A stretch of DNA of 64,000 nt, taken from assembly GCF_004104055.1 (NCBI RefSeq), contig NZ_QOVJ01000001.1, positions 1,178,001-1,242,000 on the forward strand. Reading direction: 5' to 3'. Positions 1 through 64,000 of this stretch are shown piece after piece. Position numbers and translations under genes: made by a program. The notes beneath the pieces are model-generated. The model did no database searches and was not told the DNA's origin. It saw only the letters and a list, made by a program, of their open reading frames with translations. How positions within the stretch are numbered: position 1 is the stretch's first letter; every line of letters starts with the position of its first letter. This DNA is from Leeuwenhoekiella aestuarii (GTDB taxonomy: Bacteria > Bacteroidota > Bacteroidia > Flavobacteriales > Flavobacteriaceae).

Positions 1-744
1 TCTTTTCAATTAAGAAATAATAATTATAGTGCATCAAATCAAGGAACTAGCAATACGGAAGGAGGAAAGTACTCAGATACATTTATAGGCTATTTGAAGG
101 ATAGTGATGATCCTAGATTAAATTCTATTGCTGCCGTATGGGTAGATGGAGTTCAGGTTACGGACACCGATTTGCAACAAGGTATGCCTAATGGTTTGAA
201 TAACAGACCTGATAATTTTGCGTCACTTTCTGAACCCAATTTATCTACCATTCTAAGCCTATCCTCTTCCCTGATGGTCATAGGTAGTTCTGAAATGAAC
301 TTATTATTAGCAGAAGCATCTATTAGGGGATGGGAATCTGGTGATGCAAAATCCTATTATGATAAAGCCATTCACAGCTCAATGAATACTATGGGGCGTC
401 TATATGGCACAGAAGCATCAATCTCTGAAGAAGCAATTGAACAATATATTGCTACGAAACCATTTCCAACCGGTTTTGATGCGCAAATGGAGCACATACA
501 TACTCAATTCTGGGTATCGGTTTTTCCAGATGAAATAGAAGTTTATTCCAATTGGAGAAGAACCAATTATCCTGTATTGACACCTGTAAACGTTACTGGT
601 AATTTAACCGGAGGTACAATCCCAAGACGACTTACTTATCCACCGGGTGAAATAAGTGTAAACTCAGAAAATTATAACCAAGCAATCTCTGCACAAGGAG
701 TCGATAACTTCACGACCAGAATATGGTGGGATGTTGCTGAATAA
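1..744 (+). CDS. SusD/RagB-family outer-membrane lipoprotein, 5' end cut by window
   Basis: The reading frame is open from base 1, so only about 247 C-terminal residues are present. The segment SSEMNLLLAEASIRGW followed by an alpha-helical stretch (YYDKAIHSSMNTMG) is the TPR-type core of SusD-like proteins, and the end (IPRRLTYPPGEISVN, then an NYNQAI box) is the usual SusD C-terminus. SusD proteins sit on the cell surface as the lid of a SusC TonB-dependent transporter; the susC gene should lie just left of the window. The next gene begins 12 bases downstream, so it probably heads the operon that runs to 5916. The metabolic neighbours suggest the cargo is a small nitrogenous compound or peptide rather than a glycan, but that is inference. 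Confidence 0.9.
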   Translation, partial: SFQLRNNNYSASNQGTSNTEGGKYSDTFIGYLKDSDDPRLNSIAAVWVDGVQVTDTDLQQGMPNGLNNRPDNFASLSEPNLSTILSLSSSLMVIGSSEMNLLLAEASIRGWESGDAKSYYDKAIHSSMNTMGRLYGTEASISEEAIEQYIATKPFPTGFDAQMEHIHTQFWVSVFPDEIEVYSNWRRTNYPVLTPVNVTGNLTGGTIPRRLTYPPGEISVNSENYNQAISAQGVDNFTTRIWWDVAE

Positions 745-756
745 AAATAGAATAAA

Positions 757-1236
757 ATGAAAGTAGAAAATAAAAGAAGAAACGTGTTGAAAAAAGTAGC
801 TGCATCAATCTTTGGATTTGCAGGTGCAGCTGCATTTGGCAATAACTTGACACCGGTTATCAATAAGGATCTTTCTATATCTCATAACACAGATGATGTG
901 GAAAATCAAGAGATACCATTGTTTTCAAGTTCTGTAGTTCATAATGGGTTAGTTTATATAGCAGGAAAAGGAGCTCATTTTGAAGGTGATATCAAGGATC
1001 ACACAGAATTTGTTCTTGATGAATTGAAAAAGGAGCTTGAGAAAGCCGGTTCTTCGATGGAAAAAGTTCTAAAAGTGAATGTCTACTTAGCTGATCTCAA
1101 TGATTATAAAGCTATGAATGAAGTATATCGAGGCAAGTTTGGAAAGAAACCCCCGGTAAGGACGACAGTCGCTGTTTATGGCGGCGTACCTGGAGATTCA
1201 CTCGTCGAAATTGACTGTATAGCCGCTCTAAAATAA
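757..1236 (+). CDS. Exported RidA/YjgF-family protein
   Basis: The 159-residue product is a RidA fold: the end (PPVRTTVAVYGGVPGDSLVE, then IDCIAALK) holds the conserved Arg that binds the carboxylate of enamine/imine intermediates and the family's typical closing strand. RidA deaminases hydrolyse reactive 2-aminoacrylate-type imines released by PLP enzymes. Unusually for the family, there is an N-terminal export signal with twin arginines (KRRNVLKK) and a hydrophobic stretch ending near residue 28, suggesting Tat export. It lies between susD and a PLP-enzyme gene (4 bp gap), so it plausibly cleans up imines made by the two SelA-like PLP enzymes in the same compartment. The family call is firm; the exact substrate is unknown. 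Confidence 0.9.
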   Translation: MKVENKRRNVLKKVAASIFGFAGAAAFGNNLTPVINKDLSISHNTDDVENQEIPLFSSSVVHNGLVYIAGKGAHFEGDIKDHTEFVLDELKKELEKAGSSMEKVLKVNVYLADLNDYKAMNEVYRGKFGKKPPVRTTVAVYGGVPGDSLVEIDCIAALK

Positions 1237-1240
1237 ACCC

Positions 1241-2491
1241 ATGATACATAGAAGAAAAGTTTTAAAGCAACTGGCAGTTTTGCCGGTTGCAGGGAGTCTT
1301 GTGCCCATTGATATGTTCTCGCCTCTTGTTCATGATTCTGATAAAGAGTCTGTTAACCCGTTAAAGAGAGATTATTTTAAAGAATTGGGGGTGAGAACTT
1401 TTATTAACGCAGCGGGAACGTATACGTTTATGACGGGCTCATTGATGAGACCTGAGGTTGTGGAAGCTATAGCAAATACCTCTGATGATTTTGTTAACCT
1501 TAATGAGTTACAGGACAAAGTTGGTGCACGCATTGCAGAATTACTCGACTGTGAGGCTGCTACAGTTACTTCTGGAGCAGCATCTGCAATTTCTCTAGGA
1601 ACTGCGGGCTGCATATCTGGAACCGATCCTAAAAATGCAGCACTTTTACCACATATAGACACTACCAAACTCAAAAGTGAGGTAATTATGCAACGTAAGC
1701 ATTCAATTGAATATGCACATGCTATTGAAGTGAGCGGGGCTAAGGTGATATATGTAGACACTAAGGAAGAGTTAGAAGCGGCGATTAATGAGAAAACTGC
1801 TATGTATTACTTTGTTAATTTCTTGAATTACGAAGGTCAAATACAATGGCAAGAGGTACTAGATATATGCCAAAAGCATAATGTACCCACGATGATTGAC
1901 TGTGCAGCAGATGTACCCCCTGTAGAAAATTTGTTCAAGTTTCAAAAAATGGGGTTTGACATGGTATGTTTTTCAGGAGGCAAGGGATTGAGGGGGCCTC
2001 AAAGTGCTGGAGTACTTTTAGGTAAAAAGAAATATATAGATGCAGCACGATTAAATGCGCCACCATTTGGAGAGACCATCGGCAGAGGGATGAAAGTCAA
2101 TAAAGAAGAAATAGTTGGCATGCTTGTAGCTATTGAAGATTTCCTTAACAGGAATCACGAAGAGGATTGGTTGCTATGGGAAAAGCAAATAGAATTAATA
2201 AAGGATAGTGTTTCTTCTTTCGAGTCTATGAAGACTGAGGTGGTTGTTCCAGAATTAGCCAACGTGGTCCCCACTTTACATTTAAAGTGGGATAATCGTG
2301 TGTTAAAAATAACAGGAGATCAACTCAAAGACGCCATGCGAATGGGACATCCTTCGATTGAGATCGCTGGTGGAGGTAGTAATTCGGTAAGTGTTACAAC
2401 CTGGATGCTTAAGCCAGGTCAAGAGCGAATAGTCGCAACTAGATTGAATGAAATTTTTAACGCTAAATCAGAAAAAAATCATGCTAAATAA
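1241..2491 (+). CDS. SelA-like PLP-dependent lyase/transferase, Tat-exported
   Basis: A 416-residue fold-type I PLP enzyme of the SelA / D-glucosaminate-6-phosphate ammonia-lyase (DgaE) superfamily. The Schiff-base lysine is K248 in the block FSGGKGLRGPQSAG, preceded by the cofactor-binding aspartate region (MIDCAADVPPVENL). The N-terminus (HRRKVLKQLAVLPVAG) is a twin-arginine signal, which fits a protein that must fold around PLP before export. Homologues typically sit beside a metallo-amidohydrolase, as here (11 bp overlap with the next gene). A likely activity is beta-elimination of ammonia from a D-amino or amino-sugar acid; true selenocysteine synthesis is unlikely because there is no sel context. 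It is paralogous to the product of 4693-5916. Confidence 0.87.
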   Translation: MIHRRKVLKQLAVLPVAGSLVPIDMFSPLVHDSDKESVNPLKRDYFKELGVRTFINAAGTYTFMTGSLMRPEVVEAIANTSDDFVNLNELQDKVGARIAELLDCEAATVTSGAASAISLGTAGCISGTDPKNAALLPHIDTTKLKSEVIMQRKHSIEYAHAIEVSGAKVIYVDTKEELEAAINEKTAMYYFVNFLNYEGQIQWQEVLDICQKHNVPTMIDCAADVPPVENLFKFQKMGFDMVCFSGGKGLRGPQSAGVLLGKKKYIDAARLNAPPFGETIGRGMKVNKEEIVGMLVAIEDFLNRNHEEDWLLWEKQIELIKDSVSSFESMKTEVVVPELANVVPTLHLKWDNRVLKITGDQLKDAMRMGHPSIEIAGGGSNSVSVTTWMLKPGQERIVATRLNEIFNAKSEKNHAK

Positions 2492-3746
2492 AAAACTACT
2501 GATTAAAATAGTACTCGTATGTATTCTAGGTAATTACAATACTGTTTTATCTCAACAATATGATTTAATTCTTAAGGGTGGAAGTGTAATCAATCCTAAA
2601 GATGGTAAAAGAGCGTCTATTTATGATATAGCTGTTTTAAATGATACCATTGTAGCTATTGATAAAAAAATTGCAGACTCAAAAGGTAAAAAGGTTGTTG
2701 ATTTAAAAGGATATTATGTTACTCCCGGATTAATAGACTTACACAGCCATCATTTCTTTGGTACCAAAGAAAATCATTACTTAAATGAGGGATTTCACGC
2801 AGTAGCACCTGATGGATTTACCTTTAGATCTGGAGTAACCACTGTAGTGGATGCAGGGAGTCCAGGTTGGAAGAATTTCGAAATTTACAAGAATACAATT
2901 ATCAAGCATTCCAAAACAAGAATTTTATCTCTACTTAATATAGTAGGAGAAGGTATGCGGGGTGGAGTTTGGGAACAGAACTTAAATGATATGGATGCTA
3001 AAATGACGGCACTAACCATTCAACAGAATCCTGAACTTGTAGGTGTTAAAGTTGCTCATTATTCAGGAGAAGAGTGGACTCCAATAGAACGCGCAGTGGA
3101 GGCCGGTGAGTTAGCGAATGTTCCCGTTATGATTGATTTCGGAGGCCATCAACCTCCGCTCTCTCTCACTAAACTATTGATTGAAGAACTTAGGCCGGGA
3201 GATATCTTTACGCATATGTACGCTAATCTTTCAAGTGTGCGAATGACCATTCTAGACCCTGATACTAAAAAGCTTTATGATTATGCGGTTAAGGGTAGAG
3301 AAAGAGGCATTATATTCGATGTTGGACACGGTGGAGGAAGTTTTGCATTTGCTCAAGCTGTTCCTGCAATGTCGCTAGGATTTTACCCAGATACGATCAG
3401 TACAGATTTGCATACGGATAGTATGAATGCAGGAATGAAAGACTTACTTAATATAATGTCAAAGTTTTTAAACCTTGATATGCCATTTGAGGCCATAATA
3501 GATGCAACAACTTGGCGCCCGGCACAAGTTATTCAGCGTCCTGAACTGGGTAAATTAGAAGTTGGAGGGGTTGCTGATATTGCTGTTTTGAGTATTCAAA
3601 AGGGAGATTTTGGTTTTGTTGATAGCGCAGGGATGAAAATGAAAGGAGATGAAAAAATTCAATGCGAAATGACCATCAGAGCGGGAGAAATTGTCTATGA
3701 CCTAAACGGTCTTGCAAGTGAACTATGGAATCAAACAGCTCAATAA
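2481..3746 (+). CDS. Exported amidohydrolase/deacetylase-family metallohydrolase (cog3964-like)
   Basis: An amidohydrolase-superfamily TIM barrel of 421 residues. Visible metal ligands are HSHH in DLHSHHFFG, the candidate carboxylated lysine in GVKVAHYSG, later histidines (GGHQPP, FTHMYAN) and the active-site Asp in ISTDLHTDS. This pattern matches dihydroorotase-like enzymes of cog3964 (Atu3266/EF0837 type), some of which deacetylate N-acetyl or O-acetyl acids, and whose genes commonly lie beside SelA-like PLP enzymes. I chose ATG 2481 over 2448: it gives a good Sec signal peptide ending at VLSQQ and an 11-base overlap with the upstream stop. It probably supplies the free amino substrate for the PLP enzymes. 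Confidence 0.88.
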   Translation: MLNKKLLIKIVLVCILGNYNTVLSQQYDLILKGGSVINPKDGKRASIYDIAVLNDTIVAIDKKIADSKGKKVVDLKGYYVTPGLIDLHSHHFFGTKENHYLNEGFHAVAPDGFTFRSGVTTVVDAGSPGWKNFEIYKNTIIKHSKTRILSLLNIVGEGMRGGVWEQNLNDMDAKMTALTIQQNPELVGVKVAHYSGEEWTPIERAVEAGELANVPVMIDFGGHQPPLSLTKLLIEELRPGDIFTHMYANLSSVRMTILDPDTKKLYDYAVKGRERGIIFDVGHGGGSFAFAQAVPAMSLGFYPDTISTDLHTDSMNAGMKDLLNIMSKFLNLDMPFEAIIDATTWRPAQVIQRPELGKLEVGGVADIAVLSIQKGDFGFVDSAGMKMKGDEKIQCEMTIRAGEIVYDLNGLASELWNQTAQ

Positions 3747-3753
3747 CAAAATT

Positions 3754-4674
3754 ATGAGTGTTTTTAGATTTTATCTCGTATTACAAGTATTATTTGTACT
3801 TAATGAAGGTTTCTCGCAAGACATGAATCGGGAAGAATTAATATACTTAACCGCGAGTTATACAGGAGACCGTTATGAAAATGGAAGACCGAAAATCCCG
3901 AGTGATTTATTAAAAAGGGCTGAACGTATTTCAATTGATGTTGCTTGGCAAATCTTGGATAATGAAGGGTACAAAGCGCAATACGAAGGCAATTGGGAAA
4001 CTCTTAATTCTGAAGTCATTGTCGGTAGAGCTGTAACCGCTATGTATCTACCTAGTCGTCCAGATGTGGAAAAGCAAATTCTGAGTAGGGGTCATAAAAA
4101 TGGGAGGATAGGTAATTCTAATTCTTGGCCAATTGAACAACTAGAGAAGGATGATGTTTACGTTGCTGATGCGTTTGGAAAAACTATAGGAGGTACTTTA
4201 ATTGGTGACAATCTTGCTAATGCTATATATGGGAAGACGGGTAAAGGTGTCATTTTTTATGGAGCATCTAGAGATAAAGAAGGATTAGCGATGATTGAAG
4301 GGTTTAATGCTTATGTCAAAAACTGGAATCCTACATTTCTGAAAAATGTGATGTTAGGTGGACTTAATACTCCTATTCATATTGGTGATGCAATTGTGAT
4401 GCCAGGAGATTTGGTTTTAGCAAAAGCAGATGGAGTTGTTTTTATACCCGCTCATTTGGCCGAAAAAGTGATTGAAACCGCAGAGTTTATTGAGTTAAGA
4501 GATGCCTTTGGACATACAATGCTAAGAGAGGGAGTTTATTCCAGTGGAGAGATAGATAATGAATGGACAGCAGCAATAAAAGAGCATTTTCTAAAATGGA
4601 TTAAACAAGAGCGCTTCAATGCTTCTTTAAGTATTGAGCAAATAGAACAATTTATGGAGCATCGAACTTGGTAA
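3754..4674 (+). CDS. Exported RraA-family protein (HMG/CHA aldolase-like)
   Basis: The 306-residue product has the RraA fold signature GGTLIGDNLANAIYGK, then GVIFYGASRDKEGL and DLVLAKADGVVFIPAHLAEK. The RD pair and upstream acidic residue correspond to the substrate and divalent-metal site of 4-hydroxy-4-methyl-2-oxoglutarate aldolases and oxaloacetate decarboxylases. The start at 3754 gives a Sec signal peptide (hydrophobic residues 5-17, ending near GFSQD), which is unusual because most RraA proteins are cytoplasmic. It starts 7 bases after the amidohydrolase stop, so it is in the same operon. A role cleaving or decarboxylating the 2-oxo acid produced by the PLP enzymes is a reasonable guess. 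Family certain, reaction not. Confidence 0.87.
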   Translation: MSVFRFYLVLQVLFVLNEGFSQDMNREELIYLTASYTGDRYENGRPKIPSDLLKRAERISIDVAWQILDNEGYKAQYEGNWETLNSEVIVGRAVTAMYLPSRPDVEKQILSRGHKNGRIGNSNSWPIEQLEKDDVYVADAFGKTIGGTLIGDNLANAIYGKTGKGVIFYGASRDKEGLAMIEGFNAYVKNWNPTFLKNVMLGGLNTPIHIGDAIVMPGDLVLAKADGVVFIPAHLAEKVIETAEFIELRDAFGHTMLREGVYSSGEIDNEWTAAIKEHFLKWIKQERFNASLSIEQIEQFMEHRTW

Positions 4675-4692
4675 TTAGAAAAAAACCTTTTT

Positions 4693-5916
4693 ATGAAACG
4701 AAGATATTTATTAAAAACACTACCGTTACTCCCAGTTGCAGGTAGCCTATTACCGACGCCATTAAACCTAATGCATTTCAATAAAAATATATCTAAGACA
4801 GATTATTTTGAAGAATTAGGGGTTGAAAAGGTTATAAATGCTGCTGCAACTATGACGTTTTTGTCGGGCTCTTTAATGCTTCCCGAGGTAATGGATGCTA
4901 TTAATTCTACCTCCAATGATTTTGCCAATATGTATGAGTTACAGGACAAAGTAGGAGTAAAAATTGCAGAAATGTTAAACTGTGAAGCTGCGATGGTTAC
5001 TTCGGGTGCTGCTTGTGCTCTTGTATTAGGAACAGCGGCTGCAATTACAGGTGATGATCCGGAAAAAATTAAAAGTTTACCCAGTTTTTCGGGTTCCCGT
5101 CCCGAGGTTATTATGCAGAAAAAACATAGATATGTTTTTGATCAGGCTATAACAACTACCGGAGCCAAAATTATAGAGGTTGAGAATGTATCTGAGATGG
5201 AGGCTGCCATTAATGAGAATACGGTTATGGCATTATTCTTCAATGCTGCAGAATCTTGGTTTGGGATTGAAGATAGTATATCTCATCAGGATTTTATAAG
5301 TGTTGCCCAACGATATAAAGTGCCATCATTTATTGATGCCGCTGCAGATGTACCTCCAGTAGAAAACCTGTTTAAGTATCAGGAAATGGGTTTTGATCTG
5401 GTTACATTTTCGGGGGGTAAAATGCTCAGGGGGCCTCAAAGTTCAGGCTTACTTTTTGGAAAAAAAGAGCTGATCGAAGCTGCTAAATTAAATTTTAGTC
5501 CACACGAGGCACCTATTGGGCGTCCTATGAAAGTTAATAAGGAGGAAATTTTCGGAATGTACGCAGCATTAAAAGCATATTTAGCTAAAGACCACGATGC
5601 AGAATGGCAAATGTGGTTAGATCGTACGAAAACCATAGGTGATATATTAGGAGAATTACCAGGTATTAAAACTAGTGTCAATATTCCTTCAGGGAGAGCT
5701 AATGTATTTCCTTCATTAGATGTCTTTTGGCCCGCTGAATATAGCATTAATGCCAAGGATGTTTATGAAGAACTTAAAAATGGGAAACCTAGTATAATTT
5801 GTAATCTATCAAAACGAAATAATCGGGACATAATTAATATTGGAGTCGTTCTTTTGAAAGATAAACAGGTGGAATTAGTAGCGAAACGCTTGAAAGCAAT
5901 TTTAATCAAACAATAA
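4693..5916 (+). CDS. Second SelA-like PLP-dependent enzyme, Tat-exported
   Basis: A 407-residue paralogue of the enzyme at 1241, sharing the blocks MYELQDKVG, AAADVPPVENLFKYQEMGFD and FSGGKMLRGPQSSG with the PLP lysine at K243. The N-terminus MKRRYLLKTLPLLPVAG is a clean twin-arginine signal. The two paralogues differ in the segment facing the substrate (residues about 165-185), so they may act on different stereoisomers or on successive intermediates, or form a hetero-oligomer. It is the last intact gene of the operon; a decayed gene and then a terminator follow. SelA/DgaE superfamily membership is well supported; the reaction is not known. Confidence 0.87.
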   Translation: MKRRYLLKTLPLLPVAGSLLPTPLNLMHFNKNISKTDYFEELGVEKVINAAATMTFLSGSLMLPEVMDAINSTSNDFANMYELQDKVGVKIAEMLNCEAAMVTSGAACALVLGTAAAITGDDPEKIKSLPSFSGSRPEVIMQKKHRYVFDQAITTTGAKIIEVENVSEMEAAINENTVMALFFNAAESWFGIEDSISHQDFISVAQRYKVPSFIDAAADVPPVENLFKYQEMGFDLVTFSGGKMLRGPQSSGLLFGKKELIEAAKLNFSPHEAPIGRPMKVNKEEIFGMYAALKAYLAKDHDAEWQMWLDRTKTIGDILGELPGIKTSVNIPSGRANVFPSLDVFWPAEYSINAKDVYEELKNGKPSIICNLSKRNNRDIINIGVVLLKDKQVELVAKRLKAILIKQ

Positions 5917-5930
5917 TTAAAATGCTAATA

Positions 5931-6288
5931 ATGAAAATAATATAGAGTACCCCTTTTTTTTTGTCTTAATAAGCTTTGGGATTCAAGCCCAGTCTAAGGT
6001 GAAAATTTCAAAACTAAAAGAAGGTGACATTTTAAAAGTTGGACCACAATCAACAGAAGATTTAAAATACGTTAAACCTTCAAAAGCAAATTTCATTATC
6101 AAAAATGAATGACTAGCAAATAAGAAAAGGTTATTTATAAGAGTGTCGAAGTACTTAGCGTTAACAATGAAAATAGAGACAAACCTTTTATCACCGTTAA
6201 GTTTACTTAAGGAAAAGCAGCTAATACTTTTGATTATTTTGAAACCGTATTAAAACATCCAATTGACTCAGGAGAACTCTTACTATAG
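5931..6288 (+). pseudogene. Decayed gene for a secreted protein at operon end
   Basis: ATG at 5931 starts MKII and then hits TAG. Past the T-run at about 5953-5962 another frame reads LISFGIQAQSKVKISKLKEG and continues for about 30 codons to TGA at 6110. A third frame then reads IYKSVEVLSVNNENRDKPF, with a stop, then NTFDYFETVLKHPIDSGELL to TAG at 6286. Joined, these give a signal peptide plus about 110 residues of a coherent small secreted protein, broken by at least two stops and two frameshifts. The family is not recognised. It probably was the last gene of the upstream operon. Confidence 0.6.
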
Positions 6289-6340
6289 CTTTATAAAGGC
6301 TTTGCCTAGTTAAACTGAGTAAGGCAATAGATATTTTATA

Positions 6341-6378
6341 AGCACAATTTCACAAATAGAAATTGTGCTTTTTTTTTA
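6341..6378 (+). terminator. Rho-independent terminator of the susD-PLP operon
   Basis: A perfect 10-bp stem, AGCACAATTT and AAATTGTGCT, encloses a 9-base loop and runs straight into nine T residues. It follows the decayed last gene of the operon and should end its transcript. Confidence 0.9.
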
Positions 6379-7640
6379 ATAATTGATCAACAGGAAGTAT
6401 GGTTGTAGCAAAAACTCAACATATCTAGAGGTTCTGATAAAGTATATATTAAATTCTTAATTTTTGGAAACGACTAAACTATACTGAATAAACCCCATTT
6501 CCCTCCATTCCGCAAAAGGCCTGTCTTGAGCAAAGTCGAAGGGCTTCATTCCAGAAAAAGAGGTTTATTCCAAAATCTTGAACCCAATCCGGAAAAGGAT
6601 TGCGTTCGCCTGATCCTGCTGACTTCAAGTTTGCGTTTTACAAGAAACTTTTAACCAACTTCAAAGCGGTAGTTGAACATCCTGTACAGCACTCATTTCC
6701 TTTTCGTTTAAGAACTAAAATTTAGCCGGAGCCGCTTTGCATAACCAGGCTCCCCTGTCGCACTTTTTATAAAAGCGCTTCCTTGCTAAATTTTAAAAGG
6801 AAGTCTGTCGAAAAGGAAACGCGATGGCGCTATGGGAAGTAAATGGAACTGCAATCCAGATCCTCTTTTTCGTTGCCTTGATCTTAAAATAGGAGGTGAT
6901 TGAAGTGTTCTGAGCTGGATGGAACACCAAGAAAAACGCTCCAGATATAATAAGTAAATGGGTTTGCTCCTCATTTAATTTGACAGCATTTGATATCAAA
7001 ATTAATGCGGATTTTAATTGATAACTTAGGGTGTAAAAGTTATCGTTTTGAGGAGCGAAGCGGATAAAAATGAAAAGCAAGAGGATAACCCGCTGCGCGA
7101 GGTTACGGTATACATTTTATAAATTAAGTTGTTGGTAATCAGTTGATTGTTTGTTTTTTTAACTGATTGGTCTTTAGATTTTTGCGACAAAAGCTCTGGG
7201 AGCCCCTATTTTTAGTGAAGATTTTGCGACAAATCGATTTATTCTGCTTGCACTTAAGGCTGAAGATTTTTTATAAAACCAATTGAGTTCCGAATTTTGA
7301 TAATTATCTCCAAACAATAAAGAGTACTACAATGAACTGGATGAAAATAGATTTGAAGACTGAGATAGTAAGGATTTTTAGATACTCTAAGTTCAAGTCT
7401 ATTCTTCGATCGCCGGATTAGATCTTTACCTGTGTGGAGTTATAGCAATCTTATTTTTTGCCTTATTAGTATTCTATTCATTGAATTGAAATTTGGAAAT
7501 AACCCTTAATCTTTCACGTGCCAAATCATAAATATTTGTACTTCAGTTTGATCGTATGAAAACCCATCAAATACATAATCGAATCTTTTTTATAATTTTT
7601 TTTTGGAAAAAGGGGATCATATAAAATATAATACTTAATA
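6379..7640. other. Gene-free stretch, no convincing content
   Basis: About 1.26 kb without a credible gene. Open frames on the minus strand at 6786-7080 show no family features and no ribosome-binding context. At 6521-6550 the string TTGAGCAAAGTCGAAGGG resembles a short dispersed repeat frequent in flavobacterial intergenic DNA (from memory). TTTTGCGACAAA occurs twice near 7180-7230. Nothing else was recognised. Confidence 0.4.
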
Positions 7641-7644
7641 TTAC

Positions 7645-7668
7645 ACTGTATTAGTAAAGTAATACAGT
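7645..7668. promoter_or_regulatory. Perfect palindrome, likely operator of the GntR-type regulator
   Basis: ACTGTATTA, six bases, then TAATACAGT: 9-bp perfect arms ending 14 bases before the ATG of the ABC ATPase gene. The operon it precedes encodes a GntR/YtrA-type repressor (9336), and regulators of that subfamily usually bind a palindrome of about this size at their own operon promoter. Binding here would block transcription or the start of translation. The assignment to this regulator is inference. Confidence 0.65.
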
Positions 7669-7682
7669 AAAACAGTCTATAT

Positions 7683-8501
7683 ATGATTCACATTGACTCT
7701 TTAGAATTTTCACATGTAAAACATGACAGGTTATTTAATGACTTAGGATTTCAAGCAGAGCCTGGGAGCATTACCGGTCTTTTAGGAAAAAATGGTGCCG
7801 GGAAAACCAGCTTATTAAAACTAATCGCAGGGATATTATTTCCAGATAAAGGTAATATTCAGGCCCTGGGCTATCAACCTAAAAAGCGACATCCGGATTT
7901 TTTAAAACAAGTCTATTATCTGCCTGAAGAGTTCTATCTACCCAGTACATCAGCAACAAACTACATAAAAGCCAATAGCAGTTTTTATCCAAAATTTGAT
8001 CACGAGTTGATGCGTAGTCAGCTGCTGGACTTTGAAATCCCAATTAAAAATTCATTGGATAAGCTATCTTACGGGCAAAAAAAGAAGTTCTTAATCTCCT
8101 TCGCCCTTTCGACCAAATGCAGCCTGCTCATATTAGATGAGCCTACAAATGGTTTAGACATTCCCTCAAAAACGCTTTTTAGAAAATTGCTCGCGGGAGC
8201 ACTGGATGAGAATCAATTGGTACTTATTTCAACGCATCAGGTAAAAGATGTGGAGAATCTTATTGATCGTGTCACGATATTGAACGACGGTAAGATCAGC
8301 TTTGATCAGGATATTCTCAGTATATCTGATCATTTTCAATTTACAACACTACCCAATTTAGATAACCAAACACTATTGTATAGCGAGAGAAGTCCCAACG
8401 GTTATAAGGTTATTTTGGATAACCCGGGTAGTAATTCGCAGGTAGACATTGAATTGTTATTTAACGCCATCACTCAAGGCATAAAACTGGAAGGACTATG
8501 A
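7683..8501 (+). CDS. ABC transporter ATP-binding protein
   Basis: A 272-residue ABC ATPase with Walker A GLLGKNGAGKTSLLK (about residue 35), a signature motif degenerate from LSGGQ (LSYGQKKKF), Walker B LLILDEPTNGLD and the H-loop in ISTHQ. The C-terminal 60 residues form the extra domain common in two-component drug or lipid exporters. The stop overlaps the ATG of the membrane-protein gene (ATGA), so the two are translationally coupled and probably form one transporter. The ATP-GntR-membrane grouping is the YtrA-type antibiotic- or envelope-stress export arrangement. Substrate unknown. Confidence 0.93.
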   Translation: MIHIDSLEFSHVKHDRLFNDLGFQAEPGSITGLLGKNGAGKTSLLKLIAGILFPDKGNIQALGYQPKKRHPDFLKQVYYLPEEFYLPSTSATNYIKANSSFYPKFDHELMRSQLLDFEIPIKNSLDKLSYGQKKKFLISFALSTKCSLLILDEPTNGLDIPSKTLFRKLLAGALDENQLVLISTHQVKDVENLIDRVTILNDGKISFDQDILSISDHFQFTTLPNLDNQTLLYSERSPNGYKVILDNPGSNSQVDIELLFNAITQGIKLEGL

Positions 8502-9334
8502 AAACAGGATCTATTTTTAGTGCTTCACGCCTTTTCCGCCTAAGCAAAAGACACTTTTTACACAACTATAAAGTTCTTTTGACCGCCATTCTTGTAGGTT
8601 TCGGTATTTCCTTTTTAATAATTGCCTTCCTACAATTTATGAACGGAGCGAATCAAAGTGGAAATACAATGTTCATAGTAATCGGAGTTTTAGGCTACGC
8701 GCTCTTAGGTGGTTTCTATATTAGTTCTTCCTTTTCGTATTTTAGAAATAAAGAGAAGGCTCAGGATTATTTAATGTTACCCGGGACCGCCTTAGAAAAG
8801 TATTTAGTTGAGTTTGTATTCTACCCTCTACTTTACTTGTTGCTATTCCCTATGCTTTATCTTCTAGCCTACGAGCTGAGTACTTCATTTATATCTATAA
8901 TTAAACCCCACTTCATTCCATTCAATCTTAAGGAAGAATTTTATGAAATTTTGGTTTTAGAGGGTTACTATACAGAGGATGGAGTTCCAATAACTTCACG
9001 AGTAAACTTTTTGATTTTATGGGTCACAAGTAGTTTTTCTCTTGCTATGGCCTTCTTTCTGGGAGCCTCAGCTTTCAAGAAACAGGTAATGCTCAAAACA
9101 CTATTAGGACTAGCTATATACTTTGGTCTCTGCTCGTTACTACTCTATTATTTAATGGTTGAACTAAAATGGAGTAATTACGATATAAATGACACCAAAA
9201 CATTTCTATCTCCAATTGGTTCAGAAGATCATTCCCCAAAACCTATAATTAATTTCTTTAGCTATTGGATTCTTTCTTGGGGTATTCTATTTAGTGTCGT
9301 ATCATTCTTTAAGCTCAAAGAAAAGGAGGTTTAG
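8498..9334 (+). CDS. ABC transporter membrane subunit
   Basis: 278 residues with about six hydrophobic segments (near residues 25-45, 55-80, 105-130, 170-195, 200-225 and 245-268) and no enzyme motif. It overlaps the ATPase gene by 4 bp and ends one base before the regulator start, as expected of the permease half of an ABC exporter. A long polar loop (residues about 130-170) lies between membrane spans. I infer the ABC-2-type permease role from topology and gene order; there is no sequence signature that proves it. Confidence 0.75.
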   Translation: MKTGSIFSASRLFRLSKRHFLHNYKVLLTAILVGFGISFLIIAFLQFMNGANQSGNTMFIVIGVLGYALLGGFYISSSFSYFRNKEKAQDYLMLPGTALEKYLVEFVFYPLLYLLLFPMLYLLAYELSTSFISIIKPHFIPFNLKEEFYEILVLEGYYTEDGVPITSRVNFLILWVTSSFSLAMAFFLGASAFKKQVMLKTLLGLAIYFGLCSLLLYYLMVELKWSNYDINDTKTFLSPIGSEDHSPKPIINFFSYWILSWGILFSVVSFFKLKEKEV

Positions 9335-9335
9335 T

Positions 9336-9686
9336 ATGGAATTTGACAACAATCAAAGCATATATATTCAGATAGCCGATACCTTATCGGATCGGATCAT
9401 TAACGGAGAATATAAACCTGGCGAGAAAATACCATCTGTACGTGAACTGGCGGCAGAAGTAGGCGTAAATCCCAATACCATTATGCGAACCTATACCGAG
9501 TTACAATCCAAAGAAATTATTGAAAATAAGCGGGGAATCGGCTACTTCGTGACTCCTCAGGCTCTGGACTGTATTCTACAGGAACGAAAGAAAATCTTTT
9601 TTAATAAGATTTTACCTCAGTTTATTAAAGAAGCCTCTCAATTAGGAATTAGTTCAGAGGAACTTAAAAATCATCTGGATCTATAG
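9336..9686 (+). CDS. GntR-family (YtrA-type) transcriptional regulator
   Basis: A 116-residue short GntR protein: an N-terminal winged helix (YIQIADTLSDRIINGEYKPG, EKIPSVRELAAEVGVNPNTI, GIGYFVT) and only about 40 further residues, the YtrA-subfamily layout without a large effector domain. ATG 9336 was chosen because it follows a near-perfect Shine-Dalgarno (AAAAGGAGGT at 9321-9330), rare in Bacteroidota, and starts one base after the permease stop. It probably represses its own operon through the palindrome at 7645-7668. The inducer is not known; in other bacteria such operons answer cell-wall antibiotics. Confidence 0.92.
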   Translation: MEFDNNQSIYIQIADTLSDRIINGEYKPGEKIPSVRELAAEVGVNPNTIMRTYTELQSKEIIENKRGIGYFVTPQALDCILQERKKIFFNKILPQFIKEASQLGISSEELKNHLDL

Positions 9687-9705
9687 ATCCTTAAAACGCT
9701 AAAAA

Positions 9706-10458
9706 ATGAAATTAAGTAATATCATATTAGGGAGCTTCTGTGCATTATTTATAATCTATGTTTTTGGAGTGGCTGCAGAAATCCGATATAGAGGCGAAGA
9801 AAGAATACCCTCCTATTTAGATAATAGAGTTGCAAATTACTCAGAAGATTGTAAATCTGATTATAGAATTATTCATGATCTTCCTGCCTTTAAAATTTTG
9901 AAAATAAATAAAGTAAGTGGCGTTGCAAAAATTAAGTTTGATCCTAAAGCTCAAAATCAATTTTTAGTATATGCAGAGCGTCAGGAAAAATTACCCGAAA
10001 TGGAATATCATGTATCCGGCGATACGCTTTTTATTGATAAACTAGATAAAGAAGGACTTTGTGATCAATTTACTATAGAGCTAACAGAGACTCCTCAACA
10101 AATTATCGCTGATTCGATGAAAATCAATTTAATTAATAGCTCAGCTGGTTTGAAAAGGTTAAATCTAAAAGGGTCAAACACCACCTTTCAATTATTGACC
10201 GTAAACAACAGCATTGGATCTATTGATAGCCTCACTGTTAACCTGAATAATAATTCCTCCATACATTCCCAAAGTATGGTTTTGATCGATCATTTAGAAG
10301 GAAAAGCCTGGAATAACTCTCAGATGTTATTAGGCAATGCAAAAGCGGAATCTGCACAAGTTGAAATATATGGGCAATCTCAAGTTATGATTAATGATAA
10401 GTTCTTTGATAGTGCAGATGCATCAGAGAAAATAATTTACCAGAAATCAAAGCAGTAG
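9706..10458 (+). CDS. Exported DUF2807-like (head-GIN) protein
   Basis: 250 residues with an N-terminal signal or anchor (hydrophobic residues 5-24) and then a beta-rich body with repeats such as VSGVAKIKFDP and LNNNSSIHSQSM, ending in the surface-strand pattern seen in DUF2807 / putative autotransporter-adhesin-like head-GIN proteins. It follows the regulator by 19 bases and is probably the last gene of the ABC operon. Flavobacteria often carry such a protein with a GntR-ABC group, suggesting an envelope-stress role. The family assignment rests on general pattern rather than a diagnostic motif. Confidence 0.55.
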   Translation: MKLSNIILGSFCALFIIYVFGVAAEIRYRGEERIPSYLDNRVANYSEDCKSDYRIIHDLPAFKILKINKVSGVAKIKFDPKAQNQFLVYAERQEKLPEMEYHVSGDTLFIDKLDKEGLCDQFTIELTETPQQIIADSMKINLINSSAGLKRLNLKGSNTTFQLLTVNNSIGSIDSLTVNLNNNSSIHSQSMVLIDHLEGKAWNNSQMLLGNAKAESAQVEIYGQSQVMINDKFFDSADASEKIIYQKSKQ

Positions 10459-10544
10459 CATGAATGTCCTAAGAACCTATAGGAATAAGACAATACAAGC
10501 GGTTTACGATTTATGGTAATCCCAAAAAAGTTTCAACTTGGACT

Positions 10545-10588
10545 TCCGTTTTTCTAACACTCCCAATTTACGGACTGGGATGGGAAGG
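10545..10588 (-). repeat. Second, degenerate guide-RNA repeat unit
   Basis: Reading the minus strand, this 44-base unit begins CCTTCCC and ends GGGAGTGTTAGAAAAACGGA. It mirrors the unit at 10658-10700 (CCTTCCC, then GGGATTGTTAGGAACGGA) in both ends and in the distance between them. It can fold through TCCC and GGGA as the first unit does. Sequence that could serve as a second guide follows (10544 downward). The copies are 112 bases apart, longer than an ordinary CRISPR period, so this is a degenerate or divergent array rather than a canonical one. Confidence 0.5.
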
Positions 10589-10640
10589 AATTATAAGTAT
10601 TTGAGTTTACAGTCCACCCACGTCCGTTGTATAGGTTTTT

Positions 10641-10801
10641 GCATTTTATGTCGTTTATCCGTTCCTAACAATCCCTTTTCATTTAATCTTTAAGGGAAGG
10701 GTTGTATATGCTGCGTGCATTTAGTGAGTGCTATTAAAATACCTCACCTTACGGGTGTACAAGCACCCTCAGACCCTTAGGGTCAATTACGTATTTACAC
10801 A
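10641..10801 (-). ncRNA. Candidate guide RNA (Cas12f-type scaffold plus guide) for the dCas12f-like protein
   Basis: Directly after the dCas12f stop, the minus strand folds as hairpin GACCC-TAA-GGGTC (10772-10784), then hairpin GGGTGCTTGTACACCC (10753-10768), then GTAAGGTGAG whose GTGAG pairs with CTCAC 15 bases on. A repeat/anti-repeat-like stem follows (ACAACCCTT with AAGGGATTGT, one bulge, 10668-10677/10697-10705). The order and the TGCTTG-loop hairpin followed by the pseudoknot-like stem resemble the Un1Cas12f1 tracrRNA as I remember it. The repeat-like part ends GTTAGGAAC or GGAACGGA, so the guide should begin near 10660-10657 (GGATAAACGACATAAAATGC as the outer estimate). The exact 5' end, processing and guide length cannot be read from sequence. 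Confidence 0.7.
10658..10700 (-). repeat. First guide-RNA repeat unit
   Basis: On the minus strand this 43-base unit starts CCTTCCCTTAAAG and ends GGGATTGTTAGGAACGGA. It contains the stem closing the 3' part of the Cas12f-like scaffold. Its partner unit lies at 10545-10588. Confidence 0.55.
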
Positions 10802-11899
10802 TCAATCGATGAGCAATTCAATACCTGCTTTTTTGGCTTTGTATTCTATTTTCTGGGTTAATTCATAATAATTCCAGTTTCTAAGCACAAAACGTTCTTG
10901 CTGTGCGGCCTCGATCTTAGCTTCCTGATTGAGCAGAATCAAGGTGCCGGCTTGTTGTTGGATACAAAAATCAATGAGCTTTCGGCTGTACACATGCAAA
11001 CGGTTACTTACGTAGTTTTTTTCCAGTTCGTAAAATTTTTCTACTGCTTTAGTTTTGCGTTTAAAACCTTTTCCCGGTCTGCAATAGGTGGCTCCGCTTT
11101 GTGCTCTTTTTTGAGCAGCCTGCAGGGCTAGCCTTCTGTATAGAAATTCTTCCCTGTTGCCAATACGAAGTGTAGCTTTTCCAGATTTCACAGTAATAGG
11201 GTATTCAAGGGATAACGAAGCTTCCGCAATGACTTCCGGTTTTAGACAATGCTTTTCTTTCTCAAATTCAAAGGTGGCTAACCAATAAATTTTTTGCTTC
11301 TTCAGTTGGATTCTGGAAGTACATAATTTGATTTTGCCGGCGACTAACTGTTCCAGCAATTTTCGTTTATCGGTATAATCCTTTCCTAAATAGGTTTTTA
11401 AGGGAATGGAAAACAAACGAAAACAAAATGCTTTTTGCGCTTCGTTATAGGATAATCCATGAATGGCTACCGGCCCAAAAGGGAAAGCAATATTTCTTTT
11501 AAAATTGGCAAGCGCGCGTTCTCCTTTGCTATATTCCGGCAGGTTGTTCCGAAAGTTATTGATTATGGTATTGTTCAGGTTGGCTAAAATGTTAGTAGGG
11601 ATTTCCCCTTTAAAACGATCGGATACCACCCGATAGGTGCAGTTCATTTTTGACCGATTGAGGATGCCGTCTTCCGCTTTTTTTTCATCCGCTAACTTAT
11701 AGCGTATTCCTTCTGATAGGTAAAAGAATTCTTTGACCCGTTCCTGTATGTACAGATGTGAAATAATGAGATTGGCCGCTCTAAAGCTTCTGTTCTGCCA
11801 GCGGTAGAGCGTGTCGTAGACCTCCTTCTTTTCCTCTTTGGTAGGCGCATCCACCTGTAGCTGGATCTTTCGGGTGAGTTTTATCGTTTCTTTTCCCAT
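10802..11899 (-). CDS. Nuclease-dead, C-terminally truncated Cas12f/TnpB-like protein (dCas12f)
   Basis: A 365-residue protein with the TnpB/Cas12f layout: N-terminal recognition region, a beta-rich wedge segment (FCFRLFSIPLK, KLCTSRIQLKKQKIYWL), then the RuvC part with FYELEKNYVSNRLHVYSRK and WNYYELTQKIEYKAKKAGIE. The catalytic positions are lost: the RuvC-I GIDLG-type motif reads EASLSLEYP (S228 for Asp), RuvC-II reads TLILLNQEA (N324 for Glu). The protein stops at ELLID, before the zinc finger and third RuvC aspartate. It should bind RNA and DNA but not cut. It starts two bases after the sigma-factor stop and is followed at once by a Cas12f-like guide scaffold, the arrangement of recently described dCas12f-sigma RNA-guided transcription systems. 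Confidence 0.85.
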   Translation of the reverse strand: MGKETIKLTRKIQLQVDAPTKEEKKEVYDTLYRWQNRSFRAANLIISHLYIQERVKEFFYLSEGIRYKLADEKKAEDGILNRSKMNCTYRVVSDRFKGEIPTNILANLNNTIINNFRNNLPEYSKGERALANFKRNIAFPFGPVAIHGLSYNEAQKAFCFRLFSIPLKTYLGKDYTDKRKLLEQLVAGKIKLCTSRIQLKKQKIYWLATFEFEKEKHCLKPEVIAEASLSLEYPITVKSGKATLRIGNREEFLYRRLALQAAQKRAQSGATYCRPGKGFKRKTKAVEKFYELEKNYVSNRLHVYSRKLIDFCIQQQAGTLILLNQEAKIEAAQQERFVLRNWNYYELTQKIEYKAKKAGIELLID

Positions 11900-11901
11900 G
11901 A

Positions 11902-12696
11902 CTAAGCGGATTGTTGCTGATCGTGCTTAAGCTGTACCCGTTTGTAGGCAGCCATAAATTCCTGATGTACCTCCTTTAGAGAAAGGTTTAGCTCCTTTGA
12001 AATGGCTGCAAAGGAATACCGCTTTTCCGTACGCAGCTGCAAGACTTTTTCCTGTTCGCGGGTCATATTACCGGGAGCCTTTAACGCCCGGATCGGTGTG
12101 GCTTCAGCTTCGAGTGTACTTCCATTAGTAATGATATTCTTAATATCTTCAATAGCGCCTTTTACTTCAATACTGGTTTTGGCAGTGCTGGTTCCCATTG
12201 CCTGAGCTATAGCTTTATACTGAAAGCCGTATTTTAAGCACAGTTCTACCAGAAGCTTTCTTTCACTGCCCAGTAAGGGAAGTACCTTTTGAATCTGGTC
12301 TAAAGCCTGCTGATCTGCTTCCTGTCTTTGTAGGTGTGCAGCTTCTTCATTCCCCTCATAGCCGCCTAAATAATCCTGATAATTCTCGAAATAGTCTAAT
12401 CGGCTTAGGTTTCGTTGAAACGCATTCCGGGGCTTGCTATATTGGTAAATACACTCGCTTTTCATTACAAAGTGTAAGAACGCATGTAGATGTTCCGGGG
12501 ATTGTATGCGATCCCTTTTTTCCCATAAGATGAGAAAGGTATCCTGAAGGATATTTTCAACTGCATAGACATCCTTAAGTATGCTCCTGCCCATCCAGTA
12601 GACACTACGGTGATACTGCCTGTAAATCGCTTCAAATGCGTGTGGACACCCTTTTTTGAAGGCATCATAGTGCGTATCAAGTTGAAATCGTTTCAT
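11902..12696 (-). CDS. ECF-type RNA polymerase sigma factor with extra C-terminal HTH, linked to dCas12f
   Basis: 264 residues. Sigma-2: FEAIYRQYHRSVYWMGRSIL and AVENILQDTFLILWEKRD (residues 21-61). Sigma-4: a helix-turn-helix at residues 140-190 (LLGSERKLLVELCLKYGF, YKAIAQAMGTSTAKTSIEV). Ordinary ECF sigmas stop here at about 190 residues; this one continues for 70 residues with a second HTH-like unit (MTREQEKVLQLRTEKRYSFA, AISKELNLSLKEVHQEFMAA). No anti-sigma factor or SusCD pair is adjacent. Instead a dead Cas12f follows two bases later (TAG-TC-ATG), so the two are made together. The expected job is to bring RNA polymerase to DNA sites chosen by the dCas12f guide. The extra domain may be the dCas12f contact; that is inference. 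Confidence 0.88.
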   Translation of the reverse strand: MKRFQLDTHYDAFKKGCPHAFEAIYRQYHRSVYWMGRSILKDVYAVENILQDTFLILWEKRDRIQSPEHLHAFLHFVMKSECIYQYSKPRNAFQRNLSRLDYFENYQDYLGGYEGNEEAAHLQRQEADQQALDQIQKVLPLLGSERKLLVELCLKYGFQYKAIAQAMGTSTAKTSIEVKGAIEDIKNIITNGSTLEAEATPIRALKAPGNMTREQEKVLQLRTEKRYSFAAISKELNLSLKEVHQEFMAAYKRVQLKHDQQQSA

Positions 12697-12775
12697 AAGC
12701 TAAGTGTTCTGTTTTTCGTTTACATTCTATTCTTTTTAAGGGCATTTCGGTTTAGGCTATTAAGGTTATGCAAGG

Positions 12776-13225
12776 AACCGGGCTTCAAGGCATTTAGACT
12801 CCTGAAAAGGCTTTATAGCTCCGGTAACGCAGCCTCTATAAGAGGTCTAGCATCGTTTTTTAATATTTCATAGCTGTATTACGTAAACCAATCGTTTTTA
12901 GTTAAGCTCAAGCCTTCCCGCCGGACTCCAGTCACAACCGTGAAGGTTTTTGAGCTTAACAGCTTCTCTTTTTCACAGACCCTAAGGTCTGCAGCACTTT
13001 TTTATGGCTAATTCACCGGTGTGCTTAAACCTACCCGGTATAAGCCCAGGCCGCTATTAAAGCGGCGTTTCCCACCCAACTACAGGTTACTTCGTAGGGA
13101 AGCAACCCATAACCCACGGGTGACTTAGCGGATTATGACGTGTACCCGTAAACACGTCCTTTGTGCATAGGTGTTACCCTTATCCCCAAGCCTTTTCCTT
13201 CCGAAGTTTCGGAGAAAAGGGAGTT
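12776..13225. ncRNA. Large highly structured RNA candidate, strand uncertain
   Basis: No gene, but dense perfect helices. GTTAAGCTCA (12901-12910) pairs with TGAGCTTAAC (12951-12960); CAGACC with GGTCTG (12976-12991); GCCGCT with AGCGGC (13051-13066). GACGTGT pairs with ACACGTC (13137-13158) around loop ACCCGTAA, whose ACCCGT can pair with ACGGGT at 13115-13120 (pseudoknot). GGGTGAC (13118) can pair with GTTACCC (13173) around that hairpin. CCTTTTC pairs with GAAAAGG (about 13190-13220) with an inner TCCGAA/TTCGGA. The piece is GC-rich against its surroundings. ACCGTGAAGGTT near the first stem and TAGCGGAT at 13126 recall IscB-associated HEARO RNA, only from memory, and no IscB gene is present. 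It does not match the Cas12f scaffold. Confidence 0.5.
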
Positions 13226-13401
13226 TGATTCTTACTGCTAGTAGCTTTAGGATCAAGAAATACTATTCTCTAGTCTCCTTTTGGTCAGTATAGTAAGGGC
13301 GTCCCGTTAAGAATTTCTGAAGCCTTGGAAGAAATTTAGGGAGGCGCTTGCGGTTTTTGCAATAGCAAAAAATACCTATCCAAAAGGCGTCGTTTCTTTT
13401 G

Positions 13402-13435
13402 GTTCGTTTTCTTTAGACGAGTAAAGAAAATGAAC
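13402..13435. repeat. Long hairpin, dispersed-repeat type
   Basis: GTTCGTTTTCTTT and AAAGAAAATGAAC form a 13-bp stem (one G:U) around an 8-base loop. The surrounding string (GGCGTCGTTTCTTTTGGTTC) is of a kind seen repeatedly in flavobacterial intergenic DNA (from memory). Role unknown. Confidence 0.45.
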
Positions 13436-13560
13436 AGAACATCCTAAAGAACCTCTAAATGCTTAAACCCAAAGGGTTTCCTGAAACTTGTAAACTCTTA
13501 TAGACAGTCTCACTTAAGAAAACAAAAACAACACCTCATCTATACCATAGGCAAAATCAT

Positions 13561-13790
13561 ATTAAAAAAATAAACACATCACCCCGTGCGGGATGCCGGC
13601 CAATATGGCCTATATGATGTAGGGGAAAAAGGGTGCGAAGCTTTATAAAGAAGAATACAAAAGCTCTGAAAGTGGAGTGTAGGCCCAATACAAAAAGGCG
13701 CAGGTCTCAACTTATTGAACAGAGGTACTGGTATACCTAACAGCAATAAGTGAGAGCCCACGCCCGGGTCGTGAGCATCCCTGCTTATCA
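13561..13790 (-). ncRNA. Second structured RNA candidate ending in a terminator
   Basis: On the minus strand GGGATGC (13781-13775) pairs with GCATCCC (13596-13590), closing a multibranch fold. Inside are GCTCACG/CGTGGGC (one mismatch), a long stem CTCTCACTTATTG with CAATAAGTTGAGA capped by AGGTA/TACCT, AGCTTT/AAAGCT, and a GGCC/GGCC hairpin. The 3' end can refold as CATCCCG-CA-CGGG plus GATG followed by TTTATTTTTTT (13574-13561), a plausible intrinsic terminator, which favours the minus strand. No open frame here is convincing. It lies upstream of, and in the same orientation as, the sigma-dCas12f pair, but no link is proven. Confidence 0.5.
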
Positions 13791-13908
13791 TCTCGCTGTT
13801 TAAAAATTACCAGTTTTCTGTTCGAGATTCAAAGCGAATGCTTCTAATATTTTACTTAAAGAAGTTTCGCAAATATATAATTATGAGTCAAATATAAGAT
13901 TCTTTTAC

Positions 13909-13934
13909 TTAATGCGGAAGAACTTCCGCATTAA
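13909..13934. promoter_or_regulatory. Perfect palindrome before HTH gene, likely operator
   Basis: TTAATGCGGAAG, AA, CTTCCGCATTAA: 12-bp perfect arms with a 2-base centre, 30 bases before the ATG of a small HTH protein gene. The very short centre suits a dimeric DNA-binding protein better than a terminator loop, so autoregulation by that protein is likely. Confidence 0.6.
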
Positions 13935-13964
13935 ATTTTAATTGATATTCTTCCTTTGTTAAAT

Positions 13965-14180
13965 ATGAATATCAATTTTCTAATAAGTAATGCCATTTCC
14001 GAATGGATTAAAGATGCCAAATCAAACCGTGACTTTGCACTTAATCATAATATTGATGAGAAAATTGTAAGAAGAATTCTTGACGAGAAGGAATATCGTA
14101 TTCCGGTTGAAACTCTAAAAAGGATTTGTGATGCACGTCAATTAAAATTGTCTGATTTCTTTTCTGAGATCAAAGAATAG
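13965..14180 (+). CDS. Small HTH (Cro/CI-like) regulator
   Basis: 71 residues, almost entirely a helix-turn-helix of the XRE type: NRDFALNHNIDEKIVRRILD followed by YRIPVETLKRICDARQLKLS and DFFSEIKE, the usual ending of Cro/CI folds. ATG 13965 is preferred over the TTG nine bases upstream. The palindrome at 13909-13934 is its likely operator. It stands at the left edge of the accessory region and may be a leftover or functional regulator of an integrated element. Confidence 0.75.
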   Translation: MNINFLISNAISEWIKDAKSNRDFALNHNIDEKIVRRILDEKEYRIPVETLKRICDARQLKLSDFFSEIKE

Positions 14181-14190
14181 TTCAGTTTAA

Positions 14191-14260
14191 TTTTCATACA
14201 CTCTTCTCAATCCTATGCATTTAGTGGGCTTTGCCTAGGGGGTACTATAATGCTGTCTCA
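14191..14260. repeat. Dispersed repeat copy A
   Basis: TTTTCATACACTCTTCTCAA, then AGTGGGCTTTGCCTAGGGGG. The first part matches copies at 26640 and 29608; the second matches the copy at 33261 (AGTGGGCTTTGCCTGGGGG). Each copy is followed on the plus strand by an ORFan or accessory gene. Confidence 0.6.
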
Positions 14261-14332
14261 CCTACTGAATTGAAAAGTAAAAAATGAAATTTGTCTTTTT
14301 GTGACAGAATTTTTCTTTCGAAACATCCTAAT

Positions 14333-14340
14333 TATCTTTG
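14333..14340 (+). promoter_or_regulatory. Bacteroidota -7 promoter element
   Basis: TATCTTTG fits the TAnnTTTG -7 consensus and lies 16 bases before the ATG at 14357. A -33 TTG at the ideal spacing is not clear. Confidence 0.45.
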
Positions 14341-14356
14341 CCTAAAAATCTTATTT

Positions 14357-14584
14357 ATGAATTTCGAAGAAGCATTAAAACTCAAATCAGAAAAAGAAAT
14401 TAAAAACTCAAGTGAATTTAAAATTGTGTGTCCACACTTTATTGAAGACCCAATTGGAAATAAAAAATTTAGAGATGATATTCCTAATTTCAGATTAACA
14501 GACTTGGATGCGAAAAAATACTCGACCAACGGAAAATATGGTATTATGGATATAAATATGAATGTTTTTAAACAATATCGATAA
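14357..14584 (+). CDS. Small hypothetical protein
   Basis: 75 residues from ATG 14357 (MNFEEALKLKSEKEIKNSSE), with a TAnnTTTG box just upstream. It is acidic/basic mixed, soluble, without signal peptide or recognisable motif; CPHFIEDPIGNKKF and FRLTDLDAKKYS are its most distinctive pieces. It follows dispersed repeat copy A, like other ORFans of this island. Not recognised. Confidence 0.5.
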   Translation: MNFEEALKLKSEKEIKNSSEFKIVCPHFIEDPIGNKKFRDDIPNFRLTDLDAKKYSTNGKYGIMDINMNVFKQYR

Positions 14585-14857
14585 AATTTCAATAACCGAT
14601 TTCCGCAAGTAAAACGTTGAATTATCACTTAAACTCTGAATTTAGCTAGTTACAGAATGGTTTTCTCAAACGGAATTGAATGAATAATTTGAGCTATGAA
14701 AAAACAACGAAATGGTAAAACCGTGAATATTATTGCTAGTACTCGCCTCCTTAAGCAGATCTTACAGAATTTCTATTCATTAGTATTTGCTAAATTAAGT
14801 GATCAAACACCCCACTAAGTATATATTAAAAGTTACCTGTAAGCTGACAAAACCATA
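14585..14857. other. Short gap with a possible 40-codon frame
   Basis: A frame at 14696-14818 (plus) reads MKKQRNGKTVNIIASTRLLK and stops after 40 residues. It has no recognised family and may be a fragment. Otherwise empty. Confidence 0.25.
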
Positions 14858-15739
14858 ATGACAAATATAGAATTACAAAAACATAATGATTTCTTGTTAA
14901 AACAAATGGAATTAACAAGAAAAAGAATTATTCAACCTGTTTATCGTGGTGACTCTCTTAGAAACCTATGTTTTAGATTAAATGTTGAGTTTAATGAGAC
15001 TCAAACCGATACTGAAACTCTATTGAATAGGTTGTTTATGGTTGGAGAAAAAGCTCAAAGATATTACACAGATAATGAAAATTTCCGAATCGAAGATGCT
15101 GAAGATTATGTGTTTGACAGAATTATTAAGTACTACAATGATTCTATCAAAAGCAAAAATAAGCACACTTTATTCTTTTTTAAGCAAAACAAAAATTTCA
15201 CTGATTTTTTTTCAAATAAAGTAAACAAGAAAATTTTTATTGAAAAAATTGAGAACGCAGGTTATCAAGAAAGACTTAATATTAGGAATTATTATTTAAC
15301 CATTTTACATCAGCTTGCTGCAATTAATTATAAAAAAAAATCTCATTTTGTTTCAACAACAAGAGACTACGAAATTGCCGAAATGTTTGCTAACGGAAAA
15401 CGAGAAAAAAGTAGAATTATATTACATTGTTGGCTTCCAAAAAAAATAAATAGAAATGCTGTGTTAAAATATGGCTTACCAACTTATACTTTTCATCCCT
15501 ATCAATATCAGAGAGAATATTCAATATTGGGAGGAATTTTACCACATTTTATTTCTGGTTTAGAATTAATTGAATCCAGAGAATTTTATCCAAATCCAAA
15601 TATTTTTCTTCAAGAAATCAAAAATTCAACTTTTTTAGAGGGTATTAGAATAAATCAACAAGATTTTCACAACATTGCTGAATTAACAAATTATAAAATA
15701 ACATTATCAACGGATGGAGATAAAACATGGGAAAACTAA
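14858..15739 (+). CDS. Putative ADP-ribosyltransferase-like protein
   Basis: 293 residues, A/T-rich coding unlike the core genes. Three pieces in the right order match the R-S-E triad of ADP-ribosyltransferase folds: Arg in QPVYRGDSLRN (about residue 30), a Ser-Thr-Thr strand in SHFVSTTRDYEIAEMFANG (about residue 170), and Glu in YQREYSILGGI (about residue 220). Together these suggest an NAD-dependent toxin or phage-defence effector. No signal peptide is present, so it would act inside the cell. The neighbours (HEPN-like protein, type I restriction with PrrC) fit a defence island. It is an uncertain fold call made by eye. Confidence 0.5.
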   Translation: MTNIELQKHNDFLLKQMELTRKRIIQPVYRGDSLRNLCFRLNVEFNETQTDTETLLNRLFMVGEKAQRYYTDNENFRIEDAEDYVFDRIIKYYNDSIKSKNKHTLFFFKQNKNFTDFFSNKVNKKIFIEKIENAGYQERLNIRNYYLTILHQLAAINYKKKSHFVSTTRDYEIAEMFANGKREKSRIILHCWLPKKINRNAVLKYGLPTYTFHPYQYQREYSILGGILPHFISGLELIESREFYPNPNIFLQEIKNSTFLEGIRINQQDFHNIAELTNYKITLSTDGDKTWEN

Positions 15740-15911
15740 AATCCAGAAGTTAACAAAGTATGCTATGAAAATCACTAGGCCTGTTCTTTCCAGTTTTTCT
15801 TATTTTAAACAGTTTCTTGACCAATAAGAATTCAATAAAAGCTTAAATAACCTCGATCTAGGTATTGAGTAACATCTGTAATTTCAACCAGATATCCAAT
15901 TCAAACCACTG

Positions 15912-16592
15912 ATGAACAAATTCAATTTATTAAGCCAAGCAACAGCGATAAAGCTATTTAGAACAACTAGTGCTATTGTTGAGTATGTCGTCATTGAAGA
16001 AGAATTAAATGAATTATTCAATTACTGCATCTTACTCCAAGAGTCGACACAAGATAAAATTGATCAATTAGTTAGTGAGCGTGAGGAGCTTGAAAAAGAA
16101 TCTTATAAACGTTTTGAATTTGATGGCATACAATTCAAGAATATAGATACTATTGACGGAATTGAAAATTTCGAAATTCCATCTTGGAATGCCCTGTTTG
16201 AATTTACAGTACCTATGAATCAAATTTTACTCATAAGTATATTCTTGGAAAAATCACTAAAATCTTTATGTGCTGAATATAGTCCTAATAATGATTCTAC
16301 ATATTATGATGGTTATAATCTCAAGATTAAAAGGAATAGACAAGAAAGTCTCATCTGCACCTATATTAAATACCTTGAACAACAATGCGGATTGAAAAAC
16401 GTATCAAATCCAACCATTGAATATTTAAATCAAAATATCAGACCGCTTAGAAATTCTTTTGTACACGGTGATTGGATGACTATTAAAAGATATACTGAAG
16501 AAATTGATATCAATGAAGTTTTTATTTCCGTTTCAAATCTATTTCGAATCATTGAAGAAAAGTATCTAAATAAATCCAATGCGAATATATAA
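15912..16592 (+). CDS. Hypothetical protein with HEPN-like RxxxxH motif
   Basis: 226 residues, helical throughout. Near the C-terminus the string PLRNSFVHGDW contains R-x4-H, the active-site pattern of HEPN ribonucleases, which are common in toxin-antitoxin and abortive-infection systems. The N-terminal half is charged and may form a coiled coil (ESTQDKIDQLVSEREELEKE). It lies 171 bases after the putative ADP-ribosyltransferase gene and 176 before hsdM, on the same strand. The HEPN call depends on one motif and helical context. Confidence 0.45.
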   Translation: MNKFNLLSQATAIKLFRTTSAIVEYVVIEEELNELFNYCILLQESTQDKIDQLVSEREELEKESYKRFEFDGIQFKNIDTIDGIENFEIPSWNALFEFTVPMNQILLISIFLEKSLKSLCAEYSPNNDSTYYDGYNLKIKRNRQESLICTYIKYLEQQCGLKNVSNPTIEYLNQNIRPLRNSFVHGDWMTIKRYTEEIDINEVFISVSNLFRIIEEKYLNKSNANI

Positions 16593-16768
16593 GGGCGAAT
16601 GTGGTCTTATTAAGGTATTCGTTTTATTATTTTCGTACGCTTACCTAAGAGATAAGATTCGACAGCATCAATTGATATCTATCAAAATTAAATACTTTAG
16701 CTTTAGCAAAGTTCATAAGAAAAAGCAGGATCTAACCTGCTTAGGATAAAACACATTTAAAAACAATA

Positions 16769-18316
16769 ATGACAAGTACATCACAAAGAGCCGAATTACA
16801 AAGTAAAATCTGGAGTATAGCCAATGACGTTAGAGGTTCAGTAGATGGATGGGATTTTAAACACTTTGTATTAGGAACGCTTTTCTATCGATTTATCAGT
16901 GAAAATTTCACTTTATACATTGAAGGTGGAGATGAAGGAATAGACTACGCCAATTTATCAGATGATGTAATTACTCCGGAAATAAAAGAAGACGCTGTAA
17001 AAACCAAAGGGTATTTCATTTATCCGAGCCAGCTTTTTGTTAACGTAGTTAAAGATGCGAACACCAATCCAAACTTAAATACAGACCTTGCGGCTATATT
17101 TACTGCTATCGAAAGTTCTGCCAATGGGTTTCCTTCCGAAGAAGATATTAAAGGCTTGTTTGCCGATTTTGATACTACAAGTAGCCGACTAGGTAGTACA
17201 GTAGAAAGCAAAAACAGCCGTTTAGTAAAGGTTTTAAAGGGAGTTGCGGGTTTAAGCTTTGGAAGTTTTGAAGATAATAAAATCGATTTCTTTGGAGATG
17301 CCTACGAGTTTCTAATTTCTAACTATGCCGCCAATGCAGGTAAATCTGGTGGGGAATTCTTTACTCCGCCTAACGTTTCGCATCTCATAGCCAAACTAGC
17401 ATTGCATAAACAAAAGACGGTAAATAAAATATATGATCCTGCGGCCGGTTCAGGTTCCTTATTGCTGCAGGCAAAACCCTACTTTAAAGATCATATTATA
17501 CAAGAGGGTTTCTACGGTCAAGAAATTAACTATACCACTTATAACTTGGCTCGTATGAATATGTTTTTACATAACATCAATTACGATAAGTTCCACTTAG
17601 TGCACGGAGACACTTTGGAACATCCAGAACTGGGAGATGAAAAACCCTTTGATGCCATTGTTTCCAATCCGCCATATTCGGTAAAATGGATTGGTAACGA
17701 CGACCCCACGATGATTAACGACGATCGTTTTGCACCGGCTGGCGTATTAGCACCTAAATCAAAGGCAGATTTTGCTTTTGTATTACACGCTTTAAGTTAC
17801 TTATCCAGTAAGGGTAGAGCAGCATTGGTTTGTTTTCCGGGTATTTTCTATCGTGGCGGTGCCGAACAAAAAATCAGAAAATACCTTGTCGACAATAACT
17901 TTATAGAAACGGTGATCTCTTTAGCACCTAACCTATTTTTTGGAACTTCTATCGCGGTGAATATCCTGGTGCTTTCCAAAAGTAAAACCGATACGAAAAC
18001 TCAATTTATAGATGTAAGCGGAGAAAATTTCTTTAAAAAGGAAACGAATAATAACGTATTGCTTGACCAACATATCGATAAGATTATAGAGATGTTCGAC
18101 AGCAAAGAAGAAGTAGCCCACGTAGCAACAACTATCGATAATAATAAAATAGCAGAGAACGATTACAACCTATCCGTAAGTTCTTATGTAGAACCTAAAG
18201 ACACCCGAGAGAAAATAGATATCAAGGTTTTAAATAAAGAGGTTGCCCAAACCGTAAAAAAAATAGATACACTTCGTGCTGAGATTGATAACATCGTAAA
18301 AGAGATTGAAGGATGA
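16769..18316 (+). CDS. hsdM: Type I restriction-modification methyltransferase subunit HsdM
   Basis: 515 residues. The N-terminal domain starts as in HsdM_N ([20 protein letters not shown]). The AdoMet site is [12 protein letters not shown] (about residue 222) and the N6-adenine catalytic motif is NPPY (about residue 300). The enzyme modifies adenine in the sequence chosen by HsdS as an M2S1 complex. Its stop overlaps the hsdS start by 4 bp (ATGA), and the order hsdM-hsdS-prrC-hsdR is that of the E. coli prr locus. Length and all motifs look intact. Confidence 0.97.
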
Positions 18317-19533
18317 ATTATCTAGAAAAATTATTAGATGGAGTTGAGGTTCAATGGAAAACTTTAGCTGATTATGCCGATTATGAACAACCAACCAAAT
18401 ATCGCGTAAAATCAAAACTTTATAGTGACGAATACAAAACACCTGTATTAACTGCGGGTAAAACATTTTTATTGGGATATACTAATGAGACCAACGGTAT
18501 ATACAAGGCATCAGAAAATCCTGTGATAATTTTTGATGATTTTACGACTGCTAATAAGTGGGTAGACTTTGATTTTAAAGTGAAATCATCTGCAATGAAG
18601 ATGATAACATCTAAAGATGAATCAAAAGCTTTATTAAAGTATTTGTATTATTGGTTAAACACAATTCCAAGTGGACTAGTTGAAGGGGATCATAAACGAC
18701 AATGGATTAGTAATTATGCGAATAAGGAAATCCCTATCCCTTGTCCCGATAAGCCAAAAAAATCCCTAGAAATTCAACAAAAAATAGTTGATATTCTCGA
18801 TACGTTTACAGAGCTTACCGCAGAGCTTACCGCAGAGCTTACCGCAGAGCTTACCGCTCGTAAACAGCAATTTGAATATTATCGAGAAGAATTGCTAAGT
18901 TTTGATAAGGATAAAGTTCAACATTTACAAATGGGCGATGAAACCCTAGGGGAGTTTATACGTGGCAAAAGATTTGTAAAAACCGATATTATTGAAGAAG
19001 GAGTTCCTACGATTCACTATGGAGAAATGTATACCCATTATGGTACTTGGGCAGATCAGACAAAATCTTTTGTCAGTAGAGAATTGGTAGATCGTAAAAA
19101 GTTGAGACTTGCTGAAAAAGGAGATGTTGTTATAGTCGCAGCTGGAGAAACTATTGAAGATATAGGGCAAGGAACAGCTTGGCTAGGTAATGAAGGTGTA
19201 GTTGTTCACGATGCTTGCTTCTATTACAAAAGTAGTTTGAACCCCAAATATGTAGCTTATTTTACACGTACCAGACAATTTCACGATCAAATTAAGAAAC
19301 ATATTCGTACAGGAAAAATTTCTGCAATAAACTCAAAAGGTCTAGGTACAGCTATAATCCCAATACCTTCCCCAGAAGAGCAAGAACGTATTGTAGGTAT
19401 CCTCGATAAATTTGATATCCTTACCTCTTCTATTAGTGAGGGTTTACCCAAAGAAATAGAATTAAGGAAACAGCAATATGAGTTTTACAGAGCCTTATTA
19501 TTAGACTTTGCGAAAAAAAATATAGCAATATAA
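18313..19533 (+). CDS. hsdS: Type I restriction-modification specificity subunit HsdS
   Basis: 406 residues with two target-recognition domains (about 1-155 and 205-370), each followed by a conserved helix: [19 protein letters not shown] in the middle and [20 protein letters not shown] at the end. The central helix carries tandem TAEL repeats made by a 12-base unit (18811-18858), as in the EcoR124 family, where the number of TAEL copies sets the spacing between the two halves of the recognition site. The second domain ([14 protein letters not shown]) is typical. It starts inside the hsdM stop and ends one base before prrC. Confidence 0.95.
18811..18858 (+). repeat. Four tandem 12-bp repeats inside hsdS (TAEL repeats)
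   Basis: GAGCTTACCGCA three times and GAGCTTACCGCT once, in frame, coding for the TAEL spacer between the two recognition domains. Gain or loss of a unit keeps the frame but adds or removes four residues, changing the DNA spacer length read by the enzyme. Confidence 0.9.
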
Positions 19534-19534
19534 T

Positions 19535-20713
19535 ATGAGTCAATCCTTAGAGCAAATAGCACAGAAACTTATCGACGCTGATAAAAAAGTACAGTTAATC
19601 TATGCTTTTAATGGTTCGGGTAAAACAAGACTGTCTCGTAAATTTAGATTGTTGGTTGACCCTAAATTTACAGATGAAGAGCAGGAAGAACAAGAAGAAT
19701 CAGGGATTAGAGTAATGTATTACAATGCATTCACAGAAGACCTATTTTACTGGGATAATGATCTAGATGGAGACACAAAAAGAAAGTTAATCATACGCCC
19801 CAATAATTTTACTGATTTAGCCTTGGGGTTCTTGAAAGATCAGGGTTTAGATATCAATATTGCGACTAATTTTCAGCATTTTACTACAGATTCTATAACA
19901 CCTAAATTCAATGAAGAATATATTGCTCAAGATAAAAATGGAAATGATGTTACTGTAAAGGCATATTCGGAAGTAACTTTTTCAGTAGCAACTGGTGATG
20001 AAAGAAGTGAGCCTAATATCAAAATTTCCAAGGGTGAAGAAAGTAATTTTATTTGGTGTGTATTTTACAGTCTTTTAGAACAGATAGTAGAAATATTAAG
20101 TATCACAGAAGTTGAAGATCGATCCACTAACGACTTTAACGACTTAAAATATATTTTTATTGATGACCCCATAAGTTCACTTGATGAAAATCATGTAATC
20201 GAGCTCGCTGTAAACCTAGCGGGGTTAATCAAAAAATCTGATAATTTAAAGTTTATTCTGTCTACGCACGATCCATTATTTTATAATGTTTTATACAATG
20301 AATTAGGCAATAAAAAATGTTATTTACTTGATAAATTAGAGGATGGGACGTTTGAATTAGAAGAAAAACAAGGTGATTCTAATAAAAGCTTTTCATATCA
20401 TCTTTATTTAAAAAATACTATTGAAAATGCTATTGAAAAAAATGACATTCAAAAATATCATTTTGTTTTGCTTCGTAACCTTTATGAAAAAACTGCAAAT
20501 TTTCTTGGATATTCAAAGTGGTCTGATCTCCTACCTTCCAATGACAGACAGGCTTACATCAGCCGTATAATGAATTTTTACAGTCACAGTACTTTATCAA
20601 ACGAGGAGGTTAGAGAACCAACTCAGCCAGAAAAACAAATAATTAGTTTTTTGTTTAATTACTTAGTAGAAAATTCAAAATACCTGAAAGAAGAGGAAAA
20701 TGTCACAGTATAA
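19535..20713 (+). CDS. prrC: PrrC-type anticodon nuclease (ABC ATPase)
   Basis: 392 residues. Walker A is FNGSGKT (residues 25-31), the ABC signature region [10 protein letters not shown] (about 164), Walker [14 protein letters not shown] (about 208) and a His switch in [10 protein letters not shown]. The C-terminal nuclease triad of PrrC is present with the right spacing: R314 and E318 in [10 protein letters not shown] and H351 in NFYSHSTLS (E to H +33). In E. coli PrrC is held silent by the type I enzyme and cuts tRNA-Lys in its anticodon when a phage inhibits that enzyme. Here the gene sits in exactly the prr position, between hsdS (1 bp gap) and hsdR (14 bp overlap). Target tRNA not testable from sequence. 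Confidence 0.9.
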
Positions 20714-23700
20714 ACCCATAGCAGAATCTAAAATTTTTATTGTTTTAGATAACTATAAAAATTTTTCAGAAGTTAATGAAGCCCCGGTGAGCTATCAAAC
20801 CGAAGCGGCATTAGAAAAAGAGCTCATTCAAGATCTAAACAATCAAGGGTATGAAGTACTACCGCAGCTTAATCAACAATCAATGCTAGCTAATGTGCGG
20901 GTACAATTGCAAAATCTAAACGATATGCAATTTACCGATAGTGAGTGGCAGCGTTTTGTAGTAGAATACTTAGATAAACCTAGCGACAATAGTACCGATA
21001 AAACAAGAAAAATACACGACGATTATATATACGATTTTGTATTTGATGATGGACATATACAAAACATCTATTTAGTAGATAAACAAAATATTACACGAAA
21101 TAAACTGCAAGTTATTTCGCAATTCGAGCAAAAAGGCACACACGCCAATCGTTATGATGTGACCATATTAGTGAATGGTTTGCCTTTAGTTCAAATAGAA
21201 CTTAAAAAAAGGGGTATTGCGATACGAGAAGCTTTTAACCAAGTGCATCGATATACTAAAGAGAGTTTTAATGCCACAAATTCCCTATTCAAATACCTAC
21301 AGCTTTTTGTCATCACCAACGGTACAGATACCCGCTATTTTGCCAATACGGTAGAGCGTAACAAAAATAGTTTTGACTTTACCATGAACTGGGCAAAGTC
21401 TGATAATTCGCTTATCAAAGATTTAAAAGATTTTACAGCTACTTTTTTTCAGAAAAATACCCTGCTCAACATTCTGATTAACTATTCGGTGTTCGATATC
21501 AATAACACCTTACTTATAATGCGCCCTTATCAAATCGCCGCTACCGAACGAATGCTTTGGAAAATTCAAAGTAGTTATGCGGCAAAAAACTGGGCAACCA
21601 CAGAAAGTGGGGGTTATGTATGGCACACCACAGGGTCTGGTAAAACCTTAACCAGTTTCAAAGCCGCTCGTTTGGCTACGCAATTGGATTTTATAGACAA
21701 GGTATTCTTTGTGGTAGATCGTAAAGATCTGGACTACCAGACGATGAAAGAATATCAGCGCTTTTCGCCTAACAGTGTAAACGGTTCTGAGAGTACTGCA
21801 GGTCTAAAACGCAATATTGAGAAAGAAGATAATAAGATTATTGTCACTACTATCCAAAAATTGAATAACCTCATTAAGAGCGAAAAAGACTTAGCCCTAT
21901 ACCATAAGCAAGTCGTATTCATTTTTGATGAAGCCCACCGCTCCCAATTTGGTGAAGCCCAGAAAAACCTGCAGAAAAAATTTAAAAAGTACTATCAGTT
22001 TGGGTTTACCGGAACCCCTATTTTTCCGGACAACGCTTCCGGGGCAGAAACCACAGCCAGTGTCTTTGGCCGGGAATTACATTCCTACGTGATCACCGAT
22101 GCCATTAGGGATGAAAAGGTTTTAAAATTCAAGGTAGACTATAACGATGTACGTCCCCAATTTAAAGGCTTAGAAACCGAGCAGGATTTAGATAAGCTAA
22201 GTGCTGCAGAAAACAAACAAGCATTATTACATCCCGTACGTATCCGGGAAATATCGCAGTATATTTTAAAGCATTTTAGACAGAAAACGCACAGAACTAA
22301 AGGAGGCAATAGTGGTTTTAATGCCATGTTTACTGTAAGCAGTATTGATGCGGCTAAGTTGTACTATGAATCCCTAAATGCACTGCAAAAGGACAGTGAT
22401 AAACCCCTAAAAATTGCGACCATCTTTTCATTTGCAGCCAATGAAGAGCAGAGCGCTGTTGGTGAAATTCCCGATGAATCTTTTGAGCCCTCGGCTATGG
22501 ATCTGAGTGCTAAGGAGTTTTTGACCAAAGCGATCAACGATTATAATACTATGTTTAAAACCAGTTTTGGAGTAGATAGTAAGGAATTCCAAAACTACTA
22601 TCGGGATTTAGCCAAACGGGTTAAAAATCAGGATGTCGATTTTCTAATTGTTGTTGGGATGTTCCTGACCGGTTTTGACGCGCCTACCCTCAACACGCTA
22701 TTTGTGGATAAAAACTTGTGCTATCACGGCTTAATGCAGGCCTTCTCACGCACTAACCGTATTTACGATGCGACTAAGACCTTCGGAAATATTGTGACCT
22801 TTCGAGACTTAGAAAAAGCTACTGTAGATGCCATTACGCTTTTTGGTGATAGCAAAACTAAAAATGTGGTCCTTGAGAAAAGCTACCGGGAATACCTGCA
22901 GGGCTTTACTGATATCGCAACTGGAAAAGCACGCCGTGGCTATCTGGAGATTGTTCAAGAGCTTAACGAAAAGTTCCCCCATCCCGATCTGATCGAAACT
23001 GAAAAGCAAAAAAAGGAATTTTCTAAGCTCTTCGGAGAGTATCTGCGTGTAGAAAACATCTTGCAAAACTATGATGAGTTTAGCTATCTGAAAGCCCTGC
23101 AGGACATTGATAAAAATGATCCTGAAGCACTAGAAGCCTTTAAAGAGAACAACTTTCTGACCGATGCCGATATCGAAAATATGAAGGATATCACGGTGCT
23201 TGAAGAGCGCACGGTTCAGGACTACCGCTCTACTTATAATGATATTCGCGATTGGCTGCGCAGGGAGCGCCAGGGAAAGGAAGCAGAAGAATCGGGCATC
23301 GACTGGGACGATGTGGTATTTGAAATTGACTTGTTAAAATCTCAGGAAATCAATCTGGATTATATTCTCGAATTGATTTTTGAAAACAACAAAAAAACTA
23401 AAAACAAGTCAGACCTGATTGAAGAGATCAGGCGCGTCATACGGGCCAGTATCGGCAACCGGGCTAAAGAAAGCCTGGTGGTTGATTTTATCAATACTAC
23501 CGATTTAGATGCCATACAGGACAAATCAACGATCATTGATTCCTTCTTCAAATATGCACAGGAAAAGCAAAAACAAGAGGCTGAAGAACTCATTAAAGAA
23601 GATCAATTAAATCAAGAGGCTGCAAAACGTTATATTCTAACTTCTTTAAAGCGGGAATACGCCAGCGAAAACGGAACGGAATTAAATTCTATACTACCTA

Positions 23701-23804
23701 AGATGAGTCCTTTAAATCCGCAGTATTTAACCAAAAAAAGAAGTGTGTTTCAGAAAATAGCAACTTTTGTAGAAAAATTTAAAGGAGTTGGTGGGCAGCT
23801 TTAA
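20700..23804 (+). CDS. hsdR: Type I restriction enzyme motor/nuclease subunit HsdR
   Basis: 1034 residues. The N-terminal PD-(D/E)xK nuclease is visible as [20 protein letters not shown] (about 150-170). The SF2 motor has [13 protein letters not shown] (about 308), [10 protein letters not shown] (about 408), GFTGTPIF and [11 protein letters not shown] (about 680), and a helical C-terminal domain binds the methyltransferase. The protein translocates and cuts unmodified DNA. It begins inside prrC, so prrC and hsdR are translationally linked. Intact by length and motif set. Confidence 0.97.
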
Positions 23805-23837
23805 AGTCTTTAATCGCTTGATGGAAAATGCAAACCT

Positions 23838-24740
23838 ATGAATATTTATAAATTACAGGCAAACCAACTTAGGGGTATTAAAGAAAAGCCTTTTAAATTA
23901 GAAAAGGAAATGCAGCAGGTATTTGAAGCCAACCTGAGCACGATTATGGAATTGCAATTGGTAAAATCTGAGTGTTCCATTAAAAACAAGCGTATTGATA
24001 CCCTGGCTTATGATCCCCAGTCTAAAGCCTTTATAATCATCGAATACAAGCGGAATAAAAACATCAGCGTAGTAGATCAGGGCTTTACCTATTTAAGTTT
24101 AATGCTGGAGAACAAGGCTGATTTTATTGTAGAATACAATGAAACCCTAAAAGCCAGCTTAAAACGTACCGATGTGGATTGGAGCCAGACCCGGGTTGTT
24201 TTTGTTTCTACAGGATTTACCGAAAATCAAAAAACAGCGACCAATTTTAAAGATATTGCTATTGAATTATGGGAGGTAAAACGCTACGAAAACAACTTAA
24301 TCAGCATTAACCAAATTAAGAAAAGTAGATCTGCAGAAAGTATTAAACCCATCACAGCTTCCAATTCAAAGCTGGAATCTGTAGCAAAGGAAATTAAAGT
24401 CTACACCGAAGAAGACCACCTCGTCCATAAATCTGACGAAGTGATTGAACTCTACGAAAGCTTTAAACAGGCTATACTTAACCTTGCAGATGATATAGAA
24501 CTCGAACCTAAGAAGCTCTACATTGCTTTTAAAAAGGAAAAAAATATATCAGATATTGTGATCTTAAAAAAGGGTTTGAAATTATTTATCAACTTACCCA
24601 AAGGCAGATTAGAAGACCCCAAAGGCATCATGCGTGATGTTTCCAATACTGGGCATTGGGGTAACGGGGATTACGAAACTTTAATAAAGAACACAAAGAA
24701 TTTAGAGTATTTGATGAGCTTAATTAAGCAAGTCTTGTAG
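23838..24740 (+). CDS. DUF5655 protein with PD-(D/E)xK-like N-domain
   Basis: 300 residues in two parts. Residues 20-150 look like a restriction-endonuclease fold of the DUF91/NucS sort: RIDTLAYDPQSKAFIIIEYK gives D-x(n)-E-x-K. Residues 190-300 match the DUF5655 domain (KLYIAFKKEKNISDIVILKK, LFINLPKGRLEDPKGIMRDV, HWGNGDYET), often labelled a predicted transport protein without real evidence. It follows hsdR by 33 bases and may be co-transcribed. A nucleic-acid or defence role is likely from the fold and place; the function is not established. Confidence 0.72.
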   Translation: MNIYKLQANQLRGIKEKPFKLEKEMQQVFEANLSTIMELQLVKSECSIKNKRIDTLAYDPQSKAFIIIEYKRNKNISVVDQGFTYLSLMLENKADFIVEYNETLKASLKRTDVDWSQTRVVFVSTGFTENQKTATNFKDIAIELWEVKRYENNLISINQIKKSRSAESIKPITASNSKLESVAKEIKVYTEEDHLVHKSDEVIELYESFKQAILNLADDIELEPKKLYIAFKKEKNISDIVILKKGLKLFINLPKGRLEDPKGIMRDVSNTGHWGNGDYETLIKNTKNLEYLMSLIKQVL

Positions 24741-24759
24741 TTATTTAAAATTTTGCAAT

Positions 24760-25587
24760 TTGATTAATGTCATAAATACGGAATTGCTTCTGGAGGAGAT
24801 ACAGACGGATGGCCATGCCCCCTTAAAATTCCTATGTGATAATAATAAAATATACTATTGCAAATACCTTAATGCATTTAACAAACACGAGCTAAATCTT
24901 TTAGCTTATGAGATGATTTCAAGTCATTTATTAAAAAGACTATCCATTCCAACACCTGAAGTTGCTTTGGTTAAGGTTGCAAGGGGGACATTGAATAAAT
25001 ATAAAATTCGTTATAATCGTAGACTCAAGGAAGGGAATATTTGTTTTGGATCTCAAGAGATAACACCAGCTCAGGAACTACAAGCAATTCAAACATTTTC
25101 TAAATATGACTTTAATAGAATTTCAAACCCAGCAGACCTTGTAAGAATTGCAATTTTTGACTTATGGACAAACAATGTGGATAGAGGTAGAAATTTTGAA
25201 GGAGGTATCAACTACAATCTCTTAATAGCTTCAGAATTGAACAAACAAAAGATTTATGCATTCGATAATGCTTTCACGTTTGGTGGCGTTGACGAAATCG
25301 GTATTTTTAATGCTAATTCCATTCCTAATGCCTATAATAAACTAGTTCTATCACCGTTTTACCGAGACATTATCCAACACATAGCAATAAAAGATTTCAA
25401 CAAAATTGTGGATAATTTTATACCTTTACTTTTTATTTCTTATAGTGAATTGATTAATGAAGTCATAGATCAATTGCCATCAGAATGGCTCTTAACAAAA
25501 AATTTAAATGATCGTATAGATAAGTTTTTATCAAACAAAGAACGCATCGAAGCTATTAAAACGATAATCTTACGTTCCAAATCATGA
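24760..25587 (+). CDS. HipA-like kinase
   Basis: About 275 residues starting at TTG 24760; no better start precedes the conserved part. Features of the HipA-like kinase domain are a Lys strand (YYCKYLN), the catalytic loop DLWTNNVDRGRN with N-x-D, and a metal-binding segment in IYAFDNAFTFGG. HipA-type toxins phosphorylate translation factors, but these short HipA-like proteins have unknown targets. The stop overlaps the next gene by 4 bp (ATGA), suggesting a two-gene module like other HipA-like/DUF3037 pairs. Confidence 0.68.
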   Translation: MINVINTELLLEEIQTDGHAPLKFLCDNNKIYYCKYLNAFNKHELNLLAYEMISSHLLKRLSIPTPEVALVKVARGTLNKYKIRYNRRLKEGNICFGSQEITPAQELQAIQTFSKYDFNRISNPADLVRIAIFDLWTNNVDRGRNFEGGINYNLLIASELNKQKIYAFDNAFTFGGVDEIGIFNANSIPNAYNKLVLSPFYRDIIQHIAIKDFNKIVDNFIPLLFISYSELINEVIDQLPSEWLLTKNLNDRIDKFLSNKERIEAIKTIILRSKS

Positions 25588-26459
25588 AAACCTTTTTGAG
25601 CATATTGAGTGTTAAAACCAATTCCTTTTCCAGTGAGAAAATAGTAATTGGATTGTTGGCTGTTTCTGCCGATAAGGTTCATTTTGGTTATTCTAAAAAC
25701 AAAGTCAATCTTTTAAATAAGTTTTCGAGTGATGAGAAGATTTCTTTGTTTGTAGAATCTTTGTTATCTCAAATTAAATCCAGTGTAAAAGGGGAAAATA
25801 AAGAATTATCAAATTTGCAAATGAATTTGATAACAGATAAATCTATATTTTCTGAAGAATACTTTAACTATTTGAATAATTATAATAATGGTCTACTTCA
25901 TTTCTCTAAGCCTCTGGAAGTGAATTATGAATTTTCAGAAAATGACTTTTCCAAATATTTTAAAAACTTCATCGGTGAACCATTTATTGAGCTAAAGAAA
26001 GACTCCAAGAAAACATTTCATCAAAAACTAAAACCTTTACTAAATAAGGAAGGTTTATCAAATAAAGTTGATCTTCATTATACTTTCAATCCCAATATCT
26101 TTAAAGGAATTCTTAAAGACTGTTCTATTCCATTAATTACTAAAAATGGGAATATTAATTCGTTACAGGAAATTGATTTTACAAATAAACCTGTAACTAT
26201 AGCCAACAATTTATACGAGACCAAAATAATCCACGATGCTTTAAAAGGTTTCTCAACAAAAATTGACTGTGGCGTATCTAAAATCAAAGTAGCTTTTGAA
26301 GAACCAAAACTAGATACTGAACAACATAAAATGTTTGATTTGGCTATTAAAGAATATTCTGATCAATTTGAGTTTATAACTCCGGACGCTGTAGATTCTT
26401 TTACCGATAATATCTTGGAAAAAAATTATTCTAAATTCTCTTTGTTGGTAACAGGTTAA
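25584..26459 (+). CDS. Partner of HipA-like kinase, DUF3037-like N-terminus
   Basis: 291 residues, A/T-rich. The start (FLSILSVKTNSFSSEKIVIG, LLAVSADKVHFGYSKNKV) resembles DUF3037 proteins, which usually sit next to HipA-like kinases, but the protein is more than twice the usual size, and the rest is not recognised. Overlap with the kinase gene implies coupled translation, so an antitoxin or regulatory role is possible. No signal peptide or membrane span. Confidence 0.45.
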   Translation: MKTFLSILSVKTNSFSSEKIVIGLLAVSADKVHFGYSKNKVNLLNKFSSDEKISLFVESLLSQIKSSVKGENKELSNLQMNLITDKSIFSEEYFNYLNNYNNGLLHFSKPLEVNYEFSENDFSKYFKNFIGEPFIELKKDSKKTFHQKLKPLLNKEGLSNKVDLHYTFNPNIFKGILKDCSIPLITKNGNINSLQEIDFTNKPVTIANNLYETKIIHDALKGFSTKIDCGVSKIKVAFEEPKLDTEQHKMFDLAIKEYSDQFEFITPDAVDSFTDNILEKNYSKFSLLVTG

Positions 26460-26877
26460 AGATTAATCATTATAATTTTGTTTTCGAATCTGATATTTAA
26501 ACCTATTATACTTCTCAATTTACTTCAGGCCTCGTAAACAGATAAATCTTACTTCAAGCATTTTATCCAGTTTTAGAGCTATAATTTAACCAGAATCTAT
26601 CTGTTAACAAAACCTTAAATTACGCCTTTCAAAGACCCGTTTTCATACTCTCTTCATACTCTATCCTAGGCTTTGAGTAGGGGAAGGGGTATTTTGGGTA
26701 TGCTTTACGGTTATACTCCTGTTCCGGTAAGACCATCCAAAAGTCCGGATCCCGCTATATAATTCCTTGTTAACCGCATTATGTAACTACATTCACCCAC
26801 AAAAAGTGTGGTAACTTGTGGGCTCCGTGTGGAGTCACCCTGCTTTTTTAGGGGAGTTACTTAGCTCTAATTAGCGA
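26460..26877. other. Gap containing dispersed repeat copy B
   Basis: No gene seen. Copy B of the dispersed repeat occupies 26640-26690. A hairpin-like CCCACAAAAAGTGTG/CTTGTGGG region follows near 26797-26822. The rest shows no recognised content. Confidence 0.35.
26640..26690. repeat. Dispersed repeat copy B
   Basis: TTTTCATACTCTCTTCATAC then TCTATCCTAGGCTTTGAGTA, closely matching copy C (29608) and the left part of copy A (14191). A decayed integrase end follows on the other strand. Confidence 0.6.
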
Positions 26878-27125
26878 TTAAAGCATGACGATGCGTTCTT
26901 TATATCCGTCCAGAACCGAACTGGGAAGCGATTTCAAATACACCTGAGTCGTATTTAAGCTGGTGCCCGAACATTTCGGATATGTCTTGTAACGGCACTT
27001 CTTGCAGCATTGCCTTGGTGGCAAAGCTGTGTCTGACAACGTATTATTTTACGAAGTTCTAAACTATAGATTGGCCCTTATAAATTTTGACCGGTTCCTG
27101 ATGATCTGGAAACTCCTGTAACAAG
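26878..27125 (-). pseudogene. Decayed 3' end of a tyrosine integrase gene (1)
   Basis: Minus-strand frames read VVRHSFATKAMLQEVPLQDI then SEMFGH, the HxxR and H boxes of tyrosine recombinases. After a frameshift they read LNTTQVYLKSLPSSVLDGY then KERIVML and stop; the Y of TQVYL is the catalytic tyrosine. Only the C-terminal part remains, and an upstream frame (SLLQEFPDHQEPVKIYKG) is separated by stops. Confidence 0.8.
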
Positions 27126-27145
27126 GAGCGGAGTGAGTCGTCATC

Positions 27146-27907
27146 ATGATAGTACGAATAAAAAAAGAATTTATGTCATTATGGACGCCAGTAATCTGGT
27201 TAAGCATTATCATTCCTTTACTACTTATTGCACAACTCACAACAAAGCAAACTCAACCTAAATATATTGTACTCTTTTGTGGGTACTTTCTTCTTGACTC
27301 CTACACTCGGATATTGGGATATAAATGGATAAAACTTGATGCATTGGGTTTAACCGGTAATTGGAGCGGTATGTTGTTAAGTCTTATTATTGCCCTAATA
27401 TTTATAGGATATCATTCGAAATCCATCAGAAAGGATATAGGGTTCACAACAGAATTCAACAAAAAAACTCTTAAGCTGGGGATTCTCATTTTTCTGGGGT
27501 TTCTCGTTTTTGATTTCGTGTTTAAGATGATCCTTTTCCCAAAAGGAGGGGAGTTTGATCTGGAGCAGTTTGTATTTCAAGCTACCTTACCTGGTTTAAC
27601 GGAGGAAATTGTTTACAGAGGGATTCTTTTTTGGTTGCTGAGTAAGGCCTTTGTTCCCACAAAAAAAGTGAAAGGTATATTTTTTGGATGGGGATTTATA
27701 ATAGTAACCTTTCTGTTTGCTATGATTCATGGTGTGGTGTTAACCGAAGCGATGGAATTTAAAGTAGATTATATTACTATTGTCTACATTACCTTAATTA
27801 CCTCGTTGAGTTTGGGGATTCTGAGAAAATTCTCGGGAAATTTGATTTTACCAACTGTAGGACATAATATGGTTAATTTGATGAATTTTTGTATCCGGTT
27901 ACTCTAG
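27146..27907 (+). CDS. CPBP-family intramembrane metalloprotease
   Basis: 253 residues with about seven hydrophobic spans. Motifs are EEIVYRGILFW (EExxxR, about residue 150), HGVVL (about 195) and GHNMVNLMN (about 240), the three boxes of CAAX-protease/bacteriocin-processing (CPBP, Rce1-like) enzymes, with Glu and His residues as metal ligands inside the membrane. In bacteria these process or give immunity to peptides. Start ATG 27146 or 27170 cannot be decided. It sits between two integrase remnants, so it was probably brought in as cargo. Confidence 0.85.
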   Translation: MIVRIKKEFMSLWTPVIWLSIIIPLLLIAQLTTKQTQPKYIVLFCGYFLLDSYTRILGYKWIKLDALGLTGNWSGMLLSLIIALIFIGYHSKSIRKDIGFTTEFNKKTLKLGILIFLGFLVFDFVFKMILFPKGGEFDLEQFVFQATLPGLTEEIVYRGILFWLLSKAFVPTKKVKGIFFGWGFIIVTFLFAMIHGVVLTEAMEFKVDYITIVYITLITSLSLGILRKFSGNLILPTVGHNMVNLMNFCIRLL

Positions 27908-27928
27908 TTCTAATTTTGAAAATGTCTA

Positions 27929-27976
27929 CTAAATCATCACGATGCGTTCGTTATACCCGTCTAATACCGTACTGTA
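27929..27976 (-). pseudogene. Decayed 3' end of a tyrosine integrase gene (2)
   Basis: The minus strand reads YSTVLDGYNERIVMI and stops, the same C-terminal tail as in the remnant at 26878 (SSVLDGYKERIVML). Only about 15 codons are left. Confidence 0.65.
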
Positions 27977-28040
27977 ATTACTACATTAGACTGGACATGG
28001 AGTGGAATGAATAGTATTGCAAGTTGATAACTTAGCAATT

Positions 28041-28121
28041 ATGAAATTTAAAGTCAAACAGTACAACTCAGATTTTAAGCAAAAAGCAGTGGAATTAAGT
28101 TATGCTTCATTAGTATCCTAG
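28041..28121 (+). pseudogene. Remnant of an IS3-family transposase OrfA
   Basis: MKFKVKQYNSDFKQKAVELS then YASLVS and a stop. YxxxFKxxAVELSY is the usual start of IS3-family OrfA helix-turn-helix proteins. Only 26 codons remain and nothing of OrfB is visible downstream. Confidence 0.6.
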
Positions 28122-28363
28122 GCCTCAGACACCCAAATGTCATTTCCAGTATCATAACTTTCCTTAAAACCCGTAATACTGCTGTGGAACCCGACATCAA
28201 TGCTAAGCTTTAATTGGCTTTGTATTAACACCCAAAACATTAGTAAGGATTATTTTTGATGCGCTCAGAAACCAAAAATTAAGGGATGCGGTAGTTTTAG
28301 AGCGGTCGCGCAAAAGGCTGTAACTGTTTGCCGGGATCCTAATAGAACCATTAAAATACGGGA
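28122..28363. other. Short degenerate gap
   Basis: Between the transposase remnant and the DUF2254 gene no frame or structure was recognised. Confidence 0.3.
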
Positions 28364-29482
28364 ATGCTCTCGACGCTTAAGAAAATTCTAAACAGCATCG
28401 CCTTAATACCTTCAGTATTGGCACTGTGTTTTATGCTTATCGCGATTCTTCAAATTGGGATCGCTATTCCTATTCCCGAGGATTCCATATTGAGCGGTTT
28501 GGTTATTACCGAAAAGTCTGATGTACAGTTTATACTCGCGTTTATCATTGGAGGGATTTTTACCCTGACCATTTTCAGCTATACCATGGTGATGAATGTA
28601 TTGAACCGAAACATCAGTAATTATTCGCCACGCCTTATTCCCCTGCTACTTGCTGAAAAGCACCATCAGTTGGTTTTGGGTTTCAGTTCGGGTACCATCA
28701 TTTACGCCTTGATCCTGGCGATCCCCATCGCCAGTGCCCATACCGACAGCTTTCCCAAACTGGCAGCGAGTCTGGGTGTGTTTTTTGCCATCATCTGTGT
28801 GTTTTTGTTTATCTACTTTATACATACGGTTTCCCAAAGTATTCACATCAATTATGTTCTAAGTCAGGTATTTATACGTACCGAAAAAAACATGCTGAAG
28901 CAGCACAAAACCCACCGGGATTTTCGCATTCCCGCAGGAGACGCTCCCTTTAAAAACAGGTTTTCCTTAGGGAAGGCAGGCTATCTGCATCAGCCGGAAT
29001 TTGATAAACTCCTCACTTTTTGTCAAAAGGAGAGCATTGAACTCTGCTTGCTCCCCTTCCCGGGGCAGTTTATAAACCGGGAGGAGGTGCTGTTTACCTA
29101 TACCGGCGATCTTTCCAGGGAAGTATTGCAGCAGCTTTCTGAGTATTTTGCGGTAGATCACGAGGTGCCTTTAAGTGTTCCCGAAACCGGATTTAAACAT
29201 CTGGTGGAAGTGGCGGTAAAAGCCATGTCCCCGGCCATTAACGATCCGGGAACTGCTAAATCGGCTCTGGATTACTTTGCGCAGCTGTTGGAGTTGCGCA
29301 ATGCCTATCCCTATTATGCCTACGATAGAATAAAATTATCTCAGGAGGTCACCCGTAGCCTGGTATCGCAACAGAAGTTGCTGAAGTACTGCTTTACAGA
29401 ACTCGAACCGTATTTACAAGACGATCCGCTTCTGAGGGATTATTTACAGCATATAAAACACCGCAACGGCTTAGCGGAATAA
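28364..29482 (+). CDS. DUF2254 family membrane protein
   Basis: 372 residues. Four hydrophobic segments lie in the first 170 residues (about 10-30, 55-80, 105-125, 135-155), then a soluble part of 200. The family hallmark is KAMSPAINDPGTAKSALDY near residue 285, corresponding to the usual R-x-L/M-S-P-x-I-N-D-P-x-T-A. DUF2254 proteins are predicted inner-membrane proteins with no assigned function. Higher G+C and tidy codons compared with neighbouring ORFans suggest a long-resident or separately acquired gene. Confidence 0.87.
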   Translation: MLSTLKKILNSIALIPSVLALCFMLIAILQIGIAIPIPEDSILSGLVITEKSDVQFILAFIIGGIFTLTIFSYTMVMNVLNRNISNYSPRLIPLLLAEKHHQLVLGFSSGTIIYALILAIPIASAHTDSFPKLAASLGVFFAIICVFLFIYFIHTVSQSIHINYVLSQVFIRTEKNMLKQHKTHRDFRIPAGDAPFKNRFSLGKAGYLHQPEFDKLLTFCQKESIELCLLPFPGQFINREEVLFTYTGDLSREVLQQLSEYFAVDHEVPLSVPETGFKHLVEVAVKAMSPAINDPGTAKSALDYFAQLLELRNAYPYYAYDRIKLSQEVTRSLVSQQKLLKYCFTELEPYLQDDPLLRDYLQHIKHRNGLAE

Positions 29483-29927
29483 AAACCGAAGACTGATTTA
29501 ATGCGATCTCCCCCCTGAAGTTCGGTGTTATTTCATCGAATTATATCCATCCAATTGCAGGAACAGATATGTTAATGAATTCTTAAATTCAGGCTTTTCA
29601 AATGTCGTTTTCATACACTCTTCATACACTATCCTAGGCTTTGCTATGCCTTTGCCTGGGAGTTGCCTTGCCTAAGGCTTGATTTTAGGGGGGCTTTTGC
29701 GATAGAAATGTCTTAATCCGTATATAACTATACATTTTGGTTTCAATCCTTAAAGGATTATAAACTTAAATGAGATTCAGGAATTCCGTAAAGTACTTCT
29801 AAGACAAATGTTTATTTTTATAAAGGCAACACTAACTTGTTGATATCCTGTAAAATTTGAGGGGATATTTATATATTTAGTATTGATATAACAGTTTGTG
29901 CATAATGTCCCAAAACCGCAGAAATCA
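29483..29927. other. Gap holding dispersed repeat copy C and a shared leader
   Basis: Contains repeat copy C (29608-29660) and a leader-like block from 29731 (TACATTTTGGTTTCAATCC, then GGAATTCCGTAAAG) that also occurs at 33343 ahead of another ORFan. Confidence 0.5.
29608..29660. repeat. Dispersed repeat copy C
   Basis: TTTTCATACACTCTTCATAC then ACTATCCTAGGCTTTG and TTTGCCTGGG; combines the left part seen in copies A and B with the right part seen in A and D. Confidence 0.6.
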
Positions 29928-30527
29928 ATGAAAAACCTGAATGGAACTTGGTTAAAAATTAAAACAGGTGCCGACTACTGCCGACCTGAATTTATTGAAT
30001 TTAGTAAAGACCAAATCATCCATTTCAAACTTGAATTGAAAAGCGGAAATGAATTATTAAAAGTCCGAACTAAATGGAGTGAGAAACTTTCTGAATATAA
30101 ATATGAGTTTGTGAATGACAATCGAATAAGAATATTGAGAATGGGAAAAACTCATACTGTGTTGAGCGAAACTGAATCTAAAACAGAGGACACTGAATTC
30201 GCGACCGACTATGAAAGAATTGAACCTACCAAAACGGAACTTGAATCTGAAAAGATTGAAACGCTCGAATTCAAAGCAGAGTGGAGTAATGAAAAAATAC
30301 CTTTAAAATTCAACGAAATATTGGATAGTCCAGTTATACAGGAAATAAACAAGAGAATGAAAAGAAGTGGACGAAAATTAATTTTGGAAAATTTTCAGGG
30401 AACTTATTTCGCTTCGATTTTTGATAATGACGAACGAGATAAACTAATCGGAATAAAGGAAATAGATGAGGAAAAAGCAATTCTTTTCGGATTTCCAGAA
30501 AAGCCGTATGAAATTAAAGCTGAATAA
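29928..30527 (+). CDS. Hypothetical protein
   Basis: 199 residues from ATG 29928 (MKNLNGTWLKIKTGADYCRP); an upstream GTG is less likely. The opening NLNGTW and alternating hydrophobic pattern suggest a beta-barrel, lipocalin-like first half. The second half (KIPLKFNEILDSPVIQEINK, ILENFQGTYFASIFDNDERD) is not recognised. No signal peptide. It follows the C-type repeat and leader, like the ORFan at 33534 after copy D. Confidence 0.55.
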   Translation: MKNLNGTWLKIKTGADYCRPEFIEFSKDQIIHFKLELKSGNELLKVRTKWSEKLSEYKYEFVNDNRIRILRMGKTHTVLSETESKTEDTEFATDYERIEPTKTELESEKIETLEFKAEWSNEKIPLKFNEILDSPVIQEINKRMKRSGRKLILENFQGTYFASIFDNDERDKLIGIKEIDEEKAILFGFPEKPYEIKAE

Positions 30528-30616
30528 AAACGGCTACCAACAAAGATGAGTTAAAATCCGGAAGGATTTACCTCAATAAGACAAACGTAAAACTGCTGGC
30601 ATCAACTTAAAATCCT

Positions 30617-32818
30617 GTGAGACAAATCTTCTTAATCCTACTAAGCCTTTTTTGCTTAAGCTGCTCTTCTCAAACAGAACGGAAATACAATTTAGATTTT
30701 GAAGATTATGATGAACTGTACATGTTTCCAAAAGATTGGTTTGCATGGGGTGACTATACGTTGACTGCAGATACTACTACTGTCCACTCCGGGAAGTTTT
30801 CTGGTAAAATTAAAGCTACTAAAGCAGGTTCTTTTGGTTCTATTGGTTATAGAATTCCCGCCAATTATGAAGGAACGTCTATTCAGCTTGAAGGCTACAT
30901 GAAACTTAAAAATGTAGCAAATGGGTTTGGTGGATTATTGATTCGTATAGACGACGACCAGAAGAGCATAGCCTTTGATAATATGGAAAGTCAGCATATT
31001 AAGGATACTAAAGATTGGCAACACTATTCGATCACCTTGCCCTATCCCAGGGAAGCTGAAAATATTTTTATTGGCGGCATCTTGACGGGTACCGGTGAAG
31101 CATGGTTTGATGATTTTGTACTTACCATTGATGGTAAAGATGTTCAAACCTTAGCTGAGAAAGAAAAACCGGTTTTTAAGGCTACTTTAGATAACGAGTT
31201 TGAACTGGGTTCTAAGATTGACGTGCCTAAACTTGATGAAGCGCTAATAAGCAATTTAGAATTATTAGGGACAGTTTGGGGATTTTTAAAATACAATCAC
31301 CCGGAAGTCTGTAAAGGAAATTACAATTGGGACTTTGAGCTTTTCCGTATGCTCCCAAACTATCTGAAAACAACTAATAAAATAGAAAGAGACCAAATTC
31401 TCCTTCAATGGATTTCTAAGTACGGAGAGTTAGATAAATGTACTGAATGTAAAAAGACATCTCCCGAAGCATTTATTAAACCAGACTTATCTTGGTTGAA
31501 CGCTGATGATCTAAATCCTGAATTAAAGAATAAAATAGAATATATCTATCAAAACAGGTGTCAGGGAAAACATTTTTACATTAAAAAGGGTGGTGCTGGT
31601 AATCCTGATTTTTCAAATGAAAATATCTATTACAGTTTGCCTTCTGATGATGATGGGTTTCAACTTTTAGCGCTCTATAGATATTGGAATATGGTCCACT
31701 ATTTCTTTCCTAGCAAATACCTAACAGATAATGATTGGAATGGCGTTTTAAAAGAATATATACCCAAGTTTATAAATGCAAAAAATAAATTTGAATATGA
31801 ACTAGCGAGTATTGAATTGATAGGTGAAATAAATGACACACATGCAAGTACAAGTGTAGGTTTTAGTAATGTGCAATATAAGAGAGGAAATCTTTATCCA
31901 CCGATACTCACGCAATTTATAGATGAGCAATTAGTCGTTACCGATTATTACAAGCCCGAATTAAAAGGAGCTTCTCAAGTTGAAACTGGAGATGTCATAA
32001 CACACATTGAGGGAAAATCAATCAACACTATACTCGATAGTATTCGCCCGTATTATCCGGCATCTAATGATGCTGCAAAACGGAGAAATATAGCTTATGA
32101 TATCTTACGCTCTAATAAAGAACAAATCAGGATTGATTACATTTCAAACAATCAAAAGAAAGCTGCATTATTACCACTTTATGAAAAGAGTGCTCTCAAT
32201 ATGAGATGGTATAAATGGACTGATGAGCCCTGCTATAAACTACTGGACGGAAATATTGGGTATATCACTTTAGCATTTATCAAGGAGGAAGATATTGCTT
32301 TAATAAAAGAAACTTTTAAAAACACAAAAGGAATTATTATTGATATCCGTAATTATCCTTCGACCTTTGTGCCTTTTACCTTGGGATCGTATTTTGTTAG
32401 TTCAACAACCCCTTTTGTAAAATTCACAAAATTTAATTTAGATAATCCGGGGGAATTCAATTTTACAGCCCCTTTAGAAATACCAAAAGACGCAGAAACC
32501 TATAGAGGTAAACTGGTAGTTCTGGTAAACGAAGACACACAAAGTCAGGCAGAGTATACCGCGATGGCGTTTAGAGCGGGAGCCAATACCACTATAGTAG
32601 GCAGTACAACTGCAGGAGCAGACGGCAATGTTTCTTCAATCTATTTACCCGGTGGTTTATTGACCAATATTTCAGGTAATGGAGTTTATTATCCTGATGG
32701 CACACAAACGCAACGTGTTGGAATTATCCCTGATGTTGAAGTCACACCCACCATAGAAGGTCTAAAGAAGGGAAGAGATGAGGTATTAGAAAAAGCTATT
32801 GAAGTTATAAATGAATAG
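30617..32818 (+). CDS. S41-family peptidase, predicted lipoprotein
   Basis: 733 residues from GTG 30617. A lipoprotein signal ends in the lipobox SLFCLSCSS, so the protein is anchored outside the inner membrane. Residues 40-180 look like a carbohydrate-binding/jelly-roll domain (GSFGSIGYRIPANYEG, EAWFDDFVLTI). Residues 370-500 hold a PDZ-like part (VETGDVITHIEGKSINTI). Residues 540-720 are the S41 (tail-specific, tricorn-like) peptidase with the nucleophile Ser in EDTQSQAEYTAMAF (about 642) and a GSTTAGADGN loop. The Lys often found after that loop in C-terminal processing peptidases is not seen, so a tricorn-type active site is more likely. It stands alone, with no operon partner. Confidence 0.85.
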   Translation: MRQIFLILLSLFCLSCSSQTERKYNLDFEDYDELYMFPKDWFAWGDYTLTADTTTVHSGKFSGKIKATKAGSFGSIGYRIPANYEGTSIQLEGYMKLKNVANGFGGLLIRIDDDQKSIAFDNMESQHIKDTKDWQHYSITLPYPREAENIFIGGILTGTGEAWFDDFVLTIDGKDVQTLAEKEKPVFKATLDNEFELGSKIDVPKLDEALISNLELLGTVWGFLKYNHPEVCKGNYNWDFELFRMLPNYLKTTNKIERDQILLQWISKYGELDKCTECKKTSPEAFIKPDLSWLNADDLNPELKNKIEYIYQNRCQGKHFYIKKGGAGNPDFSNENIYYSLPSDDDGFQLLALYRYWNMVHYFFPSKYLTDNDWNGVLKEYIPKFINAKNKFEYELASIELIGEINDTHASTSVGFSNVQYKRGNLYPPILTQFIDEQLVVTDYYKPELKGASQVETGDVITHIEGKSINTILDSIRPYYPASNDAAKRRNIAYDILRSNKEQIRIDYISNNQKKAALLPLYEKSALNMRWYKWTDEPCYKLLDGNIGYITLAFIKEEDIALIKETFKNTKGIIIDIRNYPSTFVPFTLGSYFVSSTTPFVKFTKFNLDNPGEFNFTAPLEIPKDAETYRGKLVVLVNEDTQSQAEYTAMAFRAGANTTIVGSTTAGADGNVSSIYLPGGLLTNISGNGVYYPDGTQTQRVGIIPDVEVTPTIEGLKKGRDEVLEKAIEVINE

Positions 32819-32944
32819 AAATCAACCCTTTTGATTCCTTTATTTATTACAGATCTTTTTGAGTTTGCACATACTTGATGAAAATAAAAATATTAAGATG
32901 CGCAGCTTCTCCAAAAAGTAGTAGTTCGGCTTTTATAAGTTTAT

Positions 32945-33168
32945 CTAAGCATTTAATTGTATGAGCTGGTTATACTCATCTAAAATATTATTAGGCAGAT
33001 CCTTTAAATAAATTTTAGTCGTACTAAACTTGCTATGTGGCTATTTCGGAGTAATGGTGCCAGCTGTTTCTGGAGACATAAAGAAGTTAAACGGGTTTCA
33101 ATGCCACACAGCTCGACTAATTCTTTTAGATCGTTATTGTAGCGTAAACGCTCCTGTAGTTTTTCCAT
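32945..33168 (-). pseudogene. Decayed 3' end of a tyrosine integrase gene (3)
   Basis: The minus strand reads MEKLQERLRYNNDLKELVEL then CGIETRLTS, shifts frame to YVSRNSWHHYSEIAT, then to HSKFSTTKIYLKDLPNNILD, EYNQLIQLNA and stop. Joined, this is the box 2 / box 3 part of a phage-type integrase with the tyrosine in TKIYL. At least two frameshifts are present. Confidence 0.8.
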
Positions 33169-33533
33169 TTTTTGACCTCAGACTTTAAAATTTTAAGGTT
33201 TTTTATGGGTAGTAATCACTTTTTTAAGGGAATGAGTTTCAAATGCTACCAGGGTTTTTGAGTGGGCTTTGCCTGGGGGATGATATGCTGATATGGTGAG
33301 CGATATTTTGACTAAAAAAAGCACTTCATTCGTGTATAGCAATACATTTTGGTTTCTTAATCCTGAAAGGGGTATGCACTTAAATTTGGATAAGGAATTC
33401 CGTAAGCTGGTACGTTTTGGAAAGAGTAACCTAGTCTACCAATTGATAAACAGGAATTGAAGTTCCGGTTATTCCGGAGATTTTAGGGGGATAATGGGTA
33501 TATTTATCGGGAATATAACGAGTTGAGCACAAT
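33169..33533. other. Gap with repeat copy D and shared leader
   Basis: Holds repeat copy D (33229-33300) and a block from 33343 (TACATTTTGGTTTCTTAATC, then GGAATTCCGTAAGC) similar to 29731-29800. Both precede an ORFan gene on the plus strand. Confidence 0.5.
33229..33300. repeat. Dispersed repeat copy D
   Basis: Contains AGTGGGCTTTGCCTGGGGG (33261-33279), nearly identical to copy A, followed in both by an AT-rich run and TGCTG. Confidence 0.55.
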
Positions 33534-34106
33534 ATGAGAAATGAAATGAGAAGAATATTAATTGGGCTTATTTTACTGTCGACAAGTTCTGGTATTGGAC
33601 AAAACAATAGTATGGAAAATTGGACTAAAAATGATAAAGATCAATATTCCAAGCTTAAAAAATTAGCTAATTACATCTACAAAAAAGAAAAATCTGAAAT
33701 TTCAAAAGATAGTTTATTTGAAAATTACATCTATTTTGACAATGTCTTAAATGATACCGTAACTAAAAGAAGAGAGAAAAGAGTTGCTGCTTTCGATACT
33801 CTTTTCTATTATTTTCGAAAAACAGTTGATAGTATTGGTGTTGCAAATATGGACGCAAAACCAGTAAGATTTTATAAAAATCATAAAATTTATGAACCTT
33901 TTGATAAAGAGAAATCTAAACATAAAACTGTTGGTGGAGAAAAAATGTATGCAAAAGATGATAATGTTTTTGCATATTATCGAAAAGAAGAACCTGAAAA
34001 CCCATTAGGTGTTCTATTGTTTGAACCTAAATCTGACAAATTAGGAGCTTGGATAATGATAAACCAAGGCGGATATAAGTATTTCTTAACATTTAGTCTA
34101 TTATAA
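33534..34106 (+). CDS. Hypothetical secreted protein
   Basis: 190 residues with a Sec signal peptide (MRRILIGLILLSTSSGIGQ, using either ATG 33534 or 33546) and a mature part rich in Lys, Tyr and Asp (DNVFAYYRKEEPENPLGVLL, DKLGAWIMINQGGYKYFL). The family is not recognised. It is A/T-rich like the other ORFans that follow the dispersed repeat, and has no neighbour within 800 bases. Confidence 0.55.
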   Translation: MRNEMRRILIGLILLSTSSGIGQNNSMENWTKNDKDQYSKLKKLANYIYKKEKSEISKDSLFENYIYFDNVLNDTVTKRREKRVAAFDTLFYYFRKTVDSIGVANMDAKPVRFYKNHKIYEPFDKEKSKHKTVGGEKMYAKDDNVFAYYRKEEPENPLGVLLFEPKSDKLGAWIMINQGGYKYFLTFSLL

Positions 34107-34413
34107 AAATACTTTGCACAATAACTAGCGTTCGTGCGGCCGGTACAGCCTGTCCCGTTGCAGAACCGGAATTCAGCTTGAACGCCGTGTTTACGGAATC
34201 GGTTGAATATCGGTTAGCTCTCTGAGTTTGGCTTATATTAGTATGAGAGATTTAGGGTATTTTTTTGAGCTAGTAGATGCTCTTGCGGTCTTAATTTTCT
34301 GGCTAGTATATATGTTAGTTTAGGAGATTTTTTATTTGATATCGCATCCACCCCAGCTACTTTTAAAGCATACACAGTTGGTTTTGAGAAAAACTGCCGT
34401 TATTCACAATTAT
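34107..34413. other. Gene-free gap
   Basis: No frame or strong structure recognised. The GC-rich opening (CGTGCGGCCGGTACAGCC) differs from the A/T-rich sequence on both sides and may be the edge of an inserted piece. Confidence 0.25.
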
Positions 34414-34665
34414 TATAGACAAGCGTGCAAATAATTTGCTGTATCCTTTAGACCAAGATATCTAAACCTATCTGAAATTTCGAATTCATCTAAGTCCGGA
34501 ATTGGGTTCTATTCATATTCTTTTTCAGGATTTAAATCAATTATATTAGTTAAGAAACCATCACTAGATTTAGCGCTTAATCCAAATGAAGCCTAATACT
34601 CTTTCGGAAAATTTTTCAAATCCATTTACAAACGGAATTTTAAAGCTGATTTGGGAAACTTTTTT
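34414..34665 (-). pseudogene. Decayed gene fragment, family unknown
   Basis: The minus strand reads SFKIPFVNGFEKFSERVL, then in another frame FGLSAKSSDGFLTNIIDLNP, EKEYE, a stop, and NPIPDLDEFEISDRFRYLGL, KDTANYLHACL and a final stop. The pieces form one coherent 75-residue protein end broken by a frameshift and a stop. Confidence 0.5.
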
Positions 34666-34977
34666 TTATTTCATAAGCAAGTTATGCTTTTTTCATAGAT
34701 CGTCAATTCTAAGGCTTTAAAACACTGTTATTTTGGAAGAGAGACTTTTGTTTGAAATTGTTAGGACGCTGAAAATAAAAAAGTTATATTTAAAATGCCA
34801 TGGCATGTTTATTTATGTTTTATACTGTTTATACATGTTTTATATAACGATTCACTACTTAGTGCGCTTGTTGGTGCAGTAGTAGGTCACTTCTAGATGC
34901 AGTACTTGGTGCATTTTGGTACATCTTCAATAATTTTCAAATACTATCAACTCGGATCAAATTTATTAGGAGCTCGA
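34666..34977. other. Region behind the integrase, repeat-rich
   Basis: Short repeated strings (TTATGTTTTATACTG, TACATGTTTTATATA; TTGGTGCAGTAGTAGG, ATGCAGTACTTGGTGCA) lie between the decayed fragment and the integrase stop. They might be arm-type integrase sites, but that is a guess. Confidence 0.3.
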
Positions 34978-36219
34978 CTAATTGATTTTTTCGCCTTTAG
35001 GATTGATTAATGTTCCTTGCTGTTTTAATAGTTCCATATCTGAACTGATTTTAGAATCCAAAACTTTGGCATAAAGCTGAGTGGTTTTAAGCGATGTATG
35101 TCCCAGCATTTTGCTCACGGTTTCCATTGGTACTCCACGAGATAAGGTGACGGTTGTGGCAAATGTATGTCGCGCTAAGTGCGTGGTTAAACTTTTGTTG
35201 ATTCCACAAACATCTGCGATTTCTTTTAAATACGCATTTGACTTTTGATTGGTAAGTACGGGGAGTAATTTTCCCTGCTCCGTTCTACAGGAGTGCTCTT
35301 TGTATTTTTCTAAAATTTCGAATGCTGTTGGTAGTAGGGGAATGCTACTTAAAGTATTGGTCTTTTGCCGTTTTGTTTTTATCCATTGTTGACCATTAAT
35401 TCCCAGAATGATATCATTTGGACTTAGCTTATTTACATCGGCGTATGCAAGACCGGTAAAGCAACAAAAGAGAAAAATATCGCGTACCTGTTCTAGACGT
35501 GTAATTGTAAATTCTTTGTGAGCGAGTTTATTCAATTCATCACTAGTTAGAAATTCCCGTTCCTTGGTTTTCCAGTTGGACTTCCAGTGAAAGAAAGGGT
35601 CTTTGTCAATATATTGATTAGCTAGCGCTATACGCATGATTTTTTTAAAGTTGACGATGTATTTTGTCGCTGTATTGTGTGCACAATTCTTTTCAGATTT
35701 TAAATAATGTTCGAAACCTGATATAAATTGGTAATCAATTTCTCTTAGCGGAATATCACCAGCTCTTTTCAGAAATAACAGATAATTTTCTAAATGCGTT
35801 CTAGCAGCCTTATAGCGTTGTAATGTGCCCTGGGAATATCCTTTGCCAACAAGGCTCTCAATGCGGTCATTGTGTTCTTGAAATAACTCAAGGAGGGATC
35901 GTTGCTCATCATCTTTGCCTTGATAAATATCTCTTATAATTTGCGCAGAAATTGGTTTGTCTTCGCGGATTAACCTGTCGTAGATCTCATAAATTTTAGT
36001 TCGTACATCGTCTAAGTGCCGGTTCACCATACGAGCTTCTGCACTGGTGCCTGTCATCTTTCCAAGTTTGGGATCCCACTTGTCTGTTGCCTTATGTTGG
36101 GTTGAAAACTCGCTGCGCTTGGAATCTACTGTGATTCTGGCATAAATAGTAGCTGCCTTTAATGATTTTTTAGCTGAAGTTTTTGGATAGAAAAGGATTG
36201 AAATAGAACTTGCCATCAT
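34978..36219 (-). CDS. Tyrosine-type site-specific integrase (CTnDOT-like)
   Basis: 413 residues. The N-terminal Bacteroidota arm-binding part starts SISILFYPKTSAKKSLKAA. The SAM-like core domain spans about 105-205. The catalytic domain has CCFTGLAYADV where box 1 normally carries Arg (here Ala, as the box-1 Arg is also missing in IntDOT-type enzymes), then THLARHTFATTV, MLGHTSLKTTQLYAKV with H and Y. It is intact, reads away from the 3' end of tRNA-Asp about 250 bases upstream, and is the most likely enzyme that mobilised the accessory island to its left. No excisionase gene is evident. Confidence 0.93.
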   Translation of the reverse strand: MMASSISILFYPKTSAKKSLKAATIYARITVDSKRSEFSTQHKATDKWDPKLGKMTGTSAEARMVNRHLDDVRTKIYEIYDRLIREDKPISAQIIRDIYQGKDDEQRSLLELFQEHNDRIESLVGKGYSQGTLQRYKAARTHLENYLLFLKRAGDIPLREIDYQFISGFEHYLKSEKNCAHNTATKYIVNFKKIMRIALANQYIDKDPFFHWKSNWKTKEREFLTSDELNKLAHKEFTITRLEQVRDIFLFCCFTGLAYADVNKLSPNDIILGINGQQWIKTKRQKTNTLSSIPLLPTAFEILEKYKEHSCRTEQGKLLPVLTNQKSNAYLKEIADVCGINKSLTTHLARHTFATTVTLSRGVPMETVSKMLGHTSLKTTQLYAKVLDSKISSDMELLKQQGTLINPKGEKIN

Positions 36220-36266
36220 TTTTGTCTTTTAAATGAGGGATTTAAAGTACAAAAGTCCTAATTAAA

Positions 36267-36354
36267 AAGTGTTAAAGAAATCGCGTAAGCTCTTTTATTT
36301 TAACACTTTAGGAGGCTTCGAGGTGAGTCTTTTTCGAGTTTAAAAAGACTCACC
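36267..36354. repeat. Two inverted repeats between integrase and tRNA-Asp
   Basis: AAGTGTTAAA (36267-36276) with TTTAACACTT (36299-36308), and a perfect 13-bp pair GGTGAGTCTTTTT (36322-36334) with AAAAAGACTCACC (36342-36354). They lie in the likely attachment and promoter region of the integrase. They could be binding sites or a terminator; undecided. Confidence 0.5.
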
Positions 36355-36410
36355 GAATCGCGCACCTTTTGGATGGAATTATTTGATATCAAACGACATT
36401 AAATAAAATA

Positions 36411-36444
36411 AAAAAGCCTGTAAATCATATGATTTACAGGCTTT
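36411..36444. terminator. Bidirectional intrinsic terminator
   Basis: AAAAGCCTGTAAATC and GATTTACAGGCTTTT form a 15-bp stem around ATAT, with A and T runs on both sides. It lies downstream of tRNA-Asp on the minus strand and should end that transcript. Confidence 0.85.
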
Positions 36445-36469
36445 TAGAGGAATTTGGAATAACTCCTAG

Positions 36470-36543
36470 CGGTCTGGACGGGACTCGAACCCGCGACCCC
36501 ATGCGTGACAGGCATGTATTCTAACCAACTGAACTACCAGACC
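36470..36543 (-). tRNA. tRNA-Asp (GTC)
   Basis: A 74-nt cloverleaf on the minus strand: acceptor GGTCTGG/CCAGACC, anticodon loop CTGTCAC with GTC, T-loop GGTTCGAGTCC, discriminator G. CCA is not encoded. Its 3' end faces the integrase gene, the usual place for island insertion. Confidence 0.97.
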
Positions 36544-36656
36544 AATATTTTAAGAACTTTTCAAGATTAGAAGTGTTGACCATTTCCTTTCTTGCGGGTG
36601 CAAATATACACTCATTTTTTAAGTGTGCAAACAATTTTTTAAACTTTTTTTAAATC

Positions 36657-37586
36657 CTATAAAAACTGTCTGCGTTCTACTAAAAAAGTACTCAGAATAG
36701 GAGCGAAACCACGCTGTATATCTGCGCTTACATAATTAATTTTATACTGCGCACAGCGCAATTTCAAAGCGCTAAAGTATTTGTTTACAGATTGGTAATA
36801 GGCGTCTTTTAGATTTTCAGAAAAAACGTCTATACTTTTTCCGGTTTCTATATCTTCAAAACGCTTAGGTGTGCTGTCAAAATCAAAATTTAATTCCGTA
36901 GCACTATCATAAGTGTGAAACAGGACAACCTCATGTTTATTGTACTTTAAATGCTGTAACGCTTCAAAGGTTCTTTCCTGCTGAATCTCATTTTGAAACA
37001 AATCGCTAAATAAAAATACCAAAGATCTGCGCTTTAATTTTTCAGCTATAAAATGCAGATTTGCGTAGGTATCTGTTTTGTTATTTTTGTTCGGTTTGAT
37101 TAAAATCTGGTTGAGCTGATCAAGTAACATATGGTGATGCCGCTCGCTTCCTTTTTCAGAAGCATAAAACTCAAAGTTTTCTGCATAGACACTCAAGCCC
37201 ACTGCATCGCGTTGTTTTTTCATCAGCTGCATAATTGCAGCCGATGCCAAAACCGAAAATGCAATTTTATTGGGCTTGTTTAAAATGCTGCTTTTTAAAG
37301 CAGGATAGTGCATACTGCTGCTGTTATCTACAATAAGGTGACAACGTAGGTTTGTTTCTTCCTCATAGCGTTTGGTATACAGCTTATCGGTGCGGGCGTA
37401 GAGTCTCCAATCTATGTGTTTAGTGCTTTCGCCTGCATTATAAACCTTGTGCTCTGCAAACTCTGCAGAAAACCCGTGAAACGGACTCTTATGCATTCCG
37501 CTGATAAATCCTTCAACGATCTGACCTGCGAGGAGCTCCAGATTATTAAAACCGGTTATTGTATTAAGATGCGCTTGAAGATCCAT
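36657..37586 (-). CDS. DUF58 domain protein (von Willebrand A-like)
   Basis: 309 residues. The DUF58 signature is GESTKHIDWRLYARTDKLY with KRYEEETNL (about residues 50-80), followed by a vWA-like MIDAS start LIVDNSSSMHY (about 85). DUF58 proteins often accompany MoxR ATPases and batA/B genes in Bacteroidota, but none of these is adjacent here. It is cytoplasmic by sequence, with no signal peptide. A role in envelope or stress chaperoning is only suspected for the family. First intact core gene right of the island. Confidence 0.92.
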   Translation of the reverse strand: MDLQAHLNTITGFNNLELLAGQIVEGFISGMHKSPFHGFSAEFAEHKVYNAGESTKHIDWRLYARTDKLYTKRYEEETNLRCHLIVDNSSSMHYPALKSSILNKPNKIAFSVLASAAIMQLMKKQRDAVGLSVYAENFEFYASEKGSERHHHMLLDQLNQILIKPNKNNKTDTYANLHFIAEKLKRRSLVFLFSDLFQNEIQQERTFEALQHLKYNKHEVVLFHTYDSATELNFDFDSTPKRFEDIETGKSIDVFSENLKDAYYQSVNKYFSALKLRCAQYKINYVSADIQRGFAPILSTFLVERRQFL

Positions 37587-37805
37587 ATGTTTAGCAGGCA
37601 GTATGTAGTATCAGTTTTCAGTCTCAGTCAGCAGTGATTTTGTATTTCTAATTTTCGATTTCGTATTTCAAACCGTTCCCTTTGGTACATCGCTGCTTTG
37701 GTAGCGGTACTTAGTGATCGGTTTTCAGTTACAGTCTCTAAATCAAGAATACTAAATAACAAACAATAAATTCTGCCAACTACAAACTGAGACTGCGTAC
37801 TGTTA

Positions 37806-38351
37806 TTAAACGATCCCGTCAACTATACCATAAGCGACAGACTCATCTGCACCCATCCAATGATCACGGTTAAAATCTTTCATTACTTTATCATAATCCT
37901 GACCGCAATTTTCAGCAAGAATTTTTGCACTCAATTCTTTTGTTTTTAAGATTTCCTGAGCGGTAATTTCAATATCACTAGCTTGTCCGCGCGCACCACC
38001 GCTAGGTTGGTGAATCATCACACGCGCGTGTGGTTGAATGAAGCGACGTCCTTTTTCGCCTACAGAAAGTAAAATACTTCCCATACTAGCCGCAAGACCG
38101 GTACATATAGTAGAAACCGGGCTCTTTATTGACTTGATCGTGTCGTAAATAGAGAAGCCGGAAGTCACATAACCACCCGGGCTGTTGATGTAAAATTGAA
38201 TTTCGTCATTGCTTAGCGCATCAAGATATAATAAGCGGTCCACAACGTGTTTCGCACTTTTATCATCTACTTGCCCCCATAAGAACACTTTGCGTTCTTC
38301 AAGTAATTTTGCATCTATGCTATCTTGAGGTTTTCCTTTTTTAGTTTCCAT
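37806..38351 (-). CDS. clpP: ClpP-like serine protease subunit
   Basis: 181 residues. The catalytic Ser lies in GLAASMGSILLS (about 91), His in RVMIHQPSGG (about 116) and Asp in NRDHWMGADESVAYGIVD (about 165). The opening ERKVFLWGQVDDKSAKHVVD matches the ClpP oligomerisation region. It is somewhat short and lacks a long propeptide, like the second ClpP paralogue of many Bacteroidota. It should work with a Clp ATPase encoded elsewhere. Start at ATG 38351 after a plain A-rich leader. Confidence 0.9.
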   Translation of the reverse strand: METKKGKPQDSIDAKLLEERKVFLWGQVDDKSAKHVVDRLLYLDALSNDEIQFYINSPGGYVTSGFSIYDTIKSIKSPVSTICTGLAASMGSILLSVGEKGRRFIQPHARVMIHQPSGGARGQASDIEITAQEILKTKELSAKILAENCGQDYDKVMKDFNRDHWMGADESVAYGIVDGIV

Positions 38352-38743
38352 AATTTAATTTTAAATAGTTTTAATCGGTATTGAGCCTTCAGCATACTCC
38401 AACTGAAAAAGAGCACAAACCGAATAAAATTTCCTTTTTTATTGGCACCGCCAAAGGGTTTAATACCCCGAGGCTTGCCTCGAAATTGAAAATTTGTTTT
38501 TAAAGCATCCGCCATGAGCTAGCCCTTAGGAAGTTTACTTTAGGATGAGCCAAAATTTCACGTCTTGACTATCCCGTAAATTTCGGTACAATTTTTAAAT
38601 CTCCCTAACAAGTATAAACAATAAACTTGTGAAATGCTTATAAAACAGTAAAGCCTTGTGAAGGGTTGTGCTCAACAGCATCCAATAAAAAAGGTCTGAC
38701 GCTAAGCCAAACCTTTTTTATTTTTAAGAAACATAATATAAGA
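38352..38743. other. Gap before the thioredoxin gene
   Basis: No gene seen. It holds the trxA terminator (38687-38719); the rest is unremarkable A/T-rich DNA. Confidence 0.4.
38687..38719 (-). terminator. Intrinsic terminator after trxA
   Basis: AAAAAAGGT and ACCTTTTTT flank a 15-base centre that adds TTGGC/GCTAA-type pairs; it lies 25 bases beyond the trxA stop on the minus strand. Confidence 0.65.
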
Positions 38744-39061
38744 CTATAATAATCCGTCTATCGCTTCTGTATATACATTTTTAGGAGCAACACCTACCTG
38801 GCGTCCTACAACTTCTCCGCCTTTAAACATTAAAACAGTAGGTATATTACGCACACCGTATTTTGCAGCAAACTCTTGATTAGCATCTACATCCAGTTTA
38901 CCTATCACGGCTTTCCCTTCGTACTCTTTGCTGATCTCTTCAATTACGGGACCTACCATTCTACAAGGTCCGCACCAAGCAGCCCAAAAGTCTACTAAGA
39001 CCGGTTTTTCTGATTGTAATACCGCTTCTTCAAAGTTTGCGTCTGTTATTTCTAGTGCCAT
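38744..39061 (-). CDS. trxA: Thioredoxin
   Basis: 105 residues with the redox centre [10 protein letters not shown] (Cys about 31 and 34), the cis-Pro loop [12 protein letters not shown] and a standard thioredoxin length. No export signal, so it is cytoplasmic. It carries electrons from thioredoxin reductase to ribonucleotide reductase and protein disulfides. Monocistronic, with a clear terminator behind it. Confidence 0.97.
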
Positions 39062-39303
39062 TTTAATTCTGTTATTTAGGTTATTAATGCAAAATTAGTC
39101 AATTATTCTTCTAAAGCTTACAAGGAGCGAATTAGATTTGATTATGTTTTGATCAGTTTAATTGATTTTAAATATACAATCTGTCAAGTTTTGGTGTGTC
39201 CACAAGGTTCAGGCTTTCTGTTGCAAGTCCGCGCCCCTGATCCCGATTACCATCGGGGCGGGGCTGTGGGCTTTTCACGGCAATCCTTCACGCGGGTTAT
39301 CAA

Positions 39304-41100
39304 TTAATTTTTTACAGCCGTATACACGAGCGCGCCATATCCCGGGATATTGAATTTTCCTGTAAATGGACGACCATCCGTTTCTTGTTCTTCAAGTTTT
39401 AGATCGTTTACTTCAAGATCAGAAAAATCTGCGTCATAACCCTTCCAGTCAGCATTGATGCGCAATTTCCAATCATGGTTGTTATCCATGCCGATCCCAT
39501 AATCTAAATATTCCTGATTTCTGAAATTCAGAATAATCAATGCCTCCTCCTCTTCACTGCCACCGCGTTTAAAAGCCAGAATTTTAGTTTCAGGATTAAA
39601 ATGAATAACATCCAGATGTTGTCCATTGAGACCGTTAGCACCTCCGCTGGTACCGGTACGCAATTTAATCACATCACTCACCAGTTGTCTGATTCCGGAG
39701 AAGCGTTCTTCTTTATTCCAATCTAATTGCTCGGTATCTTGAAAGTACTCATCTTCTATAAATTCCTGCCCTTGAAAAAGCATGGGAATTCCCGGAGCGG
39801 TTAGCGTAAGTACAATTCCCAGTACCGCGCGTCTTTTTGCAAATTCACTTTCGGCATCTCCCGGCTGAATTTCTTCAGGCACACGGGCTTTACCATTAGC
39901 AACTTCGTCATGTGATTCGGTATATACTACTCGTTTGAATACATTTCCACTATAGGTATATTCCAGCGCATCTACAATTTTTTGAAGGTCCCGGCTGTCA
40001 TCGTGAGTATCCTGAAGTACCTCACGTACCGGATGCACAAAGTGAGAATCCCATTGTGCACCGTAACCTACGCCACCATAGGCAATGCCGTTAGTGACGA
40101 ACTCATCACCTTTTAAATCCTCAGCAATGGTGAGCACTTTGGGGTATTTAGTTTGTAATTCGAGATTGATCTCACGCATCATTTGATTGCCTTCATCTAT
40201 AGCTTTGTCTTCTCCCAAACCACCACCTTCATAACGTATATATGAAGTAGCATCCAGACGCAAACCGTCACAATGGTATTTTTCTATCCACATCAAGGCG
40301 TTGTCGCGTAAATATTGACGCACTTCCTGTCTGCCGTAATCCGGTCGCGTATCTCCCCAAGGGGTTGTGCTGCGGTGATCGTTGTAGAAATAAATTCCGC
40401 CTTTGTCATTTTCACTCCAGCCGTCAAACCGCCAGAGATCTACATCAGAGGGGCCAAAATGATTGTACACCACATCCATGATGATCGCAATTCCTGCTTT
40501 GTGAGCTTCTTTAACCAGTTTGGCAAGACCTTCAGGCCCGCCGTAATCCTGCTCAATGGCAAAGGGATGTGCAGGATTATAGCCCCACGATATACCCCCG
40601 GCAAACTCAGCAACCGGTAAAAGTTCAATACAGTTAATGCCTAAATCTCTCAGGTAAGGTAATTTTTCAATCACATCTTCAAACGTACCCACCTGGTCTG
40701 CTTCTTTACGGTTAAACGTACCTACATGCAACTCATAAATAACCAGCTTGTTCCAGTCGTGCATCTCAAAAGCATCACCTTCCCAGTCAAAATCTAATGA
40801 GCGGATAATCGTATTCCCATTGCTGTTTGTCAATTCAAAAGCATAAGGATCATTGCGGAAAAATTTATGCGCTCCGTTATGAATGAGGTATTTGTATTCA
40901 TGGCCTTCCTGCGCATCGCTGGTAACTCCGGACCAGTATCCGTTTTGTTCCGATTCTAGCGGAAAGTTGGTTTCGTTCCAGTCGTTAAAATCCCCGGTTA
41001 CAAAAATTTTGTCAGCATTGGGAGCCCAGACTCTAAAGGTGGTAATACCGTCATTTATAACAGCACCCATCCCGGCTGATTTTTCTATTGTGGTTTGCAT
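39304..41100 (-). CDS. GH13 alpha-amylase/branching-type enzyme with CBM48
   Basis: 598 residues. Residues 15-110 are a CBM48 domain (FRVWAPNADKIFVTGDFNDW). The GH13 barrel follows with the nucleophile Asp in CDGLRLDATSYI (about 279), the acid Glu in LTIAEDLKG (about 324) and Asp in YTESHDEVANGK (about 396), plus the MDVVYNHFGPS motif. The layout resembles maltooligosyltrehalose trehalohydrolases and short branching enzymes rather than classical GlgB. No export signal, so it probably acts on intracellular glycogen or related glucans. No trehalose or glycogen gene is adjacent, and the substrate is unresolved. Confidence 0.9.
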   Translation of the reverse strand: MQTTIEKSAGMGAVINDGITTFRVWAPNADKIFVTGDFNDWNETNFPLESEQNGYWSGVTSDAQEGHEYKYLIHNGAHKFFRNDPYAFELTNSNGNTIIRSLDFDWEGDAFEMHDWNKLVIYELHVGTFNRKEADQVGTFEDVIEKLPYLRDLGINCIELLPVAEFAGGISWGYNPAHPFAIEQDYGGPEGLAKLVKEAHKAGIAIIMDVVYNHFGPSDVDLWRFDGWSENDKGGIYFYNDHRSTTPWGDTRPDYGRQEVRQYLRDNALMWIEKYHCDGLRLDATSYIRYEGGGLGEDKAIDEGNQMMREINLELQTKYPKVLTIAEDLKGDEFVTNGIAYGGVGYGAQWDSHFVHPVREVLQDTHDDSRDLQKIVDALEYTYSGNVFKRVVYTESHDEVANGKARVPEEIQPGDAESEFAKRRAVLGIVLTLTAPGIPMLFQGQEFIEDEYFQDTEQLDWNKEERFSGIRQLVSDVIKLRTGTSGGANGLNGQHLDVIHFNPETKILAFKRGGSEEEEALIILNFRNQEYLDYGIGMDNNHDWKLRINADWKGYDADFSDLEVNDLKLEEQETDGRPFTGKFNIPGYGALVYTAVKN

Positions 41101-41243
41101 AGCGATTCTTGGTTTTTAAAGTGAAATTACCTCAAAACCGATATCTAATGCGCTTTTTATGAATTGCTTAACTGTGAAATAAAGTATAAAAATTAATTTG
41201 GAATTTCAGCGGGTTTAGAACGGTTTACAGAATAGTTGTCACA

Positions 41244-41267
41244 CGACCCTGATTTAGCTCAGGGTCG
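41244..41267. repeat. Perfect hairpin, dispersed-repeat type
   Basis: CGACCCTGA and TCAGGGTCG form a 9-bp stem around TTTAGC in the gap between the GH13 gene and dnaE. There is no T-run on either side, so it is less likely a terminator than a mobile palindromic repeat. Confidence 0.4.
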
Positions 41268-41346
41268 AATATTGTGATTAAAAAACGGAATAGGAAGACC
41301 TTAAATCCTATTATGCTAATTTATTTTGGCTGTGGCACCTCGCCAC

Positions 41347-44300
41347 TTAATTGAGTTTAAAGCTAAACCGTTGCGCTTTTAATTCATTCAACAACGCACT
41401 ACTGATCTTGACCTTTTTCTTTCTGCTTGGCATCTGGAGTGCGATTTTTTGTTCAGATTCAAACACATAAAAATGCAGATTGTGATCTCCGCGGTGGTTG
41501 AATAAGGTTTCGCGAAGTTCTTCAATGCGATTGCTTTGCACTTCTTTTAGGTCCAGATTGATGGTGAGCTTTTTACTAAAGGTTTCCATCACGTCCTGCA
41601 GCTGCATAAAGTTGTTGAACTGTATCCGTGGGTCGCCTTTTTTGCCGGTCTCGCGATTCGTCCATCCTTCGCGTACAAACGCCCGCATATGAACAAAGGA
41701 GTTGGGAATTAAAAAATGCCTGAACTTGAGGTACTCTTCACCAAACATTCTAAACTCAAACGACTCTTCAAAATCTTCAACAGTAAATGCCGCCCAGCCT
41801 TTTCCATTTTTAGAAACCCGGTGCTGCACATCAGAAATCACCCCGCCAATGGTGAGTTCGCGGTTGAGGTGCTGATCCAAATTGTTGAAATCTTTGATTT
41901 TTCCGTTGCAGAAATTGTCCATTTCCAGTTTAAAATCATCCAGCGGGTGACCACTGATGTAAATACCTACCACTTCTTTTTCACGACGTAGTTTTTCCAT
42001 CGTTCCCCATTCTTCACAAGGAGGAACTACAGGCTCCGGAATTTGTACTTCACTGGCTTCACCGAATAAACTCACCTGAGCAGAATTTTCATTTTCCTGA
42101 AACTTTGCTCCGTATTTTACGGCTTTTTCCAAGAAGGTAATGCCGTCGCCTTCATCTTTAAAATACTGTGCGCGATGTGAAGTAGGGAAGCTGTCAAAGC
42201 CACCGGCAAGCGCCAGACTTTCAAAAGCTTTTTTATTGGCTGCGCGCAGATCTATGCGTTTTGCCAGGTCAAAAACTGAGCGGTACGGAGCGTCTTTTCG
42301 GTTTTCTACAATGGTTTTTACGGCATTTGCACCAACACCTTTTACGGCTCCCATACCAAAACGTACAGCGCCTTGATCGTTTACGGTAAACTTTCTAAAG
42401 GATTCATTGACATCAGGACCCAATACTTCCAGCCCCATACGCTTACATTCTTCCATAAAAAATGTCACCTGCTTGATGTCGTTCATATTGTTAGAAAGCA
42501 CAGCAGCCATGTATTCGGCAGGGTAGTGGGCCTTACAATATGCGGTTTGGTAGGCAATCCATGCGTAGCAGGTAGAGTGCGACTTGTTAAAGGCATAGGC
42601 CGCAAAAGCTTCCCAGTCTTTCCAGATCTTTTCGAGGATTTTTCGGTCGTGGCCGTTTTTTTCCCCACCGTCCAGGAACTGTGGTTTTAGTTTTTCCAGC
42701 AGGGCAAAGATCTTTTTACCCATCGCTTTTCGCAAGACATCGGCATCACCTTTACTGAAGCCTGCCAGACTCTGCGACAAGAGCATCACCTGCTCCTGAT
42801 AAACCGTAATTCCGTAGGTTTCTTCCAGATACTCCTCCATCGCCGGAAGGTCATACTGAATTTCTTCATCCCCGTGTTTACGTGCGATAAAGCTCGGAAT
42901 ATACTCCATAGGTCCCGGGCGATAAAGGGCGTTCATCGCAATAAGGTCTTCAAAAACAGTTGGTTTTAACGCCTGCATGTGTTTTTGCATCCCCGGCGAT
43001 TCATACTGAAAAATACCTACCGTATCTCCACGCTGGAACAACTCGTATGTTTTTTCATCATCTAACGGAAAACTATCCGGATCGAGATCAACACCGTGTT
43101 TATGCTTAACCAGTTTTACCGTGTCTTTAATCAGCGTCAGGGTCTTCAGACCCAGGAAGTCCATTTTTAAGAGTCCAGCTTCCTCAACCACCGAGTTGTC
43201 AAACTGGGTGACGTAGAGGTCTGAATCTTTTGCTGTGGAAACCGGAACGAAGTTGGTAATATCATCGGGTGTGATGATCACCCCACAGGCGTGAATCCCG
43301 GTATTACGCACCGAGCCCTCTAGCTGACGTGCACGACGTAGCGTTTGCCCCTCTAAATCATCGCCTTCCGCAAGATTGAGTAGTTCGTTAACCTTGACCA
43401 GATCATCAGAACGAAATTTCTTCTTGAGATCGGCTTCACTTTGCCCAAATATTTTAGCCAGCTTTGACATATTGGGGATCAGCTTGGCAATACGATCCGC
43501 ATCTCCTAACGGAAGATCCAAAACCCTTGCTGTATCTCGAATGGATGATTTTGCGGCCATCGTACCGTAGGTGATAATCTGTGCTACCTGATTAGCCCCA
43601 TATTTATTGATTACATAATCCATAACCCGGCTTCGGCCCTCGTCATCAAAATCGATATCAATATCGGGCATACTCACCCGATCCGGATTGAGGAAACGCT
43701 CAAAAAGCAGATCGTACTTAATCGGGTCTATATTCGTAATTCCCAAACAATACGCCACCGCACTACCGGCAGCAGAACCCCGGCCGGGACCTACCGATAC
43801 ATCCATATTTCGGGCTTCGCGGATGAAATCTTCCACAATGAGGAAATACCCGGGATATCCCGTGTTTTCAATAACGCTCAGCTCAAAGTTGAGGCGTTCT
43901 TCAATATCGGGTGTGATTTCCGGATAGCGTTTTTTAGCACCTTCAAAGGTGATGTGTTTCAGGTATTTGTTTTCCCCGCGTTTGCCACCATCCAGTTTAT
44001 CTTCTTCAAACTGAAATTCTTCAGGAATGGTAAATGCCGGTAAGAGCACATCCCGGGCCAAAACAAACGCTTCAATTTTATCTACAACCTCGGTTACATT
44101 GCTTATTGCTTCCGGCAGGTCTGTAAACAGGGCTTTCATCTCATCTGCAGACTTGAAGTAGTATTCTTCGTTATCCAGGCCAAAGCGATAGCCGCGGCCG
44201 CGGCCCTTAGGGGTTGCTACTTTTTCACCGTCTTTTACACAGAGTAAAATATCGTGAGCCGTCGCATCTTCTTTATCAATGTAAAAGGTATTATTAGTCG

Positions 44301-45729
44301 CAACCAGTTTTACATCGTGTGTTTTAGAAAACTCGACCAGCGTTTGATTCACACGGTCTTCATCTTCCTGCCCGTGACGCATGATCTCGATGTACAGATC
44401 GTCTCCAAACGTTTCTTTCCACCACAATAAAGCTTCTTCGGCTTGTTTTTCACCCACATTGAGCACCTTACTGGGTACTTCCCCATACAGGTTACCGGTA
44501 AGAACGATGAGGTCTTCTTTATAGCGCTCTACAATTTTACGATCTATACGCGGCACATAATAAAAACCGTCTGTGTAGGCGAGCGATGCCATTTTTGCCA
44601 GATTGTGATAGCCTTTTTTGTTTTTGGCAATGAATACAATCTGATAGCCGTTATCTTTTTGGCTTTTGTTGGTGTGATCCTGGCAGACGTTGAGCTCTAT
44701 TCCTACGATGGGTTTTATAACCGTTTCTGTGGGCTCTTCACCGGCTTCTTCAAGAGCTGTATTTTTAGCAAGAGCTGCTTTGTTATGTGCGGTTAAAGCT
44801 TTTACAAAGTGAAAAGCAGCCATCATATTCCCCATGTCACTAATGCCAACTGCGGGCATTTTGTGCTTCTTTGCGGCATTAACAATATCGTGTACACTTG
44901 AAGTAGACTGAAGGATGGAGAACTGAGAATGGTTGTGCAAATGAACAAAATCTACTTTCGCGAGTTGCTCTTTATTCTCTTTGATTTCTTCTTTAGAAAT
45001 ATCTGCCTGATCTGCTTTTTGCAGGGTTTTGCGTATTTCTTCAGAAGCAGCTTTAAGGTTGATGTGTTTGAGCCCTATGAATTCAATAGGCTGCGGATTG
45101 GCTTCCTGAAAATCTTCAAAATAGCCTGCAGGTACATCTAGTTCTTCCTGCGTAAAAATGCGGCGACGCACCAATTCAAAAAAGCAACGCGTAGTTGCTT
45201 CCACATCGGCAGTTGCATTGTGGGCTTCTCCAAAGGGTTTTCCGAATAAATACTGATGCAACTCAGTAAGAGTAGGCAGTTTGAATTTACCTCCACGTCC
45301 CCCGGGAATCTGACATAGTTGCGCAGTCCTCTCAGTACAGGTATCTAATACCGGAAGTTCCTGAAGCTGGTTTGTGACATCAAGGCGGTGAAATTCTGCA
45401 CCCATGATGTTCACGTCAAAACCTACGTTTTGTCCCACGACAAATTTGGTTTTATCCAAAGCCGCTTTAAATTTTCCTAAAACCTCTCCCAGAGGCAGAC
45501 CGTCCCGCTGGGCAAGCTCTGTAGAAATACCGTGAATACGCTCAGCATCAAACGGAATGTCAAATCCGTCAGGGCGAATTAGATAATCCTGATGTTCAAT
45601 ACAGTTCCCCATATCGTCATGCAGCTGCCAGGCAATTTGTATCGCTCTGGGCCAGTTGTCAGAATCGGTGATGGGAGCGTTCCAGTTCTTGGGTAAGCCG
45701 GTAGTTTCAGTATCAAATATCAGGTACAT
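41347..45729 (-). CDS. dnaE: DNA polymerase III alpha subunit with fused proofreading exonuclease
   Basis: 1460 residues. Residues 1-210 are a DnaQ-type 3'-5' exonuclease (FDTETTGLP at the start and HNATADVEA near 190, the DEDDh set). A PHP domain begins at HLHNHSQFSIL (about 264). The polymerase core has GPGRGSAAGSAVAY (about 640) and the catalytic triad stretch MPDIDIDFDDEGR (about 685). The end holds the helix-hairpin and OB domains. This exonuclease-alpha fusion is a regular feature of flavobacteria and means proofreading sits on the same chain. A single intact gene with no close operon partner. Confidence 0.96.
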   Translation of the reverse strand: MYLIFDTETTGLPKNWNAPITDSDNWPRAIQIAWQLHDDMGNCIEHQDYLIRPDGFDIPFDAERIHGISTELAQRDGLPLGEVLGKFKAALDKTKFVVGQNVGFDVNIMGAEFHRLDVTNQLQELPVLDTCTERTAQLCQIPGGRGGKFKLPTLTELHQYLFGKPFGEAHNATADVEATTRCFFELVRRRIFTQEELDVPAGYFEDFQEANPQPIEFIGLKHINLKAASEEIRKTLQKADQADISKEEIKENKEQLAKVDFVHLHNHSQFSILQSTSSVHDIVNAAKKHKMPAVGISDMGNMMAAFHFVKALTAHNKAALAKNTALEEAGEEPTETVIKPIVGIELNVCQDHTNKSQKDNGYQIVFIAKNKKGYHNLAKMASLAYTDGFYYVPRIDRKIVERYKEDLIVLTGNLYGEVPSKVLNVGEKQAEEALLWWKETFGDDLYIEIMRHGQEDEDRVNQTLVEFSKTHDVKLVATNNTFYIDKEDATAHDILLCVKDGEKVATPKGRGRGYRFGLDNEEYYFKSADEMKALFTDLPEAISNVTEVVDKIEAFVLARDVLLPAFTIPEEFQFEEDKLDGGKRGENKYLKHITFEGAKKRYPEITPDIEERLNFELSVIENTGYPGYFLIVEDFIREARNMDVSVGPGRGSAAGSAVAYCLGITNIDPIKYDLLFERFLNPDRVSMPDIDIDFDDEGRSRVMDYVINKYGANQVAQIITYGTMAAKSSIRDTARVLDLPLGDADRIAKLIPNMSKLAKIFGQSEADLKKKFRSDDLVKVNELLNLAEGDDLEGQTLRRARQLEGSVRNTGIHACGVIITPDDITNFVPVSTAKDSDLYVTQFDNSVVEEAGLLKMDFLGLKTLTLIKDTVKLVKHKHGVDLDPDSFPLDDEKTYELFQRGDTVGIFQYESPGMQKHMQALKPTVFEDLIAMNALYRPGPMEYIPSFIARKHGDEEIQYDLPAMEEYLEETYGITVYQEQVMLLSQSLAGFSKGDADVLRKAMGKKIFALLEKLKPQFLDGGEKNGHDRKILEKIWKDWEAFAAYAFNKSHSTCYAWIAYQTAYCKAHYPAEYMAAVLSNNMNDIKQVTFFMEECKRMGLEVLGPDVNESFRKFTVNDQGAVRFGMGAVKGVGANAVKTIVENRKDAPYRSVFDLAKRIDLRAANKKAFESLALAGGFDSFPTSHRAQYFKDEGDGITFLEKAVKYGAKFQENENSAQVSLFGEASEVQIPEPVVPPCEEWGTMEKLRREKEVVGIYISGHPLDDFKLEMDNFCNGKIKDFNNLDQHLNRELTIGGVISDVQHRVSKNGKGWAAFTVEDFEESFEFRMFGEEYLKFRHFLIPNSFVHMRAFVREGWTNRETGKKGDPRIQFNNFMQLQDVMETFSKKLTINLDLKEVQSNRIEELRETLFNHRGDHNLHFYVFESEQKIALQMPSRKKKVKISSALLNELKAQRFSFKLN

Positions 45730-45850
45730 TGCTGGTTCTCTTTAGGTTGCTTTTTTCAGGGCAGGAGATGGGGAAAAGTTTAAAATTAAAGAAAAAGACA
45801 GGCTTTAAAAAGTTAAGTTTTGGAGAGTTATTAACGGTATGTACACCCAT

Positions 45851-45890
45851 AAAAAAAGCAGTCCTAAAAGTAAAATTAGGACTGCTTTTT
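45851..45890 (-). terminator. Intrinsic terminator after DUF2383 gene
   Basis: AAAAAGCAGTCCTAA pairs with TTAGGACTGCTTTTT around 8 bases; A and T runs on both sides allow use from either strand. It lies 39 bases past the stop of the minus-strand gene at 45929. Confidence 0.85.
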
Positions 45891-45928
45891 GACACCCAAT
45901 GGTGTCGGCTAATTCAAATAGAATGGTT

Positions 45929-46375
45929 CTATGCCATTATTTCAAATGCTTTAACTTCCTCTAAAGCACTTTTAATAGTATCGCGTTGAACCTTTAGAAT
46001 AGACTCTGTTGTTGGTGGTATATTAGGCTCTTTAAGAATATTGTTATATTCTTCGAGTGCATTTTTTTCACCACGAATCGTTTCTTCTAAAATTGATTCT
46101 TCATTATCGTTAGATAGTGTCGATTTTACATTCATCCAAAGTCTGTGGGCATCTCCAGCAAGGCTTGTGCCTTTGTCTGGGGTTTCACCATATACTTTGA
46201 TCTCATTTTTAATCTGATGTCCAAAGTCGTAACGTTCTTTGGCTCTGCGATTAAAATACTCTTTGAGGGTATTATCCTTTACGTTTTCAGAAGCGAGTTT
46301 GTAACCGGCTTCAGCATCGTAATTTTTAGTTAATAATTCATTTAGCTTGTTCGAAATTTTTTCACTGTACTTCAT
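45929..46375 (-). CDS. DUF2383 (PA2169-type) four-helix-bundle protein
   Basis: 148 residues, entirely helical. KLNELLTKNYDAEAGYKLAS and GTSLAGDAHRLWMNVKST with EETIRGEKNALEEYNNIL are the conserved blocks of the ferritin-like DUF2383 family, with Glu and His residues positioned like a di-iron or bundle core. Its role in bacteria is unclear; stress or spore-coat associations exist for distant relatives. A 148-residue paralogue lies just upstream (46534). No signal peptide. Confidence 0.85.
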   Translation of the reverse strand: MKYSEKISNKLNELLTKNYDAEAGYKLASENVKDNTLKEYFNRRAKERYDFGHQIKNEIKVYGETPDKGTSLAGDAHRLWMNVKSTLSNDNEESILEETIRGEKNALEEYNNILKEPNIPPTTESILKVQRDTIKSALEEVKAFEIMA

Positions 46376-46533
46376 CTTCTATCTTCTTTTTTTAATTATC
46401 GAAACAATTTTTGGCTAGTAAGACGGATGTTTCGTTAACGTCCATAAATAATATATAAGTTAAAGTGTCTGAAAACAAATCATTTAAGACTGTTTAACGT
46501 TGCTCGTGTCACTTTAACAGTATCTCTTAAATT

Positions 46534-46980
46534 TTAAGCTAGTACTTCTAGTCCTTTAGCGTCTTCTAAAGCATTTTTAAGACTGTTTTGCTGTTTACTA
46601 ATTATAGCTTTTGTTGAGGTCGGTAATGTGCTGTTGTTTAAAATCTCCTCATACTCTTCTAAAGCAGCATGCTCGCCTCTTATGGTCTCTTCTAAAACCG
46701 CCTCATCTTTATCTGAAGAAATCGCTGTTTTTAAATCCATCCATAAACGGTGCGCGTCTCCGGCAAGGCTCGTTCCCTTTTCAGGATCCTGGCCAAAGGT
46801 TTTTAGTTCTGCTTTTAATTCGTGACCAAAATCATAACGATCCTGCGCCCGACTTAATAAGTAATTTTTGAGAGAAGCGTTTGCTACTTTTTCTGCAGCA
46901 TTTTTATACCCTGCTTCAGCATCGTAATTCTTTTCTAATAAATCGTTGAGCTTTTTGCCCATTTCTTCTGAATAACTCAT
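46534..46980 (-). CDS. DUF2383 paralogue
   Basis: 148 residues, a close paralogue of the product at 45929 (blocks LLEKNYDAEAGYKNAAEKV, GTSLAGDAHRLWMDLKTA, EETIRGEHAALEEYEEIL). ATG 46980 was chosen because it gives the same length and N-terminus as the paralogue; upstream frame is only A-tract translation. The leader holds 19 A residues in a row eight bases before the start, which could make expression variable. Two such genes in tandem point to a gene duplication. Confidence 0.85.
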   Translation of the reverse strand: MSYSEEMGKKLNDLLEKNYDAEAGYKNAAEKVANASLKNYLLSRAQDRYDFGHELKAELKTFGQDPEKGTSLAGDAHRLWMDLKTAISSDKDEAVLEETIRGEHAALEEYEEILNNSTLPTSTKAIISKQQNSLKNALEDAKGLEVLA

Positions 46981-46987
46981 AGTTGTA

Positions 46988-47006
46988 TTTTTTTTTTTTT
47001 TTTTTT
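46988..47006 (-). repeat. Nineteen-base A tract in a 5' leader
   Basis: On the minus strand A19 lies just upstream of the ATG at 46980. Tracts of this length are prone to slippage; here that would alter leader length, not the reading frame. Confidence 0.8.
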
Positions 47007-47135
47007 GTGTCTCAATTACTAATGAAACTACTACCAAGTTATCACAGATAAGTTTTCAGTACATGTAATTAACAAGGTTTAACCTCTTTTAGGTCAAATT
47101 AACAGCCTGATTAAGAGTTTTTCTGTTAAAAAAAT

Positions 47136-47164
47136 AACGCTCCTTCCGTTAGGAAGGAGCGTTT
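47136..47164 (-). terminator. Intrinsic terminator after the zinc protease gene
   Basis: AACGCTCCTTCC and GGAAGGAGCGTT form a perfect 12-bp stem around five bases; on the minus strand it is followed by ATTTTTTT. It lies 52 bases past the stop at 47216. Confidence 0.88.
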
Positions 47165-47215
47165 ACTAAAAATATTTCTCACTCGGTAAATACTTTAAAA
47201 GTATGTTGAAATTAT

Positions 47216-49654
47216 TTATTCGGTTTTAAAAGCAGCGTCTATACGAGCAATTAAATCTGAATAGTGATACCGAGTTAATGTGTCTGAAGAATTGTTCTTA
47301 CGTGCCTTGATATCTCGGAGCAAGCGGCTCAATTCACCACGCATAAGGGGTAAGACATCAGAGATCAAAACCTCTTGATTTTCTCCTGCTTCCAGATTCT
47401 TGAGATAGTTTGTTGCTATATCAACATAGGTACGTTGCAAGTTTCTACGGTATGCATCAGTTTTTTGACCACGGTATAATTCACTAAAAATACCGGTTCT
47501 TAAATCGTTCATCAATGCAACTGGAGAATAAGCCCCAGCGCCATTAGTTTGAACATTTTCAATCATTCTGCTGATGCGAGAGTCGTCTAACAGGCTATTG
47601 AGAGCATAGCTCTGAATGCTTTTAACCTGATCAATAGCTCCGCTAGCTTCAATTCGGTTTAAAATCTCTGTGTCTAAAAGCCATTCTGGAGTATTGAACG
47701 CGTTCTGGTTTAAAAAGTCAACCGCTTCCTTCTGAATTTCTTTAGGGACCGGTTCATAAACAGTACCGTCTTGATCAGCAGTTTTAAGGGTTTCGTAAAC
47801 TCCACCAACATTTGTGATTACATGATTCACATAACCTCTCCATAAATAATTGAGTTCGCGATAAACCTCCTGTAAATCGTCATAGCCGTAACCGTCTTTT
47901 GTGGTCCAGTCAATCAAATTAGGGATAACCTTTTTAAGGTTAGCCAAGCCGTATGTGCTTGCTTTAATATTGTCATCACCTAAGCTTTCAGTTTGAGAAT
48001 GCGGGTCTATTCCTCTAGAGCTTCCAAACTCATACCAGGGATTTCCGGCTTTTTCTAAAATCCATTTATCTAGAGTTTTCTTTTCAGCTTCTGGGTTGTT
48101 AGCTTCTGGTAAGTAGCGATAACCCCAGTTTACAGCATACATATCATAAGGTCCCATCATACGAATGTAGCGAACGCCTTTATCTTCGGGTTGCGCCACA
48201 TAATTAACACGAGCATAATCCATAATAGAAGGAGTGAGGCCGTATTTTTGCGTAAAAGAAGCCACGCGTAGCGAGTCTGTAGGATAGGCAGAACTAGCCT
48301 TCATATTGTGTGGTAATCCTATCGCGTGTCCCACTTCGTGAGCAATAACCATACGCATCATTTCGCCTATTTCTTCTTCAGGAGTCTCTAGTGTGCGGGC
48401 AGCAGGATTTTGAGCTCCGGCCTCAATCATAAACCGGTTTCGATACGAACGCAGGTGATTGTGATACCAAATCACATCAGACTCAAGAATTTCACCCGTT
48501 CGCGGATCAGATACTGAAGGTCCAATAGCATTACGGGTGGTGCTGGCAACATATCTAATCACAGAATAACGTACATCTTCGGGGCTGAATTCAGGGTCTT
48601 CTTCTTGAGTTGGTGGATCTTTAGCGATAATAGCATTCTTAAAACCGGCGCCTTCAAAAGCTTTATTCCAGTCTTCGATACCTTTTTTGAAGTAAGGCCG
48701 CCACTTTAAAGGAGTTGCGGGATCTAGGTAATAAACGATTGGTTTAACAGGTTCTACCAGCTCACCGCGTTTATACGCTTCCATATCTTTAGGCTCTAAT
48801 CTCCAACGGCGGAGTATTCTGTAATCATCAGATTTTAAAGCTTCAGAATCATAATCGTATTTTTTGATGGTAAACCAGCCCACCCGAGCGTCTGCAATAC
48901 GAGGTTGCATTTTATCTTCGGGCAGTAAAATCATCGATTGATTCATAAGAAAGGTAAGTGTTTCAGCCTGATCTCTTTCTGGTGGTTCTTCGGCATCGTA
49001 AGTCATTATATGCTTGATCTCTACATTTTGTGGATAGGCATGTGCAGATTCGATATATGTTCTGCTTCCGTCAAGACGTTTGATTTTATATTCTTTTCTT
49101 AAGCGGGGAGAAACAGCATTTATGGCTCCAATATCCTGAGTGAATAAATCAGTAGCATCTATTACAGCTGCTGTAGAATCTTTGCTGAAAGTCTTGATTT
49201 CTGCACTGAAAAGGATAGGGTAGAAGTTGTTAGCTTCTACCGATTTATGAATGGGACTTTCTTCGTCACTTTTATTTTCAAAACTGATTACTTTTACATC
49301 AATTTTATTACCGCGTCTTATCCAGCGAACTACTTGCTCATTAACTTTTGACCCTGCATTCACATAGCCTCCGCCATAGCCGGCAGGAACTTTAGCAATT
49401 CGACTTACTAACAGCATATCTTTTCCTAGAAGAGAATCGGGGATTTCAAGATATAATTTATCGTCTATACGGTGTGTTGTAAAAAGACCTGGATCGCTTT
49501 CTGCATCATCAGTTATGATCTCATTGTAAGATTTAAACTTTGATTTTTTAGCCTCGCTTTTTTCAGAATTTTTAGAAGATAAGGTGTTTTTTTGAGTTTT
49601 GCAGCCATATAGGGTAAGTGAGACTGCTAGGATTAGGGAAAATCGTTTTAGCAT
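47216..49654 (-). CDS. Zinc-dependent metalloprotease, lipoprotein (DUF5117/DUF4953 type)
   Basis: 812 residues. A lipoprotein signal (LILAVSLTLYGCKTQ) anchors it in the envelope. The zinc site HEVGHAIGLPHN (HExxHxxGxxH, about residue 438) marks a metzincin-like protease. The segment before it (residues 40-270) matches the DUF5117 domain and the end (residues 540-810) the DUF4953-type domain of this Bacteroidota family, including an ITPS-like IMDY turn (LTPSIMDYARVNY). The physiological substrate is unknown. It is intact, monocistronic and flanked by terminators. Confidence 0.9.
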   Translation of the reverse strand: MLKRFSLILAVSLTLYGCKTQKNTLSSKNSEKSEAKKSKFKSYNEIITDDAESDPGLFTTHRIDDKLYLEIPDSLLGKDMLLVSRIAKVPAGYGGGYVNAGSKVNEQVVRWIRRGNKIDVKVISFENKSDEESPIHKSVEANNFYPILFSAEIKTFSKDSTAAVIDATDLFTQDIGAINAVSPRLRKEYKIKRLDGSRTYIESAHAYPQNVEIKHIMTYDAEEPPERDQAETLTFLMNQSMILLPEDKMQPRIADARVGWFTIKKYDYDSEALKSDDYRILRRWRLEPKDMEAYKRGELVEPVKPIVYYLDPATPLKWRPYFKKGIEDWNKAFEGAGFKNAIIAKDPPTQEEDPEFSPEDVRYSVIRYVASTTRNAIGPSVSDPRTGEILESDVIWYHNHLRSYRNRFMIEAGAQNPAARTLETPEEEIGEMMRMVIAHEVGHAIGLPHNMKASSAYPTDSLRVASFTQKYGLTPSIMDYARVNYVAQPEDKGVRYIRMMGPYDMYAVNWGYRYLPEANNPEAEKKTLDKWILEKAGNPWYEFGSSRGIDPHSQTESLGDDNIKASTYGLANLKKVIPNLIDWTTKDGYGYDDLQEVYRELNYLWRGYVNHVITNVGGVYETLKTADQDGTVYEPVPKEIQKEAVDFLNQNAFNTPEWLLDTEILNRIEASGAIDQVKSIQSYALNSLLDDSRISRMIENVQTNGAGAYSPVALMNDLRTGIFSELYRGQKTDAYRRNLQRTYVDIATNYLKNLEAGENQEVLISDVLPLMRGELSRLLRDIKARKNNSSDTLTRYHYSDLIARIDAAFKTE

Positions 49655-49689
49655 TTTAAAAAGTTTTAAGGGAGAATTTACTCATTAAA

Positions 49690-49722
49690 AATAAAAAAGG
49701 ACCTCTTTAAGAAGTCCTTTTT
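49690..49722. terminator. Intrinsic terminator between two minus-strand genes
   Basis: AAAAAGGAC and GTCCTTTTT flank a short centre, 27 bases beyond the stop of the gene at 49749; it separates that gene from the zinc protease gene. Confidence 0.8.
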
Positions 49723-49748
49723 GTGATATAATAGGATTGTAGTTTGGC

Positions 49749-50360
49749 TTATTTCGTTTTGTAATATCCTTCTAAACAGAAAGTATAAGATTGTGCAACT
49801 TCTCTAAACTTGCGGCTAAACTCTTTATCAAAGTCTTTTTTAATAGTAGTGTCTAATGAGCTTGAAGTAAATTGATACGATTGAATCAATTTGGTTTTAA
49901 ATAATTGTAATTGATCATGAGATAATTTTGCGCGCAAATTACAAGAATAGTTCTTATTCTTTTCAGGTAATTTAGGACTGGCTTCGAGGGTGAAAGTTAG
50001 CTTATCGTCATTCTTAAAAGTGATTTCTAACGTATCACCAATTTTAAACTTAGTAAGCTCTTGGCGAGTTCCAAGTATAAGATAATTAATATCATCTATA
50101 GTGTGAAAACCTAAATGTAATTGATGCTTAGGGTCAAGATCTAGCTTGTTAGACTTGGATGTTCGTGTACGGTTAAAATACAAACCTTTGTGGCTACCGT
50201 TAATTTGTTCGATAGTAATGATGGAATGACCACCAAAAACAAACTGTTTGTTTTCGCCAGCTTTAACCTCTCTAATTAAATAATTAGGGGAGAAAAGTAG
50301 ATTGCGTTCTAAGTCTTTATCTAGGTTATTGGAGTTTTTAAAAAATTTGGATAAAATCAT
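49749..50360 (-). CDS. Hypothetical protein
   Basis: 203 residues, no signal peptide or membrane span, basic overall. Pieces such as HSIITIEQINGSHKGLYFN and INYLILGTRQELTKFKIGD suggest a beta-rich fold with charged loops; the end (REVAQSYTFCLEGYYKTK) is the most distinctive. The family is not recognised. It stands alone upstream of the zinc protease, with its own terminator. Confidence 0.6.
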   Translation of the reverse strand: MILSKFFKNSNNLDKDLERNLLFSPNYLIREVKAGENKQFVFGGHSIITIEQINGSHKGLYFNRTRTSKSNKLDLDPKHQLHLGFHTIDDINYLILGTRQELTKFKIGDTLEITFKNDDKLTFTLEASPKLPEKNKNYSCNLRAKLSHDQLQLFKTKLIQSYQFTSSSLDTTIKKDFDKEFSRKFREVAQSYTFCLEGYYKTK

Positions 50361-50664
50361 ATATTGAATTCAGGGCGCAGGGCAATTACTACAAAATTAA
50401 ATTTCAAAAACCGCACTGAGTGTTAAAAACATCAATGAAGGTCTTTATATAATACAAATAATATGCCCTTATAGTCAAGATGAACATAAAATTTATATTT
50501 ATTTGTAGGGGGTGTGTTTTTAAAACAAAGCTAATTTTAAATTAACACGTTAAAAACATATACAAAGATACGGAAGTAAAATGAGGAAATCATTTTAAAA
50601 CAGGTAATATATTGTCAATTTCACTAAAAAACCCTTATAAACACTACGCTTATAAGGGTTTTAG
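50361..50664. other. Gene-free gap
   Basis: About 300 bases of A/T-rich DNA between a hypothetical gene and tRNA-Leu. Apart from ACCCTTATA/TATAAGGGT (50631-50659), a hairpin that probably terminates the tRNA transcript, nothing stands out. Confidence 0.4.
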
Positions 50665-50748
50665 TACTCGGGACGGGACTTGAACCCGTACGAACTAATG
50701 TTCATTGGATTTTAAGTCCAACGTGTCTACCAATTCCACCACCCGAGC
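50665..50748 (-). tRNA. tRNA-Leu (TAA)
   Basis: An 84-nt class II tRNA on the minus strand: acceptor GCTCGGG/CCCGAGT, anticodon TAA in GGACTTAAAATCC, a variable arm (GAACATTAGTTC) and T-loop GGTTCAAGTCC. CCA is not encoded. Confidence 0.96.
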
Positions 50749-50795
50749 TTGGGCTTTCAATAAAAAACCCCATTGTATAATGGAGCAATTCTTAG

Positions 50796-50867
50796 AGCGA
50801 AAGACGGGATTTGAACCCGCGACCCTCACCTTGGCAAGGTGATGCTCTACCCCTGAGCTACTTTCGC
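50796..50867 (-). tRNA. tRNA-Gly (GCC)
   Basis: A 72-nt cloverleaf on the minus strand: acceptor GCGAAAG/CTTTCGC, anticodon GCC in CACCTTGCCAAGGTG, T-loop GGTTCAAATCC, discriminator T. It is 47 bases upstream of tRNA-Leu and probably co-transcribed. Confidence 0.96.
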
Positions 50868-50958
50868 AATTTGCATTAGAACGTCTTGTCTAATGCGGAT
50901 GCAAATTTACAAGATTTCTTTAATCTGCAAAGCAATTTCTTTAAAAAAATAAAAACAA

Positions 50959-53586
50959 TTAAGAAACCTGATTTTTCTTACTGCGTACAAGCATTCTTTT
51001 GATCTCGTTGAGTTTCATTAATGCTTCTACTGGAGTGAGGGTATCTATGTCAGTATGAAGGATTTCGTCTTTAATTTCTTCCAGTAAAGGGTCGTCAAGA
51101 TTAAAAAAGCTCAGTTGCATTTCATCATCCTGAGCTGCTTTTAAAGAATCTTTATGTTCTTCTTTTCTGTTGGATTTTTCTAATTGAGCGAGCATTTTAT
51201 TAGCTCTGTGCAGAACTTGCTGGGGCATTCCGGCCATTTTAGCCACGTGTATCCCAAAACTGTGGGCGCTACCTCCCGGAATTAATTTCCGAAGAAATAA
51301 AACATTGTCTTTTAATTCTTTTACTGAAACGTTGAAGTTCTTAATTCGATTGAATGTTTCTCCCATATCATTCAATTCGTGATAATGGGTAGCAAAGAGG
51401 GTTTTAGGACGTGAGGGATGTTCATGCAAGTATTCGCTAATAGCCCATGCAATCGAAATCCCATCGTAAGTACTGGTCCCGCGGCCAATTTCATCAAGAA
51501 GGACTAAGCTTCTGTTTGAAATATTGTTTAATATGCTTGCAGTTTCATTCATCTCTACCATAAAAGTAGATTCGCCCATAGAGATATTGTCGCTTGCTCC
51601 GACGCGGGTAAAAATTCGATCAACGAGGCCAATGCGTGCAGCTTTAGCAGGGACAAAGCTACCCATCTGTGCAAGTAATACAATAAGAGCGGTTTGTCTT
51701 AATATCGCCGATTTACCAGACATGTTAGGTCCGGTGATCATGATCATTTGTTGGGTGTCACGATCTAAGAACGTATCGTTTGCAATATAAGGCTCACTGA
51801 TAGGTAGCTGCTTTTCGATTACCGGATGGCGGCCTTCTGTTATTTCAAGCTCGTAGGATTCGTCAAGCTCAGGTCTACTGTAATTATTTTCGTTAGCGAG
51901 ACCTGCATAGCTGCGCAAACAATCTAATTGAGCAATAATATTAGCATTGATTTGAACCGGCTCAATAAACTGCGTGATCCAGCTTACTAATTGATTAAAC
52001 AATTGCTGTTCAATAGCGAGAATACGCTCTTCTGCACCTAGAATTTTAGCCTCATATTCTTTTAATTCTTCTGTTATATAGCGTTCAGCATTCACCAGTG
52101 TTTGTTTCCTGATCCATTCTGGAGGGACTTTATCCTTATGCGTATTGCGTACTTCTATGTAATACCCAAAAACATTATTTGAGGCTATTTTAAGCGAAGT
52201 GATTCCGGTACGCTCTGTTTCTCTTTCAAGCATTTTGTCTAAATAAGCTTTCCCGGAAGTAGCTAGGTTTCTGAGTTCGTCTAACTCTTCGTGAAAATCA
52301 GGAGCGATGGTGCTTCCTTTTAAGATATTTACTGGAGCATCTTCATTAAGGGTCTCTTTGATCTTAGATCGTAAATGCTCCAGATTATTCAGCTTCTCAG
52401 AAAGAATTTGCAAAGCCTGATTGTCTGCTTGCTCGCCTAAAATTTTGATAGGTACCATAGCTTCTAATGAATTTTTTAGAAGAATGATTTCACGTGGAGA
52501 AACCTTGCCGGTAGCCACTTTAGAGATGAGACGCTCTACATCACCTATTTTTTTAATATCTGCAGAAAGCCGGTTGTAAAATTCAGGATTATTGAGAATA
52601 TATTCTACGATCTCGTGTCGCTCTGCGATAGTGTCAAGTGTCTTCAGTGGCAATGCGAGCCATCGTTTAAGTAGCCTGCCGCCCATTGGTGATATGGTTT
52701 TGTCAATCACGTCCAATAGGGTTATGGCTTTGGTTGAAGTGCCTTGATACAACTCCAGGTTGCGTATCGTAAAACGATCCATCCAGACATAAGCGTCTTC
52801 GGCAATACGAGCTATTCTTGAAATGTGTTGTAATTTATGATGCTGGGTTTCGCTTAGGTAATGCAGTGCGGCTCCGGCAGCAATAATGCCTTCCTCTAAA
52901 TGCTCAATACCGAAACCTTTTAGAGATTTTGTATTGAAATGTTTGTTGAGGCTTTCGTGAGCAAAATCGGTTTTAAAAACCCAATCTTCCTGATAAAAAA
53001 TATGAAAGTCCGTCCCGAAAGTTTCTTTAAAATCAGCTTTATTCTTTTTGCTGATGAGCAATTCACTTGGACTGAAATTTTGCAGTAATTTGTCAATATA
53101 AGCCGCATCTCCCTGAGTTGTTAAGAATTCTCCCGTAGAAACATCTAGAAAAGAAAGGCCAATGAGCCGGTTTCCAAAATGAATCGCACCTAAAAAATTA
53201 TTGCTTTTAGATTGAAGTACTTCGTCATTTAGAGCTACACCTGGCGTAACCAATTCTGTCACGCCGCGTTTTACAATATTCTTAGTTTGTTTAGGGTCTT
53301 CTAACTGATCGCAAATCGCTACACGACAACCTGCTTTAACCAGTTTTGGTAAGTAGGTGTTTAATGAATGATGTGGAAAGCCAGCTAGTTCTGTACGTTC
53401 ACTACCGTTGTTTCTGTTTGTTAAGATTATACCTAAAATTCCGGCAGCCTTGACAGCATCTTCACCGAAAGTCTCATAAAAGTCTCCCACTCTAAATAAC
53501 AACAGCGCATCTGGGTATTTGTTTTTAATACCATTATACTGCTTCATTAAAGGTGTTATGCTTTTCTTTTTCAGTTTTTTTGCCAT
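50959..53586 (-). CDS. mutS: DNA mismatch repair protein MutS
   Basis: 875 residues. The mismatch-reading motif is [11 protein letters not shown] near residue 33 (F-x-E, with F as tyrosine-flanked), the ATPase has [16 protein letters not shown] (about 620), the signature SNISMGEST-like stretch and [14 protein letters not shown] (about 695), and the C-terminal clamp ends with a short tail. MutS finds mispairs and small loops and recruits MutL. Full length; divergent to a tRNA methyltransferase gene at 53765. Confidence 0.97.
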
Positions 53587-53752
53587 AATTCTTAGAGGGA
53601 TGCGAGATTAAATTGGTGTCGAAACTACTGGGGATAAATTTAAAAAATCTATGCTGTAATTATCGAAATGTGTTGAGGAGTTATTTATATTTTTCAACAA
53701 TAATTAAGGATTAGAAGCGACTTTTTGTTCGTTATATAGCCTGCTGAATGTG

Positions 53753-53760
53753 TATTTTTG
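53753..53760 (+). promoter_or_regulatory. Bacteroidota -7 box just before an ATG
   Basis: TATTTTTG fits TAnnTTTG; a TTTG at 53724-53727 could be the -33 box, at slightly long spacing. The box ends four bases before ATG 53765, so the mRNA may be leaderless or nearly so. Confidence 0.5.
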
Positions 53761-53764
53761 CGGT

Positions 53765-54319
53765 ATGAATAGAAAGTTGAAAAATAGCGAACTTGACCGC
53801 AAAACAGTTGAAGAATTCAAGGAGGCAAAAAAGACTCCTATAATAGTTGTTTTAGATAATATTAGAAGTCTTAATAATATAGGCTCGGTATTTAGAACGG
53901 CAGATGCGTTTCTCATAGAAGCTGTTTATTTATGCGGGATCTGTGCGCAGCCTCCTCATAAAGATATTACTAAAACAGCATTAGGAGCTACCGAAACAGT
54001 CACGTGGCGCTATTTTGAATCTACTTTAGAAGCTGTTGAAGACCTCAAACAAAAAGGTTTTAAAATTGCTGCAATTGAGCAGGCAGAAGATGCAATTATG
54101 CTGAATGACTTTGAAATAGAAACTGATCAAAAATTAGCTATTATTTTTGGTAATGAAGTAAAGGGGGTGAAGCAGCACGTAATAGATGTATCAGATTGTG
54201 TACTTGAGATACCGCAGATTGGCTCAAAACACTCGTTCAATATAGCGGTGAGTGCGGGTATCGTAATGTGGGATTGTTATTTAAAAATTGTTAAAAATAA
54301 TCAACAGAAGTCTCAATGA
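53765..54319 (+). CDS. TrmH/SpoU-family RNA 2'-O-methyltransferase
   Basis: 184 residues from ATG 53765. The three SpoU motifs are present: NIGSVFRTADAF (about 35), AIIFGNEVKGV (about 128) and IPQIGSKHSFNIAVSAGIV (about 150), which form the trefoil-knot AdoMet site. Enzymes of this type methylate ribose in tRNA (position 18) or 23S rRNA; the exact nucleotide cannot be told. Divergent from mutS, with a -7 box right at the start. Confidence 0.92.
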   Translation: MNRKLKNSELDRKTVEEFKEAKKTPIIVVLDNIRSLNNIGSVFRTADAFLIEAVYLCGICAQPPHKDITKTALGATETVTWRYFESTLEAVEDLKQKGFKIAAIEQAEDAIMLNDFEIETDQKLAIIFGNEVKGVKQHVIDVSDCVLEIPQIGSKHSFNIAVSAGIVMWDCYLKIVKNNQQKSQ

Positions 54320-54438
54320 GGGTGTATGATTATTATGAATCATAAATTTGTATTAAAGTTTTCGTAATTTCTGAGGTAATAGCAATTAAATTATGAAGTT
54401 TTACGTTGTACAAGTATAAAATAACAAAACCCAACACC

Positions 54439-54573
54439 ATGAAACTAAATAATTTTGACTACGCTTCTTACGAGCGCGGTTCTAAAGACGGGCGTAAGTT
54501 TGGCCTGGCGATAGGAATCGTGATAGGCCTCGCGATAATGATTGTAATGTTAAGCCTTTTATATTTTAAGTAA
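54439..54573 (+). CDS. Small single-span membrane protein, 44 residues
   Basis: MKLNNFDYASYERGSKDGRK is followed by a hydrophobic span FGLAIGIVIGLAIMIVMLSL and YFK, giving an inside-positive N-terminal half and one transmembrane helix with glycine pairs. It begins at the ATG after an A/C-rich leader. The stop overlaps the stop of the convergent folK gene by 8 bases. Small genes of this kind are often missed by gene callers. Function unknown. Confidence 0.6.
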   Translation: MKLNNFDYASYERGSKDGRKFGLAIGIVIGLAIMIVMLSLLYFK

Positions 54574-55693
54574 TAATCTGCTTTAGCAAATTCGAATAAT
54601 CAACTCTATTATCAACAAAGTCCATTTCAGAAATGTCAAGTATTTTGATATTTTCTTGTCTTCTGTTTTTTATCATATTTAAATATCCCTGGTTGATATC
54701 TACTAGATAATTTTCAGATATGTCTTTCTCGTATGCTCTGCCGCGTTTCTTTATATTTTCTAAAAGACGCTCTGTGTTTTGATACAAATAAATATAAAGA
54801 TCCGGCTTTGCAATTTCTTTATACATAATACTGTGCAGCTTTTTATACAAACTGTACTCGTCTTCACTTAAGGTTACTTTCGCAAAAATCAATGACTTTT
54901 GACTGTCATAATCTGCAATCATAAAATCTTTAAACAAATCATATTGACCAATATCATCTAATAATTGTTGATATCGATCGGCTAAAAAAGACATTTCAAG
55001 TGGAAACGCATAGCGGGATTGATCTTCGTAGAATTTTGGTAAAAATGGATTGTCTTTAAAACGTTCCAGAATGAGTTTAGCATTAAAGTCCTCACTAATC
55101 ATGGTGGCTAGGGTAGTTTTACCAGCACCTATGTTTCCTTCAATAGCGATATAATTGTAGCGGCTCAAATTCAATTCTTGCTGTGGGTTTTTTAACCAGC
55201 GTTGAATTTTCTCGGGAATACCTTCATCCAGACTTTCGGCTAGAAGAGTCGAAATGGTTTTTTTAAGAATAGGATGCTCTACTGCCGAAGCAATATCATG
55301 TAATGGGTGTAATACAAAATTACGATCTTGTAAATGAGGGTGCGGAACTGTGAGATTTAACTCATTAATAACTTCGGCGTCAAAGAATAAAATATCTATA
55401 TCAATAGGACGATCGCTATACCCTTTTTTATTAGAACGTGCTCTTCCTAGTTTTTTTTCAATAGATAAACAAGTAGCAAGTAGCTTTTGACAATCTAAGT
55501 GCGTATTTACAGAAACAGCACAATTGAGAAAATCTGCTCCGTCAAAACCCCAGGATTTTGTCTTGTACACCGGAGAGATCTGTTTTATAGCTCCAACTTC
55601 TTCAAAAATTGCATCAATCGCATTTTGCAGGTTTTCAAAAGGGTCACCTTGATTACTCCCTAAGGATAAGAGTATGTTTTTTAGTAGTTTAAT
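54566..55693 (-). CDS. folK: FolK (HPPK) fused to a deoxynucleoside kinase
   Basis: About 375 residues. The first 155 form HPPK: ILLSLGSNQGDPFENLQNAI, then GRARSNKKGYSDRPIDIDIL with the two metal-binding aspartates, the folate-pathway step that pyrophosphorylates the pterin. Residues 180-375 form a dNK: YIAIEGNIGAGKTTLATMI, with the ERF and RGRAYEKDIS motifs, a nucleoside salvage kinase. This fusion occurs across Bacteroidota. The HPPK coding region extends upstream of the first GTG/ATG-type start; the only in-frame choice before a stop (TAA, about 55706) is ATT 55693 or ATA, so a rare start codon or a sequence error is likely. Confidence 0.88.
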   Translation of the reverse strand: MKLLKNILLSLGSNQGDPFENLQNAIDAIFEEVGAIKQISPVYKTKSWGFDGADFLNCAVSVNTHLDCQKLLATCLSIEKKLGRARSNKKGYSDRPIDIDILFFDAEVINELNLTVPHPHLQDRNFVLHPLHDIASAVEHPILKKTISTLLAESLDEGIPEKIQRWLKNPQQELNLSRYNYIAIEGNIGAGKTTLATMISEDFNAKLILERFKDNPFLPKFYEDQSRYAFPLEMSFLADRYQQLLDDIGQYDLFKDFMIADYDSQKSLIFAKVTLSEDEYSLYKKLHSIMYKEIAKPDLYIYLYQNTERLLENIKKRGRAYEKDISENYLVDINQGYLNMIKNRRQENIKILDISEMDFVDNRVDYSNLLKQIIT

Positions 55694-55802
55694 GAGTGTA
55701 TTTTGTTAAATATTTTAAGAGCAATTTAAGTAAAAGCCCTTTACATTCTTCTAATTTTGACAAGAAGAAAACAATAAGCATTCTAGTTTGACGCAAGCCA
55801 CA

Positions 55803-56522
55803 ATGAGCCAGAGAGATGCGCTGGCAGCGTATCGAATTTACTTTATTTTAGGAGCGCTTTTTATATGCTCTTTGGTTGTTTCTAACCTCATTTTCCAAAA
55901 ATTCTTTTATTGGGATTTCTTCGGGTTGTATCGTTTTGAGATTTCAGTTGGGATTTTACCGTATCCCGTCACCTTTTTGATCACCGACTTAATCAGTGAG
56001 ATTTATGGTAAAAAGAAGGCAAATCAGATTGTGACTGCCGGTATTTTTGCCAGTATTTTCTCATTATTAATCGTTTATACTTCGGCAGCTGTTCCAGCTA
56101 CAGACTGGTCACCGGTTGATGATGTATTGTTTGATAAAGTGTTTGGAGCTACAGTCGTAGCTGTTTTAGCTTCGATGATGGCTTATTTATTTGCGCAATA
56201 TATAGACATACAGCTTTTTCATTTTTGGAAAAAAATAACAAAAGGTAAGCACCTCTGGATTCGGAATAATTTCTCGACATTTTTCAGCCAATTTGTAGAT
56301 ACCGCAACCGTGCTTTTGTTGCTGTGTTTTTTTAATAAAATAGAGTGGAGTCTATTTGGAACCCTGCTTTTAAGCGGCTTTTTATTTAAAGTTTTAATTG
56401 CGGTTTGTGATACTCCGTTTCTCTATCTGGGTGTTTATTTGTTTAGAAAGCGCTTCAAACTTGCTCCGGGAGAAGAAATAGGAGCAGAACTTAATGCCTT
56501 CCAAAAGGAAGAGAAACTATAA
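55803..56522 (+). CDS. Queuosine-precursor transporter (VUT/YhhQ family)
   Basis: 239 residues from ATG 55803 with about six membrane spans. The family marker is the block PYPVTFLITDLISEIYGKKKA (residues about 57-77), with further TATVLLLLCFF and FKVLIAVCDTPFLYLG. YhhQ-type proteins take up queuine or preQ0 for tRNA modification. The gene ends 8 bases before the AsmA gene, so the two are probably co-transcribed. Confidence 0.9.
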   Translation: MSQRDALAAYRIYFILGALFICSLVVSNLIFQKFFYWDFFGLYRFEISVGILPYPVTFLITDLISEIYGKKKANQIVTAGIFASIFSLLIVYTSAAVPATDWSPVDDVLFDKVFGATVVAVLASMMAYLFAQYIDIQLFHFWKKITKGKHLWIRNNFSTFFSQFVDTATVLLLLCFFNKIEWSLFGTLLLSGFLFKVLIAVCDTPFLYLGVYLFRKRFKLAPGEEIGAELNAFQKEEKL

Positions 56523-56530
56523 AATACATT

Positions 56531-59206
56531 ATGAAGAGGATATTTAAAATTTTTGGAATTGTACTTCTGGTACTTGTTATAGGGCTTATCGCTGCTCCGT
56601 TTTTATTTAAGGGGCATTTAGAAGATTTGCTGAAACGTTCTATTAATGAAAACCTAAATGCTACTGTTGCCTGGGAAAATTTTGACCTTACGCTGTTTAG
56701 CAGTTTCCCAGATGCAAGTGTTAAGGTCAAAAATTTTAGCGTGATCAATAATGCACCCTTTGCTGGAGATACGCTTGCCAGTGGGAGCGAATTACAGCTC
56801 GATATGGGGGTTATGCAACTCTTTAAAACCTCTTCTGGTAAACCCATCGCAGTTGATGCGATTAGTCTGGATGAGGCGTTTATAAATATAAAAGTAGACA
56901 GTCTGGGAAATGCCAATTATGATATTGCAAAAAAAACACCTGCAGCCAGTACTGCTACAGATACACTTGCCGATAATTCTGGAGGATTTCAGTTTGATGT
57001 GCAGCATTATGAGATATCTAATTCACGCATTAATTATTTAGATGAAAGCACACAGACCTTTATGCGCTTATCTGAAGTAAATCATGAAGGTGACGGTGAC
57101 TTTTCTGCTGATATTTCAAATCTAAATACTACCACAGAAGCATTGGCCTCATTTGATTTTGACGGAGTCAATTATTTAAATAAAAATAAAATTTCGTTAG
57201 ATGCGGTAATTGAGATGAATCTTGATGATCAGCGTTATACATTCAAAGAAAATGAAGCATTGATCAATCAATTGCCACTGGTGTTCTCAGGGTTTGTTCA
57301 GGTGAATGAAAGTAATAACGAACTGGATTTATCTTTTAAGACACCATCTAGTGATTTTAAAAACTTCTTAGGAGTGATCCCTGAAGTTTATGCTAAAAAT
57401 CTTGATGGCGTAACAACTACGGGGGATTTTAGCGTAAACGGGAGAATAAATGGAGTAGTAGATGAAGAGCATATCCCGCTGATGAATATTGAAATATTGT
57501 CTAATAATGCCTCTTTTAAATATCCTGATTTGCCAAAATCGGTTCAGGATATTATAATAGATGCTAGTATTGTGAATGAAACCGGAAATCTGGATGATAC
57601 CTATTTACGTTTAGGTAATCTGAATTTTAGAATTGATCAGGATGTTTTTAACGCAAAAGGTAGAATAGATCGTTTGACTACAAATCCGGTGGTTGACATG
57701 GCCTTAAAAGGAAAGCTCAATTTAGCAAATCTGGAACAAGCTTATCCGTTGGAGTTGGATCAGGATCTTAATGGAATGCTTACGGTGGATATGACTGCTA
57801 ATTTTGATATGAATAGTGTAGAAAAAGAGCAGTATCAAAATATAAAAAGCTCAGGTACGGCGAGCCTGAAAGATTTTAAATATGTTTCTCCTGAACTTCC
57901 CAATCCGTTGACGATGACGCAAACGAATGTTACGTTTAATCCCGGAACTATTACATTGAATAATCTAGATGCACAAACAGGTAAAACAGATATTTCAGCA
58001 AGAGGAAGTATTGAGAATCTGATTCCTTTTGTGCTTTCTAAAGAAGATTTAAAAGGAAGATTTACTGTAACTTCAAAAGTGATTGATCTGGCAGATTTTA
58101 GCGTTGTTGAGACTACAACTCAAAAAAATACGTCAACCACTGAAAAAACAGTTGCGCAACCAACTGGAGAAACAGCTATTAAAATACCTTCTTTCTTAGA
58201 TGCTGCGATAGATTTTACAGCCGGAAAAGTTATTTATGATAACATCACACTTACTAATGTGAGTGGGAACCTGAGTGTAAAAGATGAGACTGCTAGTCTT
58301 AATAATATTAAGTCTAATATTTTTGGAGGGGCAATAGGGCTTAACGGAAATGTGAGTACTAAGACGACTACGCCTACCTTTAAAATGGATCTGGATTTAA
58401 AAAGTGTTGACATCAGCCAGTCTTTTGAAGGACTTGAGATGCTTCAGCAGTTTGCGCCAATCGCCAGAGCTTTACAAGGTGCTTTAAATACAACTATTCA
58501 ATTGAATGGTAATCTTTCTGATGATCTAACGCCTGTACTATCCTCTTTGGCGGGTAGCGCTTTGGCACAATTATTAACCGTTGAGGTAGATCCTGAAAAA
58601 ATGAAGTTGCTCAGTGCACTAGATGCTAAACTCGACTTTATTAATCTGGATAAGTTAGACTTCAGTAATTTAAAGACACAATTGAGCTTTGATCAGGGTT
58701 TAGTGACTGTAAAGCCATTTGACTTTAATGTTAAAGGGATCAACGTAGGAGTGAGCGGTACGCACAGCTTAGAAAATACGATGAATTATACACTTAATCT
58801 TAAAATGCCTGGTTCGTATTTGGGCTCAAAACTGGGTAGCACATTAGCGGGATTAAGCAATACAGATTTAGAAAAGTACACGGTTGATTTACCGGTAACG
58901 CTTACCGGTAATTTTACAAGTCCGCAGGTTTCTTTAAATACAAAGCAAGCTGTAAATAGTTTAACACAACAGATAGTAGCCACCCAGAAAGATAAGCTCA
59001 AACAACAAGGAGAAGATAAGATTAAAGATGTTTTAGATGGAATTCTTGGGGGTAATAAAACAGCAGATACTTCAGCTGTAAAAACAACAAAAGATACAAC
59101 TTCGACTTCAACTCAAAGCAACACGGCAAAAGCAGTTAAAGATGTTTTAGGAGGTCTGTTTGGAAAGAAAAAAACAGCAACTGATACTACTAAAACTAAC
59201 AACTAG
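56531..59206 (+). CDS. AsmA-family envelope protein
   Basis: 891 residues with one N-terminal transmembrane segment (FKIFGIVLLVLVIGLIAAPF) and a long periplasmic part. The start of the periplasmic domain (LLKRSINENLNATVAWENFD, LTLFSSFPDASVKVKNFSV) and the C-terminal AsmA_2 part (LAGSALAQLLTVEVD, LKMPGSYLGSKLGS) identify AsmA-like proteins, which form beta-rich bridges thought to pass lipids between membranes. The tail is low-complexity and Thr-rich. A terminator follows at 59231. Confidence 0.87.
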   Translation: MKRIFKIFGIVLLVLVIGLIAAPFLFKGHLEDLLKRSINENLNATVAWENFDLTLFSSFPDASVKVKNFSVINNAPFAGDTLASGSELQLDMGVMQLFKTSSGKPIAVDAISLDEAFINIKVDSLGNANYDIAKKTPAASTATDTLADNSGGFQFDVQHYEISNSRINYLDESTQTFMRLSEVNHEGDGDFSADISNLNTTTEALASFDFDGVNYLNKNKISLDAVIEMNLDDQRYTFKENEALINQLPLVFSGFVQVNESNNELDLSFKTPSSDFKNFLGVIPEVYAKNLDGVTTTGDFSVNGRINGVVDEEHIPLMNIEILSNNASFKYPDLPKSVQDIIIDASIVNETGNLDDTYLRLGNLNFRIDQDVFNAKGRIDRLTTNPVVDMALKGKLNLANLEQAYPLELDQDLNGMLTVDMTANFDMNSVEKEQYQNIKSSGTASLKDFKYVSPELPNPLTMTQTNVTFNPGTITLNNLDAQTGKTDISARGSIENLIPFVLSKEDLKGRFTVTSKVIDLADFSVVETTTQKNTSTTEKTVAQPTGETAIKIPSFLDAAIDFTAGKVIYDNITLTNVSGNLSVKDETASLNNIKSNIFGGAIGLNGNVSTKTTTPTFKMDLDLKSVDISQSFEGLEMLQQFAPIARALQGALNTTIQLNGNLSDDLTPVLSSLAGSALAQLLTVEVDPEKMKLLSALDAKLDFINLDKLDFSNLKTQLSFDQGLVTVKPFDFNVKGINVGVSGTHSLENTMNYTLNLKMPGSYLGSKLGSTLAGLSNTDLEKYTVDLPVTLTGNFTSPQVSLNTKQAVNSLTQQIVATQKDKLKQQGEDKIKDVLDGILGGNKTADTSAVKTTKDTTSTSTQSNTAKAVKDVLGGLFGKKKTATDTTKTNN

Positions 59207-59230
59207 TTGATTTTAGAATTGTGATAAATG

Positions 59231-59258
59231 AAAAAGAGCGCTAATTGGCGCTCTTTTT
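59231..59258. terminator. Bidirectional intrinsic terminator
   Basis: AAAAAGAGCGC and GCGCTCTTTTT pair around six bases between two convergent genes (AsmA on plus, the OmpA-type gene on minus); A and T runs on both sides serve both. Confidence 0.9.
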
Positions 59259-59284
59259 ATTTGCTATAAAATTTTATTTAAATA

Positions 59285-61246
59285 TTAGAAACTAATCACG
59301 ATAAACTCAGATCTTCTGTTTAATTGGTGTTGCTCTTCTGTGCAATCAGAACCATTCCCACAGTCATTTATAAGCTCAGTTTCTCCAAAACCTTTACCTG
59401 AAATTCGACTAGGTTCTATGCCTCTGCTTACGATCCAATCTGCAGTTGAGCGTGCTCTTTTATCAGAAAGGCTTAAGTTGTAAGCATCATTACCGCGACT
59501 GTCTGTATGTGATCTAATCTCAACGACTAAAGTTGGATTAGATTCCATTACAGCTAAAACTTTAGTGAGCTCTTCTTCTGCATCAGGTCTGATATTGAAG
59601 CGGTCAAAATCAAAGTAAATAGGTTTCAGATCAAGAAGCTTTGCAAGGTCATCACCTTCATTAATTCTTGTAATTCTTGGTTCTAAATAAAGATCAACAA
59701 CCATAGAATCTCCATCTGTCGGGGCAGTAACGAGTTCTTCTGCAGAATAATACTCAGGCTCATCTGCACGTATTAAAATCTCTTCGCCACAAATAGGGTT
59801 CAAGGTATATTCACCCTTTTCATTAACTTCAGTTTTTTGCAATAAATTCCCTTCAATGTCAAGGATGCTTACTGTTGCTGTAGGTATAGGTAACTTTGTT
59901 TCCTTATCTCTAACGGTACCCGTTATTAATGACTCGCAAACAGGGATTTCTTTGGGTGTTCTTGTGAATCTGAAAATATCATCACTTCCCATCCCAAAAT
60001 AACGATTAGTTGAAAAATAACCTGTATTTGTATATTCATCAACGATAAAGGCAAAATCATCCTGTGGACTGTTAATAGGTTCCCCAAGATTGATTACATA
60101 GGCTACATCTCCATTCTTTTTAGTGGCAACAACATAAATGTCAAGACCACCTAGACCAGGTCTACCATCAGATGAAAAATACAGGTTTCCCTTTTTACTT
60201 ACATAAGGAAAGTTTTCTCGACCTTCGGTATTTATTATTGGCCCTAAATTTTTAGGAGTGCTATACTCATTATCACCTAATATGTCAACAACCCAAATAT
60301 CTGAAAATCCAGTTGTACCCGGCATATCTGATGAAAAATACAGCTGTTTATTGTCAACACTTAAAGCAGGGTGCGAGACAGAATAGTCATCATCATTAAA
60401 AGGTAATTCAATAGGGGTACTCCAGGAATCTCCTTTCTTTGTAGATTTAAATATTTTAAGCCGTACTGTTCCGTTTTTATCTGTGCGTTTTACTCCTTGG
60501 CTAAAGTTATTACGCGTAAAGTACATAGTATTTCCATCTGCAGTAAAACTAGGTGAGGATTCGTGGTATTTTGAATTAATGCTGCCTCCAAATTTCTCTA
60601 CTTTCCCTAACTCTCCGGTTTCGATATCTATAGGGGCTTGATAGAAATCTAAAAAAGGTTCATTGTTCCAGGTATGAATATATTTTTTTGTAGTCCCTGT
60701 ATCTCTTGCTGAGGAGAATATGATTCGATCTTTATAGAACATGGGGCCAAAGTCTGATAATCGAGAGTTGGTTCTTCTCAGATTTTCTACTTCATACTCA
60801 CTATCTGAATAGCTGATTTCTTCAAGATAATCTGGCTCTTCTGCAAAAAGCTCTGCTCTAGAATCCCCTCCTTTAAGCTTTCTAAATTCAGACATGATCT
60901 TATCTGACTTTTCATATTCTTTAATTCCTTTTAAAGACTGAGCGTATCTAAAAAGATATTCTGGAGTTAGCGTTTCAGGGTATTTTTCAACAAGTTTTTC
61001 AAACCATTGAGCGCTATCTTCATATTTTCCATTGAAATAATAAGAATCTCCCAGTTTTTGAAAAAGCTCTGCTGATTCATATCCACCTTTTGCAAGACGT
61101 AAATAGATTTTTTGAGCATCTATAAATGCATAGCTTTCAAATTTTTTGTCTGCTTTACTAAGTTCTTTTTCTTGAGCAAATGAGAAAGTAATGCATACTA
61201 TAAATAATACTTTAAATAAAAGTATGCTTTTATTGACCTGCTGCAT
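59285..61246 (-). CDS. OmpA-family protein with TPR and PD40 propeller (PorE-like layout)
   Basis: 653 residues. A Sec signal peptide (ILLFKVLFIVCITFSFAQ) is followed by TPR units (about 30-150), PD40 beta-propeller repeats (DFGPMFYKDRIIFSSARDTG, PSFTADGNTMYFTRNNF, SYPALS-type blades, about 190-430), a carboxypeptidase regulatory-like domain (ITGTVRDKETKLPIPTATVS), and a C-terminal OmpA peptidoglycan-binding domain (VVEIRSHTDSRGNDAYNLSL, ending NRRSEFIV). This order is that of PorE of the type IX secretion system, but flavobacteria have several such paralogues, so the specific role is open. The OmpA domain binds peptidoglycan from the periplasm. Confidence 0.85.
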   Translation of the reverse strand: MQQVNKSILLFKVLFIVCITFSFAQEKELSKADKKFESYAFIDAQKIYLRLAKGGYESAELFQKLGDSYYFNGKYEDSAQWFEKLVEKYPETLTPEYLFRYAQSLKGIKEYEKSDKIMSEFRKLKGGDSRAELFAEEPDYLEEISYSDSEYEVENLRRTNSRLSDFGPMFYKDRIIFSSARDTGTTKKYIHTWNNEPFLDFYQAPIDIETGELGKVEKFGGSINSKYHESSPSFTADGNTMYFTRNNFSQGVKRTDKNGTVRLKIFKSTKKGDSWSTPIELPFNDDDYSVSHPALSVDNKQLYFSSDMPGTTGFSDIWVVDILGDNEYSTPKNLGPIINTEGRENFPYVSKKGNLYFSSDGRPGLGGLDIYVVATKKNGDVAYVINLGEPINSPQDDFAFIVDEYTNTGYFSTNRYFGMGSDDIFRFTRTPKEIPVCESLITGTVRDKETKLPIPTATVSILDIEGNLLQKTEVNEKGEYTLNPICGEEILIRADEPEYYSAEELVTAPTDGDSMVVDLYLEPRITRINEGDDLAKLLDLKPIYFDFDRFNIRPDAEEELTKVLAVMESNPTLVVEIRSHTDSRGNDAYNLSLSDKRARSTADWIVSRGIEPSRISGKGFGETELINDCGNGSDCTEEQHQLNRRSEFIVISF

Positions 61247-61490
61247 AAGTTAAAATATGTGTTTGAAATTAGGATTTAGGGGAGAGCAAATATAAATAAA
61301 TAAAAACCTAAAACTTATTTATAACTTACGTAGAAGCTAAAAATATCAGGGGATTTTTCCTGTTTTTCAGAGAGTTGATGTGTTTTTTACAGGTTTTGAT
61401 TAAAAATTTGACAAGAATAATTAGTAATCCGCATTGATTTTATGAATTGCTTTGTCTAAAACTCATTAAATTTGAGTAAACATAAAATTT

Positions 61491-62048
61491 ATGCTGAAAG
61501 ATGCTATTTTAAATAGGAGATCTATTTTTCCTAATCAATTTTCAGACAAGAGGATTACAAAAGATCAAATCAACGAGCTGCTTGAAGTTGCAAACTGGGC
61601 ACCCACTCATCGAAAAACACAGCCCTGGAGATTTAAAGTTTTTAAGGACGATGCATTATCACTTCTTGCTGATTTTGTAACTAAAGCATATACAAAAGAT
61701 ACTCCTGCTGATAAATTTTCAGATTTTAAACTGAAGAAAAGTATTCAAAAAATTGAAACAAGCGGTGCTGTTATTGCAATTTGTATGCAACGTGATCTTA
61801 AATCAAGTATCCCAGAATGGGAAGAAGTTGCCGCTACCGCTATGGCAGTGCAAAACCTATGGTTAATGGCTGGAGAGCTGGGGTTTGGAGGATACTGGAG
61901 TTCTCCGGGGTATATTAAAGAAATGAATATTGATCTTAAGCTGGAAGAAGGAGAGCGTTGTCTCGGTTTTTTCTATCTGGGTGTGTATGAGGGTGAGCAG
62001 CTCATAGGAGAGCGGGATACTATAGCATCAAAAACGACGTGGTTTTAG
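61491..62048 (+). CDS. Nitroreductase-family protein
   Basis: 185 residues. The FMN-binding start is LNRRSIFPNQFSDKRIT, with APTHRKTQPWRFKVF (about 38-52) and the end (LGFGGYWSSPGYIKEMN, GFFYLGVYEG) typical of the YdjA/NfsA-like nitroreductase fold. The protein is small, as in the compact YdjA group. Oxidoreductase using NAD(P)H and FMN on an unknown substrate. Convergent with the exported amidohydrolase gene that follows, only 2 bases away. Confidence 0.9.
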   Translation: MLKDAILNRRSIFPNQFSDKRITKDQINELLEVANWAPTHRKTQPWRFKVFKDDALSLLADFVTKAYTKDTPADKFSDFKLKKSIQKIETSGAVIAICMQRDLKSSIPEWEEVAATAMAVQNLWLMAGELGFGGYWSSPGYIKEMNIDLKLEEGERCLGFFYLGVYEGEQLIGERDTIASKTTWF

Positions 62049-62050
62049 AA

Positions 62051-63319
62051 CTATTCTTTAATTACCACACCGTCTTTCATTACAAATAACACTTCGTTTA
62101 AGGTATTTATATTTTCAATTGGATTGTCAGAGACAGCAATAATATCTGCTTTAAATCCCGGTGCTATTTGTCCTAAATCACGTTCTGATTTTAATACCAT
62201 AGCGCTTGTAATTGTAGCGCTTTGTATGGCTTGCATAGGTTTCATTCCTGCTTCGACCATATAGCCAAATTCTTTAGCGTTATCTCCATGAGGAAACACT
62301 CCTGCGTCAGTACCAAAAGCGATTTTAACTCCCTTTTTATAAGCCATTGCAAAAGTCTGTTGTAATTGTGGACCTATTTCTAATGCTTTAGGAACGATTA
62401 CAGCAGGGTAGTAATCTTCTATTTTTGCTTTTTCTGCTACATATTTTCCGGCACTTAAGGTTGGAACATAATAAGCGTCATGCTCAATCATTAGTGTTGC
62501 GGTTTTTTCACTCATTAAGGTGCCATGCTCTATAGTTTTAACCCCAGCTCGAATGGCACGTTGCATCCCTTCATCTCCATGTGCGTGCGCCGCCACCTGC
62601 AAATCGTAGTCTTTGCCGGTTGTAACAATAGCATTGATTTCTTCTTCTGTAAATTGTGGATTTTGACCATTTTTCGCAACACTAAGAACACCTCCCGTAG
62701 CAGTTATTTTAATCCAGTCGGCACCATTTTTATAACGCTGTCTCACAGCTTTGCGGGCATCATCTATACTGTTGATGACTCCTTCTTTAGGTCCGGGATC
62801 TCCTATTAATTCTTTACTATTTCCATTAGTGGGATCTGCATGACCACCTGTAGTTCCAATAGCTTTTTCTGCAGTAAAAATGCGGGGACCTATTACTTTG
62901 CCTGAGTTTATAGCATTTCGCAGTGAAACATTTACACCACTTCCTCCTAAATCGCGTACCGTTGTAAAACCGGCTTTTATGGTGCGTAGTGCAATTTCCT
63001 GAGCTTTGTAAGCAACATCTGCCTCATTTAGGGTGAATTTCTCTAGATATTTATTAGGACTGGTTTCACTTTCGATATGTACGTGCATATCAATAAACCC
63101 GGGCAATACGGTTTTAGATTTCAAGTCAATGATTTCACCATTTCCACTCTGAAAACCATCAAGAATTTCCTGAATAGAATCAGCCTCAACTACTATGGTT
63201 TTTTCTTCGAGAACTCTCCCGTTTTTGGTGTCAATTAACTTACCTACTTGCAAATAGGTTTTTTGAGAAAAGGCATTTATACTGAAAACACAAACAGCCA
63301 GAAGAAGAAAGTTACGCAT
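62051..63319 (-). CDS. Exported amidohydrolase (prolidase/imidazolonepropionase-like)
   Basis: 422 residues with a Sec signal peptide (LLLAVCVFSINAFSQKT). Metal ligands of the amidohydrolase superfamily are the HVH in FIDMHVHIES (about 78), a Lys in WIKITATGGVLS (the carboxylated residue, about 200), His in AAHAHGDEGM and EHGTLM, and Asp in FGTDAGVFPHGD (about 335). This matches the Xaa-Pro dipeptidase-like secreted group (imidazolonepropionase-related) common in Bacteroidota, which hydrolyses small peptide-like or proline-containing amides. Substrate not defined. A DegT aminotransferase gene follows 12 bases upstream on the same strand. Confidence 0.9.
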   Translation of the reverse strand: MRNFLLLAVCVFSINAFSQKTYLQVGKLIDTKNGRVLEEKTIVVEADSIQEILDGFQSGNGEIIDLKSKTVLPGFIDMHVHIESETSPNKYLEKFTLNEADVAYKAQEIALRTIKAGFTTVRDLGGSGVNVSLRNAINSGKVIGPRIFTAEKAIGTTGGHADPTNGNSKELIGDPGPKEGVINSIDDARKAVRQRYKNGADWIKITATGGVLSVAKNGQNPQFTEEEINAIVTTGKDYDLQVAAHAHGDEGMQRAIRAGVKTIEHGTLMSEKTATLMIEHDAYYVPTLSAGKYVAEKAKIEDYYPAVIVPKALEIGPQLQQTFAMAYKKGVKIAFGTDAGVFPHGDNAKEFGYMVEAGMKPMQAIQSATITSAMVLKSERDLGQIAPGFKADIIAVSDNPIENINTLNEVLFVMKDGVVIKE

Positions 63320-63331
63320 AGTGGTTAGTAT

Positions 63332-64000
63332 TTAATCAATAAATTCTATGATTTTAGAAGTAATATACTCAATTTGCTCATCATCAAGCTCTGTATGCAT
63401 TGGTAAAGAAATCACCTCTTTTACTAATTGATTGGTCACGGGAAAATCTTTTTCGTCATAACGCTCGTCTGCATAAGCTTTCTGTTTATGCAACGGAATA
63501 GGATAATAAACACCGCAAGGGATGTCGTGAGCATTAAGGTGCTTAACCAATGCATCACGGTCAACGTCTTTTAAGCGCAAAGTATATTGATGAAAAACGT
63601 GACAATCACAAACCTCACAGATCATAGGGGTTGTAATCTTAGGATGATTGTTTAGTTTTTCAGAATATTTTCGGGCAGAAGCTCTACGTTTTGCATTGTA
63701 ATCATCAAGATGCGGAAGCTTAGCACGCAAAACAGCAGCTTGTATAGAATCTAATCTTGAGTTTACACCTACAACATCGTGATGGTATCGCTCGTACATG
63801 CCGTGGTTTACAATTCCTCTAATTGTATGAGCTAAAGCATCATCATTTGTAAAAATAGCACCGCCATCTCCATAGCAGCCTAGATTTTTAGAAGGAAAAA
63901 AAGAAGTACTCCCCACGTGTCCAATGGCACCAGTCTTTATCTTGCTTCCATCTTTACGGGTATAATTTGTACCAATTCCTTGCGCATTATCTTCAATTAC
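63332..64000 (-). CDS. DegT/DnrJ/EryC1-family aminotransferase, N-terminus outside window
   Basis: The frame is open to base 64000, giving 222 C-terminal residues. It carries the PLP lysine in STSFFPSKNLGCYGDGGA and the preceding block VIEDNAQGIG with the cofactor-binding Asp, typical of sugar aminotransferases (ArnB/DegT type) that make amino-deoxy sugars for surface glycans or antibiotics. The middle contains NSRLDSIQAAVLRAKLPHL and the usual YTLRLKDVDRDALVKHL. The gene starts right of the window. Confidence 0.93.
   Translation of the reverse strand, partial: VIEDNAQGIGTNYTRKDGSKIKTGAIGHVGSTSFFPSKNLGCYGDGGAIFTNDDALAHTIRGIVNHGMYERYHHDVVGVNSRLDSIQAAVLRAKLPHLDDYNAKRRASARKYSEKLNNHPKITTPMICEVCDCHVFHQYTLRLKDVDRDALVKHLNAHDIPCGVYYPIPLHKQKAYADERYDEKDFPVTNQLVKEVISLPMHTELDDEQIEYITSKIIEFID

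What the first reader, a model, noticed from the sequence alone, without database searches (positions are those of the whole stretch)
10641..12696. dCas12f-sigma factor pair with adjacent guide RNA: a candidate RNA-guided transcription system
Three linked signs coincide. A nuclease-dead Cas12f/TnpB-like protein has S228 and N324 in place of the RuvC Asp and Glu and stops before the zinc finger. An ECF-type sigma gene lies two bases upstream in the same operon. A Cas12f-like guide scaffold follows at once downstream. Systems with dCas12f and sigma genes side by side were recently reported (2025) to place RNA polymerase at guide-chosen sites without a promoter motif, using a minimal 5'-G flanking motif; I give this from memory. 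This locus would be a natural member, and its target genes are unknown.
Basis: partly seen in the sequence, partly recalled or inferred. Interest (0 to 1): 0.95.

Follow-up and report, generated by a model that had tools for sequence, protein, structure and literature searches.

The report
dCas12f-sigma pair targeting susCD leaders
The window holds a known kind of bacterial gene switch, a cutting-dead Cas12f protein paired with a sigma factor and a guide RNA, and its relatives' guides resemble a conserved structured leader in front of sugar-uptake (susCD) operons and of the switch's own genes.

Summary
A 365-aa Cas12f-like protein without the RuvC Asp/Glu (S228, N324) and without the C-terminal part lies 2 bases behind a 264-aa ECF sigma gene. 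A guide-RNA scaffold (10701-10770, minus) starts 31 bases after its stop. The closest solved proteins are 'Nuclease-deactivated Cas12f' (9n9c/m/o/q; 68% identical) and the 'RpoE' of entry 9n9q, so this is a member of the 2025 dCas12f-sigmaE system (papers not held; recalled). The scaffold has a covarying pseudoknot. Its hairpin 3' arm is what most relatives' guides look like: in 15 genomes all 31 exact copies of GGCGTGGGCTCT lie in leaders (22) or gRNA tails (9). The arm can also pair with the leader's 3' end, terminator-like. So the system probably activates susCD operons and itself at this leader. Against: 29 of 190 dCas12f-less genomes have the leader too, and in this strain the adjacent 20-nt guide has no target, while leader-like guides sit on decayed or orphan scaffolds.

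The parts
10802..11899 (-). dCas12f, 365 aa, RuvC Asp->Ser228, Glu->Asn324, C-terminal RuvC-III/zinc-finger part absent
11902..12696 (-). ECF-type sigma factor, 264 aa; homolog of RpoE chain C in 9n9q
10701..10770 (-). gRNA scaffold: three hairpins plus loop-to-3'-end pseudoknot
   Evidence: 80.7 bits
10681..10700 (-). 20 nt in guide position (CCTTCCCTTAAAGATTAAAT); nearly the same in five Leeuwenhoekiella genomes; no leader match
10610..10644 (-). remnant of a second scaffold 3' end (ATGC...TATACAAC, 10626-10644) followed by a leader-like guide GGACGTGGGTGGACTG (10610-10625)
   Evidence: read by eye
13697..13838 (-). structured leader element (model R2), upstream of the sigma gene
   Evidence: (E 9.7e-35)
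13754..13765 (-). hairpin 3' arm GGGCGTGGGCTC, the predicted protospacer (a G, then GCGTGGGCTC)
13692..13701 (-). leader 3' end GCGCC and T-run, terminator-like
13870..13877 (-). TATATTTG, resembles the Bacteroidota -7 element (consensus recalled)
13956..14180 (+). divergent Cro/C1-type HTH gene; HTH-like genes stand divergent to many leaders seen (by eye)
   Evidence: PF13443, 21.1 bits, just under cut-off 22

Best explanation
The locus encodes a dCas12f-sigmaE RNA-guided transcription system. The dCas12f-gRNA complex opens an R-loop at a leader hairpin arm that the guide copies (GGCGTGGGCTC-like, with a G next to it). The bound sigma brings RNA polymerase, and transcription starts downstream, inside or beyond the leader's terminator-like 3' end. 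Transcripts that start there lack the terminator's 5' half and run on into susC-susD or, at the leader in this window, into sigma-dCas12f (positive feedback). Shown: proteins, scaffold, leader, leader position, and likeness of relatives' guides to leader arms. Inferred: R-loop, sigma and polymerase recruitment, start point, and that the decayed or orphan gRNAs of this strain still work.
For: Homology to the solved dCas12f-gRNA-DNA complex and its RpoE. Covarying scaffold. Leader R2 in exactly the 10 of 13 genus genomes that have dCas12f and in 9 of 9 dCas12f genomes of a 199-genome family sample (Fisher 1.5e-7). GGCGTGGGCTCT has 31 exact sites in 15 genomes: 22 in R2 leaders, 9 in gRNA tails, 0 elsewhere, 0 for the reversed control (placed by the coordinates; about 1 expected by chance). 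In 8 of the 15 this 12-mer is a guide of that genome; in the other 7 the own guide differs by one or two bases. Non-standard guides match non-standard leaders within a genome: G033 16 of 18, G037 17 of 18, G003 15 of 18. Over 17 targets and 50 guides: 119 against 108.8+-2.8, 0 of 2000 column shuffles. SusC-size ORFs follow 10 of 13 leaders; SusC- plus SusD-size ORFs follow 25 of 40. The own-genome C8 operon is SusC (TIGR04056, E 1.5e-208) and SusD (PF07980).
Against: Leaders occur in 29 of 190 sampled genomes without dCas12f (19 of them with E below 1e-16), and 16 of 20 stretches fetched from such genomes still show SusC-like ORFs downstream and none shows a scaffold. The leader thus has a life of its own, and its arm is conserved there too, so shared sequence alone does not prove targeting. 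In this strain no intact guide fits: the adjacent 20 nt have no target and the best own guide matches the C8 leader at 8 of 18. Of 19 leader arms tested, only 3 have a guide of 15 or more of 18 in the same genome and 4 have 9 or fewer. The same-genome test is only suggestive (266 of 5000 permutations; for four Chryseobacterium arms 'own' was a pooled guide list). Four of the 8 genomes that carry the exact 12-nt guide have no exact leader copy of it. In L072 and L063-L065/L068 the sigma leader's arm differs from the guide.
Confidence: 0.68

Rival explanations
1. RNA-level antitermination: the gRNA tail equals the 5' half of the leader's terminator stem, so it could pair with the terminator's 3' half in the nascent leader RNA and let polymerase read through, with dCas12f as carrier and sigma secondary.
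For: The 3' arm pairs with the leader 3' end in 46 diverse leaders (96.5% of cells, 14 cells changed on both sides); the window leader's MFE is the terminator form (z -3.87); the leader-like guides seen have the sense that could do this.
Against: The solved relative is described as a gRNA-DNA partial R-loop and shares an entry with RpoE. The same sense is needed for DNA targeting. The terminator form is the more stable one in only 6 of 46 leaders.
Confidence: 0.15
2. In this strain the locus is decaying: the leader-directed guide behind dCas12f is broken and the adjacent 20 nt are only a junction left by tandem duplication of the dcas12f 3' end plus scaffold, so little or nothing is targeted.
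For: No target within 3 mismatches apart from one hit in a coding region. Remnant second scaffold. Salegentibacter arrays show a similar CCTTCCC junction followed by a copy of the dcas12f 3' end (by eye). A second leader in this genome precedes a 155-aa truncated sigma.
Against: dCas12f dN/dS is 0.07-0.10 against four congeners, sigma 0.20-0.31 in the three valid comparisons. The scaffold and the 20 nt are nearly the same in five genomes. Three further scaffolds exist in the genome.
Confidence: 0.25
3. The GCGTGGG tail is a constant structural or terminator piece of the gRNA, related to the leader by descent but not a guide.
For: In the Chryseobacterium group the tail is nearly constant and mostly followed by a T-run. 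It can pair with the scaffold's own CTCAC (by eye).
Against: In Leeuwenhoekiella and Salegentibacter the tail varies and its variants match leader variants. Its position right after the scaffold is where Cas12f guides start (recalled).
Confidence: 0.12

Closest known systems
dCas12f-sigmaE RNA-guided transcription (recalled: Hoffmann, Wiegand et al. 2025, not held; PDB 9n9c/9n9m/9n9o/9n9q)
   Same: dCas12f full-length, 68% identical to 9n9m; sigma homologous to RpoE of 9n9q; gRNA linked to dcas12f
TldR, TnpB-derived RNA-guided regulators (PMC13418256: start of abstract and seven found passages seen)
   Same: RNA-guided, non-cutting control of transcription; there guides as short as 6 nt were sufficient (passage)
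   Different: TldR silences flagellin genes (passage); that it has no sigma partner is recalled. The present system is expected to activate
Type V-F CRISPR-Cas12f nucleases (9nzo, 8hr5, 7wju)
   Same: Cas12f by sequence and Foldseek
   Different: No RuvC catalytic residues, shorter C terminus; scaffold-guide units, tandem in relatives, where a CRISPR array would be expected

Membership tests
dCas12f-sigmaE RNA-guided transcription | Cas12f homolog lacking RuvC catalytic residues | tested here: met
   S228, N324, truncated end
dCas12f-sigmaE RNA-guided transcription | adjacent ECF sigma gene of the RpoE kind solved with dCas12f | tested here: met
   2-base gap; 9n9q_C E 2e-75
dCas12f-sigmaE RNA-guided transcription | linked gRNA with Cas12f-like scaffold | tested here: met
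   covariation; likeness to the solved gRNA itself not compared
dCas12f-sigmaE RNA-guided transcription | guide matching a site upstream of an operon, next to a 5'-G (motif recalled) | tested here: inconclusive
   met in some relatives; this locus's adjacent guide has no target
dCas12f-sigmaE RNA-guided transcription | gRNA-dependent recruitment of sigma and RNA polymerase, promoter-motif-free start (recalled) | not testable with these tools
   needs RIP-seq, ChIP-seq, in vitro transcription
Type V-F CRISPR-Cas12f nuclease | intact RuvC Asp-Glu-Asp | tested here: not met
TldR repressor | closest kin TnpB/TldR and no sigma partner (features recalled) | tested here: not met
   closest are dCas12f/Cas12f in PDB and PADLOC; NCBIfam's TnpB model matches only below its cut-off; sigma gene adjacent

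The most novel reading that the evidence does not exclude
dCas12f-sigma systems in Flavobacteriia exploit an older attenuator: a structured, terminator-bearing leader shared by many susCD operons. Guides are copies of the 5' half of its terminator stem, so RNA-guided initiation (or pairing) lifts the block on chosen susCD operons and on the system's own operon. Guide repertoires grow by tandem duplication of the dcas12f 3' end plus scaffold, persist as orphan gRNAs, and drift together with the leader arms.
Probability: 0.4. Interest if true: 0.8.

Novelty: new member of a known kind. Interest (0 to 1): 0.6.

Why it matters
It offers a concrete, testable answer to what a natural dCas12f-sigma system switches: susCD nutrient-uptake operons and itself, through a recognisable leader. 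It also gives a covariance-model signature (R2) for listing candidate regulons, and a question that sequence alone cannot settle: whether the guide acts on DNA, on the leader RNA, or both.

Tried and rejected
Target search with the adjacent 20-nt guide: in the own genome only the gRNA itself and one antisense hit in a coding region; in the genus only gRNA copies, that hit, and one hit in G012 that was not examined.

Rfam for scaffold and leader, E up to 1, in the window's 6000-18000 and in four loci: nothing relevant.

A CRISPR array as guide source: not indicated; the repeats seen are scaffold-guide units, several with a copy of the dcas12f 3' end between them (by eye). No CRISPR finder was run.

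Paper searches for the 2025 work and for susC leaders showed no report of this system or leader among the titles listed. Listings were capped (15 of 596, 8 of 77), so this is no proof of absence from the library, let alone from print. PMC11702177 is not held. PMC13186708 was searched for five terms only.

AlphaFold model: poor (pLDDT 52), used only to name PDB entries by Foldseek.

The 40 leaders are a hand-picked part of the 89 R2 hits, mostly those away from dCas12f; the 27 genomes were chosen because they have dCas12f, so 27 of 27 there shows nothing. Low-scoring hits that look like a sister leader (L195, L267, L270, L271, L285, L286) were left out of alignment A4. The L019 sigma row was mis-trimmed and is not used. 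In one search the 19 leader arms and the guides were picked by hand: only guides alignable at GCGTG were used, so CCTTCCC-type guides, the C13 guide and a few others were left out, as were most leaders identical to the common arm and the G010 leader.

On checking this report against the calls I corrected residue 228 (14 Ser, one Thr, one Phe) and added that the 12-nt search sequence is the exact guide in only 8 of 15 genomes; confidence was lowered from 0.72 to 0.68 for the latter, and the 'not a guide' rival raised from 0.10 to 0.12.

Full report
WHAT IS THERE. The minus strand carries a 264-aa sigma gene (11902-12696) and, two bases on, a 365-aa Cas12f-like gene (10802-11899). The sigma has region 2 and region 4 matches and fits ECF families, the broad sigma70-ECF model above its cut-off. 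The Cas12f-like protein has Ser228 and Asn324 where the aligned chain 9nzo has the RuvC Asp and Glu, and it stops about 90 residues earlier. Of 16 aligned homologs, 14 have Ser228, one Thr and one Phe; 12 have Asn324 and four Asp. The best solved match is 'Nuclease-deactivated Cas12f' (9n9c, E 1.8e-167; profile E 1.7e-196). The sigma's best is 'RpoE', chain C of 9n9q, an entry that also holds the dCas12f. Foldseek lists 9n9m as a dCas12f-gRNA-DNA complex with a partial R-loop, released 2025-12-24, 68% identity, from a low-confidence model. Named homologs identify the genus as Leeuwenhoekiella: G002 and G005, told to be of the same genus, share contig lengths with L. blandensis MED217 and L. 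palythoae.

THE GUIDE RNA. Behind dcas12f lies a scaffold, 10701-10770 minus. In 31 aligned copies (30 distinct) three hairpins plus a pseudoknot (loop TTGTA with 3' TACAA) are kept in 97.6% of cells. Eight pairs have changes on both sides (0 of 500 shuffles as high), one of them in the pseudoknot (U-A to C-G in three copies). The model R1 finds scaffolds in 10 of 13 genus genomes, the same ten that have dCas12f. The own genome has four: the window copy, C13:34810-34878, and C3:158532-158598 and 158697-158758. Several relatives carry arrays of two to six scaffold-guide units. In Salegentibacter the units include a copy of the dcas12f 3' end (by eye), so tandem duplication seems to make them.

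THE LEADER. Most relatives' guides begin GGCGTGGGCTC or a variant. That sequence also lies upstream of the sigma gene, as the 3' arm of a hairpin in a ~140-nt conserved element. On 21 copies RNAalifold gives 32 pairs, 11 of them changed on both sides in some sequence. Rfam has no match. Model R2 finds the element in the same 10 of 13 genus genomes. The own genome has three copies: upstream of sigma-dCas12f here, at C5:179649-179789 before a 155-aa truncated sigma, and at C8:73512-73653 before a SusC, a SusD and an M16 peptidase gene. Of 13 copies fetched in the genus, 10 precede a SusC-size ORF, with a SusD-size ORF seen behind it in nine; many have a divergent HTH-like gene (judged by length and sequence start). 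Of 40 copies picked from the 89 hits in other genera, 25 precede SusC- plus SusD-size ORFs, two a TonB-receptor-size ORF behind a 430-450-aa one, one precedes sigma-dCas12f, and 12 show no such genes in the stretch. Only the C8 pair was profile-tested.

GUIDE AND LEADER. GGCGTGGGCTCT was searched in 15 genomes of the Chryseobacterium group: 31 exact sites, none for the reversed control. By coordinates, 22 lie in R2 leaders, 9 are gRNA tails, none elsewhere; about one chance site is expected if G+C is 36%. In 8 genomes this is an own guide (9 tails, 8 leader sites; four of the eight have no exact leader site). In the other 7 (14 leader sites) the own guide differs by one or two bases. Non-standard leaders can have matching non-standard guides: in G033 the guide GGCGTGTCATCCCACTT meets a susCD leader GGCGTGTCATCCGACTT (16 of 18); in G037 17 of 18, in G003 15 of 18. 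Over 17 distinct targets and 50 distinct guides, picked by hand, the match in the variable part is 119 against 108.8+-2.8 for column-shuffled guides, 0 of 2000. The stricter same-genome test is only suggestive (100 against 91+-5.2; 266 of 5000), and for four Chryseobacterium arms it used a pooled guide list.

TWO FOLDS. In 46 leaders the 3' arm can pair with the hairpin's 5' arm (96.9% of cells, 5 cells changed on both sides) or with the leader's 3' end, which is mostly followed by a T-rich run (96.5%, 14 cells). The window leader RNA folds best in the second, terminator-like form (z -3.87), but of 46 leaders only 6 favour it. This looks like an attenuator; it was not tested as one.

AGAINST. 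In a 199-genome family sample 9 have dCas12f at E 1e-30 or better and all 9 have the leader, but 29 of the other 190 have it too, 19 of them with E below 1e-16. More distant dCas12f proteins would have been missed. Twenty stretches from such genomes hold no scaffold (best E 0.61), and 16 show SusC-like ORFs downstream. The leader is therefore a susCD element in its own right, and its arm is conserved without dCas12f. In this strain the 20 nt behind the scaffold have no site within 3 mismatches apart from one hit inside a coding region. The leader-like guide behind it follows only a remnant scaffold, and the best own guide fits the C8 leader at 8 of 18. On the other side, dCas12f evolves under strong purifying selection (dN/dS 0.07-0.10 against four congeners; sigma 0.20-0.31 in three valid comparisons).

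MECHANISM. I take it as RNA-guided initiation at the leader arm: dCas12f opens the arm, sigma brings polymerase, and the transcript starts downstream without the terminator's 5' half. That such systems start transcription at a set distance from the R-loop and use a 5'-G motif is recalled from the 2025 work, not read. The rival that the gRNA frees the leader by pairing with the terminator's 3' half cannot be excluded.

VERDICT. A real and probably functional new member of a known, recently described kind. The value added is the target element and the guide-leader likeness.

Noticed in passing
window 34978-36543: Tyrosine integrase (34978-36219) beside tRNA-Asp (36469-36543), suggesting an integrated island; some dCas12f relatives lie near MobA/MobC-, primase- and recombinase-like genes (judged by eye).
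   Followed up: partly
window 16769-23804: Type I restriction-modification genes with a PrrC-like gene (19535-20713) between hsdS and hsdR.
   Followed up: partly
window 14858-15739: Weak Scabin-like Pfam match below cut-off (20 against 27 bits), between the HTH gene and the restriction genes.
   Followed up: no
L190 (own genome C5): Leader followed by a 155-aa sigma that keeps region 2 only; the genome's single dCas12f match is the window's, so this looks like a relic of a second system.
   Followed up: partly
L105 (own genome C13:34810-34878) and L033: Orphan scaffold with guide GGTGGGAGACGCTTGC, nearly the same in G007, where it lies beside a 69-residue dCas12f match at a contig end.
   Followed up: no
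L195, L267, L270, L271, L285, L286: Low-scoring R2 hits, most of them starting TTAGCTTTTG or similar with a GCGTGGGCT hairpin, look like a sister leader and show no susCD in the stretch.
   Followed up: no
L328, L331: In two dCas12f-less genomes the leader precedes an ECF-sigma-like ORF, a ~385-aa ORF and then susCD-like genes (judged by eye).
   Followed up: no
L036-L043: Arrays of scaffold units, several separated by copies of the dcas12f 3' end, with CCTTCCC-type junction guides of unknown target.
   Followed up: partly
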